Assembly (NCBI RefSeq): GCF_018143015.1
Contig: NC_054741.1
Location: forward strand, 53,273,048 to 53,337,047
Direction: 5' to 3'
Length of the DNA stretch: 64,000 bases
Origin: Lytechinus variegatus
Lineage: Eukaryota; Echinodermata; Echinoidea; Temnopleuroida; Toxopneustidae
A program made the translations under genes and the position numbers. Of the stretch, positions 1 through 64,000 are shown piece by piece; within the stretch, counting starts at the first letter, position 1; every line of letters starts with the position of its first letter. The notes under the pieces were generated by a model that made no database searches, was not told where the DNA came from, and saw only the letters and a list, made by a program, of their open reading frames with translations.

Positions 1-510
1 CCCTCTTTTTTCTTGTCAATTGTTTTGGGGTTAAAAATTACCCTACATTTGGGCGATAACCTTTTTTTAAATGTTTGTCAAATTTTGCAGCCTGTGGTCC
101 CCTCTACCTTTGCGGACAGTTTTGCGCCCAAGGGGATGATGATAGGGACGAGGATGATGGGGAGGGATGGGGATAAGGTGAATAGCCGGCAGAGATAGAT
201 TTAAGAAGAAAAATCCGTCCCACGAATGCCGCCATGTAGATTCCGTCCCACATAACCCCAAAATATGGCTTGATTTTTGTTCAAAATCATGTCATGTGAT
301 GAAAAATCATATTAGGCCCTACAAGTATTTTGGTTACATTGAAAGAAAATAGGGGTAATCCTTTTTTCCAATTATAAATAAATTAATTTCTTCAATAAAA
401 ATGACGAATTTATGATTTTAAATTTAATTTCTTTTACATAGCATGTGGTTTTTCTTTTTGATTAAATTCATTTTATTGCTTTATTTTTCATCACTGTGCA
501 TGTCATGATT
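1..510. other. Gene-free AT-rich stretch
   Basis: Only short chance reading frames are present, without splice sites or codon bias that would support a gene. No repeat with clear ends is visible. Confidence 0.5.
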
Positions 511-583
511 TTTGTCTCACCTGGATGGCAGAGTGAGACTATAGGCGCCGCTTTTCCGACGGCAGCATCAACATCAAATCTTA

Positions 584-624
584 ATGCTGTCATTTAATAA
601 CCGAAGGTTATTAAATGACAGCAT
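584..624. repeat. Perfect 19-bp hairpin with 3-nt loop
   Basis: Positions 584-602 and 606-624 are exact reverse complements around the loop GAA. The hairpin sits inside copy A and is not seen at the matching end of the longer family member at 35.3-36.4 kb. Confidence 0.85.
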
Positions 625-672
625 AACTTATATCACTGAACATCCTGCAGCGAGTTCCAGGTCACATTATCA

Positions 673-685
673 AGGTCAAGGGTCA
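673..685 (+). promoter_or_regulatory. DR1-like nuclear receptor site in copy A
   Basis: AGGTCA-A-GGGTCA is a direct repeat of nuclear-receptor half sites spaced by one base. It corresponds to the perfect DR1 sites of the longer element at 35.5-36.2 kb. It is a sequence match only, and binding is unknown. Confidence 0.4.
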
Positions 686-959
686 TGTAAGGTCAATGAA
701 CTTTGGCCACATTGGGGGTATTTGTTGAATTACCATCATATCTCTTTAAGTGTATTGGTATATTTCATAAGACATGGAAATAAGAGTAACCCAGTATCAC
801 TGAACATCTTGTGCGAGTTGTATATAGTAGTTTTCAAAGTCAGCACTATACTGTTATATTGAATCACGTGATGCAGGTGACACCGCCAGAGGCATTCCAC
901 TTGTTTTATTGTAGAGACTATACTCTTTCTCGAGAAAAAGAAATAATAAATAAATCATT

Positions 960-1310
960 TAAAGGGATGCTCCAGGATGAAAATATTTATATATGAATAA
1001 TGTAGACATAGCAACATTCACATATCAAAGTGCTTATTTCATAAAAATCTGATAACAAATAGCGGGGTTATTGAATTAAACTTTAAAAAATTAATCTAAT
1101 TTCACATAATAAAATACAAAGAACAAGTGAGGATATGACATCATGTATGAGGTTGCTGATTAAATATCCATGAAGAAACGCCAGACCTGTTTCACCAGAA
1201 AAATACAAATCATTCTTTAAAATGCAGCGATAATATTGTTTTTCCTTATCCGATTTTGATCAAATTTTTATTGTTTCTTTGCTCAAATCATATCATTATC
1301 AGCCTCGGGT
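960..1310. repeat. Possible degraded relative of the 15.8-kb TIR element
   Basis: This stretch shares word order with the right half of the element at 15802-16393: ATAATAAAATACAAA, then a GTGAGGATATGACATCAT block, then TCCGATTTTGATCAAATTTT. Ends are not clear, so limits are approximate. Confidence 0.35.
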
Positions 1311-2200
1311 TCCCCATTGTCACTTATAATAGCTCATTAATCTTGCCACAATTTGGTCCAGTTGTTCAAATTATCTAGTAAATACAATATATTTTATTAA
1401 TTGCAGAAGCTTGTCTTAAGAGTCATTGAGAAGGTGATCATACCTGCAACTTGCATGATTAATGTAAATATATACCAAAAGTCAACAATTTTCTAACTGG
1501 TACACCTTAAATGATTTCATCCATACATGATACAAGGAACTAGAAAATGTAGATTGGAAAACAACACTAGGGCAACTTAGTGTTAGATACAAAGTTCACT
1601 TTCTAGAATGGGTGAAACAAAAACAACATCACTCCAAAGGAACTGCAAAAATTATTTGATAAAAACCAAACCCTCTTCATAGTTGCTATTTGCAATATTG
1701 TATTGACGACTCTTCTCCTGTTTTTAAAACCCAGACAAGAATGACTTGTTGTTACCCCCCCCCCCTCCTTGTACCTGTCATTTCTTTGTATTTTCCTCTT
1801 TTTCTTTGTTTTTTTTTCTATTGATCGATGTTTCATTGTTGAGTATTGTCTTTTTTTATTCCAGTAATAGAATATAAATTTAATTGAAATGAGAGTGATG
1901 AACATAATGAGAAAGGGAGACAATGATAAGATAAGAATCCAGAGATAAAATATGATTTGAAAATATTACAATTTACAGAATATAACATATTATTTTCTAT
2001 TTATTCAAAGTTCATAATTCATTTTTATTCAGGTTTGCATTTTAAATTCAAACAAGTTAATTAGGTGATGCATTTTGGAACAATACTAAATAAAATAAAT
2101 TTTACTTGAATAAACAATAATTGGTAAAAATGCAAAACATAAAACTTATTTAATTTGGTATTCTTTCCTCCTGTAAAAATTAAAACTAAATAATATGGAC
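1311..2200. other. Gene-free AT-rich stretch
   Basis: It holds a poly-C run near 1757 and A/T-rich low-complexity sequence. The longest open frame (1603-1923, minus) has no recognisable protein character and no splice context. Confidence 0.45.
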
Positions 2201-2204
2201 ATAA

Positions 2205-2425
2205 GTTCTAGTGGCGAATCGAGGGAGGGGGCACATTCGCCCCCCTTAAAAAGTACTGAAAAGGCAACTTACAACATTTTTTTCTTTTTTTTTTTGCTTG
2301 TCAAATTTTTCCTGAGAAAAAAATTACTGTGATTTGGCAGTAAAGACCTTTTGTCAAAAATTCCTAGACAAAATGCCCCCCGGCCCTGTAGGGAAATTTT
2401 GGATCCGGCCCTGATTATATTTCAA
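2205..2425. repeat. Dispersed repeat fragment with G-run/C-run ends
   Basis: The phrases CGAATCGAGGGAGGGGGCAC, CGCCCCCCTT, TTTTTGCTTGTCAAATTTTT and GGATCCGGCCCTG resemble the layout of the repeat at 63780-64000 (C-run, then a GTTTGTCAAATTT phrase). It is probably a non-autonomous element, and the family is unknown. Confidence 0.4.
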
Positions 2426-2469
2426 ATGGGAATAAGACTGAGTGGCCTAAAACTTGATTAAAAAATATT

Positions 2470-3690
2470 CTAAGCTGTAGGGCAAGGCTTCAGTCTCCAA
2501 GCTCACGACTGTACAAGTATGTCCACTTCCATTGGCAATTGTGGCTGAATTCCATCCCGGCAGCCTGACATCCACCCTTGAGACCAAGAAATGAAATTAA
2601 AGAAAGTAAATCAGTTTTATTTTAAATCCTGTAAAAAACAAATAATTAATTTAATTAAAAATGAAGCCCCCAAATAAAACACTTTTTTTAATTGATGGCT
2701 ACCCTCAGCCTGACATGCCCACACAGATACACTTAGATCATTTTCACATTTCGGAGGCAGAGTGAAATCGCCCTGAGCCACCACCCTAGCTCGTAAAAGT
2801 ATTTTGTTCGACTCAAAACATCCACACCACGGTCACACTCAAAGTCAAAGAAATTGAAGCATATTAATTATTGCAACTTAAAACTCAACTCTCTACACCA
2901 GGGAAACTCAATATGAAAAATAGAATGTACAAAAAATAGGCCTAAAAATAATAAATTTAAAGTGAAAAATTAAGCCCCCCAAAAAAAACATTTTTTTATT
3001 GAGGGCTACCCTCAGCCCGGCATGCCCACACAGCTACATCCCGAATATTTTTCGCATTTAGGGGGCAGGAGTGAAATCGCCCCGAGCCCCCACCCACGTA
3101 AAAGTATTTTTTGTTCGACTCAAACATCCACACCACAGTCACATTCAAAGTCAAAGAAATTAAAGCATATTGATTATTGCAACTTAAAACTCAACTCTAC
3201 ACCACGGAAATTCAATATTAAAAATAAAATGGAAAAAAAAGGCCTAAAAATGATCAATTTAAAGTGAAAAATTAAGCCCCCCCCTCTCTCTCAAAAAAAA
3301 AAAATTATTGATGGCTAGCCTCAGCCCGGCATGCCCACACAGCTACACCCCGAATATATTTTTTTCGCATTTCGGGGGCAAGAGTGAAATCGCCCCGAGC
3401 CCCCACCCACGTAAAAATATTTTTGAGCAACTCAAACATCCACACCATAGTCACACTCAGTCAAAGAAATTGAAGCATAATTATATCATTACAATCTTAG
3501 AGCTCGAAACCAGGGAAAATCAATATAGAAAAAATTGAAAAATATATATTTACAAAAAAAGGCAGAGCCTATACGACACTGCCAAGCTTCAAACTCGAGT
3601 TCTCTCTCACTCAGTCAAGCTCAGCTCTTTGCTGTGCACGCCCACTTCCATTGTGGATTCGGTCTGAATCCCACCCCGCCAGTTTAGGCG
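2470..3690. repeat. Tandem repeat, three copies of a ~307-bp unit, with similar flanks
   Basis: The marker phrase GGCTACCCTCAGCC(T/C)G recurs at about 2696, 3003 and 3312, giving a period near 307-309 bp. Each unit then holds a CGCATTT(C)GGGGGCA block, a GTGAAATCGCCC block, CATCCACACCA and an A-rich end. A CCCACTTCCATT...GAATCC(C)A(C/T)CCC phrase occurs both before copy 1 (about 2525) and after copy 3 (about 3640), so the array lies between two related flanks. Short frames inside it are repeat shadows. Confidence 0.75.
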
Positions 3691-4210
3691 GCCGAGCTAC
3701 GGAGAATTACGATGAAGAGCAGCGGACCGTTCATCGGTTGTTCGCTTCTTGCGACCAGAGAGAAAAAGGTGAAAAACTTGATCAAAATCGTGCAAATACA
3801 CCAAATTTTATCCTTGTGATGAGAAAATGGAGGTAATGGAATACAACAAAGTCCATCTTCTGCGATAAAAGTGGTACTTTGAGGAGAAATGATCACAAAA
3901 TCAAGTCAGTTATTGAGCGGGGCCGAGCCGAGCACCGACACAGTTAATACACGCGCGCCTATGGGAGTCGCGAGCTGTCGAAAAACGCCTAAAATTACAC
4001 TTTTTTTTTATTTCAGCGAAAAAAAAGTAATAGAAAGTGAAGAACATTACCATCAGACCATATCTCTAGAAAATCTTTACAAGAAATTTCGAAATTACGG
4101 AAAAATAGACGCAAATTTGTGAGAAAAAAATCTCGTAATGGGTGGGACAACTCGGCCCGCGGTCCGAGATGTCCCGTGGTCCGAGTTGTCCCTGATTCAT
4201 TTTCGTCTGC
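3691..4210. other. Gene-free stretch before the foldback
   Basis: No gene model is supported here. A short GC-richer patch (about 3910-3990 and 4140-4200) precedes the foldback. Confidence 0.4.
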
Positions 4211-4848
4211 AGTGTTCGGTCAGATGTAACCCAGGGAACTCCGAGTCCGACCGACCCGCCCGCGTAGCGGGCGGGAGCCCAGGACCTTACGTGTAAAGGC
4301 ATACTCACCTGACAAGCATGAAGTATGGTCAAAATAATTCACCGAATAAATAGTTAAAACAGAAATCAAGCACTTACCACGATTATATGGATGAAGGCCT
4401 AACGAGTCGAGTGGCAGTTTCCTGACATCTGGGCACAAACTGGAACCTAAAAAAAACGAAAAGTTCTCTCCTTGGCTTGGCTTCTACCCTCATGACCCTA
4501 GACTAGTCTCGTCTCTCGATCGGCCATTTTGTTACAATTCATAACAAAAATGGCCGATCGAGACGGGGGTAGAAGGAGAGAACTTTTTGTTTTTTGAGGT
4601 TCCAGTCTGTGCCCAGATGTCAGGAAAACTGCCACTCGTTAGACCATCATCCATATAATCGTGGTAAGTGCTTGATTTCTGTTTAACTATTTATTCGGAG
4701 AATTATTTTGACCATACTTCACGCTTGTCAGGTGAGTACTGTATGGGCACTAGTATTCAACCCGGCATAATTCAAAGATTTTGACATATTCCCTAAAATA
4801 TTTAGAAATAGGGAATTTATCTTAAATTCATACCTTTGTTATTTCCAG

Positions 4849-6330
4849 CAGGGCTCGACACTAGCGGCGGTCCGACGGTCCCAGACCGGTAAAAATCGCT
4901 GTTGGGCCAGTAGATTTTCAGAAATTGGAAGATTTACTGGTCCGACATGACCAGTAAAAAATATCATTGTCGGGCCAGTAATTTTTCCAAAAATAGCAAG
5001 ATTTAAGGGTCCGACATGACCAGTAATAAAAACCATTGTTGGGCCAATAACTTTTCCAGAAATGGTCAAATTCACAGCAAACCATTTCCCCCGTTAAATT
5101 CTGCCATTCACACACAGAATACACTCAGAATGAATCGCACGTAAGTGTTACTAGATTACTACACAGTGTACATGTAGTCTGCCACACAAACCACATGGTA
5201 AATTCTCCACTGGCCGCACGAACGAAGCCTGGCTAAACTCTGGCAGAAATCTCTCACATAACTCAAAATTCAAGGTTCATACTCATGAAAGGCTCTTATA
5301 ATGTCCATATTTCCTAAAAATTGGAGCAACTCTGTCATTTGTAAGCAGTAAAAGGAGAAATTTTCACTTCTGTTTTGGTTCAAACAGATCGGGTTTCGGG
5401 TGATATCGTCTGAATACATAATAGCCCCACATATTCATTTATGTGTGTGTTGATACACTAATGGTATCTGACTTTCTTTCGTAGCTATTTTAAATGAGCC
5501 AAAAAGAAACTGATAAATTATTTATAATAGTTTTAGCTTTGTTCCTATCTTTCTTTCCTTCTTAATCTTTCTTTGTTTCTTCCCTCGATTTTTTTGTTAC
5601 TGTCTTTCTTTTTTAATTTCCCTTGTTTTCTTTAATTCATTTTTTCTTTCTATCCTTTTATAAAATATTTTCTCTATTTCCTTTTTCTCTCTCTTTCTTT
5701 CTGATATTTTCTTTAGTTTTTGAGTCCATCCATCCCATATTCACTCTTCTCTTCCTTCCTTTCTTTCCTTCCTTCTTTTTACCCCTTTCTTCATTCTTTG
5801 TTACTTTCTTTGTTTCTTCCATTCATCATTTATTTACCCTTTCTTTTTTATTTCTTTTCTCAGCCCTTTCTTTCTTACATTTGTTCCTTCCTTTCTTCTA
5901 TCTGTCTTGTTCTTTCCTTTTTCCCTTTATTAATTGTATCATTTTACCTTTCCTATATTTTTTTTGACTGCTTGCTTCCTTTCTCTCCTTTATTCTTTCA
6001 TTCCTTCCTTTCTTTGTCTCTCGGTCTTTCTTTTTTTCTTCCTTTCATCTATTCTTTTACCTTTTCTTTTTTTATTGCTTGCTTCTTTCCTTCCCTTCCT
6101 TCATTTCTTTCCTTCTATCTATCATTTTACCTTTCCTTCATTTCTTCCTTAATTCCTTCCTTCCCTCTTTCAATCCTTCCTTTCTTTCTTTTGTCCGTCT
6201 TTCCATCTCTCCTTTTACCCTTTCTTTTTTATTGCTTCTTTCTTTCCTTTACTACTTTCTGGATTTGTTCTTTCTTTCTGTATTGCTTGCTTCATTAATT
6301 CATTTCCTTCCTTAATTTCTTTTTTTCTTT

Positions 6331-6400
<70 letters not shown>

Positions 6401-6945
6401 TTCCTTCCTTCCTTCCTTCCTTCCTTCCTTCCTTCCTTCCTTCCTTCCTTCCTTCCTTCCTTCCTTCCTTCCTTCCTTCCTTCCTTCCTTCCTTCCTTCC
6501 TTCCTTCCTTCCTTCCTTCCTTCCTTCCTTCCTTCCTTCCTTCCTTCTTTCTTTCTTTCTTTCTTATATTTGTTCCTTCTTTATTCCTTCCTTTCCTTCT
6601 TTAGTTCTTACTTTTTTTCTTCCTTCACATCTATCCTTTCTTTACCTTTTTTCTTCCTTTCTTTTATTCTTTTTTTCTTTTTCTTCCTTCCTTTCCTTCC
6701 TTTCTTTCTTTCTTCGTTTCTGTCTTGCTTTCTTTTTGTCCTTCATTTTCCTTCATTTTTTTTTTTTGGGGGGGGGTAACGAAAGGCTAGAAAAATAACC
6801 TTGCGCCTTTTCTTAATGTTTTCTTTATTTTTTGGGACCAGTAGATTTTAGGTTCGGACCAGTAAAAATTTGAAAAACTGGGTATCTACTGGTCCGACGT
6901 GAATAGGTTGGACCAGTAGAAAAAATGGGTTAGTGTGGAGCCCTG
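4849..6945. mobile_element. hAT-like non-autonomous element carrying a polypyrimidine tract
   Basis: The element starts CAGGGCTCGACACTA and ends TAGTGTGGAGCCCTG, an imperfect TIR beginning with CAGGG as in many hAT elements. Flanks TTTCCAG (4842-4848) and TTTCCAG (6946-6952) are identical, close to the 8-bp duplications hAT elements make. Subterminal GGACCAGTA/TACTGGTCC motifs recur many times at both ends (4880-5070 and 6835-6925), a usual place for transposase-binding repeats. The middle is the pyrimidine tract at 5540-6770. No transposase frame remains. Confidence 0.75.
5540..6770 (+). repeat. Polypyrimidine tract with (TTTC)n/(TTCC)n core
   Basis: About 1.2 kb of almost pure C/T on the + strand. 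The core is a clean (TTTC)n array at about 6326-6396, then (TTCC)n to about 6547, then (TTTC)n to about 6564. The flanks are degenerate versions of the same words. Long Phe/Leu/Ser frames in this region come from the repeat and are not genes. Confidence 0.9.
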
Positions 6946-7041
6946 TTTCCAGGGTAATCTGTTGTCAGTATTTTCTTCATCAATCTGTCGACTGTATGCG
7001 CGGAGGATCAAATTATGCGGCGATGGCCTTTTGCACTGAAT

Positions 7042-7255
7042 GGCACTAGTATTCAACCTAGTGAGGATAGATAGCAAATCTCAAAAGGGTTTAGATTGCT
7101 AAATTAGATCTAGATCTATGTAAGTCTCTGGCTTTGATTAATTCCCTGTTTGGTCTCATCTCAAATGGTCTAGTCCATAGTCGGATGGGACAAGGGCAGG
7201 TTGAGAGACAGGGCCATCTTTCATTGCTTTCATCGCTAGGTTGAATACTAGTGCC
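7042..7255. repeat. Internal inverted pair of the GGCACTAGTATTCAAC motif
   Basis: GGCACTAGTATTCAACCTAG (7042-7061) and its exact reverse complement (7236-7255) face each other inside the larger TIR element. A further copy follows at 7258-7276. This is either a second short insertion of the same family or a subterminal duplication. Confidence 0.6.
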
Positions 7256-7622
7256 GGCGGGTTGAATACTAGTGCCAAAAACCGTTGCTGTATAATTCGA
7301 TCGCCCGTGCACACAGTCGACTGATTGAAGAAAAAAATAGTGGAAAAAGAATAACCAGCATTTGCTCTTGGAAATAAGACGGGTCTGAAATTCAGGTAAA
7401 TTCTATATTTCTATATATTTGAGGAAACTCTCCAAACGGGTTGAATACTAGTGCCCTTACGGTATGCCATATTACACGTAAGGTCCCTGGGTTAGGTCAG
7501 ATGAAGCTTCGGCCATCGTGATTCGTGGCTTGTTTGATATTCGCGTCTGGTGTCTTTGTCGATTTGATTGACAATCGGTCATATTTGACTAAATCTAGAT
7601 TTATTACAGGTAGATCTAGGTG

Positions 7623-8000
7623 CAGAGCTACCAAGTCTCACGCATTCAGGGTCCGTCTCACGATCTCACGCATGGCACCCATTTTTCTCACGCATCGGGA
7701 CCCGACAGAAAAAAAAGAGAAAAAGTAGCATTATTCACCAGATTATACGACTGGCCGACCGCCTTCGCGTCTAGCCCGGCACGCGAGACGAATCGAGAGT
7801 GCAGTCAGCGCACAGCTAGTACGTGATACGATGAATCGTTTGCGTGCATTGCATGGTTTTGAAGCCCATATCTCATGCGCGCGCGCAATGCGCGCGTGCC
7901 TTTTTCGCAACGTACGAGTGTAAGTCCTGGCCGCGCGCGCACAGATACGTCGAGTCATGAAAATCTCACGCATAACATTTTTTGAAACTTGGCATCTCTG
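7623..8000. mobile_element. CpG-rich hAT-like MITE
   Basis: Termini are CAGAGCTACCAAGT (7623-7636) and ACTTGGCATCTCTG (7987-8000), an imperfect inverted repeat. Both flanks are TAGGTG (7617-7622 and 8001-8006). The motif TCTCACGCAT recurs inside both ends. The centre (7750-7950) is unusually CpG-rich for this window, with GCGCGCGC runs. It lies about 280 bp upstream of the putative INO80E start region. Confidence 0.65.
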
Positions 8001-8195
8001 TAGGTGTTGTTCACAACACAAGTGGCAAACCCATGATGATGAAACTTTAAAAGTTTAAGCAACTGTCCTCCTTCCAATTGTCCAATTCATATTTTGATTT
8101 TAAAAAAGGAGAAAGAAAGAAGTCGAGAAACAGAAGTGAGTGGCAGAATAAACGTTAGGCCTAGTAACTTTTAGTTGTAAGCTAGTCAGAAAGAA

Positions 8196-8289
8196 GCCAT
8201 CTTGTTTTCTATTGTTCTTCAGACTTCACCCACGATACGGACGCTTGCGTCACGTAACGTGGGTGAAGAACAATAGAAAACAAGATGGC
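8196..8289. promoter_or_regulatory. Inverted-repeat promoter region of INO80E
   Basis: Positions 8196-8220 and 8265-8289 are perfect 25-bp reverse complements. The pairing continues inwards (ACCCACG with CGTGGGT) if a 7-bp insertion in the left arm is skipped. The loop (about 8235-8257) holds a CGTCACGTAA sequence resembling a CREB/ATF half site. Both arms end in an AAGATGGC core pointing outwards. It is the only promoter-like stretch upstream of the first INO80E coding exon. The assignment is inferred, since the 5' UTR exon and its donor could not be fixed. Confidence 0.5.
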
Positions 8290-8292
8290 GGC
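8281..8292 (+). promoter_or_regulatory. YY1-type initiator-proximal motif
   Basis: CAAGATGGCGGC matches the known YY1 consensus that sits just downstream of start sites in many animal housekeeping genes. The ATG inside it is followed by a stop after two codons, so it is not a protein start. Binding here is not shown. Confidence 0.55.
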
Positions 8293-9039
8293 GTAAACAT
8301 CGGGCAAGTCTCTTCTTTTCATGATATTTTTCTAATTTTCTTAATGAATTCTTGTCTAAAATAAAATCCATAGCATAGAAATGTTGGCAATGAAGTTGTA
8401 TCCCATGTACATGATTTAGAATCGAGGGCTAGATCTTTTAGAGAGAAAGTAGAAATCTCGGGGCGAAAGTTTCAGGTTTTTTTGTGGTACACACACATGT
8501 ATAGAAAAGAAGCCCTGGCTTCGTATGAGAATAAGTTATGTAAGTAAATGATTTTTACTCTCTAGAAGCCTCCTGGCTGCACTCACCATGTCAGAAATTA
8601 TAGAAATCCCCAGAAACGGCGGTTATTCCTGTCTAGTCAGAAATCTTGCTTGAAGTTTAAGAGAAGAACTCGAGTTGCAGAGGAAAAAAATGATGGGAAA
8701 GGAGGGGAGGGAAATATAAGAATTGACAATTAGACAAATACATGATGTATGACTATGACTGACATCAAGATTGATCTTCACATTGTAGGTCGTTAGCTCT
8801 GTAACATTGTGGTTGTGGTTATGAAATGTGTGGGGTATTCTGCAGTTAAGCCAAATATATTAATATCAACTTTATCAAGTGAAAAAAGGGGGCTGCTGGC
8901 TGTTGCCCCATTTAAAAACTTTATAAACTTAATTCTACATGTAGGGACATGATGTAGATCTATTTTTTTCAACAATTTTTTTTTGTACAAAATGAAATTT
9001 ACTGTGATATTTTCTTCAATCATTTCAGGTGAACAGCCA

Positions 9040-12000
9040 ATGCAAGCAGAAGAAGTGAACTTCAAAGAGAAGTATCGCTCTCTGAAGAGGAAAATGAGAT
9101 TCCTCATCTATGTAAGTGTAGAGCTTCTGGACCCTGTTGTATAAAAGTTACTATTTAGTATTGTATCTTTGACATATATTGGTAACTTTTCTAAAATCCT
9201 TTGTGATTGGAGGAACATGGTAGTTACCATTTATTATTTGATGGTAAAGTTAATAAAACCTATTAACTTTTATGTTACAGGGGCCCTCATTTATTGACAT
9301 TTTCTTTTCAATGTATAGAATAATGTTTGCACAAAACTAGTTATATCTCAATAGATATTAATTCGGTCTAATTTGAAGATTGTAAAGAATTTTTTCATGA
9401 ATAAATATGTCTCTCCTTGCACGATCATTATAAAAAAACATTTTAACAAAATACAAGCAATTTTAATACAGTGCATTGGAAAAAACAGTCACACATTTCA
9501 AAGTCAAAGATAGAGAGATAGAGAATTTTGACACAGATTATAATTGTATTTGGTTTTTCAAATGATGAAAATGAATAGAAAATAGACAAGAATAAAAATC
9601 AGGATTTGTTAATGTTAGGAGCAAAAGCATGTTATTCTGTACATGTTTTATTTCTTGTAGGAGCAAGAGTGTTTCCAAGAGGAGCTGAGACGCGCTCAGA
9701 GGAAACTTCTGAAGATTTCCAGAGACAAGAACTTTCTACTAGACAGACTGCTGCAGTATGAAAGGGTTATTGATCCTGGAACTGACTCAGACTCTACCCT
9801 ATCATCTGAGGATAGTTGCAAAGATACAAAAAAGGTACTTACGTTATAATTACTGTATGTACATGTATTGTTATTATTTATGTGTGAATCTGCCTTAGTC
9901 GCATCACTTGGCAACAAAAAAAACTTGGAATTTTACTTTCGAACTTGGAATTTTACTTTCGAAGTGCATGTAGTTACATTCTACTTGTTTGGATAATCAT
10001 TGTCCAGTAACACCAAAGATACAATTAATTGTTCAGTCACAGTCTTTACATTACAACTCCAGGTGGGTAAAAGCTGTTTGTAAATTATGAGTGACTTTAC
10101 TAATAACCTGTGATCCTTTCTTTAGGTAAACTTTGGGCACCAAATTTCATTGGAGTGGATTCAGCTCCTAAGAAAGGGTCACCAAATCACCAGCCTTTCG
10201 TAAAGTCACCAGTAACTTAACAACAGCTTTATGAAACATCCACCTGGTCTGATATTGCTTGAATTTCTGTGATGATTTAACTCCTATAAAGTCAATTTAT
10301 AACAGACTTTTAACTATGACTAAAAAAGGGAGATCTATGTTTGAGGAAAGGTGAAAATAGTTCGTCATCTTTCATATTTGTCTTTTTAGACATGAAAATG
10401 ATACTGTCAAAGTAAAAATATGTACTGCAAAGGGTATTATTTTGAAATGTCTTCAAATTTGAATGTTGGCCATCCAAGAAAGGACACAGTGCCACTTATG
10501 TAACCATATAAGCACCTGGCGTGGGCAGTGTGCTGAAAGTTATTATGATCACATAGACTCAGGCTATTTGCTTTGGAGACGAGTGATGTCTGGCACCTTT
10601 TAATGCCAAAAGTCAGATCCGCATCTTTTACTCAGTAATCCTGCAGGCATCTTATCACCACTAATCCTAATATTCATAATAGTATACACAGAACAAAAGG
10701 GAATGTTGGAAATTGCTCCAAGAGACTCATAGTGTCTCGATAACAAGATTCAGGGGCGGTATGCATCTTTCAGAACGACCTTACTGCAATCCCCATTGTG
10801 TCAAAGTATTTTCTGAATGTGAAGATGAGCGATAATAAGACACTTGCAGGATTCCTGGAAAAAAGATGTAGCTATATAGGTGCCTCTAACTTCTGTGTTG
10901 ACTCTGTACCTCATTGATTGATTGAAACAGGAACAGGAAAAGAAGGTTGTCAAGAAGAAGAGAAGACCTAAGAAGAAGCCTGCCAAGAAATTGATGGGTA
11001 CACCGGCCCTAGGAGTCAGCAGAGATCCTCTACCTCATGACCTTCGTACCTTACCACCTTCTCTTCATCAGCAACTACCAGTGAGTATCCTCTTTCTCCT
11101 GCCCCTTGTGTAGCTTAACTCTCACTCCTCATGGGATGGTGTACTGGTATTTATGGTATGAGTTAAACAATATTTCTCAAAGGAAAAGGAATGGCTACTC
11201 AGTCTCACAATGGATCTACAAAGAGGTAGACATTCAGGCATATCAATGAGAATTCATGGGGGGGGGGTGTCAATACAAGAAAGTGCCACGATTTATTGTC
11301 CAATCTTTCAAAGTTTGTGTGATGAAAAATTAGTCGAGGAGCATATATGTGAAAAAATCATTGCTCTCTAGCAGGACAACGTTACATTATCAGTGCCAGA
11401 CTGACTATGTCGTGAAGAAGGTATTGAGGGATGTTGGTATAGAATTGAGGGACCAGAAGTTACTTTGAAACACAAACTTCATGATACAGGGTGTAAGTTT
11501 TGGTTTAAAAAGTCATGTAAATCGGGTAAATATCTAGAACTTAGGGTTATTGAAAACTTCACAACCCGAAGTTAATGACGATCCTGAGCTCGGTTTAATC
11601 ATTCCATCTGAAGTTTTTTCACTCCTCTGACAGACTTAACCCTAAAAAGACTGGGGGGGGGCTGATTCAGCCCCCCCTCGACATTTTTCGCGATAAATCC
11701 GCTGCGCAAAATTTTTTGACTGCGTCGCTCGCTGACTTTTTACTTTCAAGTCTCGCGCAACTTTTGAGACCAAAATTGTGACCCCCGGGTACGCGGTTCC
11801 AAAATTACGCAACATTTCGTAAGTGCATGCAGACCCAAAATTACTCAAAAACGTGAATTTGTGTACAAATCCAATGCAAATAGTGTTCTTAGCCAAAATT
11901 CATAAATGTTTCATTATTTTTCCTTTTACTGCTTAAAATCAATTAATTTTATCTTGTTTATGGTCAAAATAAAGTCCCCGACAATTTCCATTGAAAAAAC

Positions 12001-14390
12001 AATAAAAAACAAAAAGTCGAAAAACAAAGAAATACATAAGAAATTTAGAAAACAATAGAATACATAAGAAAATAAATTTGATTTTGACATTTTTTAAAAA
12101 TCAATTTGATCAGATGCCTATCTAGAGTATGTGAAACAAAAATTAGCATTTCAGGGGCATTATTTTATTAATTAGAGCAAACTTATGATTTTACGCATAA
12201 ATTAGCATAATTAATGAGACATGAGATTTTTTGCCGAATTTGATGTTATAGTTTTGTAGATAATGCCATGGGTAATGCGTGTGCCAATTTTCGTCGCGAT
12301 CGCGCGATCAACGGCCGAGATCATAAGGGGGGGCTGAATCAGCCCCCCCCCCCCAGTCTTTTTAGGCGTCGAAATAGCCCAGTCTATTTAGGGTTAATAG
12401 TCAAAACATCAGTATGTTCTTATCAAGATGCACATAATCAGAAGGCAGTGACTATCGTTGTATCATTAGTTCAATATCCAAAGTACAAACTCTCCAACTA
12501 TTGAGCAATCACTTTAACATGGAGAATGAAACAGATTTTTAAAAATATTTTTTTGTAAATCTTCTCAGCACTTGGCAGAGCTGATTCGAAAGGCCTCAGA
12601 AGGACTCCCTATTTCTCAACAACCAGGAATGCAAATGCCAGGTACATACTAAACAATTTTTTTTTTGACTATATTATCATTATAAATTTGTGATTAATTG
12701 CATAAGTAGGGTAGATCAATCAAGATTGAGCTGGGCTTTGGACAGTGGCATACATGTAGGGGGGGGGGGGTTAGACAAAGAAAAGTTCCTTGGTGCATTT
12801 TGTGTTTGCTCAGGTAATAGACTTTTCTTTCAAAGGGCACGATTTGTGCAGAGATCTCCACTGTCAAACGTTGGATAAAGGCACAGGGTCGCCCTTTCCC
12901 TTGGTGATTTTTTATACAATAAAGTAATCTTTCATCAAAATTTGGGATACATGGTCTTTATCCTTGATATACCCAGCAACAGTATGGTCTTGTTATCAGG
13001 TCCCTTTTGCAGGAAGTTACTATTAGTGTAATTTTCCCATCCAATAGTTTCTACTATGAAATCCCAGATTTTGTTCATCTACATGTATATTTTTATAATC
13101 ATGTGCCAGCCATAATTTTATCATTACCACTATTTGTTTCAGTTATGTTTTGTTGATACCTTTGCTTTGTTTCATGTTATTTATTTTTTCTTTGTGTATA
13201 TATACTTTTGTTCTCTTTTTGTTCTTTTTAATGAATTTGGAAATAAATACTGAATTGATTGAGATTGTGACAGGCTTTCAAGCATTGTTCCCATGGGAGT
13301 TACTTTTGAATGGAAAAACTACCATAAGAACAACTTTTATGCAATAGGGCCCTGGATGAAGCATGACTGTAAAATTACATGTCACTCCTTATAACGTGCA
13401 TCTAAGCTTTATTTCATTTTCGAGATATGAAAAGTTATTCTAGATTCAAAGTTGAATCCATTGTTTCTTATGTGAATTGAACAGGTATGTCAACTACAGT
13501 CCAAGAGCAGCAGCAGCCACATCCACCCCCGCTCCCTTCCCCTCTATCCCTCCTCTCACCTCACCACCAGCACGCCCACCCTGCCCTGCTCTCCCCTACC
13601 GGAGGAATGGGCCTACCCCTCTCCACCATGCCCCACGTCTTTGATCCCCGTGCCTTTGACAGGGGCATGCAGCAGCAGCACCACCACCACCAGCCCCCAC
13701 AGCAGTCGCCGTACTCCCTGCCTGGGCTGCTGGGGATGGGACTGGGTGGAGGGCCCATGGGGTTGGGAGGGGAGCTCCCTCATATGGATCTCAATGCCTT
13801 GACTGCTGCGGCTGCACAGGACAAGGTGAACCAAGAGAGAAGCAAGAAGAAATCAAAGAAGTAAGTTTGTGATCAATGCATAAGATCGACAAGAATAGAA
13901 TGCAAATAACTGACAAAGTTGATATATAGAATGATCAGCAAATAGTTAAATAGATAGACAGTCATGATATAGAGATGGACGGACGGCTGATCTCCATAAC
14001 TTCCATCTTACAATGCATACAAACATGTATGTATTTTCAGGGTCCATTTAATGAGGTTTATGAAATGTCTGAAGAATCATGTTTTCTTTTTATTAAACCT
14101 CTTTGCTATACACATGATTTTACTGGTACAAAGCATTATTTGGAAAATATCTTCAATAATAATACTAATTCATATTTCTAAGACATATTGTCTACAAGAT
14201 TTATTTGAAGTGTCATTTGATATTTAACAACGTATTCTTTTATTTCAGGGATACCTCAGACAAACACCCCTCTGCTGCGCAGGGACCTTCTTCATCCCAC
14301 CATCGTGTTCCTCTCCCTCAACCGTCTACCTCGTCAACACAGGAAGACAATGAAGACCTAGTCATTGATGTCCGAGATCCTAAAATATAG
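9040..14390 (+). CDS. INO80E: INO80 complex subunit E
   Basis: Small subunit of the nuclear INO80 chromatin-remodelling ATPase. Coding exons are 9040-9111, 9661-9834, 10931-11080, 12569-12641, 13485-13860 and 14249-14390, all with GT/AG ends and matching phase, giving 328 aa. Residues 1-60 match the conserved INO80E coiled-coil start: [14 protein letters not shown], then [15 protein letters not shown] and a [13 protein letters not shown] block. An acidic serine patch and a Lys/Arg-rich stretch (about 84-103) follow. The end carries the family's EDLVID motif (residues 317-322). The protein is longer than the human one (about 244 aa) because exon 5 encodes a Pro/Gln/His-rich loop. The start ATG follows the acceptor at 9028 and gives the family-like N-terminus. 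The 5' UTR exon probably lies near 8.3 kb. Introns 2 and 3 hold MITEs. Identification is confident, and exact ends of exon 4 are the least certain part. Confidence 0.93.
10058..10247. mobile_element. MITE in INO80E intron 2
   Basis: CAGGTGGGTAAAAGCTGTTTGTAAA at the left pairs with the reverse complement of TTAACAACAGCTTTATGAAACATCCACCTGG at the right. The internal AGTGACTTTAC/GTAAAGTCACC pair extends the stem. The layout matches the GTGGGTGTTTCA element at 37916-38060. Confidence 0.6.
11640..12393. mobile_element. TTAA-flanked piggyBac-like MITE, copy 1
   Basis: The element begins CCCTAAAAAGACTGGG and ends CCCAGTCTATTTAGGG, flanked on both sides by TTAA (11636-11639 and 12394-12397). TTAA duplication with CCC ends is typical of piggyBac-type elements. 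Long C- and G-runs lie just inside each end. It has no transposase and sits in INO80E intron 3. A shorter relative in opposite orientation is at 27820-28228. Confidence 0.75.
13669..13706 (+). repeat. CAG/CAC repeat coding Gln/His run in INO80E exon 5
   Basis: CAG repeats run into CAC repeats and back, giving QQQHHHHQ and a PPQQ tail. This is an imperfect triplet run in coding sequence and a likely site of length polymorphism. Confidence 0.7.
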
Positions 14391-15800
14391 CATTGTAGCT
14401 CCATTCATACAGAATAGACTGTGACATTCTTGATGACTTCAACAGTTTAATGCTATCTCTCATGATTCAGCGATCTCTGGCTTGGCTGTTAAAACAAGTT
14501 TACTATACAGTGCATCCCGGAAAACCGGGATTCACATGTCTTTCTCCTTCAAAAGCAAATAAATTTTAATATTTTATTTACATCATCACAATATTCAGTT
14601 ATTCCTCTATATTTTGATACCTGATGAGACGAACACTTCACGCATTAATGAACAAAACGAGTTTGAAATTTTAATGTCAAAATCAGGTTGCACATAAAAA
14701 TCGGACAGGATTGGTTCATTATACGACGAACGTGCTTATTTGCCGATTGGCTCATTAACATTTCTTTTGTATTCTTAGTCAAGTTTCTCTCACTGATCTC
14801 TGAAATGAGAGTGGATTCAGATGCACACGTGAGTTTCTGCAGAAATCATTTCCAGTATGCCTCAATATTTATTGTTTGTATTCTGCCATGTGTCAAAGGT
14901 TTGCTAAGCTTTTGGTCTCAATTTAAAGATGACATTCCATTCTTACCATATGTTTAAAATTTGTAGTAAAAACATATTTTGTAATTGTTAAATCTATCTC
15001 TAAAAATGGGTTTCCTTTTATGTGGGGGACACTCTGCTCATTTGAGTGAGAGAGGAGAGAGGTGTCCTCGCTTATTCTCCCAGCCTGCCAGTTTAGGTTA
15101 TGATGTTAAAGGTCTGCATACATCAATCTCCCCATTAATTCAAGTACATTTTATTTCTGAGATGAATATATATTTCAGTGCAACACTATATTACTATACA
15201 TTGTTTCTCTTGTCGAGAAGTGCATGTATGTTACACCCAGTAAATGTAGTATTGTTTTATTTTCCATTGGCATCGTCTTGTATGATTTGTTTATGTTCAA
15301 TCTGTACTTATTCTCAATGATATTCAACTTGCATGTATGTATATGTTATATAAGGCAATTCTTTTGAGTAACATTACAATTTTGATTGAGTTTACTGCTA
15401 TTCCTTTGGTATGGTTTTGAATTCTTAAAGGTTTATATTGGATATTCTGAGGCTGTAGCCTTTGATAATATCAGTTTGTTTTCTGCGAAATCACATGAAT
15501 CGAATACTTGCCGAGTATTGCATTTTATTTTTAAATATCAAAAGATGATTTAAATTTCTTTTTTTTTCATAAAATTTCAAGAATCACCGTATGGTTCATA
15601 TTCATAGTCAAGTTAAATATAACTCGTCATTAAATTAATTTGATGTATTTTATGTAACACTAGTATATCTCATTCATGTCATATTGCACTTTCACACCAT
15701 TGTGTATTGAAGCACATCCTCTATTGCCTGGACTCATCTTTGCACATTGTACGGTGGTGCTAAAAAGTTAGTGAACCCCACCAGAAAATGAGAATATTTA
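14391..15800 (+). other. INO80E 3' UTR and downstream non-coding DNA
   Basis: No further coding exon follows the TAG at 14388-14390. A first AATAAA lies at 14558-14563, in a TTTTAATATTTTA context. No other feature with clear ends was seen. Confidence 0.45.
14558..14563 (+). terminator. Candidate polyadenylation signal of INO80E
   Basis: AATAAA about 170 bp after the stop codon. It is the first canonical hexamer downstream, and its use is not shown. Confidence 0.35.
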
Positions 15801-15801
15801 A

Positions 15802-16393
15802 AGGTCAAGTCCATCCCAGAAAAATGTTGATTTGAATATTAAGAGAAAAATCAAACGAGCATAAAGCTGAAAATTTCATCCAAATCGGATGTAAAATAAG
15901 AAAGTTATGGCATTTCAAAGTTTCGCTTATTTTTCACAAAACAGTGATATGCACAACTCAGTGACATGAAAATGAGTCAATGATGTCCATCACTCACTAT
16001 TTCTTTTGTTCTCTATTGTTTGAATTATACAATATTTCAATTTTTACAGATTTGACAATAAGGACCAACTTGAAAGAACCATATAGTATTAAACAATGCT
16101 AATTCCACTTGTTCAGGGAGGAATTAATCGTTGTTTCACTTGACAATGAGGAGAAAATTAGAATATTTCATATAATAAAATACAAAAGAAATAGTGAGTG
16201 GATGACGTCATCAGTTTCCTCATTTGCATACCGACCATGATGTGCATATAACTGTTTTGTGAAATTAAGCAAAATTTTAAAATGTCATAACTTTCTTATT
16301 TTACATCCGATTTTGATGAAATTTTCAGTGATATGCTTGTTGGATTTTTCTCTTTTTATTCAAATTAACTTTTTGTTGGGATGGACTTGTCCT
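15802..16393. mobile_element. TTAA-flanked TIR element, non-autonomous
   Basis: The left end AGGTCAAGTCCATCCC and right end GGGATGGACTTGTCCT are inverted repeats. Similarity of the two arms continues for well over 100 bp (for example TCCGATTTTGATGAAATTTTCAG near 16310 pairs with CTGAAAATTTCATCCAAATCGGA near 15870). Both sides have TTAA (15798-15801 and 16394-16397). There is no transposase frame. Confidence 0.75.
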
Positions 16394-16397
16394 TTAA

Positions 16398-18668
16398 AGT
16401 GTTCAACTTCTGCCATGCTTTATAGATTTAATGTGAAGCCAGGTGATAAAATACTGCATTCAATGAAGTTTTCTTTCCCTCTGGACTTGCCAAACATTGT
16501 AGTGTTGTCTACATTCACCACTCAGCATAAAGGAGTGCATTTTGTGGTGGGGGCTCACCAACTTTTGAGCACAAATGTATCTTTATTTACTTTCTTTCTC
16601 CATACCTAAACACACAGTTCCTATCAGACCAATATTGTACACCTCTTTTATATCAGACTTATCATATCGCATGCCTCCGCATCAAAGATCATAATCTTTT
16701 TAAATGAAAGAAACAGTACAGATCAAGAAGATTATAGAAACTGTACCAAAATATTTATTATTTACACTTGTCTACAGCAATGTGACACAAATAGATAACT
16801 ATTATGTACATGAAAAATCAATAGATCGATTTGCTACTCTATGAGCATTGTACAAATGGAATGTTTTATGAATGAATACCCCTTCCATTCATTCCAAGGG
16901 CTGGACTGGAGGCAAACTATTCTCGTAAAGTGATTTAATGAAGGAGAGGACCAGAACAGTCTGAACTATAGGCACACTCAATCTCGTCTTGGAACTAATA
17001 AATGGGATTCTCAAATTGTGCGGACACTGCGGTCTAGTTCAGTTCCCGTGTAATCAGATTGGACTTCAGTTTTTCGTGTTCTGCATCAATAGCCGTTACC
17101 ATGAATAGTACAATTTTCATTTTGCACTCGTGAAAAAAATAGTTTGACCTATTTCGGAAGTAATGAACACATTGCTGTGTGTATTCTGATCTGATTACTT
17201 GAGTTTAATGAAAGGAGTGTTAAACATGTAGGTGTTCACAAAATTAATTGATGATGTGTATAGAGAATACAGTATGGCACATCAAATATTGCACAACAGA
17301 AGGATAAATAATATAAAGAGTATATTAAGTACTATTTTTATATACATATTAAAGGGTTTAAAAATTCATTCCAGTTGCATCAATTGTTAAAATCAATATT
17401 TTTTGCAACTTACAATAGTAAAATAGCATTACCTTTCAATGTGAGAGACACTCAGAAGGTAACATAAATGCAGTCTTTAAATCATTGTTGTAATGTGACC
17501 TGTATCATATATGGTTTGTTTGGATTTTATAATTTGTTCTCATATGATTATGGAGTATGTCATTATGTTTTGTACATGTTTTCTTGTTTATGTTTTCTTA
17601 TTCTGTAGTATATAAACTTGTATCAATGGTATACATGTAGATATGTAACATAGAAAATTAAAACAAGATGTCTGCAAGAGCATGACAAGGAAAATACAGT
17701 CTCGATGTTTCATGTTTAGTTGAATTCGCAAAGGTTTCTTCTGTTGATAAAAAAATAATTAATAATAAATGAATTAATAACAGAATCAACAGGGTACTTA
17801 ATCCAATCTAGACTCAATTCAGAAATTGGTAACAATAAGTTTGTGTACATACATGTACAAAATTTAAGGCACTGATGTGATTAAAAGATTACCACATAGG
17901 CCAGTTCTCTGAAGTGGGATTTAATTCAAACTCTGGACTATTGAAAACTTGTGATTTACCTATAGATAGCTAATTGTGGCATAGAATTTCTAACATTAAA
18001 GGTTCAATTTAAAACATTTGTTGACACTCAAAATATTATTTACGGTGACGGTCTTGAAAGGGTATACCAATTATTTGTCTTCACTATTAAATAATTAGGA
18101 AAGAGCATGGTAAATATGAAAAGAATACAAAAGTTAACAAAATGTGATGTTTTGGGCTTCCTATAATTTTATCACAGAGTTAGTCAATGGTATAAGTTAA
18201 ACTGACTTAAGAAGACGGGCCACAATGTCTACTCATGATTCTAAATGTGGAAAGATGAATATAATGATGAGTTGTATTACATGTAATCTGAAAAATGTTT
18301 TATCTTCAGGTGGATTCGTAAGAGCATATGAACTAGGAAAGACAATTCCACATCCTAGATTACCATCTAGAATTATCAATCACTATAAATAGGCTTAGGA
18401 AATATATGAAAATATTGAAGATTATGGGTCAACGATTTTGAAATATGTCCAGGGGTTTAACCATGCAGTGCTATCCACATCAAAATAATTTGATATTCAA
18501 TTACCTGTTTTTATATAGCCAGTCCAGTGAAATAAACTTGTAAAGTGACATTCTAGAAAGTATATTTTTTAAATCCATTCATTCAGGAATTTTCTGAACT
18601 CAGCCAAAAAAATAGGAGTATTTCATTAAGATTTTTTGTTCACAGGGATTGCTATTCTGGTAGTGGTG
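16398..18668. other. Intergenic DNA between convergent genes
   Basis: AT-rich sequence with no supported gene. Part of it must be the 3' UTR of the minus-strand gene that ends at 18669. Dispersed copies of ACATGTA words are present but form no array. Confidence 0.5.
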
Positions 18669-21600
18669 CTAGCTATCCATCTTGATACTTTGAAGTACTT
18701 CTTGAACCTTGCTGCATGCTGTGTGGATATCTGTCTCTATTGCAGCCTTCACGGGCAGTAGTAGGTTCTGTATCTCATTCAGGCGGACACTCGTCTAGGA
18801 TTTGGACGGAGAAAAAAGAATTACATATGGTAATGCATTAATATCATCAATATCACCACCACTATCATTCGACACTTTAATAAGGTATGTGCCTAATCTT
18901 TTAGCAAGAATCCAGCTATAAAGATTCAATCTTATACTGGGACTTTCCCGGTATTTCTTTGTCTGATAAATGTGAGATATAGTAATAATAAGATCCTTGT
19001 GAGATTCCCAAGTGACATGTGACTTTTTATCAATAAAATTATTTTAAAAGGAAAAAAAAAATCTTTGACATTTCAATCACCATCCTCACTACCACCATCA
19101 CAGCAAACACCATTGACTTAACATTCATCATCTCTACTGTCATCACCATCATCATCATCATGACCAACACCATTATCATTGTCATCATCATCATAAACAT
19201 CATCACCATCATCATCATCACGCATCATTCTCATAACCAACCTTCATCATCACCATCACTACAATCACCAGCAACTCAATCTCCATCACCCCACCACTAC
19301 CACCATCATCACCACCATAACCTTCATCATCATTACCATCATCGCCATTACCCCACCATCACTACAACGGCCAGCATCTTAACCTTCATCACCACCTCCA
19401 CTTTCACCATAATCATCGACGTTGTCATCATCATCACGCATCATTCTCATCAACAGTCACACTGAGGATAAACATTAAGTTTAATGCACCTGTTTCTCAA
19501 TGATGAGGGATAGTTCTTGAGTCTGAGGATGCCTCTCCACGATCTCTTTCAGCTTGTCACCGACCACCTTTGGGAGATAGAGGGGAACCAAGCTACATGG
19601 TTCACTCAACACTGCCTCTACCTTCTCACAGAATGCAGTCACCATATACCCTACGGTGGATTCTCGAACAGCAAACTGGAGGGAGAGAAGAGAAATTGAA
19701 TGACATGAACTTCACATCTCAGACCCTCAAATGCACTGCTTTTAAAAAACTAAAGTGTTGTAGTTTTTCTTTTTTTTTGGGGGGGGGGTATCTCATGCAA
19801 ATTATATTCATTTTGCATTACATCCTTCATTACAGAATTATTCTGGTGTATTCTGGGGAAAGGAACAAAACCTCCAACTTTCTTGTAAAATGAGGGAAGG
19901 CTTCATAATTCAGCATGCAGTCATTTCAACAAACTTTTTATGCCCTCTTCACATGTATCAAAACGCACAGCACCCTATTCATATGTAAATAAAATCATGC
20001 TTGAAATCTGTTTGAGCATTATCGACTGCATGCACACCGCTCTGCAGTGTGCTGAACTTCAACTATGAAGGATACACTCAAACAGAAAAAGCAGAACTGT
20101 AATATACAGTACGTCAATGTTAATTAAAAATAATGAACTTCTAAGATGATGCAATGGGCACCTGGGCCCAGGGGGAGGGGGGGGACCACTCACATATATT
20201 GGTGGTACGGGGACATGCCACTTTCATGACCCCTTTTTCAGACCTAATTTTTATTTCTCTAGATACTCCAAACGCTCACAAGACCCCCATTATCTCAGTT
20301 CCCCAGCCCTGCCAAAATTGTCAAGAGTGAACACCGCATGCAAGAGATGCACGTACGGCTTCACAACTCCCTACATATAGGGGAAGGCAGGGTAAGTTGT
20401 GAAACTTTTTGCATGTTAGAATTGATATGACTAGTAATATTGTAGAAATAAGTACCTTGCCTTTAAATTTGATTCTTGGGAAATCTTTTTCACCAATATA
20501 TAACTTTCTACCCCCACACTGAAAGTCATCGTGACCTTAAAAAAAAAAACGATGTCAAATGGCTCAACTTGCCCCATCTGTGGGGTAAGTTGAGCCACAA
20601 AAACAATGTACAAAATGTATGCGGGAAGTTCCAGGATGTCAATATTTCATTTAAAGTCTTTTCACTTGCCAATTCTCTACAAATACTAACATCTTCTAAA
20701 AGTAAAAGAACTGTCATGTGAACTTGCTCCTTTCTGCCTGCATATCAATGGCTTTTTACATTTTTAAATTTTCTTATCATACATCCCGCCCATAAGAATT
20801 ACCATGGCTCAACTTGCCCCATGTTGATTTGGCTTAAATTACCCCAGTCCAAACTTATTGCGATATTTTCACATCCACACATTTCTTATGCATTCATCAT
20901 GTAAAAGAGTATGACAAGAATGAGAATCCATACCTGGACTAACAATATTGTTCTTATTTCTATAATATATTTAAAGACGTGTGTGGGTAAAAAGCACTTA
21001 TCTATTTTACACCCTTTTTTACTTTTTTGGCTGAAATTTGTATTTTTCCCTCTAAAAAAGTACTTTTTGTTTCAAAGTTGAAAACAAAGTGGTGGGGTTA
21101 AGGGTTATGCAATGGGTCATCAATACATGACACCACCACAATGTCTGACTCATTCATTATTAGCCTGGGGGTGGTGGCTCAACTTGCCCCTATGCTCAAC
21201 TTACCCCGCCTTCCCGTAACAATAACTAGTAGCCGCTCGATACATGGCAAGCGCATGCAGAGCGTTCTACCTACAGTGCCGCGATCCCGTTCCATAAACC
21301 GTTTTTCACACCGCGTGGTATATATTGGTTCCCAAGACACGTACTTTACCGGCACCTGGGTATATTCTATTCGAGATATACATACGAGTCTGCTTAAGTT
21401 GTGTCTCTTTGAACAAACCCAATCTACTATGGTAAGATAAGTCTGTTTACATTGGATGTATCCTGGAATAGATTTTAAGTAGATTAAACCAGTTACCGGT
21501 ATATAAGTTGACTTACTGTTTTAACAGGCACAGTGGTTCCTTTCTTGGCCTTAGCCTTGGCAGCAGCAATCTCTTCCAGATACGCTGCAGTTTCAACAGC

Positions 21601-24600
21601 ATTGGGGTGTTGCCTGACATAGCGGATGATATCTTTGAGCGATTGGATGAGAGCGATGATGTACTCCAGTTGAAATGCTACACTATGTAACATCCTCCAT
21701 GTATCACAAAGATAGTCTGCATTCTGTTTGAAAGTATGATTGAAATCATCAAATCAGCAGGTTTGATCAAAATTTGACAAACAATGAGCATGGCATGAAC
21801 ATTTACATTAAAGAAAATAGAGAGATGCCTAATATAAGCCCTAGAGCGGACAACAAGCAATGCAATATGAAATTTCTACAGTGTTCAGGTTCAAAAATGA
21901 AAAAAAAAGGAAATGCAAATAACATGAATAAACTGTATGATGGCCTATGGGAATAGCATAACAAACCATTATCCCAAATGGAAATTAGACAAATTTGAAA
22001 TTAGACCAAGTGGCATTGTAGACGAAATGAATGTTAAACTATCTGGAAATTAGACCAAGTGGAAGTAAGCCAAAATGGACATTCGACCAACTGCACATTT
22101 AGACCGATTGCAACATAGACCAAGTGAGGATTAGACGAACTGGTATTAGACCAACTAGTATTAGACTAACTGACAATTAGACGAACTAGTTCTAGACCAA
22201 ATGCAATTAGACCAAGTAACAATAAAATACATTAGACGAAATGAAGACTAGACCAAATGAAAATTGAACCAAGTGACGATTAGCCCAACTTTTGGCTGCT
22301 TGGGTGACCAAGTTTACTAATACTTTTACAAAACAATTCAATTTGAAGTGAAAATTTTTAAAACTTCTATACTAAAATTAATATACTTAAAAAAGTTACA
22401 ACACTAATTTAAAAGTTACTATACTAAGGAACAGTTTGGGCTGAAGAGAAACTATGATAGTAGATAAACAAGCATCGATAACATGAAACAGGATATCAAA
22501 TTTGGTGACTTATAATTCAATTAATAGTTGATGTTGAATTATTCAATGAAGTAAAATTCATCACCAGCAGTTAATCACACTTGTGTGATAGAGATCATGC
22601 ACCTCATTCAGCTGTTACAGAGGTCCAACAATTTCCACCCAAGCCGCAAGCGGGATGTTTATATTTAAGTCACATTAATCGAGATGCTTTCAAACTAGAT
22701 CTAGACCAATAAGATTCAAAGAAGTCCAATGCAGGTTGAAGTCTCAGTTTAACAGAGCTGCAAATCTTTACTGTCAAAAATCCTATTCTTTATTCCCTTA
22801 TATCATATTTTTAAGCCTAAATTCTTTGTTTTTAATTTTGAAAAACATACCAAAAAAAAATCATTCTGACATGTTAAAGTTTAAAAAATCCTATTTCTAG
22901 GGGGAAAATCTAGGCTATTCAAAGTCAATTTCCCCTAAAAATTCCTACTAAATAGGATATTGCCAGTTCTGCTTCAACATATTGATTTCTGATCGGGGCT
23001 GCTGGGTTTCCAGGCAGTATGAAATGAGTTAAAGAGCATGAAGTATCACCTTGTTAATGAGTGCCTTGGTCAGTAGTAACATGTGAACCTCCATCAGGTT
23101 CTGTTGCTTCAAGGATGTCTTGATAGATTCATCAATGGAGTGGTTGACAGCAGCCGTATTGGATGCACTCAGGGGATTCCCCAACGTTGATACCCCGCTC
23201 TGCTGGTAGTGATTTACCGCCTGAATATCAAGGATGAAAAATAGCTTCCAATATTAAAATTCTAAAAAAAAGGGAGTTGGAGGGATGAGATTCTAAAGAA
23301 CTAAGATTTTCCATATCAGGGCCCTTTTTGGCTGTGTATTTCAGCAGAAGTCCCATTTAGCGTCTTCTCTCCTGATCTTTTGAATTTTAGTCTAAATATA
23401 TAAATAAAGGGGGGATTAGAAGAGAAAAAACACCGACTTGTATTCTTGTCAACAGAAGCAACCAAGGGAGGCTCTGCTTTGTTTCAATAATGATTAAAAA
23501 AATAAACGTATGGGAGTAGAAAGTTTAATCCTATACTTTCTATTTCTTGAAAATTATTATGATTATCAACAATTCACTTATTCTTATTATGTATACATAT
23601 AATTTCTTTTTGTGAAGGGGATTTGAAGGTGGATAATAACACAAAGGCTCACAATTACTCATTAAATAGCAAAGTTCAATCAATATTATTGTTGCATGAG
23701 CAATTGTTCAACACACCAATGCAAGAACCTATTGGTCTTCATATTTGTGATTGATCACAAACATTTGTGTTACAGGGCCAAGGTTGCTAAATAAAGAGAC
23801 CTTTACCGTAAAATGCATATTTGCGCAGCAGCAGTCAACTTCCCTACCGTACGTACCAGTGGTCATTATAAATTAAGAGACACAATGAAAATCAGCAGAA
23901 ATCAGATGTTGAGTATCAAATAGTCTCTCAAGTAGATCTACATGTATACCTTTATATTTTTAATTTGACACAATATTCAAGCATTTTAAGATCAATAAAC
24001 TTTTAGCTACAAACAACTGCCTTGAGCTTTGCATGACTATCACCCGATTGAAAATGTACATCTGGACCCCATCTTACAAAGAGTTATGATTGATCTGATC
24101 ATCTCAAACTTTATGGAAATCCAACAATATATTTTTTTTTCCTGGAAATTTGAATGATGTCTTTTCTCAACAAAGGGAAGCACACTGAATTTTCAAGAAA
24201 ACAATGAATGTATGCATATACATCACATCTAGAAAATATTTTGAACAAACATTAATTTAATATGTTGACGTTGCTGGCTTTCCATAGTTGTGGTTGATTG
24301 AATCAATCGCAACTCTTTGTAAGATGGGCACCAGTGCAGTACAGATTCAAGAAACTCACAGTTTAAGAACAAACATAGTACTAATTACAAGTGAGAGGGT
24401 GAAAGGTGTGTATGGGGGGTGCACAATGAACTAACCTCGTCTTGAGATAAGAAGACATTCTGGTACAGATCGACTGGATTGTTTGGGAAGTAAGCTTGAT
24501 GTCTATGAGAAAATCATATTGAAATACAGAAAAAAAATCAACACATAACATATTAAACTGAACAATTATTGTGGCTAGGGAAAGAACTACTAACCCCCTA

Positions 24601-27600
24601 TGATTTAAATACTGAGTAGGGCAAAAAAAAATACTGTATCAAACGGAATCATCATTTTGGTATGGTGTAGTGGCTTCAGAAAACTACTTCATGAATTACA
24701 TGTATTAAGCGATTTAAAAAGTTATTTCCCCAAATTTCTATTGAGATACAAAGTGTTATTATGCTATTGCCTATATGTTGGGTACATATATTTGACTGAA
24801 GAACAAGTCAGTCTCATTTGTAGTAAATGTTCAAAAGGAGCTGTCATGGAGGGAGTTAACACCCTTGTGACGAAAATTGTATGGTCCAAATAAGTTCCAA
24901 ACATCTCAGAATTTTCTGAGAAACAAAGCTGTGTAAAGTCTTCCAACAGAGGATACCATGTGTGTCATTGACAGACTTGAAACATTTGGGATCTATAGGC
25001 CGAAATTCACAAATGTGGTTTTGAAAAATTGATGTCTGTTGCCATGGTTAAGTCTGCTATCTTATTCATGAGTCCACTGTTTGAAGAGTGGACTCATTAA
25101 TTCAAAATAGTACTTAACTATGGCAACACGTGTCAATTTTTACGCACTGTGACCTCAGCTGGACATTTTTTTAAATCAATGTGGTGAATAAGCATAATTT
25201 ATTCAAAAAATCTGCATAAACCATGGGTTTTCCTGATGGTTATCAAAACCACCTTGGTGAATTCTGACCATATAGTGAAAGTAAATGAAACTCAACATTC
25301 AACAAGTGTATAACTTACTTATCTTCAGCATGGTCTATGTAGTTGTAGTGCATCATGTAGTACTTATGAACCTCAACATATCGCCATCCCACAGCATAGT
25401 ATAGCTGAGAGGGAATAAAACAAAAAACAGGTTGTCAGATAACATAAATCATAACCTTGCATGATATGTAGACCCCAAATAGGGACTTTGGCCCGTATTC
25501 TGATAGCAGGTTTAACTTAAACTCAGGTTTAAAGTTGTGGTTTAAGTATGGATAGCCAATTGTTACATAAATCACTAACAGTAGTGATATCATACTTCAG
25601 CTCATTTAGCTCTCAAATCATTCATAATTGTCTAGGTAGTATAAATTGTCTTCACCATCGATGAATCAGGAAAGAGCAGAGCAAACATAAGAAACATACA
25701 ACTTAATAAAAATTTTGATACTTTTGGCTTCCCCATACTTAAATCACAACTTTAAACCTGAGTTTAAGTTAAACCTGACTTCAGAATACGGGCCTTTGAG
25801 TTTTGGAAAAGAGAAAAATAAGAAAGCTGTTGACAGTATAATTGTCACTTCTAATTAAGATTAAATTAGTACTCCAAAGAACGTCATGTATAAATCTGAA
25901 CATTACTTAATCAATCCTATTAAAATTTGAAATTTCATTCTCATGTCATTACCTTCACATATATTGGCTTTCTCCGAGATGTAGCATCAATGAGGACTTT
26001 TTCAGCACCAGTTTGGTCTTCCTCTAACTGGTCTTGGTCCAGGACTGGTCTATGATCTACAAACAGTCCCATGATGACGTACTTTTCAGTGCTGCATAGG
26101 TCTGCCACATGGTCATATACTGCAAGTTTAAGAACTCGTTATGAAACAGTGCTCAGAAAATTCAGATCCAAAGTCAATACCGTATGTGGTATGAAACGAG
26201 AGTTTGTACAGTTTACATGGCGTTGTTATGCTTGATTTATTGTGTACATTAAGAAAGAGTCCAATAATGAACATGCCTTTTGTCACTCGGCCATAAATAC
26301 TTGGGTTACAGAATTTATGAGCCCACTGGTTCAAAGTTACAATGTATATATAAGACATTACTGGTAAGCTTTTGGAAACCATTACCACGTATCATACTGG
26401 ATGGATAAAGGATTTAGGTTTCTTTGTAAAAGTTCTTAACTGTCATCATCTCTAAGTTGAGTCTATTCTTTTGAAAGGCATATCTTGATTTTAATACTGG
26501 ATCTGTTTTTATCTTTGCATGTGCATGGCTTCCACACATATTTGAGGTATTTATGGCAAGAGTCTTCTCTCTACAATGTAGACTAGATATAAAATCATCT
26601 TGGTGCTGTTTCTTAAAAATCACCTTTTAAATTTATTTATACTAATTTGTGTTTAGCCACTAATGGGGCGTTGCAAGAAACTTGCGATCAATTGCAAGTC
26701 TATTTTCGTTCCCGAAATCAAGCATATGCCGTGCAATTGATTGCTCATCTGCTCCATGAAGCAATGGGTGTTATCGGATTTGCTACAATTAAAAGTGATC
26801 GATCAAATGTAAAATTGCAACAGGATATTTGCGATTGATTGCAAATATTTTCTTGCAACACCCCCTAAGTCACCTAACTAAAAGCCAGAGGTGCGTCATC
26901 CATGCAGGAATCCTCCAAGCATTTTCCATCGCCAATCCTCACATTTCTTCATATACAAAAAAACTTGTAAATGCAGAAAAGCTGTAGAGAAACCTGCTTG
27001 GTGCCCGTATAATACAATTCCTGCTAGTAAAACATGTGGCACAGATATTTCATAACATGCCTCATTGGGAAATACATAGTACTAAATACATGTACCTCAA
27101 AGGAGTATCATTGAGCAATCAATGTTAAGAATAAGAAAAGGCTCTGTACCTAGTTTTGCGAAGAGTTCAATGGCTCCTTTGTCCCCGTTGATGGGTCCTC
27201 TGATGTAATAATGCTCATGAAGCTCTAGATAGGGAAGATAGGGCATCACACGGCCATACAGAGGGGAGTGACCACTTATCGCTTGACCACTGGTCAACTG
27301 CAAAGGACAAAGAATATCCATGATGGATTGGTCATGGATAAAGATATTATCATTTTTTTTTATTTGCAAAGGGTAGCTACATTAATAAGCAGGAGTACTT
27401 TTTTTTTTTGGGGGGGGCTGTATACAACTATGACATTTCTTAACAATACAGAAAAAGTGGAAAACACCATTAAATAATAGGAATATAAAAATCAAAGGGT
27501 GTAAAATAAGAGAAAAAAATAAATTAAGCCCAGTAAAATGGTATAACATAAAATACAACAGACAATGTTACTACTGCAAAACCTGCAGAGGTTATTCTAC

Positions 27601-30600
27601 AGAAGTTATTCAACAAATATAAACCAATCATCCCTGCCAGTCGATCGGGGGGTGTGGTTTCACAAAGATGAAGTGCGACTTAGTCGCTCTTAGTGCCGAT
27701 ACATACATGATATTAAACTCGCAATCTCGTTGAATTATGTGCAAAAGCAGGCATGGCCTCTAAGCCTGATTTCACCAATGCGATGATGACCGTCATATTG
27801 CACACAACTGTGAACTTAACCCTAATTAGACTGGGCTATATCAACGCCTAGAAAGTTTTCAACATTTCATTTATATTTCCTTGTTGTTTATCCTTTTTGT
27901 GTTTTGTTTTTTCAATGGAACTTTATTTTGCCCATAAAAAATATAAAATTAATTGACTTTTAATAAGTAAAAGGAAAAATAAAATGAATTTTGGCTAAAA
28001 ACACTATTTGCATTGGAATTGTACACAATTTAATGTTTTTGAGCAATTTTTGGTCTGCATGCACTTAAAAAATGTTGCGTAATTTCGGAACCGCGTACCT
28101 AGGGGTCGCAATTTTGGTCTCAAAAGTTGTGGGAGATTTGCAAGTAAAAAGACAGCGAGTGACACATTTTTTTTGCGTGGCGGATATATCACGAAAAATG
28201 TTGAGGGGGCCCCCCAGTCTTCTTAAGGTTAAGTGCTTTTCTAAATCACACTTAACACTTTGTGAAACACCCGTCTCATAACGCAGTGGCTGATTTTAGA
28301 TTCACAGTAGTATTAATATAGTCAATTTGCACCAGAATGCTAGTGTCAAAGGTCGGTTGTGTGCGGGGAGGTTGGGTATGAATGAGAGGAGCACTACATA
28401 CCTGATACTGTCCTTTGTGGCTGACCACATCTTGGTTGGCCATCAGGTTAGCAAGAACTGAAATCTTCTTGAAGCTCTGGGGCATGACGGCCGACAGAGC
28501 AGAAGACAATCCAAACCCACCACACTCCTCCATGGTAAAAACATAATTGGAGCGATCTACAAGTCTTGACTGACGATGTACCAGTCTGGCTTGCAGTTTA
28601 GCATCTGCTTCTCTCCATAGTTCCATTCTACAAGATTAAGAAGGCATATAGATTATTTTTCTTGCCAAACATGTCTCCCTTCAATAAAATGAATATCTAT
28701 CACATAGTATCTAAATAAAAATGTAATTTATCTGAAAATCCGCAGATATAAAACATTAGCATGAGTGCCTAAATACAATATAGATTTAGTTTGGCTGCAT
28801 CTAACCATCAGCCTGGCCGCTATTCCTCTCTAATAATGTCCAAAACATAAAAACTATTTTGCATATTACCTGTCTCTCCTGAATATAATATTCTCAAATA
28901 TACACTGACCCTAATCCATATACTGGGCTGTGTCAAGAGTATAGTAATTAATTGGAAGTTAAAAGATTATGGTTAAAAGGTCCTCAATTTCAAGAATTTG
29001 AGTGGAAAAGAACAATTTGTCATAGATTGACAGCAAATTTATGCAATAGGACTACAATATTTCCATCTCTGGCTGTACCCTACCCTAAGCCTGACCACTA
29101 ATCCTCTCTGATTATGAACAAATCATGCAAATAAATTCGGAAAATTAAAGATAATGATAGTAATAATGATATAATAATGGTAATTATTGTGCTTCATCTG
29201 TTAACAGTATCAATGAGCTAAGGATTAAGCTTAACTTTGGGGCAACCTAAACCTAACCATACTCCTTATTGTACCTACTTGAATGCTGCCTGTCTGAGTT
29301 TAGTGATTAGTCTTGGGTAAGGATTCGGTGGTAGATGATCTCCGTTGATCAGATCCATGAGATAACCTCTCCAAACTTGATCCATCCGTACATCTATCAG
29401 ATACTACAACAAAATCAGTTGATGATAAGAACAATGCATTAACCTCAAATAGTGTAATTTCAAAGAAGATAATAATAATCCATCCAAATGCAATGTTTCC
29501 CAACATTTCATAAACACACTTCAGACCAAAACTTGATAATAAACAAGATTTTATGTACCACTCTAATATAAATTGTGTTTATAGCTAAAATTCACAATCA
29601 TTATTTCATACTTTTACCGCTCACAAACATGTCTTTCAGGTTTTTTATGACCAAAATACAGAAGAAATGTAAAAAACAATAAAAATGCAAGAAAAATGTT
29701 TATAATGATTTCCTTTTTCAAGATCAGAACTTCACAAAGTGCCTCTCATTCTAAACAAAACTTAAGAGGTTTGATGGCTATAGTTAATTTGATTTTATGT
29801 ATAAACTAGCATAATTACTGAGTTAAGACATTTACAGGAGACTTTACAATTGTAGATTACGTTGTGGAGGACTCGGAAGGCAATTTCGTTGCAAATATGT
29901 GGTGGGTGGCCGAGATCGTTAGAAAGGGGGATCTGTCTCCTGGCTGTAAGATGATTCTAAGGGTTAAGAAACATTGAAAGCATTGTATAGTACATACCTG
30001 CATCAGCACTCCTTCAGTTGCCATGACAACGGGATGCATACTGGACTGAACCGACCACTCCACATTCACATCTACATTATGGAGATAATAAAAACTGCAT
30101 GGGGAGTGTTTAATGAAGCATCATGCTATTGATTTACATTTACGATTTTGTTTTGATCCAATCAGGCAATTAGGAATTCAGTATTCAGTGAAATCATTTA
30201 CTATTTGAAGAGTTTGGTTGCAAAAGGGGTTAGGAACCATGTTTTTATTCTCACTTATTGCAATATTCATATAAGAAACTAAATTGTCATGATGTACTAC
30301 CCTATCATGTGAACATAAAATTGGGTATAAAAAAATTCTACCCGTCTTCAATTTTTTCTATATTCATCTTTTTAAAAATTATTATTGTGGACCTAACCCC
30401 TTTTGCAAGCAAACTAAAATGAATCCAATCTCTTCTGATTAAAAAAAAAAATTCTTTGCCACCTTTATTCACGTTTTCATGTGAATTTCAAATTCATGAA
30501 ATGTTACCTGATTTGTATTGTTGGCTTTCCATAAGTCCAAATAAGTGAATGGTATTGAATAAGAAAGACACCTCACACTGCATTTATTACTTGAAAAGTG

Positions 30601-33600
30601 TTCATAAGATTTGGATAAACCACTAGCCGACATCTTTTTTGTTGTTGGTGCTTTATAGTAAAGGGGCAGCTCCAATATAACAGTTTTCTTGTAATTTTTC
30701 AGTACACTAAAAAAGTGAAATCAATACATGACTTCTTCCTTAAACTTCACACAACAAAAAACTCTATATTGTGAAAAATCATTTACAAAATGACATGAAA
30801 CACTTTTTAGCTATTTTTTTGTCATATGTATTTTGATTATGGAGAAGGGAAAAAATCATTAGACGAGAATTCTTGTAAAGACAAACCCATAAACTGTTAT
30901 ATTTGCAAGTTCATGGTACAGAGTAAGACAATGAACATTCATGAGGATTGTTTTCAGAATAACGATAGTGATATTCTTACATAAATTCCTCTGTTGGCTG
31001 ATGGAGTTAGCCTCTACCCCATGCTTGAGAATGACTGCTGGCTTACGAGGTACAACCTTTGCTCCCTGACAAGAAGGAATAGGAGAATATACTCATGAAT
31101 GGTACAGAACTGGTAATCATGATATCGATGCTGGCTATCATACTGATAATAATGGTGATGGAGATGATGTTGATGTCTGATGATGATGATATTGATGATG
31201 GCAGTGATGATGATGATGAAGTTTGATGGTGGCAGTGATGATGATGATGAAGATTGATGGTGTTGTTGATGAAGACGATATTGATTACAATGACAATACT
31301 TAAAATGAAAACAAAGATGATCATGCTGGTGAAAACAAGGATATTGTTAGTGCTGATAATGAAGTAAATGAAGGTGATGATGACATATTGAAATGGTAAA
31401 AATAATAACAGTGATTGTGGTAGTAATGATGGTGGAAGAGGTGACGATGGCAGTGACTGTGGCAGTGATACTGATAAAGAAGATGTTAATAATAATAATG
31501 CTACTGACGATGATGATTCATGGATTTCAAATGTTGACAAATTCAACAAAATCTCACCAAACTTCATCAAACCTAATCCTTCTCTATACATTTTTCTCCT
31601 TCTATTTGTTATGATTATTTTCACAATTTTATACTCCTCCAGGATGCTTGCTAGTTACCGTGGAATCATACCTTACCTTCTTTTTGTTGTTAGCCTCTGG
31701 AATGCTCTTGTCCCGGATCTGTATGCAAGGCACGCTGTCAGGGTATTTCTCTCTGTAATCACTGAGCAATTTCTAGAAAAAAAAATGATTGTTTTCTTGG
31801 TAGCAAAATGTATTTGATTAGAAATTAAGTGTGATGTTTTCCACCTTAAATATAAAGGTACATATGTGAAATCACCAAAGATTCCACTCACTTTCCCTTC
31901 ATTTAACTATCATTAACAGTATGAGTAACACATCACAGTATTATACTTTACTATGTTTGATACTCACTAGGGTGTCATACTAGAAACTAAATTCATAAGT
32001 AAGTAGGTCGCATGAATATTATTAAAAATATAACTTTACAGTACCAAAAACTTGAAAGTATCATTATCCTAAGTGAAATTCGGGAAGGTTAAGTGGAATC
32101 TTAACACAATAATGAAACAAAAGAATGAAGACTTGATTTCTACATTCGCAATACAGCCAGGTACATGTAAACCACAGCAGATGTAGTGGAGCGTTGTGGC
32201 CCAGTGGATAGGTCTTCTGACTTTGATACAGAGGGTTGTGGGTTCGATTCCCAGCCATGGCGTAATTTCCTTCAGCAAGAAATTTATCCAATTGTGCTGC
32301 ACTCGACCCAGGTGAGGTGCATGGGTACCTGGCAGGATTAATTCCTTGAATGCATGGGTGCTGAAAGGCAGCTCGAGCTTAAGCCGGGGTAATAATAATA
32401 ACAACACGCGCCTCGGAATGGAATATTTCTAGATAGATGGCGCTATATAAATGCCTATTATTATTATTATTTATAAGAAGTGATGTATGCTGGTGAAGAG
32501 TTTTTCATCCATTGCTGTGTAAATGAAATAAAATAAAAACTACTCAAGAGTCAAAGACAATAATGATATCATCTGCTCCAGTATGATTCCTTCCTGGGCC
32601 CCGTCTTATGAAGAGTTGTGATTGATCCTATCAATCGCAAGTATGGATGGCCAGTAACAACTATTATGCATGTTTGTTCAAAATATTTTCCAGCTATGAT
32701 GTACATGTATATTCATGCATTCATTGTTTTACTAAAAAAATCACTGTACTTCTCTTTGTTTACAAAGGGCATTGTGCAAAGTTCCTGTAGAGGAATTTAT
32801 GACACTGATGGATTCCCATAGAGTTACAATTTCCATAGTGTTAAGATTGATTGGATAAACTGTAATTCTTTGAAAGACAGAGCCCTTGCGCCCATTTTAC
32901 AAACAGTTGCGAGTGATCCGATCAATCACAACTATGGAAAGCCAGCAAAGTCAACATATAAAATTCATGTTTGTTCAAAAGATTTTCTAAAAATGAATGT
33001 ATATCCATAATTCATTGATTTCTTGACAATCTGGTGTGTTTTCCTTTGTTTACTACGGAAATTTTGCAAAGTTCCTGTAGAAAAAATTATGATACTGATG
33101 GATTTCCATAGAGTTATGATTGACTGGATCAATCATAACTCTTTGAAAGACGGAACCCTGGAGTACATTTCAATAGTAATGAAGAGCGATTTGAAGGTCT
33201 GCTACCCAGCCATAATTCCAGCGCTGCTTATATATCATGTAAACAGAAATAATAGTTTAATTCTAGTCTAAGAAATATGCATTATTAAAAATACAGCCGA
33301 AAAGTAATGAGACAAAAAATAACAACCAAATATGTCCCTATTTCATTTTTACAAATATGATAACTTATACCCCTCCATACCACCCCTCACCAGCCTGCAA
33401 ACAATGTAAAAAGAAAAACATTTTCCAGAACATTCACTACATGCGGAAAAAGGACAGCCTTGTTCTTTCCACACCATATTTTTTTCATGACTGTGCCCTT
33501 GAGCCCAATCTGACCGATACATTTAATGCATTATATTCCACACATAACTGACCATTTTAAATCACAATTCAATATTTGTGAAAAACATGATTTACCTTGA

Positions 33601-36600
33601 TATTGAGGTGCTTGAGATAGGCCAGGCCATCTTCATTTAAACCAAGTTGAAGAGCCAAACAGCTGAGGTCTAGCTCCACCAACTGAACTGCAGTCTAACA
33701 TACAGGAATGAATAAAGAATCTATGTCAATCATTTACAAACTAATACCACTAAAGGCCATCACACACTTTATAAATAGTCTATAATCCAACTTTGGAACT
33801 GATGAAATTTTGAATACTTTCTGAACATACAAACAAATATAATTGCCTTGTTTGAGGGTCACAATAACTACACAAATACTTTGGTCAACTGGAACACTTT
33901 AGTCTGGAGTATATGCCAAAATGTTTGAACTGAAAATCAATTACATATATATAATACATTTATATGATTTTTTTTAAATTCCATATAATGTACATTTAAA
34001 ATATTCAAGACCAGCAAACAAAGTGGAACCTTTCAAAGTTCTTGAAGTGGTATCTCTATGGATTGTAAATCTGACCTGGATTTCCATCGGAAGGATTACA
34101 ACCCTTGATCCTTTGTCATCTCTCTGTACTCTGGTCATTCTGTCCAGTTTCAGCTTGAGGAAATCATATGCTGCAGCTTGATCTGAACTTCGTTCATGTC
34201 TGCGATAGTAACCATAATGAAATAATTCTTCAGCCAAAAACCTCCAGAGAAAACTACACTTGCATCCTCATGAAAGTTTTCAGGTGACTTTCCACTTGGT
34301 ATAACCCTGAACTGTTTTATGGTGGATTTCTGGGGGGTGTTTCACAAAGAATCAACTGGTTTCCTATCTGAGAACAGTCTCGAGGTGTCCTGAGACTGGT
34401 TTCCATAAGGTTGACCTAAATTTTCAACCCCCTATTACACCAGAATCATAAGGAGTCTTGGGGCGCCCGAGACAGCTTTCTGTGTATTTCCACCAAATTA
34501 AGAACACTGTCAAAGATCAGATAGGTTTGGGAGAAGGCAAAGCTTGCATTCTGTTTGTTGTTTGGATAATTGTTCCACTAGTAGCGCATCAAGCAAATCT
34601 GTCTCGGAACAGTCTCAGGCAGGTTTGCATTTACACCAAATCCAAAGCAGTCTTGGGGAGCCCCAAGACCGGTCTCAGAACACGTCGAGAGGTGGTCCAA
34701 GATAGGTTTGCTCAGAAGGGGTCTCAGGTAGGTTTGTGCATTTACACCTGACTACAAATCTGCAAGAGACTGGTCTCGGGGCGCCCGAGACTACTACGGA
34801 AATTTGGTGTAACAGGGTCTTAGTGTGACCCCCAAGTCATGCTTTATTGCACACATAGTATCTAAGCGCAATCTCATTGATTGATATGCAGTAGTCAGCA
34901 TTTCCTTATCATGTGATTTGACCAAGAAGCGTTTTTACCGTATGCAGTTGGATCTTAATCTTTATGAAACACCCCCTTGGGCCCGTTGCATAAAACTTTT
35001 TACCTGAGAAAACTCTGGTTGTTTTTACCGGAGTTTTTGCCCTGTGTTAAAGTCAATGGCAGAAATCAGACTAACCTTATTTTTCAGTTTTTACCAGAGT
35101 TTTCTCAGGTTAAAAGTTTTATGCAACAGGCCCCTGGTCTCATAATCCAATATTGTCTACGGCCAATTTGACATTTGAGTTAAGTCAAGTCCATTTTCTC
35201 ACATAATGTAACTATTTGGTATAGGTAATCTATTTAGGCTTTGTCTAAATTCACAAAACAGCCAGGTAAACCACAGCAGATATAGTGGAATGTAGACCAC
35301 TCGAGAATCAGAACAAGTGGAATGCCTCTGGCCGTCTCACCTGCATCACGCGGTTCAATATAGCAGCAGTGCTGACTTTGAATACTACTCTAACTCGCAC
35401 AAGATGTTCAGTGATACATGGTTACTCTTATGTCCACTTTTTATGAACTAGACCAATAAACTTACAGAGATATGATGGTTATTCAACAAAAAACCCCAAC
35501 ATGGCCAAAGTTCATTGACCTTACATGACCTTTGACCTTAATCATGTGACCTGAAACTTGAATAGGATGTTCAGTGATACTTGATTACTCTTATGTACAA
35601 GTTTCATGAATCAGATCCATAAACTTTCAAAGTTATGATGGTAATTCAACAGATACACCCAATTCGGCCAAAGTTCATTGACCTTTGACCTTGGTCATGT
35701 GACCTGAAACGCGCACAGGATGTTCAGTGATACTTGATTACTCTAATGTCCAAGTTTATTTAACTAGACCAATAAACTTTCAAAGTTATGATGGTAATTC
35801 AACAGATACCCCCGATTCGGCCAAAGTTCATTGACCCTAAATGACCTTTGACCTTAATCATGAGACCCGAAACTTGCACAAAATTTTCAGTGATGCTTGA
35901 TTACTATTATGTCCAAGTTTCATGAATCAGATCCATAAACTTTCAAAGTTATGATGGGAATTCAACAGATATCCCCAATTCGGCCAACGTTCATTGACCC
36001 TAAATGACCTTTGACCTTGGTCATGTGACGTGAAACTCATGCAGGATGTTCAGTGATACTTGATTAACCTTATGTCCAAGTTTCATGAACTAGGTCCATA
36101 TATTTTCTAAGTTATGATGACATTTCAAAAACTTAACCTCAGGTTAAGATTTCGATGTTGAATCCTCCAACATGGTCTAAGTTCATTGACCCTAAATGAC
36201 CTTTGACCTTGGTCATGTGACATGAAACTCTAATAGGATCTTCAGTAATACTTGATTAACCTTATGGCCAAGTTTTATTAACTAGGTCCATATACTTTCT
36301 AAGTTATGACGTCATTTCAAAAACTTAACCTCAGGTTAAGATTTGATGTTGACGCCGCCGCCGCCGTCGGAAAAGCGGCGCCTATAGTCTCACTTTGCTT
36401 CGCAGGTGAGACAAAAAATGAAAATTTAGGGTTTTTTATGCAAAATACTCAGCTGTCAAGCGCTGAATATGCATGAAACTTACATTGTTGTACTGTGTAG
36501 CTTACATATTTCACTTTTAGCTCTGGTCGAGGTATTTAAATTAACAAGATCGTCCCCCTGAAATCCATATGAAAAAGGCAGAGTAAGCAAATAATCACTG

Positions 36601-39600
36601 TTGGTGAAGGTGATGGGCAAACTATCACTTACAAGGCAAGCTGGGTGTAGCTAGATAGCGAGTACATTCAGCTTGAATAGTAAGTGATAGTTTGCCTTGT
36701 CATCTGAAATCAAGAGGTGATTATGTGCTTTATATTCTGCATTGGGAACCACTAGAAATGAAGAAACCGATATCAATACGTCTCTACAAGAAGAATTTTT
36801 ATTCTTTTTTAAAATCAAGGTTTCCTTTGAAAAAAAAATCAATCGAGACAACGAGGCTTGTTTTGATGCTAGAGCGTATGTAGTATCCAAGATCTTGCTC
36901 CAGCAAGGTTTATTGTGACCTCACAATAGAATTTCAACCTCACAACAAAACAATCAATGGGCAATGCACTTTTATTTGTGCAAACAGCTACCGTGTATGC
37001 CCACTGCACGCGCCCATCTAGGTCTTGCACGATTGTCACTGCAGGTGATGGAGAAAAATGGACCAAAAAATTGAGTGGCAATGACCTCTTCATTTCGCAC
37101 GTACTCAAACTAATTCATAACGCGTTATGAACCTATGGGCTGAAAAAGATCAGCGAAACAAAAAAGGTCCATCATTGCAAGTGGTGATTGATGGGGGAAA
37201 CTACCCTTTATCACCTGACCCACTTCTGACCAATCCTATAGCAAGATTCTTAGTATGCGGAATATAAAAGTGAATAATTTCACTACTTACAATGATGGAT
37301 CCAATACTCCTAGGAGATTCTTCTTATACTGCATGAAAAGCTTAGTACCAATCTCCTGACTATGGCTCTCCTGAAATAAATGTAAAAAAGAAATGGAGTA
37401 GCCAAACAGTAATCATCTCTCCTCTCCATCACTACTTTTTATAAGTTTGACTGGTGACGATCCTGTGTGTTATTGGTGGCCTGGTTGACACAGGAGACTT
37501 GAATTAGTTTAGTTATGGGTTCAAGTGTTTTAACTTTATCAATCGTGATATGAGGATAAACCTTACACATGAAGGACCAGCTTATGCATGGGGGGCAGAT
37601 TCTGATCAGTCGTCTTATTAGGTCTGATCAGACCTAATAAGAAAAACAAGAAGCACCTAATAGTTCTCTATTTGAGGCGGGGTGGGGGGAATAGCATTTG
37701 TGGAAAATAATCCTCATCCAGAAAGTTTCGGGAATCTGAGCAAAGAGGAGAGTAACACCAATTTGCCCTTTCATATCTTTCACTCAACTAGGAGCAGCTA
37801 TTGACCATCAGCCAATGACCAACTATAATATCTCAATCAAGTTCTACAATTTGGTCAACTCTATTCTTGTCATTCAAATACATTGCTCAGAAGATCAAAT
37901 ATCAGGTGGGTGTTTCAAAAAGCTGTTCGTAAAGTTATGCACAACTTTACGCAGGACTGGAACATGATCTCAGGTGCTAGTGAGCTACACAGGAATAGTG
38001 TAGCACAAGAAAGGTCACCAGTCTTTCGTAACTTTACGAATAGCTTTATGAAACACTCACGGAGGGAGCGTTTCATGAAAGGAGTTGTAGACGGTTGTTT
38101 TATCTGACAAGTCCTATTTTATACCACAGTTACCATAAAAACACCGCTTCTTAGCCTATCAACATCAAGGAAAGTCGTCAGATCTGACAACTTGTCAGAC
38201 AAAATGCTGATGAAACACTCCCCAGATATGCATTCACTAAGTTTATTTTGGATGAATGAAAGTATCTGAAATAAACTTTAATTGAAATACGTAAATCCAG
38301 ATTATCACCAGGGATGTCTACTGGGAACACTCAACGGCCTTACCTTTTGGCGTACATACAGGCGAAGTACTGCATTCATAGAGCATGCCACATGGAACTG
38401 ACTAGCAGTGCTCCGTAGGAACCGATAGATGTCAACGAACTCCTCTGTCTTGTATTTATTTCTATTGGAAAGAGATATTACATCATATTCCATGCTTTAA
38501 GAATACTGTCGTCTGATTTGTTTAAAATTATAGATTTACCTTTTAGTGTTCTGCATTTTTAAAAAGCTATTATCCATAGAGTCACCACAAATGTTATCAT
38601 TATTTAGAGTATGCTCAATACAAAATTGTAGTGCACTGTGTGATATCTTTAGTAGTATGCACTGCATTATGTATTATCTTAGATAAAAGTTTATTGCACT
38701 TTGTAATATCTAACACATACAACATAAGAATAATAAAGCTTGCATTTAGGTAAATAAAGCCACCACTTGCGCACCACACAGTGCTCAAACACGATAGAGA
38801 TATTCATATCAGAGAAAATTTCAAGAAACGTTTATTATATTTTAGGATTTAATCTGAATGTTTGGGGTCTCAAATTTGTAATGAATATTCATTCATAAGT
38901 AACAATAATAACTGATACAGTAGTGTGGGGGGGGAGGGGTTTGAATTCTAAGAGGGGGTTTGGGGTATCAATAAAATCTAAGGGGGGGGGGGTTGAACCC
39001 CTGTAACCACCCCCTGCGTACACTAAAGAACTGATATGAATTGTAATGCACCCACTCTCCAGAGTGCTCATGCTGTGAATGTATATATGTCCAACATTCC
39101 TTTCTATCACCATATTGTAATTCAAAATGAAATCATTGCCATTTGATTTGATTTATCTATTTCCACATTCCAATAACAAAAGCATATACAAGTGTAATCA
39201 TTTTTTCTTAGCATAACAAAACAATAAGCAAATGACATAATTAATAACATATGCATATATACAATCTAATAATCTAATTGAAATATATTTATATCTGATA
39301 AATTTATTTTTTTATTATTAAAACAAATAGCAGAGAAAAAATAAATACATTCATATATCAACATAATACATTTTGAAATGTGGGGGACCTTCATCTTAAG
39401 CCTAGAGCTTGAAATTGATAAAGGCCTCAAAATGAAAGGGGAAGGAAAATCAGACAAACAGTGCAATAAAACAGTGCATTGAACTCACCTATCCATGAGA
39501 ACAATAAAGAGTAGGATATTGATGATAGCACACGCGTCTCCTTTTAGAATATTCAACTTCGCTAGATCCCTCTCCCAAGCATTCCTTTAGAACAAATTAA

Positions 39601-42600
39601 GAAAGGAATAAAAAAATAATTGTGCATGATAAATACAGTGCAAGTACAGAGTATAATAATAATAATAATGATATATTTACCCAGGGTAGCCTCTTCAGTT
39701 ACGAAAATTGTTCCCTAAGCGGGCCCTGCTATTACTATCATTACCATGGCTAAGCTAGGCTACCGATTCAGGTGCACAAATTCAGTATTTCAGTATACTG
39801 ACTTTTAAGAAATATGATAATACTGTTGATGAATGCTATTAAAAGCAAATAATGATTTATGCATCAAGAAAATATAAGTAAAATTCATCATTAAATGGGG
39901 AACAAATAACTGCAGGCAGAAAGAATGAAAATGTGTCCAAAATCATACTAAATACTAAAAGGGCATGATATCAACAAGAGATATTTGGGAAAATCCTGAG
40001 GAGTTACTTCTATAGTAGCATAGAAATCACGAGAGTAAACCATGCATTCTTGATATAGCCGACATTTGAAATTTGGTTACTTTTTTTTAGAACCAACCTA
40101 TAAATTAATGTCTCCTTACCTCACAGGCTCTTTGATACCCTCTGCCATAGTTGTCAAGGTGGGCTGCTTCTGTGTCTGTTCCTCTTTTCTTCCTCTCCTA
40201 GTGAAAGACTGGTTCCTGGTCTCGCCTCTACTATGGCCCTCTTTTGTTGTTGTTGCCCTTGTGGTCGCCCGTCCCGTTGGGTCGTTGTACCGTTTGAACC
40301 CTGCAACATAGGCCTCGGCATCTGCTTTACGCAGGAAGATTGATGAGAAGAGCGTCTCGTAAGGGTGTTCTGCAAAACTGCTGAATCTGCATTGATATCA
40401 GAGAAATTAAAATTTAATGTCAAATTTCTTAATCAAGGAACAATAATTCTGATAAAGCAGGATAGGCATAATATTATGCACATTCCCAAAAATTTGCAAT
40501 TTAGTGATGTTGACCACTTGTTCTTGATCAAATATTATCTGAAATCATGATGCCATGAATGGGCCTAATGGGACTAAAACAACTCTGTTGAGAGGAGTTC
40601 TTGAAAAGTATTAAGATAAAGCAGTCTGTGATGTATGTATTCAAAGTTTAAGTTCAGCAATGCAAGAAGATTTCAGCAAAGCAAAGATTGAGAGCTCTGG
40701 GGGTGTTTCACAAAAGTTGTCAGCACTATCTAAATTTTCAGTGCTGACTATTTCAGTGAAATGCTTGCTTTTGATTTGGCTGAGAAGCTCTGCCCTCTGA
40801 CTGTTACTATGGTAACTGTCGGAGAAAGACATCTTGTCAGTGCTGACAACTTTCATGAAACGGTCCCGTTTACCGCATTCTGGTCGGTGTAAAATAAACT
40901 GCTTAAACACTGCACAAGCATGTTGTCTAGATGGAAAATCAGTGCAATGCAGAAATATAATATAAGTGTTGACAACTTTCATGAAATACACCCAAGCCAA
41001 GGTCTGACCTAGATTTTAACCTGGTTTTCATGGGAACATCTTTATGGTCCACTTAAAAAAGCCTTACTCCTTGGCCTCCTCGCACTACATCACTTCTTTT
41101 TTATATAGACCAGGGGATAATATCTTACTGCTCAACTCCTGTATCCTTGTCAGTCTCAATAAAGTGAAAGACGTATTTCTTAGAGCCCTTTTTGTACCCT
41201 CTTCCATCTTCAGTCAATGAAAAGATAACCTATAATAAGACATGATCAAGAAAAAGAGGACTTGATCAGGTGACTGATTATCATATGCAGTTCAATACAA
41301 ATACCCATTTATTTAAATCAAATAACAACACTTTTCTATTCCAATTTCTTTTTAAAGAAAATTAACTGAAAACTTTGAAAGTGCCAATATATACTTAATA
41401 AGAAAAGGAGACTGATTATTAAGAGTACTCCAACAATCATATTTTTATCATTATTACCTTGTAATACATCGCCATTCGGCCTTAGCCGCGATGATGTCCT
41501 GATTTTTTAATAAACCATTTATCTATCTATCTATCTATCTAATTCAGATGTATAGAGTGACGAAAATGTATAAAAAAAATTGAAGGAAAATCTTGGGTTT
41601 GAAACACATAACAGTGCTTTTAAGTCATTAAAAACTCATCAATTTCGTACTTTGTAGTTTTTAAATATTACATTTAATTAATTGATTGTAAGCGCTTTGG
41701 GCCTAATGGGAAAAGCGCAGTACTATAAATAATAAGTAATGACAATGAATGATACTATATCTCTTACAATAGAAACTTACTTAGAAACCTGCAGAATGCT
41801 TGAAGGACTAAAGACCATGTTTTTATTTACACATGCATATATTTGCACCTGGACTTCACAAACAAGAGCTTAATTCATTTTGAAATACACACACAACTAT
41901 TGTGTTTATGTTTCATCACCTTGAAGCTGCACTTACTCCGGAAGAAAAAGAACCATTCCTTCAATGATCGAGAGACTGAAAAACCATTCTTTGAATATGT
42001 GATGGCCTAGGAACGATTCCCTGAATGCTTAATGAACAGGGAACCATTCCTTTGTATGGTGAATTGCTTGATGGCCAAAGAACTATTCCTTAAGTTTTCA
42101 GTGGACAAGGATTCATTTTTACATTTGATTGACTGGGAACCATTCTTAAATTGCTGGATGGACTAGGAACCATTCTTTGTATGCTTGATGGACTAGGAAA
42201 CATCCTTAATAATGCTTGATGAATGGATTGACAAACCACAAACCATTCCTTTAATATGTAATGGACTATTCCTTGAATGCTTAGACTGTGAACCATCCTT
42301 TGAAATCTTGATAGTCTCTAGGAACCATTTCTTATATGCATGATGAAGTAGAAAACATCCCTTAAATGCTTGACGGACCAGGACCAATTCCTTGAATAGG
42401 TGATGGATTAGGAAGCATTCCTTGAATGCTAGAGAAGGTTGATCTTACCTTCATGATTGGAGGATTGCGCTTCTTGACAGCTTCTTCCACAGCAGCAAAG
42501 AATGCATCTTTCTCCAATTCAACTCTCTTCTTATCCCAAAGTGTTGGTTTGCCATCACCAGCTGTCACAATACCTTCACAAGATGGATATGAAAACATAA

Positions 42601-45600
42601 AACCATTAATCATTTATAAACAAGGCTATTTTGCATACTCAATATCTGAAAATATGTGGATCAACATGCGTATCAAAATAGTATATTTTCAAAAAGATTG
42701 CTAGTCGCATCTTGACCAATAACTAAACCATAATAGACTATAATAAGCACTACTAAGTGCCACATCATCTTGAAGATAGTCTGGTGACATTTTCTCCACA
42801 AATCCTGTTTCTAAAAACAAAATATAAATAAGAGTTAATATAAAGCTACATGATATTCTTTGATGCAAGGAATGTGAATCCAAAGATGGCTCATTTCGTT
42901 GAACACATTTTGTTACATTTACATGCCACATCTGTGCCAAATATAGAGCACTTGGTTTGATATGCAACAAATTCAGCAAGAAGTTTTGGAATTCTTTTTC
43001 TTCACAAGTCCTCCTGACATCTAAATTGGTAACTGAACGTATTGCAGCAGAGAATCAAGACAAAAGAAAGTGCTACTTCACCCCATTTTGGGGTACCGGT
43101 ATGGGCACCATTTGGACATGCCTCATCTATTCAAATGATCAAGTACAGCCCCTATTAACAGTTGGAAATTTGTTCAAATTGTTTTATGATGAAAGGATCT
43201 TACCAAGAAAGCAATGTGGAGATTTGCTAGAGGTCATTCTCTTGACATCATCCCTCAAGGTCTTGGTGAATACCTTCAAGGCCTGAAAGGATCAAATCAT
43301 CAATTCCATTAAACTAGTCACTATTCTAACTTTCAATAATCAGAAGCTTCATTTCAAATTTGGTTCAGTACCATAAAATTTGGATGTGCTAAGTGGGTCG
43401 AAGTTCATGCTCCCCCCTTAGAAATTATATATTGTCTTTCCATTTTGATTAAATGCTCCAAGGTGCTTAGGAAACAGCAAAACAAAAAGTAAAGATAAAT
43501 ACAAGAAAAAGCACATTACATTAGAAGAAACATGTCTGTCTTTAAACCAGGTAACTGCTGGTGAACAAATGCAATTTTAGGTTGCCCATAAAGGATGTGG
43601 ATGAGTTCGTGAGTTTTTCAGCTCCTGTGGTAAGGAATTCAACATTGCTGGACCGGCATGAGCAAAGGCTCGATTGTCACAGGACTTTTCGGATAGTGCA
43701 ATATGTGAAAGACCTGATATACACTAAAGATTACATTTCAATTATCCATGTACAATAATAATCCATTATTAGATCGTCAGTAACATGTCCCAGTTCCCTG
43801 AATTTACATTCATCAATTTGTATTAAATCTTAGACAAACCAGTATGTGCGTAGTGAACATAGGGGCAACAAACATCATAAATTCTGTAAAAGCAAGTCAT
43901 GTGAACTTATTGACTTTAGTATCACAAGAGAAACTTGATCTCACCATATCGAGCCTGGTGCCATACATCATAAACTCAAGATTGAAGTCAATGGTAGGTG
44001 GGTCAGGATAGAATGTACCACTGAAGATTGCAGGACCAGTAAGAGCTAGTAATATATCACCCTAAGAAGAAGAATAAATAATTACAATAATGATAATAAT
44101 AATTGGATTCTTAATGTGAGAGAGGATATAAATTGCAACTATTATTGCCCTGGCTAAACTTGATTTGTATGTTGCAGATTTAAAGAATCAGACCTGAGCT
44201 AAAAGTGAAATTGACAAATGGGAAACATGGGAAAAAAAATGCAATTACCATTGTACCCAGACCAGGTTTTAGCTCGAGCTGCCCTTTCCAGTGCTCAGTG
44301 CATTCACAGAATTAAAGCTGCAGGGTAACTTCATTTCACCTGGGTTGGGTGCGGCACAATGTGGGTAAATTAATTGCTGAAGGAAAAATGGCATACCTTT
44401 TTCCTCAATAATTTCCCTTTTTATCTTTAAATTATGGTTATTATTGCAAATGTTAAATTATTATTCATACATTGTACTGCCATGGTACTTTCTGTTTTTA
44501 TCACCTTTAATTATCCATTATTATTGACATGGCAAGGCTGGAATTGGAATTTGCAACCCCCTGATAGGAAGACAAGAATCAGAAACAATAGATCACGATA
44601 GGTCCCAATGATGATGATGATAATGATAATGTAAAGATGATGACCTAGCTGCGATGTTGGTGTTAGTGAAATGAATATGATGCTGATGGTGGTGATGATG
44701 ATGATGATAATGATGATAATGATGATTATGATGATGATTATGTTATGATTATAATGATTATGATGATGATGATGATTATGATGATTAAGATGATTACGAT
44801 GATAATAATGATAATGGTTATGATTATGATAATGATGATTATGATGATGATGGTGATAATGGATATGATGATGATGGTGGTGATAATGGTTATGATGATG
44901 ATGATGGTGATAATGGTTACGATTATGATGATAATGATGATAATGGTTATGATTATGATGATGGTTATGATTATGATGATGATGGTGATAATAATTATGA
45001 TGATGATGATGATAATGGTTATGATGATCATGATCATGGTGATGATGATAAAGGTTATGATGATGATGAGAATGATGATGATAATGCTTATGATTATGAT
45101 GATGCATGGCTATGGTCTATCCTTTACCTTCACATTGCTGTTTTCAACCTCAGCAATCTGAGGAGGAGGAACAGTAGTCAGCAACCAGGAGTAATCACTG
45201 ATGACCTTTGGGTCCACAGCATGGACAATATCCTTTAAACCCCAGACATTGGTGTGGCCTTTGACCCCCCATATCACTGGTGTACTCGTCTTCTGTAAGG
45301 GGTTGGTGAGAATTGCAGCAATGGACTCTGGTGTCTCTCTGTGCATGTGGAATCTGGAAGAAAATATGATAGCCATGGTCGGGATATTAAGCATACAATA
45401 TAAGAGCATGTTCCTTCACAGGTAGCAATTGTTTTTACTTTAAAGATATAAGTGATTCATTTCAAAATACGGTCCATCATCTGTTGATGAAATTGGAGTT
45501 ATTGATATAAAACCATTTTTCTGGTATACACCTGCTGTTGAACTAGTTTGAATTATATTATTTGAGAACATGTAAAAATGCACTTTCAGCAATGACATTT

Positions 45601-47764
45601 TGGGGCATTTCATAAAGCTGTTATGCACAAACATACGCATGACTCTGCATGGCTTTCAGTTGCGCATGACTGGTGACCTACATATATTTTAGGGGTGGTA
45701 ACCCCAGTTTTTCAATGTTTTTAAAAAGACTGAATGCTCTGCAAGCCTATTAATACACAACAATTCGCTCGTCAACAACAAGAACTGCAAATGATAAAGG
45801 TCAGATTTTAGCTTCAGCTTAAAAAGGGAATCAAAATGATTGAGACTCTAAGTAGCACCAAAGAACAGTGGTGTGTACTGTCATTCGTAACTCATTAACA
45901 CCTCTGTGAGACACCACAGTGGATGTTGTTTTTGATCATTCTTTCACTTTACAATACGCTTTTTAGATCATATGACATTCCCTACTCTAATTGATTAGAT
46001 TTCTTGAAACATGAGACAAAGAGGCCCGAATTCACAAAGGTGGTTTTGAAACCCACAGTTGAATCCATGGTTTATGCAGATTTCCTATATAAATTACGCT
46101 TAATATAGCGCGTATCGGGCGCGTGTATGAAAAATGTCCAATGCTGATGCGCGCTTTTGTCAGTGCGCCAAATTGACGCCTGTTACCATGGTTAGATACA
46201 AAATTTTATTCATGACTCCACTCTTCAAACAGTGGACTCGTGAATAAAATAGCATATCTAACGATGGTAACAGGCATCAATTCGGCGCACTGTGACAAAA
46301 AGCTTGCTTAAGCATTGGACAATTTTTATACACGCCCCCGATACATGCTTTATTAAGCGTAATTTGTACAGGAAATCTGCATGAACCATGGATTCAACCA
46401 TGGGTTATCAAAACCACCTTTGTGAATTCGGGCCATAGGGACTTACGCTTCAGCAAGGTGTCTCAGCCGGAGGAGGAACGCCGGGTAAGGGTTGTAAGGT
46501 AGGTTTGGGTTTGTAAGTAGACCTTGGCAGAGAGAGAGCATGTGAGCGTTGACAAAGGCATCATCTAGATACTGGGTAACGATGTTCATCTCACTGGCTG
46601 CCATGTTATCTACAGGAGGGTTGTAGGTGTAGCGAGGCTTCGGAATGTCACTGGTCAACTGAAAAAAAAAAATAATGCATACTCCTCAAATTAATATAGG
46701 TTCACTGCAGCTCAGTGAAATGTATATGTAAAGGATTGGCATGCCACCGTAGGAAAATCGGCTCCTATGTCTTGGTTCTGCAATGCAGGTGAGACAAAAG
46801 ATAGCCCTGTGAATTTTTTATTTCGGTAATCCATACTTTGCTTTACTGTACTGCTATTTATAATAATTTACATAAGAATTTTGTGGAAGGCAATACTGAC
46901 ATTAAATCAATTTTTAAGCTATAGATTTTGGCTTGAGGAGGTAATTTAAAAGAACTACATGTATGAGGGAAATAATCCTTGATCAACTCCTCTTTTTCCC
47001 TTCTCCCCGATACTCACTGCTGTGATGATTGAATTGGAGTCTGATCGGTCTTCATCAATAGTACTCAGCTGATCTTGATGAAGTGTGTCTCTTTGGCTGG
47101 GTCCACGAGGCTCAGCAGTTGACGCTCTCGTGCTCCTGCTTTCAGAACGGCGTGGCGCTACGGTGACCATCGGCCGATAATGAGCCTATCCCAAGAAACC
47201 ACAACAGTGATAAAAAACATCTCTCTAATGCTTCTACGTACTCTACATATCTTTTTCTGAAATTATTATGCCTTCACAAGTTTTCTATGATATCAAAGAA
47301 AATGAAATTATGATTTAATCTTTCCACAATGTCTTTAGAGGTTGTGATTGCATGATTTACATATAAGAACAAATTATCAATATGATCTCTAGAGAAAATA
47401 TAATCAATCAATTAATCAATCAATCTTGATCAATTTATCAATCCTTTATTGCTGTAGTTAAATCAATTCCCCATTAGGAGATACAAGCAATTTTACGATA
47501 AGTTCTTACTGAATAGAGTAGGCCCAGATTATGTACATACTAACAATGCATATTACAAGGTATTAATTTCTTCTACATATACATGGAGGGCACAATTAAC
47601 ATGTCAAAGGTCAGACAAACCTTTTTGATACCCCTGAAACTTTGACCACGATGAAGACTAGACTGTCTCGACCGTGAAGCCATACTTGGTGGTCTTGTGC
47701 TAGTAGCTCCATCTCTAGGTCCAGACTGGGCCCTGGTAGGAGCACGAGAAGGGTTGCTTGACAT
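18669..47764 (-). CDS. Unrecognised conserved-looking 1272-aa protein, 28 coding exons
   Basis: Function unknown. Exons in reading order: 47764-47621, 47185-47018, 46658-46447, 45353-45128, 44061-43945, 43282-43204, 42810-42754, 42573-42449, 41229-41129, 40386-40120, 39584-39489, 38461-38344, 37370-37291, 34241-34076, 33694-33596, 31772-31677, 31065-30981, 30071-29998, 29403-29279, 28627-28402, 27297-27150, 26119-25953, 25404-25319, 24502-24436, 23220-23050, 21723-21517, 19675-19490, 18794-18669. All junctions keep phase and have GT/AG, with total length 3819 nt including the stop. Residues 1-104 are Ser/Arg/Pro-rich and disordered. The rest is mostly helical, with aromatic-rich segments (RYVEVHKYYMMHYNYIDH; LPYLELHEHYYIRGP) and an AAAKAKAKKG patch near 1155. 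No signal peptide or membrane span was seen. WASH-complex subunits, KIAA0825, VPS35L and HEM/CYFIP proteins were compared from memory and do not match. The start is the first ATG after an acceptor at 47841. Confidence 0.85.
19065..19456 (+). repeat. (ATC)n array in the last intron of the minus-strand gene
   Basis: Degenerate CATCATCAC/ACCATCATC repeats. On the gene's strand this is (GAT)n and begins about 35 bp after the donor at 19488-19489. The Ile/Thr and Met/Val frames here are repeat shadows. Confidence 0.85.
20381..21215. mobile_element. TIR element with GGGAAGGC(G/A)GGGTAAGTTG ends
   Basis: Left end GGGAAGGCAGGGTAAGTTG and right end CAACTTACCCCGCCTTCCC are inverted repeats. The subterminal word GGCTCAACTTGCCCC (or its complement) recurs near 20560, 20590, 20805 and 21175, always related to the TIR. 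There is no coding capacity. It lies in an intron of the minus-strand gene. Confidence 0.7.
21985..22290 (+). repeat. Minisatellite of ~15-17-bp ATTAGACCAA(G/C)TG units
   Basis: Around 18 degenerate units of the form (A)TTAGAC(C/G)AA.TG run head to tail. Unit spacing varies between about 14 and 20 bp. It is intronic and non-coding. Confidence 0.75.
24064..24330. mobile_element. MITE, CTTACAAAGAGTTATGATTGAT family, copy 1
   Basis: Left GGACCCCATCTTACAAAGAG and right CTCTTTGTAAGATGGG are inverted repeats, and the stem includes TGATTGATCTGATCA paired with TGATTGAATCAATCGC. Two relatives lie at 32596-32886 and 32889-33160. Confidence 0.65.
24998..25269. mobile_element. MITE, GGCCCGAATTCAC family, short copy
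   Basis: GGCCGAAATTCACAAATGTGG on the left pairs with the reverse complement of CCACCTTGGTGAATTCTGACC on the right. The centre has GAGTCCACTGTTTGAAGAGTG followed by its partner. The full-length relative is at 46023-46434. Confidence 0.65.
25490..25794. mobile_element. MITE with ~60-bp TIRs, GGCCCGTATTCTGA family
   Basis: The left arm GGCCCGTATTCTGATAGCAG and the next 40 bp (ACTCAGGTTTAAAGTTGTG) pair with the right arm ending in CTTCAGAATACGGGCC. It sits in an intron of the minus-strand gene just upstream of exon 22 in genomic order. Non-coding. Confidence 0.75.
26664..26865. mobile_element. PIF/Harbinger-like MITE
   Basis: Both ends have GG(G)GG(C/T)GTTGCAAGAAA as inverted repeats, and both flanks are TAA (26661-26663 and 26866-26868). 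A 3-bp TAA/TTA duplication is characteristic of the PIF/Harbinger superfamily. GCGATCAATTGCAA and GCGATTGATTGCAA lie subterminally. A short open frame over it is a shadow. Confidence 0.65.
27647..28272. mobile_element. MITE (GGGTGTGGTTTCACAAAG ends) interrupted by a piggyBac-like MITE
   Basis: The left end GGGTGTGGTTTCACAAAG and following AGTGCGACTTAG pair with the right end CTAAATCACACTTAACACTTTGTGAAACACCC. Between them lies the complete TTAA-flanked element 27820-28228, so the outer element is older. Confidence 0.65.
27820..28228. mobile_element. TTAA-flanked piggyBac-like MITE, copy 2
   Basis: It begins CCCTAATTAGACTGGG and ends CCCAGTCTTCTTAAGG, with TTAA on both sides (27816-27819 and 28229-28232). 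Its sequence is the reverse complement of copy 1 at 11640-12393, with about 340 bp of the interior missing. Confidence 0.7.
31080..31530 (+). repeat. (GAT)n array upstream of exon 17 of the minus-strand gene
   Basis: Degenerate GATGATGAT repeats. On the gene's strand they read (ATC)n and end some 20-60 bp before the acceptor at 31066-31067, so they occupy the usual branch-point and pyrimidine zone. The 193-aa minus-strand frame across it is a shadow. Confidence 0.8.
32185..32475 (+). mobile_element. tRNA-derived SINE
   Basis: The head has pol III box A (TGGCCCAGTGG, 32197-32207) and box B (GGTTCGATTCC, 32241-32251) at tRNA-like spacing. An unrelated body follows with CACTCGACCCAGGTGAGGTG, then GGCGCTATATAAATGCC and an (ATT)n tail. 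The cloverleaf is not complete, so it is not a working tRNA gene. It lies within an intron of the minus-strand gene, in the opposite sense. Confidence 0.8.
32596..32886. mobile_element. MITE, CTTACAAAGAGTTATGATTGAT family, copy 2
   Basis: The ends GGGCCCCGTCTTATGAAGAG and CTTTGAAAGACAGAGCCC are imperfect inverted repeats, with TTGTGATTGATCCTATCAA at the left stem. The neighbouring copy 3 begins 3 bp further on. Confidence 0.65.
32889..33160. mobile_element. MITE, CTTACAAAGAGTTATGATTGAT family, copy 3
   Basis: The left end GCGCCCATTTTACAAACAGT and right end CTTTGAAAGACGGAACCC are inverted repeats. The body is parallel to copy 2 (AATTCATGTTTGTTCAAAAG near the start, TTCCTGTAGA near 33075). Copies 2 and 3 are in tandem. 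Confidence 0.65.
34331..34977. mobile_element. MITE (GGGGTGTTTCA ends) interrupted by another TIR element
   Basis: Left GGGGGGTGTTTCACAAAGA and right TCTTTATGAAACACCCCC are inverted repeats. The complete element 34430-34817 lies inside it, so this is the older of the two. Confidence 0.55.
34430..34817. mobile_element. TIR element with CCCTATTACACCA ends
   Basis: Left CCCTATTACACCA and right TGGTGTAACAGGG are inverted repeats. Just inside, GGGGCGCCCGAGAC occurs at both ends, and GTCTCGG/CCGAGAC words recur through the body. Non-coding. Confidence 0.65.
34979..35134. mobile_element. Short MITE with ~45-bp TIRs
   Basis: Left GGGCCCGTTGCATAAAACTT and right AAGTTTTATGCAACAGGCCC pair. The next part, ACCTGAGAAAACTCTGG, also pairs with CCAGAGTTTTCTCAGGT, giving a long hairpin with a short loop. 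Confidence 0.75.
35526..35538 (-). promoter_or_regulatory. Perfect DR1 nuclear-receptor motif, unit 1
   Basis: TGACCT-T-TGACCT, read on the minus strand as AGGTCA-A-AGGTCA. It fits the DR1 consensus used by HNF4, RXR and COUP-TF type receptors. Occupancy is unknown. Confidence 0.5.
35679..35691 (-). promoter_or_regulatory. Perfect DR1 nuclear-receptor motif, unit 2
   Basis: Same 13-bp sequence as at 35526. A GGTCATGTGACC palindrome follows at about 35693. Confidence 0.5.
35842..35854 (-). promoter_or_regulatory. Perfect DR1 nuclear-receptor motif, unit 3
   Basis: Same 13-bp sequence, exactly 163 bp after the unit-2 site. Confidence 0.5.
36005..36017 (-). promoter_or_regulatory. Perfect DR1 nuclear-receptor motif, unit 4
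   Basis: Same 13-bp sequence, exactly 163 bp after the unit-3 site. Confidence 0.5.
36197..36209 (-). promoter_or_regulatory. Perfect DR1 nuclear-receptor motif, unit 5
   Basis: Same 13-bp sequence, 192 bp after the unit-4 site because that unit has an added AACTTAACCTCAGGTTAAG segment. Confidence 0.5.
36616..36696. repeat. Perfect 17-bp inverted repeat
   Basis: GGCAAACTATCACTTAC (36616-36632) and its exact reverse complement (36680-36696), about 47 bp apart, in an intron of the minus-strand gene. Confidence 0.7.
37916..38060. mobile_element. MITE with GTG(G/A)GTGTTTCA ends
   Basis: Left GTGGGTGTTTCAAAAAGCTG then TTCGTAAAGTTA pairs with right TAACTTTACGAATAGC then TTTATGAAACACTCAC. The element at 10058-10247 has a similar layout. 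A further GTTTCATGAAA...GATGAAACACTCC pair follows at about 38065-38220. Confidence 0.7.
39650..39790. repeat. Possible SINE fragment with (ATA)n tail
   Basis: An (ATA)n run at 39653-39670 is followed by TTACCCAGGGTAGCCTCTTCAG and a GCTAGGCTACC phrase. It resembles the 3' part of short interspersed elements, but no pol III boxes are seen. Confidence 0.3.
40699..40866. mobile_element. MITE with TTTCA(C/T)(A/G)AAAGTTGTCAGCACT ends
   Basis: GGGTGTTTCACAAAAGTTGT then CAGCACT on the left pairs with AGTGCTGACAACTTTCATGA then AACGGTCC on the right. It lies in an intron. Confidence 0.65.
41670..41755. repeat. SINE-like 3' tail fragment
   Basis: GTAAGCGCTTTGGGCCTAAT followed by AAAAGCGCAGTACTATAAATAA resembles the tail of tRNA-derived SINEs. 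A (TCTA)n run lies nearby at 41519-41541. Confidence 0.35.
41930..42437. repeat. Minisatellite of ~33-bp GGAACCATTCCTT units
   Basis: Around 14 degenerate units of the type GATGGACTAGGAACCATTCCTTGAATGCTT run through the intron after exon 8 of the minus-strand gene, beginning about 12 bp past its donor (42447-42448). Short frames here come from the repeat. Confidence 0.8.
44255..44400 (-). mobile_element. SINE 3'-body fragment
   Basis: On the minus strand, CCTTCAGCAATTAATTTACC, then CCCAGGTGAA and GGGCAGCTCGAGCT align in order with the body of the SINE at 32270-32385. The pol III head is absent. Confidence 0.55.
44600..45105 (+). repeat. (GATGAT/GATTAT)n array in intron 4 of the minus-strand gene
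   Basis: About 500 bp of degenerate GATGATGATTAT repeat. On the gene's strand it starts about 20 bp after the exon-4 donor (45126-45127). The His/Asn-, Ile- and Met-rich frames of up to 198 codons across it are shadows. Confidence 0.9.
46023..46434. mobile_element. Near-perfect ~200-bp-arm hairpin MITE, GGCCCGAATTCAC family
   Basis: It begins GGCCCGAATTCACAAAGGTGG and ends with the reverse complement, and the arms pair almost throughout, with the centre near 46230 (ACTCTTCAAACAGTGGACT). It ends only 11 bp from the exon-3 donor of the minus-strand gene. A shorter relative is at 24998-25269. Confidence 0.8.
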
Positions 47765-47840
47765 TATAAAGTTGTGTGTTGAGTTGTTAAAGGCACAGAC
47801 GTTCTTCAGTCAATGCTACATCATGCTACAGTATGAAGAT
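47765..47840 (-). other. 5' UTR portion of coding exon 1, minus-strand gene
   Basis: An acceptor (TTTTATTTAG on the minus strand, AG at 47841-47842) precedes the ATG at 47762-47764. A likely upstream non-coding exon ends at 49353 with donor GTGAGT in a CpG-containing stretch (about 49353-49450), which would put the promoter near 49.4 kb. Confidence 0.4.
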
Positions 47841-47928
47841 CTAAATAAAACATAAGCAAGATAATATATTTGATAAAGCAATTTACTTGGTGACAAATGT
47901 CTTTTATTTTTTTCATATGTGTATGGTA

Positions 47929-48421
47929 GGGGGTCCTAAAGCTACGCACCACTCATCGCGCATGCAGTTTTTAATGGCAAATGCGCACTTTGTGTGGAAT
48001 TGTGACTGCAGAGTGACGAACGATTCCTATTCAATTTTTTCTACAGAGGCTGCAGTAAATCTCTAAATGCAGAGAACACCCACAACTGTTTTGAATTTTT
48101 GAGCTATATTCTCTTTAATTTCATATTATCCTATAATAGTATGAACATATTTTAGAAATTGAGGCACAGGAAATTCTATTTTTCTGCATGATAAATCGAG
48201 TGCGTAGCTTTAGGACCCCTTCTAACATCGGGCGGCGAATTCAAGAGGTGTTCGGAAAACACGGCGGGATTTTCGTATAAGTGAGTTTTGTGATATTTTG
48301 TTCTTGCTTAATGATCTTTAGAATATTTGCCACAAGTTAGCGACAGATAATTTGTTCAAATATTAAAATTGGCATAGTTTCTATCGTTTGTAAACAACGT
48401 GCGTAGCTTTAGGTCCCCCCA
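47929..48421. mobile_element. TIR element with GGGGGTCCTAAAGCTACGCA ends
   Basis: The left end GGGGGTCCTAAAGCTACGCA pairs with TGCGTAGCTTTAGGTCCCCCC at the right. An extra copy of the right-end motif, TGCGTAGCTTTAGGACCCC, lies inside at about 48201-48219. It lies between the promoter and first coding exon of the minus-strand gene. Confidence 0.7.
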
Positions 48422-48824
48422 TCATACATATCCGACCAGGTTTGAAATGCAATCACAATATAATATCACTCTAACTGAAAGGGTATTAACAAAAACAAGG
48501 TAAAGGAAATTGGAAAAATATCTTCTAAATGATGAGAAATACAGTGCTGAGATAGAAAGTCAAGACACATCATCATGGTCTCATTGTAAATTTTACACAT
48601 GATCTTGCCTTATAATAAGTTAGAACAAAGCATGTAATACATTTTTATACATGTATAGTATAAATGACTGACAAAATCATGACCTTGTGAATGAATGTAG
48701 GCAGATAGGCTATATACAGTAGCTGCAGTGATTCCTTGTTCCAATTAGAACATGCTTTTCAAAGTTACATGTAGTTGAGTATCAAATTCCTCACACATAT
48801 TATTCACGGCCGATTTCATTTTCA

Positions 48825-49012
48825 ATGCGATCGGCTGCAGGCCAAAAAGCATAAATAATTACAATGTATATATTAATCGGATGGCTCAGAAAATACCAGA
48901 AATATTCTAAGAGTTTGCGAAAATATTCCAAGAACCAGTGGAATATTTCTGGTATTTTCGGAGCCATGCGATTAATATAAATATCTATTCTGTTTAGCCT
49001 GCGACCGATCGC
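48825..49012. mobile_element. Hairpin MITE
   Basis: TGCGATCGGCTGCAGGCC on the left pairs with GGTCGCAGG-type sequence ending CGATCGCA on the right. AAAATACCAGAAATATTC and GAATATTTCTGGTATTTT pair at the centre. The whole stretch can fold into one imperfect stem. Confidence 0.7.
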
Positions 49013-49454
49013 ATGCAATGTTTTTGAAGTCACGATTTTTTTTTTTTTTTTGGGGGGGGGTGAGGACCATGAAACACTTTTTCAATAAATAGATTAACGC
49101 TACAGTACACTAACTTAATACTAGTGAGACTGAAGCTTTAGTTTTGGTCTAAGGTAGCCCCAAACTGCAGTCCCACTAATACAATTTCATGTTTGTTTAG
49201 CCTGAGTTTAAGTTTGGCTTTGATGTTTGTGAATGTAACTTAAGGCTAAGTCTAGGTTAGGTTAACTAGACTGTTTATGAAAGTGGTGTAGTCCTAGTTC
49301 GTCTTGGTAAATCATTAATCCAAAATACAACAAAAATAACAACAAAACTCACCTAAACTATGCCAAATAAATTAACTTCGCCTCTCTCTGAGTCTGACAT
49401 TCGATGATTCGGTCTTACTAGATTTAGAGCGCGTCGTTCGTTTCCGTGGCTCCG

Positions 49455-51300
49455 CAAAAAATCCTCCAATCCGAATAATCCGATCATATCAACCGGTAAC
49501 CCCGGATGGGGGGGGGGGGGGGATGGGGCGGTTACAACTTACAGGTAAACGTGAATGACCGCCACTTGGGATTTATTTCCCGGATTTTTTTAAATTTCTT
49601 TTAGTGACATTTGACTTTTTCCATTACATGCACTAGTCGAAATTCTAGTAGAAATAACAAGATTGTAGTAATAAGCACGCAAGGTAATAAGTCAAGATGC
49701 CTTGACTCGACTGCAGAGTCAGACAATTAAAAAATGTTCAATTAGGCCTATTATATAGGCCTATAGGGCCAAAATGGCAAGCATATTGTAGTGAATTGTA
49801 GTAATATGACAAGATCTAAATTATGATTAATTTATAGTTGGCATGACAATATGTTTGTATAGTAGTATCTAGACAGTATATAGATTTTTATCTAATTATT
49901 ACCTATTTATTTTATTTCATTTTATTTATAATTTATCAGTATCATTATTGTTTTCTTTGGTGCAAGACCACTTTCAATAGGGCATTATATGTCTAAATTT
50001 TACAAATCTTTTTTTGTAATTATTGTCTTGTTGCTGATTGTTATTAGAAACCATATTTATGTATTTATCATTATGACAATATGACCAACAGCAAAACAAG
50101 ACGATGATTATAGGGCGCGTGTACGTGCCTCCGATGCAACTTACATAAGGCGCAATCAAAAGGGGAAATGAACGGTGTCGAAACCCGAAGGTGTAACATG
50201 ATTAAAATGGGTGATTTAACAGTGTTCGAGCCCCGGATTCAGATTGAGCCAAAACTTGAGGGGCCGTGTGTTCAGGCCTATAAGCTGCGAGCGACTTATC
50301 ACATGAGTCCAATTTTGTGATAGATTTTAACGATCCCAATTCACCCCTTTTCTTCTTTCGTGGTCACGATTTATATTGCATTAATTATTTTTTTTTGGGG
50401 GGGGGGGGGGGTACGCCAATACCAGGAGTCAAATGTTTGAAGGGATGCTCATTTTTTAGTACTGGCATGCACGGGCGCCGATTTCCCGAGATGATTCTTT
50501 TTGTCTTTGAATATGGCAACCTCAATACTAATGCGAGCTACCATGGGTGTCAATCACGGGGGGGGGGGGGGGTGATGGGGGGGATATATCCCCCAATATT
50601 TCGAGTGGGGGGATGGCCTGTATTATCATCCCCCCAATAATTTAGGGTAGAAAAATTATAATAATGATGATGAAAAAATTAAAAGTTTGATCATAATGAT
50701 TATAGTATGTCATCAATCAGTGTTTCCCTCGCAGTTTGTGTATATTGTTATTAAATAAAACATTCCTTTTCAGGACTATTAAACAGATGGGTGGAGGTTC
50801 AAGATGAAAAAGAATGAAATGTTTATGTATATGATATTTTTAACACAAGACATAAGAGGACCCTAACGAAAAACAACTTTTGTTGATAGGATGTTTCATC
50901 CCACCAGTGGTGAATAAATTAATTTTGATTAATCAATTATTTCAAAAGGGTGGAAAAATAAACTGGAGTAAAAGGGTGGCAAGATAAATTGTCTAAGGAA
51001 TTACCATATAGCCATTACAGTAATAGCTCCATGGAATGACGGTAAGCCCGATGGCGCACGAGAAGCCACACAGTTTGTAATTTGTGCTAGTCTTAATTGG
51101 TCCGAATCTGCATTTTATCATCATGCATTAAGAAGAAAAAAGATATTGCCAGTCGGGTTAGATTTAAAGGAGACATACGAAGAAAAATCACGAAAGTGAT
51201 AATTATGGGCGAATTATATATGGATGGAAAGGTCTTGTCTTCTTTAACACAAATACGTCACTAAAAAGTTTTATAGATATCGGGGAAATGCAAGAAATGT
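49455..51300. other. Intergenic DNA between divergent genes
   Basis: No gene model is supported. It holds several G-runs of 9 or more (near 49507, 50397, 50559, 50577) and a C/G-run repeat (50559-50640) with CCCCCAATA words. A short minus-strand frame at 49974-50159 has no protein character. Confidence 0.45.
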
Positions 51301-51368
51301 AATTATAAAAGGCCCTTCTCAGCCCCCCAGACGAACGATATTTCGCAGTCGAAAACGGTCGACAATAA

Positions 51369-51376
51369 TGACGTCA
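51369..51376. promoter_or_regulatory. Perfect palindromic CRE in the putative THAP-gene promoter
   Basis: TGACGTCA, the full CREB/ATF site. A second TGACGTCG lies near 51487. The position is about 300 bp upstream of a likely non-coding first exon that ends at 51738. Confidence 0.45.
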
Positions 51377-51639
51377 CACAATAAACCGCTCTTCATCTCT
51401 CTCTCCATACTGCATTGATTCCCCTAGTTTGCTGCCTTTTGCTGGATCTGTATTTATTGTCCAAATTTACCATTTTTCGTGTAATGTGACGTCGGATTCC
51501 TGTTTTTGAACACTAATTGTGTTACTGCACACTTTTTAATTGAATTGTCAACTTGTAAAGTGTGATTTTGACCTCTGGATTTGGAAGTCTTCGTTGTGTT
51601 GCTTCACAAGTTCACTAGTACAGTACAGATTCCAGTGGT

Positions 51640-51738
51640 GTATGTTGAAAAACCCCAAGCTGTAGCGGGCTATGCGCTGCTGGCTGCCGGGGTACTGCGG
51701 GGGAGCCGATGCTGCACGCTACGCTGTTTGATTACAAG
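51640..51738 (+). other. Candidate non-coding first exon of the THAP gene
   Basis: A GC-richer stretch ends in ATTACAAG followed by donor GTAAGC (51739). If it joins the acceptor at 55016, the ATG at 51709-51711 would open a short upstream frame in a different phase from the main protein. The start of the exon is not defined. Confidence 0.35.
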
Positions 51739-51937
51739 GTAAGCATGTTTGGAATTTGTACTTGTTCTGACGATGCATTCAGGTCAGGTGACTGATACAG
51801 ATCTAGTTTGTAAGATTTTATTGACTCTAGATCTAAAATAATTTTTGAATCATGCATTGATTATTTTTTATTAGCAAGCAGGCATTGAAATTAAGTTTTA
51901 AACACTGTCAGACTGTCTACAACTACTACAGAGTACA

Positions 51938-51972
51938 GTATGTTCGTTGGGGTCTGACCCCAACGAACATAC
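51938..51972. repeat. Perfect 17-bp-arm palindrome with 1-nt spacer
   Basis: Positions 51938-51954 and 51956-51972 are exact reverse complements (TTCGTTGGGGTC / GACCCCAACGAA core). It sits at the left edge of the foldback at 51973-52230. Confidence 0.85.
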
Positions 51973-52230
51973 CTGTAGGTGGAAGGTCTATCGTGAGTCG
52001 TGACACAAAATCCTGTCATCGAGGCACGAACATGACAAACTGGACCCTCAAAAATAGGAAAAGTTAGACCTCCAAATCCAATGAGTCCATGTCGCAGTCC
52101 ATTTTGTTTTCAATTTTGAATTAAGAAGGAGAACGAGTGATACAGAACTTTTTTTTGATGGTCCAGTTTGTACCTTGATGTCAGGATTGATTCTGTGTCG
52201 CAATAGACCTTCATCCATGTAATTTATATT
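51973..52230. repeat. Second foldback element, related to the one at 4.2-4.75 kb
   Basis: The left arm (GGTCTATCGTGAGTCGTGAC, then CCTGTCATCGAGG and AACTGGACC) is an imperfect reverse complement of the right arm (GGTCCAGTTTGTACCTTGAT, then GTCAGGATTG and AGACCTTCATCCATG). The right arm aligns with the 4.6-kb foldback (CCAGTCTGTGCCCAGATGTC, AGACCATCATCCATATAAT). No coding frame. Confidence 0.6.
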
Positions 52231-52654
52231 TTCCCCTTTCATTTGGGATGCTATTGCTATTGCGACCCCATTTTTCCATTTTAGGAGTATCCTCGCGAAA
52301 CGGGCCGGAGCTCCATGGGGTCCATGTTGTCGAATGAACTAAGAATTAACTTTATTAGACACGCTTTGCTAGATTTAGACTCTATTTTTAATCAGCAGAT
52401 TTTTAGATTTCTAACGTAATTTAAACCGACTAGCATGTCCATGGGTCATGGCTTGGTTAGAGTGAAAAATCTGCCGTTCCAGAGGAATTTTTAAATTACA
52501 GTTTCTGATTTAGCATTCTTGTGAAGAGAATGCCACGCATCAACGAAGCTTGACAAAATTTCAGGGGGATGTATCCTGATTTCTGACCGAAATAAGAGTG
52601 GTTTTTATTCTTCCAGAGACTGAGTGCTGAAGATAAATGCACTCATTGTAGTAA

Positions 52655-53646
52655 CCAGGGGCCCGTTTCTCAACACCGTCATAAGTCTAAATCCTTGACT
52701 AAATCGGAGATAGTGAGCTACTTGTCCGCTAACCATTTCATGAAGCCCTCTTTGCCAAGTTCGGGTACAACAACCTCACTAAATATTTATGACAACTCCG
52801 AACCTGTCACAACTTCTTTCTTAGTGACATAGTGGCATCGCGTGGGTAGACAATGACGTGCAAAGTTGCCTAGAAATTTGAAAATTATAATCTTACGTAA
52901 TCAATAATAGCGGTTGAAATTACATCACGAAACAAGTGGGATAATACATTCAATGATAATTGTAATGCAAAGAAATTATTAAAACTGTTGGTAAAACACC
53001 ACAAAATCATTCATTTTGAGAGAGTAAAATAATTTATTCAATAAAAAATTGTACCACGTCAGGCCATCCTTAATTGAACTCATATTCGTCGTTTTTAGAC
53101 CCCTCTAATTTATGCATGGAATTCGTCAAATCATATATTTTGGCATCAAATGTTTAAAAAGTTTATGTTAAACTATATTTTGATGATGTTTGAAATCATA
53201 AAATACCTTATAATTATAATCATTTTACAAAGAAAACCATTATGGTTTACTTTCGTAAATTATTAAAATTGAACAACAACGTCCATAAGTGATTTTTTAG
53301 TCATGAAATTAATTATTCATGATTTAATTTTCTCAGCAATTGTTTGCTCCAGTCTTGATGGCCTGATGTGTACGATGCATAATTTACCTGTGCTATTATT
53401 TTGAAAAGATGTATTTCTCAATTCATCACAATATTTGCAATTTTGTTATAATTTTTCTTTTTGATGAAAATTATGCTATTTTGTGATGAAGGCTACGTCT
53501 CAGCTGCGCTTTTTACCGATAGTATCAATATCAAGGTATTCTAGTTAGGAAGCCTTTGAGAAACAGGTTTAGTAAGCTTGGAACCATTTCTGTGGTTGGT
53601 GGATAAAGATATTAACTTGTCCATGTGTTGAGAATTGGGCCCCTGG
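52655..53646. mobile_element. ~1-kb TIR element with CCAGGGGCCC ends
   Basis: Left CCAGGGGCCCGTTTCTCAAC and the reverse complement of the right end (CCAGGGGCCCAATTCTCAAC) match closely. The interior is AT-rich and non-coding. The stretch directly after it (GTTTCATGAAATGG, then GTTTCACAAAGC) may be a second, shorter element. Confidence 0.6.
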
Positions 53647-53699
53647 GTCCTGTTTCATGAAATGGTCTTTGGTTGAACCACTCTACGTAAGAACGAGAT

Positions 53700-55016
53700 A
53701 TCGCTTAACTGTTTCACAAAGCTGATTTGGGCGATACAAAGAATTAGTCCTTGGAAAGACACCTTCAGACATACATGATCTTCTTTGTGCCAAGTTATTT
53801 TTTATATGGGGGCTGTCATCAATTTCAGGTCATCTAGCACAGCGAGACAACCCCAAAATGGATGTCAGTCTAACTTCTTGGTAATCTAGCTAGGCCCAAA
53901 TTTTTTTTATATATATAGCCTACAGTTAGTATGCTTTCTTTTATTTTCTCACATTTTCTCCCTCTTCCTTCAACCCCCCCCCTTCCAGTTTTATTTCATC
54001 CAAACTTGAAATATCGAAATGTGCGGCAATCTCTGTGACCCCTCATGATTTCACATTACGTGACAATTTTTTAAAAATTATGTATGGTAAGGAAAACGTG
54101 TATGAATTTCAGCAAAAAAAAATGTGGTGCAAAACTAAGATGGTACTAAACGTGCAAATTCATTTATTTATTTGTATTTCATTTTCATTTTGCTGTGATT
54201 ATTTTTAATCAATGAAAATAATTGGTTTTGTGCTAACTTGAGATGATGAATAAAACCCAAAAATCTGCGGTAACAAAATAGCTAATTGAATTTGAAATAT
54301 AGATTAGGCCTATAGTTTACAAATCCAACACAAGCATTACAAATAGATGAGTTAATTGTAACTATAAAAGTAATAGTTTTGGAAAGTATGAAAAGGCGCA
54401 TTCTAAATCTTAGGGTACATGTATTTCCACTTGAACCAAAAACAGAGTAATGCCTTTAATACAGTCAGCCTATATACATGTAACTTAAACTTCATTAACT
54501 TGGTCATAAAAAGTGTCCTACATGTATGTGCATGTATATGTAAACTGGTTTTAAAAGCTTGGTGCAGTAGAAAATTGTGCTGCTATAATTTATACAGGAG
54601 TTGCAAGATGCTAAAAAAGAAGGGGGTTTGGGATGGTTTCCCAGTACTTCTCTTTACTATTCAATTTACATTTCTACATTTGGAATTTTATCATTTTGTA
54701 AAATTGATTTCAGTCAAACTATAAGTTATTGTTCATGTGCTGTAACATTAGCAGACTACATGTAGCTACATGTAATTGTACAATGTATGTACACAGTACA
54801 TACACTCTGTAGTGTACCCTCAGCTTAAACTAAACTTCTTTGTTCTCTTACATTTTTGTGAGTTAAACAGGACTGTGATGGTTAAATTTTAATTGACAAT
54901 GACCTTTTTGGCTTTTCAGGGTTTGTTTTTCTTCATGGAATACATCCCCCGCATCTTGTGAATTATGTGTAGCCCTGTAGACTTTTACCCCCCCTTTATT
55001 TTTGTCATTCATGTAG
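53700..55016 (+). other. Non-coding DNA before the THAP coding exon
   Basis: AT-rich sequence, probably intron 1 of the THAP gene. A 101-codon frame at 54419-54724 has no recognisable domain. Confidence 0.45.
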
Positions 55017-55029
55017 GTGTGCTTTGGAG

Positions 55030-58000
55030 ATGGAATCATCAGAAAATGGCAACCACGGCAAACCTAAAGAAGGCAAAAAGAAGAGGAAAACTGGTAGCCG
55101 GTGCATCGTATATGGATGCGGGAATACCATATATCAGGGTTTCGCTATGCACCAAATGCCAGGAAAGATGCCACTAGGGCAAGAACGATTTGATAGCATT
55201 CAGAAACAGTGGATTGCTTTCATTGGGAGAAAAAGAAAATTTGACTATAAAGATGCAAAACAATATGCAAAAATATTTGTATGTAGTGGCCACTTCCTGC
55301 TTGAAGACTACGAGCCAACACAAGTAGAAATGTATAGGAGAAGACTAAGGACACGACCACCATCGTTAAAGGCTGGTTCTTCTCCTTCTTTGGATATTGC
55401 TGTACAGCCATTCCCATCCGACTGGTTCTTGCCTTCACCATCTTCACTTCTGTCTTTGGGATCAATACCACCTTCAGGCACATCAACAGCGGATAGTCCA
55501 TGCTCTGAGGTCGCCAGTGCCAGCTGTTCAGTACCACCTACACCTGCCATTAATGCACCACCTTCAAGTGATTTCCAAAGTGCGTCTCTCTTGGCCCTTG
55601 GTCCTGATAAGCCAAAGCGAAGCCGCAAGGAATCCATATACATCAGAAAAAGAGTAAGACTGATTTTTAAGACTTTTGATTTACAGAACAACACGTATGT
55701 AGATGCCATCTTGAAACTAAAAAAAATTACATATATTCATTTACAATTGTGCTTACTTGGACATGCTCATGTGGTCAGCAAGTACATGCGAATTCATCTA
55801 TTTTTTACTTGTCTGACAGACCTGTAGGTAACATCTTTTTCCCCTTACTCTGATACAATAATCCAAAATATGAAGGAAATATGTGTATGTAAACATGTAC
55901 ATGTATCTTCCTGAAAATGGCTATGACAAAATTATTTTTACAGGAATTCAGACCAAATTCAACGGTGTGGCAGATTTTTACTGCTCTTTGGCCATTTGAA
56001 TGGTGTCATTATTGATCCATGATGTACCGGTACCTGCATGTATGTACAAATGTTTAATAAGGAAGATTGACGGGATCAGACAATTGAGATCGTATGTCTG
56101 GATGTTTAGAGTTTTCTCCTGTTCATTTAGTTTTCACCACTCTTAATTAGATCAGCCACAATAAACTTCATGAATTGTATAGAATAAATATAAACTACAT
56201 GTACATTTTTTAAATTATTTTTTTGGCACCTCCGTTTTTTCATTATGGAAATGAAAATTTAAAAATTAACATTTTTTTCTTGTGTCTGCTTCAGGAAGCT
56301 GATGCACTGTTCATTGAATATGCCAGACAAGCAGAGGAAGAACAAGCCCAAGACATTCTTGATCGCTCAAAAGGAGAACAGTGTGGCGTCAGAGTAAGTA
56401 TTGTACAGGTTATCATTGCATATCATATGAAGGTCAAGTTCAGATTTGTAAAGATTGCCCACTTTACAAGAACCGAGGTCTTCACATGTACATATATGTA
56501 CAGCATACAATTCCTTTGATTACAGTTTTATCTTAATACTGTTATATGAGAAATTGGTACTCAGTGATAGAACACCTGCCTCATGAAGAGGATACTGTGG
56601 GTTTTGTCATAGCTGATTGACTATACCAATGACTTGAAAAATACTGGATACTTGCTTCATTCTTGTCAAGTGCTTAGCATACATGTATTAGGAGAGTACT
56701 TATTCAGGGCTCGCTGGGAGAACAGCTCTTCAGAGCTGAAAATGGCTACCCTAGCTGAATCAAATGATTTATTTTTATATTACAAGAAATACAGACACAA
56801 ATGTTTTAAAACCAAGCTTATGTAATAACTTTTGATTACCAGTACTAGCATTGGTGAAATCAAGCAGAACAATTTTTTTGCAACTCATGATTAATTTCCA
56901 TGAAATTTTTTTCATTTCAATAGACTGCTGATCGCAAAGTTGGAATTCGTGTACAGAAACGTTCCTGCAAAGTTCATGTAAAGCCGAAGACCATGTCAAA
57001 AGGTAATAATATTAACTTACCCGTATCGGTATCATATTCAAAAGAACAATAAATTACAGCATTTTTTTATTCTGTCTTTATTATAGGTATAACATGAATG
57101 TATCATTTTATTTGTAATATGTAGGTTCTTTCAATGTCCAGAAAGAGTGGTAATAATAGATATAAGTCGATTGTGCCTCTGAGTTTGTTAGATATTCAGA
57201 TTAATGAATATAATTTTTTGTGATCCGTTGAGTTTGAACTACCAATAAATGTAATATAAATAACCACTGGAATAATAATAATAGTAGTACTACTTTTGAC
57301 AAAAAACCTGAATCGTAATAATGTCCTTATTCATATACCATGAGGCCAGCATATTCCTATACATGGATCTCCATAGATGTTTCTTTTTAGCTTGTAATAT
57401 TTGATAATAATTTGATGGTTTATGTCTTCTTCAGGAACTCAAGTAAACATGACACAGAAGACACATAGTCAGCATCCAGTAGGCCTTCAGATTTCAGATG
57501 CTGGTACTCAAACTGAGACAACTAATACACAGGACAAGGATGAGGATATGCTGGATGAAGAACCTGATGAGGATCCAGACTTTGAGATAGGTTCAGATTC
57601 GGATGAGAAGAAAGATCCAACCTACAAGCCAGGCACATCCAAAAGAAATAGAAGCTCATCAGATGAGGAAACATACAAAGTGTAAGCAGCTTTATAACTG
57701 GAATTCTAAATTATGTTAAATTGAAGAAAGATGTCCCTTCCATTAGCAGTTATTGTAACTGTCTACTCTGTTTAATACTAGAAATACCTAGTGTAATTAT
57801 AATTTTGAAAGTGAATTCTTGACACCTGAAAAAAGTTTAATGTCAATGCAATTGAGTTGGCATGTACATCCATTTCTTCCATCCAACACTGTTGGTTGCA
57901 GCCCATTTTTGGCTTGTTTGACTGTCTTTCATTTTTTCTGTCTGTAAATAGAAAAATGTCAGACATAAAAGTTTCAATTGTGTTTATGTATGCATAAAGG

Positions 58001-61000
58001 TGTGCGATAAGTGTATGACAAGATTTGGAGTTCACCAGTTTAAATGTTGTGGGTCATAGATTCTTTTGTTTTCTCAGTATCACTTCATGCATGTAGATAG
58101 GACCTGTTAGCCAAAAGTTACTATTATAGTAACACTGCCATCCAATATTTTATATTTATAATGCTAAAAAGCCAATCAGAATCAATAATTTCAAAGAATT
58201 TCCTGTAATAGTGACTTTCCTGCAATGGACCCCTATACAAATCAATTTTGGACTTTGTTCGTGTGGGAGTGACATGCTCAGATTTTGTGAGAATTCAGTA
58301 TTTCACATTATATATAATTTATAACATATTTTTTTATCATGACAAGATAAAACCTATGTACAGTCAAGTTCCATCTACATGATGTAGGCACTAGTACAGT
58401 ATCTTCACTTTTTTTCTTTTCTTTGCAGGACCAAATCAGATGATGTACTGAAAGAAGAAAAGTACATAGTATTTGAATCCAACCTGTTTGCCTTGTTCAA
58501 CAGTTGCTTCAGTTGTCTTTCTAGTGATGTGCAGGTTGAGAAGATATGCCCTAGATCTTTTGGCTCACAGATTAAGATCAGGCAAACATGTCTGAAGTGC
58601 TGTAGGATTAAGGAGTGGCACAGTCAACCAAGAGTTGGGAATGTTTCTGCTGGAAATTTGCTGTTGTCTGCAGCCATTTTGTACGGTGGAGCCAGTCCAA
58701 CCAAAGTATTGCGAGTATTCCAGCATATGAATTTGAAGGCAGTCACAAACAACACCTTCCTGGAATATCAATCTACGTACTTACAGCCAGCCATCATTAG
58801 GGTGTATGAACGAGAGCAAAGGTCTCTCCTCAGAGAGTCAAGAGGGGAAAAACTGATCTTGGGAGGAGACGGCCGTGCTGACTCACCAGGCCATTCTGCC
58901 AAATATGGCAGCTATGCCCTTATGGACATGAAAACAAAGAAGATCGTTGATGTGGAGCTTGTGCAGGTAATATGCCAATAACAAGAAGTTTATATATGTA
59001 TTAGTGTTACAATACCGGTACTCATGTATTAAAGCTTACCCAGGGATAATCTCTAATTCACGCAGAGAGGGCAAATGAGCATATTCAATGTATTGTATAT
59101 GGGGTTATTTTGCTAGAAATTGGATGCTTAAATGTAATCTATATTCAGTAATGCCTCTTAATGTCAAGAAAACATTTGTTGTAATTGTAATTACTTCATG
59201 TCAAAATAAACTATATATTTTTTTGTTCAATCAAATGAAATATTCATCAGCCAGTAAAAGAAAAACTTGAAATTGAATTGACCAAAGTTTGTTTTTCCAA
59301 TATTTTTAGAGCAATGAGGTGACAAGTTCAAACGCCATGGAGAAAGAAGGTTTGGCAAGGGGATTGGCGAAGCTTTATGGAATGGGAGTGGAGGTAGGAA
59401 CCCTCATCACAGATCGACATGCCTCGGTGGCTAAGTGGTTACGGGAGACATACCCAGAGATTGATCACCGTTATGATGTTTGGCATATCGCAAAAGGTAA
59501 GTTGTTGACATCCATGCCAATTATTGATAAAAAAGTTTTTCACAAGGATTATATGTGTATATGATAATAATGACAGTGGTAATGATAACAGTATGCAACA
59601 TTTATACAGTGCTGATATGTCTAAGCTGTAACTGTAACTATTATCCCAGCTTTATCACAGCATTGCTGGATCTACTAAAGAAATGGGATTATAATGCATG
59701 AGTTTGAAATTGAAGCATTTCTCTGATTGGACCATTATATGATGCATATAAGAAAGCACATGTTTAAATCAGAAAATGTTGTGTTTACTCAATAGTGAAA
59801 ATTTTTGAAGTTACAGATTGATATTTTAGAATAATGACCACTATAAATGCATTAATTTACAGGAGTGAGGAAGAAAATCACAGCTGTATCAAAGCTGAAG
59901 AATTGCGAGGTAGCTCACATGTGGAAGCAGTCGATGATCACCCACATATACTGGTCTGCTGCATCTACTCCGGATGGGGATGGGAATATGATGGTATCGA
60001 AATACAAGTCTGTCTTCAACCACATGAGAGATGTGCATGTTCATGAAGGCGTGTATCCTAAGTGCGGCCATGATGATGAATACCCTCCACGTGAATGGAT
60101 GAGAGAAGGTAAGTGAAGCTTCAGTATGGGGTGGGAGAAGGGGTTGAAACTTATACATCTCACAAAGTTACCAGTATTAAATTTGGAGCAAATCATTGAA
60201 ATTTGGAAGTGAGATATAATTTTGTTACAGTGATGTCAACATCGTATCCAAGGTTATTTTTTCAGTGTTCTAAGTCTAACAGATTTTTGTGGATCAAGGT
60301 CATTAAATTAGGGAGATTCACTTGTACCTAATAATTTAGAGTATTTATGTTATGAATTCTCCTCCAAATGTCATAAATGTTTTATTACTCAATTGTTATG
60401 TCATGTAGGAACAAAAGTCTATGAGAAGTTGTCTGAAGAGCTGCTGAAAACTCGCCTGCTGAATGACATGAAGAAAATGTCACCTCTCGCACAAACCAGT
60501 TCGGTGGAATCCTTCCATAGCGTCCTCCTGTACTGGTGTCCAAAGATGCTGGCATACTCTTATGCTGGGATGAAATGCAGGTGAGATAATATTCCTTCAG
60601 CTGTCACCAGATCCTAAACCTACTTCAAATACCAGAGTCCTTTTATTCTTTGCTTTTATTTTTTTTCTATTTTTCTCCCATTCTCTTTTTATTTTTTCCT
60701 GTAGAATACATAAATGCTCCTCAAGATTGATTTTTTTTAAACATGTTAAAAATGAATTCAAGAAAATATTCATACAAATAAGGAATCAGGAGACACTGTT
60801 TATTTGATACTGTTTCAAAAATATTTCTCTATAAAGACTTCTGTTTATTTTATTTTTTTTACAGACTGTATCTTGCAGCTCTGCACTGGAACGAGAATTC
60901 AGACCGCTCTCAAGCAACAAAGTCTGATGGGTCACCAATCTACCGTGTCACCTATCAGAAAGCCAAAGAAGGTCGTCAAACTGTCAGCAAGGTGCTAACT

Positions 61001-61541
61001 GCATGTACTTTTGGTATGTTTATTTATTAATGACTAATGAATCAAAGTAGTTATGTCTCATGTAGGAAATACTGTTCAAAAGATTTTATGGAAGTATTTA
61101 ATTGTATCAATCTGTGTAATTTTTTTTTTTGTGAATTACTACACATCTTTTGTTTTGTCTAACACTGCATTTCATATGCACATCCCACAGTGTTTCAAAG
61201 TCTGAAGGAAGGTAATTAAACATGGCACTATGCATAGTCTAGTATCACAGAAGGAATATCTTTACCTAGAGCCATATAAATAAATGCAAAGAAGACATTG
61301 TCACCACTTTATCAGTATTGTCATCTAACCAGAAAACTGTTCTACAATTTTCATTCCCAATATAGAGTATGTGAATGCTTTGATGGTGGAGACAGTACGA
61401 CTCGTTTCTGGAAAGCAGAAACTCCGCTCTGAAATGGAAGAGCTGCAAAACAAACCGCCACTGTCATCGAAATATGAGAGGCCAGACAGGGAGGAGGCTA
61501 TTCAGAAGGCACTAGCACATCATCGATTTGCCATGGAATAG
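55030..61541 (+). CDS. THAP-domain protein with a Kolobok-like D(2)H/DDE transposase core
   Basis: Predicted 838-aa DNA-binding protein, a transposase or a host protein made from one. Exons: 55030-55653, 56295-56393, 56924-57002, 57435-57681, 58429-58966, 59310-59496, 59863-60108, 60409-60580, 60865-61013, 61366-61541. Every junction is GT/AG and keeps phase. Order of parts: KKKRK tract (16-20); THAP finger with C25, C30, C85, H88, W61 and the HFLLEDYEP box; Ser/Pro linker; short acidic helix (209-241); a DEDMLDEEPDEDPDFE acidic run; CxxC pairs C376/C379 and C404/C407; RNase H-like core with D497 (GGDGRADSPGHSAKY), D564 (ITDRH), D585-x2-H588 (YDVWHIAK) and E707 (SSVESFHS). The D(2)H motif before the last E is known from Kolobok-type transposases. 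THAP9/P-element was considered but the core motifs differ. The start is the first ATG after the acceptor at 55016. Whether it still transposes is unknown. Confidence 0.88.
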
Positions 61542-62905
61542 AAGGAATAGAATCGACTGTGTTTAGAATACTATTTCCTTTATTACTGAAAGTTTCACTT
61601 GTCTTTTATCACTGCTGGAACCATTAGTTTGTTTGAAGCATCAGTTAGTGTTGTATGAAATGTTGAAAAGAAAAATCCCTGATCAAGCTAATTAGATTGA
61701 CTAGCTCTGTTTATATTTTTCTCGACAGTTATTTTGCTTTTCCCAAGTCCAACTATGTCATTCATCCTCAGTTGTAGTCTTGATTTGTATGCATTTGTAA
61801 ATATTAATAAGTGTGGCAATGTCATGATAATGTGATAGGCAGGACAAGACAACTGAAAGATATATTCTAAATTCTATTTCAGGGGTATTACAGAGATATC
61901 CGTTGATTCTATTTCTTTTCGATAGTAATTTGACTTGGGGTGTCATCTTGTTACTGTGAGCAAAGGTTAAAAAAAAAATTCACCAATCTACATTGTACTT
62001 GCACAATAGTACATTGTATTTTCTCTCTACCATCAAAGATCAAACTGTGACCCATAATGGTCAGTAAAAGTAACTTTAGAACCATGGTTTATGCTGATTC
62101 TATGCACTGAATTACCGGAGCTTATTAGCTATACAAACAGGTATTTCTCATGCAGATGTTTTTCATATTACACATCAGTCTAAGCACATTCATATGCATG
62201 AAATTCAGTAGGGAAATCACATTTGTTGAGCAATGCCCGTGTTAGCTGGAAAAGTCTGCTGTGAATAGGTATACTTTTTCCTGTGGTGTCTTTGTTAGCT
62301 GTATAATGTATATACATGATTTTTTTTTTTCAATTTAAATGCCAGCACAGGTCAATTAGTTTGTGTGGGCTAGACTGGCCCATACCGGCTTCTATTGTTG
62401 TGAACCTACATACTTTTCAGCATATGAACAAATCTTTTGGCACTGAAAAAAATTCCTGTCTCCTTACATCTAACTTAGTGTAACAGCATAGATATGGCAG
62501 CCTCTGCCTGTACTATTATGATAAAGCTTGACCAAACTGTATGATTTGTTGATAAAAAATGTGTTTTCAATTTTTTGTTATTTTGATGATGTGAATATCC
62601 GTGGGAGTACTTCTGCCAAAGTAATAGAATATACAAGTAGCTGTATGTAAGAAAAGTGTAGGCAGTCTGTTGTGAATAATACAACATTGCTTGATAATAT
62701 CAGGAGGAAGTACTGGCTAGAAGCAAGGTGTTACATTGCATTAAAAACAGTTTGTGTTGTCAAACAAATGGAATGGTCCTTGTTTTGATAAAATTTGTAA
62801 CCACATCTACACTTTGTTGAATTGGCAAGACTGCTAAATTTTGATTGGTATGTAAAAGAGCACTTTGATGGAGGCAGTTGAATAAATGATTTCATATCAA
62901 AGTTA
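61542..62905 (+). other. 3' UTR of the THAP gene
   Basis: No coding exon follows the TAG at 61539-61541. The sequence is AT-rich up to a clear AATAAA at 62881-62886. Confidence 0.45.
62881..62886 (+). terminator. Candidate polyadenylation signal of the THAP gene
   Basis: AATAAA about 1.3 kb after the stop, with T-rich sequence 30-60 bp downstream. Use is inferred. Confidence 0.4.
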
Positions 62906-63779
62906 TTAGTATTTATTTTTGTATTTATGTATAGTATTTTTTTTTTTTGTTCACAAGTACATTTATCCTTTCACAATACATTTCATACATTCATATCCGT
63001 TCTACTAGTGAGTTTGATAGTATGATAAAGCTTTCTATTCTCTGCAGATATATTCTGAAAATGTCATATTTGAAAAAAAATATACCCCAATGTTAACTGG
63101 CAATTTGAAAAAATAGGTCATCGTGTATTTATCATGTTATAAATGGGATAGCAGTGATATGTTGATTTCTGTCCTTGATTGCGCAGTGGATTACAAGGAT
63201 CATTGCACTGTAAGTTTGGTCAGGTTATTTGGTGAGCTTCATTTATCATTTTACGAATCCACACCTTTATGCTCATGAAACTTGACCCATCTTACATGGT
63301 CTCATTTTAAAGCCTACCCCCCGTCCCTATTTTTTTTTTACTCTGAGCCTGAATGTGCCTATGTGTTGGAAGAAAGTTACATGTAGTATTGATTGTACAG
63401 TCAACCTTGCAGAAGTTAAATGGTTGCCATTGAATGTTTTTAAAGTCATCCCACTGATCTTAAACCTTCACAGGTGGAAAAAATTAAGTCCAAACTTTTT
63501 ATTTAATTCCTGGATTTGACTTAGGCAAGGTTGACATGCAATAACACAGGTCAGCTTTGGTTGATGCTTTCAGTAGGTGCTGGTTTGGTGTGTGATCATG
63601 TAGAAACTAACAAGGGGCCACAACACAAAGCTTAGCAATGATCATAGATCATCTTTCTACAATTGATTGTATTGACTACAATGTAGATTAATAGCTAACC
63701 TTTGCGTTATGGGACCATGGTGTGCAAGGGGCAGCAATACAAGAAGATTTTGCAAAGGGCCAATTACCAATGAATGTGT

Positions 63780-64000
63780 ATCACTAGTGTACCTACGGGG
63801 GGGGGGGGGGGGGGGGTTGCCCCCCTGACGAGTCACAACCCACACAAAAGACATCCCTGCCCCCCCCCCCCTCCTGACGAGCTTGAAGACCCTTATTTTT
63901 TTGTTTGTCAAATTTCTTCTGGTAGGATTGAAAAGCTTATTTGATTGAAGACCTTTTTTTTTGGCTTGTAAATTTTTTTCTGGTACAGTTGAAGACCTTG
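63780..64000. repeat. Dispersed repeat with long G- and C-runs (runs off the window)
   Basis: TAGTGTACCTACGGGGG begins a G-run of about 18, then GCCCCCCTGACGAG occurs, a C-run of about 13 follows, and CTCCTGACGAGCTTGAAGAC repeats. GATTGAAGACC and GTTGAAGACC recur. It is similar in layout to 2205-2425. Its right end is outside the window. Confidence 0.5.

Follow-up and report, generated by a model that had tools for sequence, protein, structure and literature searches.

A ten-exon THAP transposase gene of Lytechinus variegatus very probably belongs to a recently mobile Kol0-type Kolobok transposon that also carries a KolX-like gene

THAP fingers occur in P elements, and the P element and THAP9 both combine a THAP finger with an RNase-H-type core; the target-site duplication of the P element is 8 bp. 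Kolobok transposons have RR..YY termini, and within this group a transposase encoded together with a second protein, KolX, is the mark of the Kol0 lineage, as described by Kojima and Bao (PMC9587614). KolX resembles the cytoplasmic ballast of the P2X7 receptor, which arose via fusion with KolX according to the same authors (PMC9587614). Kolobok-1_XT, of the Kol0 lineage, has a DDE transposase with a DxxH motif and a zinc-finger-like insert, TTAA duplications, RR..YY termini and a KolX similar to the P2X7 ballast (PMC9587614). The XKol elements of Xenopus, 6.8-13.9 kb long at full length, have TTAA sites, AG termini such as AGGAGAAGGAAAGGCT, a THAP domain, and DDE and H2CH motifs (PMC6004289). 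The element described here resembles both in these respects and is not described in the available text of either paper.

The window analyzed, a 64,000-nucleotide stretch of contig C2 (C2:53273048-53337047), contains a gene that a preliminary description had read as a ten-exon open frame of 838 amino acids. We reproduced this frame by joining the exons between 55030 and 61541: the resulting 2517 nt encode 838 amino acids plus a stop, with zero internal stops, and all nine introns are GT/AG. The exons are as follows.

55030..55653, plus strand: exon 1, THAP finger C25, C30, C85, H88
56295..56393, plus strand: exon 2, counterpart in the C5 relative
56924..57002, plus strand: exon 3, counterpart in the C5 relative
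57435..57681, plus strand: exon 4, acidic linker; 6-nt in-frame deletion in the C18 copy
58429..58966, plus strand: exon 5, PF20700 core, D497
59310..59496, plus strand: exon 6, D564, H582, D585-x2-H588
59863..60108, plus strand: exon 7, C606 and H619 of the H2CH finger-like insert
60409..60580, plus strand: exon 8, E707; missing in the C4 copy
60865..61013, plus strand: exon 9, counterpart in the C5 relative
61366..61541, plus strand: exon 10 with stop, counterpart in the C5 relative

Each of the ten exons has a counterpart in a relative on contig C5 (L042), where GT/AG letters resembling splice sites stand at the nine corresponding places (junctions judged by eye), so the exon chain is more than a product of chance, and we regard the 838-aa chain as confirmed as a real, predicted gene. 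Blastn matched the window gene to the C5 gene in no more than three stretches, which lie over exons 2, 5, and 8. The two transposases share 60% protein identity over 755 aligned codons with a dN of 0.34, while the NG86 method returned -1 for dS, which we took as saturated.

Pfam searches of the 838-aa protein returned PF20700 (Mutator-like transposase, 5e-11) and PF05485 (THAP, 2.5e-7, 31.8 bits against a cut-off of 23.9), along with PF10551 (MULE) at 0.0019, under its own cut-off. The zinc ligands that had been claimed for this protein are present, and the catalytic residues lie at the positions given for them. C25, C30, C85, and H88 make up the C2CH ligand set of a THAP finger, and D497, D564, and E707 constitute a predicted catalytic DDE triad in which D585-x2-H588 supplies the DxxH found between the second D and the E in Kolobok transposases; H582, H588, C606, and H619 similarly correspond to the putative Kolobok zinc-finger motif between DxxH and E. 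D497, D564, D585, H588, H582, C606, and H619 were identical in all five further relatives examined, and E707 was kept in four, the fifth (L050) ending at a stop before this position. The C-terminal AVPTIF box of the THAP domain, a motif defined in PMC6004289, has diverged to SSPSLD in this transposase; it is strictly kept in just 17 of 38 and 12 of 24 Xenopus proteins (PMC6004289). The transposase had zero sequence matches in PDB up to E = 10. AlphaFold was run on five relatives, and the fold model of a relative was poor (mean pLDDT 49.8); its top Foldseek rows were the ISCth4, Hermes, and P-element transposases with TM-scores of ~0.17-0.29, which hints weakly at a DDE-transposase fold for the core.

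Searching the genome (869.6 Mb, 33 contigs) with window positions 54000-62500 identified two further copies, one on C18 and one, in four pieces, on C4. With the three copies aligned to their ends, the unit has the following features.

51164..51167: TTAA on the left side of the target-site duplication, paired with window-extended 68793-68796 on the right
51168..51184, plus strand: AGGAGACATACGAAGAA, the perfect 17-bp inverted repeat at the left terminus
51168..64000, plus strand: Kolobok element, left 12,833 bp
51168 to window-extended 68792 (C2:53341839): whole C2 element, 17,625 bp, running past the window end
54000..54417: part of an interspersed repeat inside the element (38 of 47 matches fall in query 1-419, 69-88% identity)
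63147..64000: beginning of the C2-only stretch of ~2.03 kb, which C18 and C4 lack

The identity of the C18 and C4 copies to C2 begins exactly at 51164 and stops at window-extended 68796 for C18 and 68803 for C4, the extra letters in C4 matching by chance. At both ends of all three copies (17,625 bp in C2, 15,626 bp in C18, and 15,257 bp in C4), TTAA is followed inwards by AGGAGACATACGAAGAA, the 17-bp length of the perfect inverted repeat having been measured on the C18 copy. The insertions are located at C2:53324214, C18:1675799-1691424, and C4:1445981. The ends thus read AGGAG..CTCCT inside duplicated TTAA sites, and all three copies have the TTAA duplication and the AG..CT form of the 5'-RR / YY-3' termini of Kolobok. 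The genome contains six occurrences of TTAA plus the first 16 end bases, all at the ends of these three copies, and none of the reversed control. The genome-wide search for near-identical copies and TTAA-flanked inverted repeats that the preliminary description had proposed returned three copies with shared 17-bp ends, and its view of the protein as an intact, Kolobok-like D(2)H THAP transposase, accompanied by TTAA and inverted repeats, is borne out by residues, ends, and duplications. The interior of the element also contains an inverted-repeat pair (window 52650-53651; 47 bp, 72% complementary), possibly a short, old transposon that the element carries with it.

The right end of the element and a second gene lie beyond the window and were missed in the preliminary description for this reason. 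The second gene is located 3' of the transposase gene and convergent with it, and encodes a KolX-like protein of 227 amino acids.

Window-extended 66384-68456 (C2:53339431-53341503): whole KolX-like gene, split into three exons and read from the minus strand
Window-extended 68456-68170, 67363-67136, and 66552-66384, minus strand: exons of the KolX-like gene

The KolX-like protein has the same sequence in all three copies. It matched P2RX7_C (PF20478) at 1.5e-15 in Pfam and four P2X7 sequences in PDB by phmmer (1.0e-4 to 1.5e-4), with unrelated rows starting at 0.14. The P2X7-ballast fold expected of a Kol0 KolX is therefore predicted for a gene present in 3/3 copies. These matches liken the protein to the ballast domain of the P2X7 receptor; unlike the receptor, it stands alone as a protein and lacks the channel part. 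The unit thus carries two convergent multi-exon genes, one for a THAP-DDE transposase and one for a P2X7-ballast (KolX-like) protein. To look for a third gene, we scanned eight additional open frames, of which six belong to the C18 copy, one to the C2-only stretch, and one, at 50284-50637, lies outside the element; they returned three weak Pfam rows, all under cut-off.

The flanks of the three copies are unrelated to one another. We joined 250 bp of each flank at one TTAA and used the products as probes for empty sites. Other matches spanned the junction in 38 of 39 cases for the C2 probe (among the best 40 of 2017 candidates), in 12 of 15 for the C18 probe, five of whose matches are neighbouring C18 sequence at 94-99%, and in 38 of 38 for the C4 probe (among the best 40 of 215 candidates). 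Empty sites for all three copies are uninterrupted repeat copies, and direct reading of four C2-type empty sites showed just one TTAA where the flanks meet. These data show that a unit with precise ends inserted at TTAA three times. The ten-exon gene thus very probably encodes the transposase of a Kolobok DNA transposon of Kol0 type that was mobile recently, even when weighed against the small number of copies (three, one of them broken), the diverged AVPTIF box, and the poor fold model of the relative.

The three copies are 99.6-99.9% identical over ungapped columns, with substitutions at 23/15570 columns between C2 and C18, 44/14923 between C2 and C4, and 57/14930 between C18 and C4; private changes number 5 in C2, 18 in C18, and 39 in C4. 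The transposase frames of the C2 and C18 copies are open, the C18 protein having 836 amino acids owing to the 6-nt in-frame deletion and its gene carrying one silent change relative to C2. The C4 transposase is broken, having lost exon 8 along with the beginning of exon 9. As for the C2-only stretch, 854 of its bases fall within the window; among the matches listed, the first ~630 have no other match in the genome and the remainder is a dispersed repeat. Its edges, inspected by eye, show neither a repeat nor a duplication, and loss in a parent of C18 and C4 and insertion in C2 are equally likely.

Whether the element still works is a closer question, and we give only slightly less than even weight to a Kolobok that moved recently and is now silent, its open frames being relics of youth that yield no active protein. 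Such an element would fit with there being only three copies, one internally deleted, and with the diverged AVPTIF box. Against it, two of the three copies keep both genes open together with all catalytic residues and perfect ends, and no KolX variant exists among the three.

The preliminary description had left open whether this was a recent element or a host gene; the first branch is supported by the copies, ends, TTAA duplications, and empty sites, and the second did not hold. A domesticated gene whose transposase frame is kept for host use could account for the intact frame, the nine introns, and the coding constraint relative to C5. It would also fit the placement of variable sites: only 5 of 62 variable three-way columns are coding compared to 2968 of 14901 columns overall (p = 0.009), a count that includes two sites (60920-60921) adjoining the C4 deletion that may be alignment noise. 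However, selection for working copies would produce the same constraint with no need for host benefit. The locus is not a single copy lacking element ends, and the host-gene reading fails because the near-identical copies have unrelated flanks, TTAA duplications, shared ends, and empty sites. Many identical copies had been named in advance as evidence against domestication; copies were found, just three in number, and they bear element ends. Equal-scoring copies are also seen in other families of this genome. We therefore rejected domestication as very improbable.

It is just as improbable that the unit is a P-element-like or piggyBac-like transposon rather than a Kolobok. THAP fingers and an RNase-H-type core are common to the P element, THAP9, and the transposase studied here, and TTAA is also used by piggyBac (PMC9587614). 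However, the TTAA duplication and AG..CT termini fit the RR..YY rule of Kolobok (PMC9587614), the core is Mutator-like with DxxH by Pfam, and a KolX partner gene is present. The studied copies have TTAA rather than an 8-bp duplication, and we rejected the P-element reading on ends, copies, and empty sites. Segmental duplication of the locus, with no transposition, would yield three long near-identical copies but is refuted by the empty sites, the joined flanks matching uninterrupted repeats, and by identity that ends at TTAA at either edge of each copy, the copies being bounded by inverted repeats, leaving it the least credible reading of all.

Within Kolobok, the KolobokP lineage is distinguished by long direct repeats, about 450 or 660 bp, at its termini. 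When the first 1500 bp of the C18 copy were compared with its last 1500 bp, nothing emerged beyond the 17-bp inverted repeat and matches of at most 35 bases with E above 0.02, and assignment to KolobokP was rejected for lack of such repeats. The element differs from Kol0 in being a 15-18 kb unit that carries older repeats and in having a multi-exon transposase and KolX, the strand and introns of Kol0 KolX being unstated in the available text of PMC9587614. It differs from XKol in its ten exons, XKol having been taken as single long ORFs (PMC6004289), and in its diverged AVPTIF box. We consider it a new family of a known kind that Repbase may already list.

Relatives extend well beyond the three copies. 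Searching the genome with transposase exon 5 gave 35 stretches (31 places), and with P2RX7_C 27 stretches (20 places). A P2RX7_C place lay within 20 kb of 11 of the 31 transposase places, with 0.03 pairs expected by chance, and in 11/11 pairs it was 3' of the transposase on the opposite strand. The paired loci represent about six families by score and identity and are not independent. Nine P2RX7_C places and 20 transposase places were partnerless, the latter including the three studied copies, whose short KolX exons escaped the family search; for this reason the eleven pairs are a lower bound. These eleven further convergent loci suggest that the pairing may be kept by selection. A KolX is also present in the C5 relative; it is split into three pieces, shares 57% identity over 220 codons, retains 9/9 cysteines, and is preceded by the sequence TTAAAGGAGAAG. 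Equal scores were found within five groups of two or three exon 5 matches, as expected of other young families. The 20-base end with at most three mismatches occurred 285 + 252 times compared to 81 + 68 for the control, indicating that relatives with similar ends are common. By eye, at least two facing end pairs within 4 kb stood among the matches listed, at C1:40.172 Mb and C4:7.514 Mb, and these are possible short non-autonomous elements. Pattern searches for relatives gave one match in viral contigs, none confirmed, and none in plasmids.

Several other repeats were observed. Two adjacent exon 5-related pieces at C7:19110079-19111426, with protein identities of 85% and 60% and a stop in one of them, are, judged from their sequence, older broken relatives of the family. 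A tandem trio of THAP matches occupies a single 498-aa open frame at C2:61377906-61378922 (minus strand), and dozens of equal-scoring THAP fragments (profile positions 32-87, 78-aa open frame), spread over many contigs (e.g. C1:25119743, C2:53412104), are evidently a high-copy repeat bearing part of the THAP domain. The window also contains long palindromes at 46023-46434 (86% self-complementary), 4302-4738 (78%), and 15797-16398 (75%), perhaps fold-back elements, the last with relatives near the C18 (83%) and C4 (79%) copies, and a tandem array of ~163-bp units at 35392-36352 with related sequence reversed at 631-905. Rfam returned nothing for the 64-kb window at the gathering threshold.

For the Kol0-type Kolobok that we favour, the THAP finger, perhaps together with KolX, would recognise the element ends, and the RNase-H-type core (D497, D564, E707), with its DxxH and finger-like insert, would excise the element and join it to TTAA; copy number could rise through repair of the donor gap from a sister or homologue. 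We tentatively put forward, at somewhat below even likelihood, that the convergent transposase and KolX genes together make up a single transposition machine that depends on KolX, which might for instance be a zinc scaffold holding the ends or guiding the complex. This proposal draws on the nine cysteines kept in the C5 relative and the lack of variation among the three copies.

A many-intron THAP transposase therefore need not imply a host gene. KolX has been proposed as the origin of the P2X7 ballast (PMC9587614), and its role can be assayed in this Kol0-type element, which moved recently and has two open genes. If KolX is indeed a needed partner, the P2X7 ballast would descend from a transposition factor, and a young family with both genes intact would be a natural test case.
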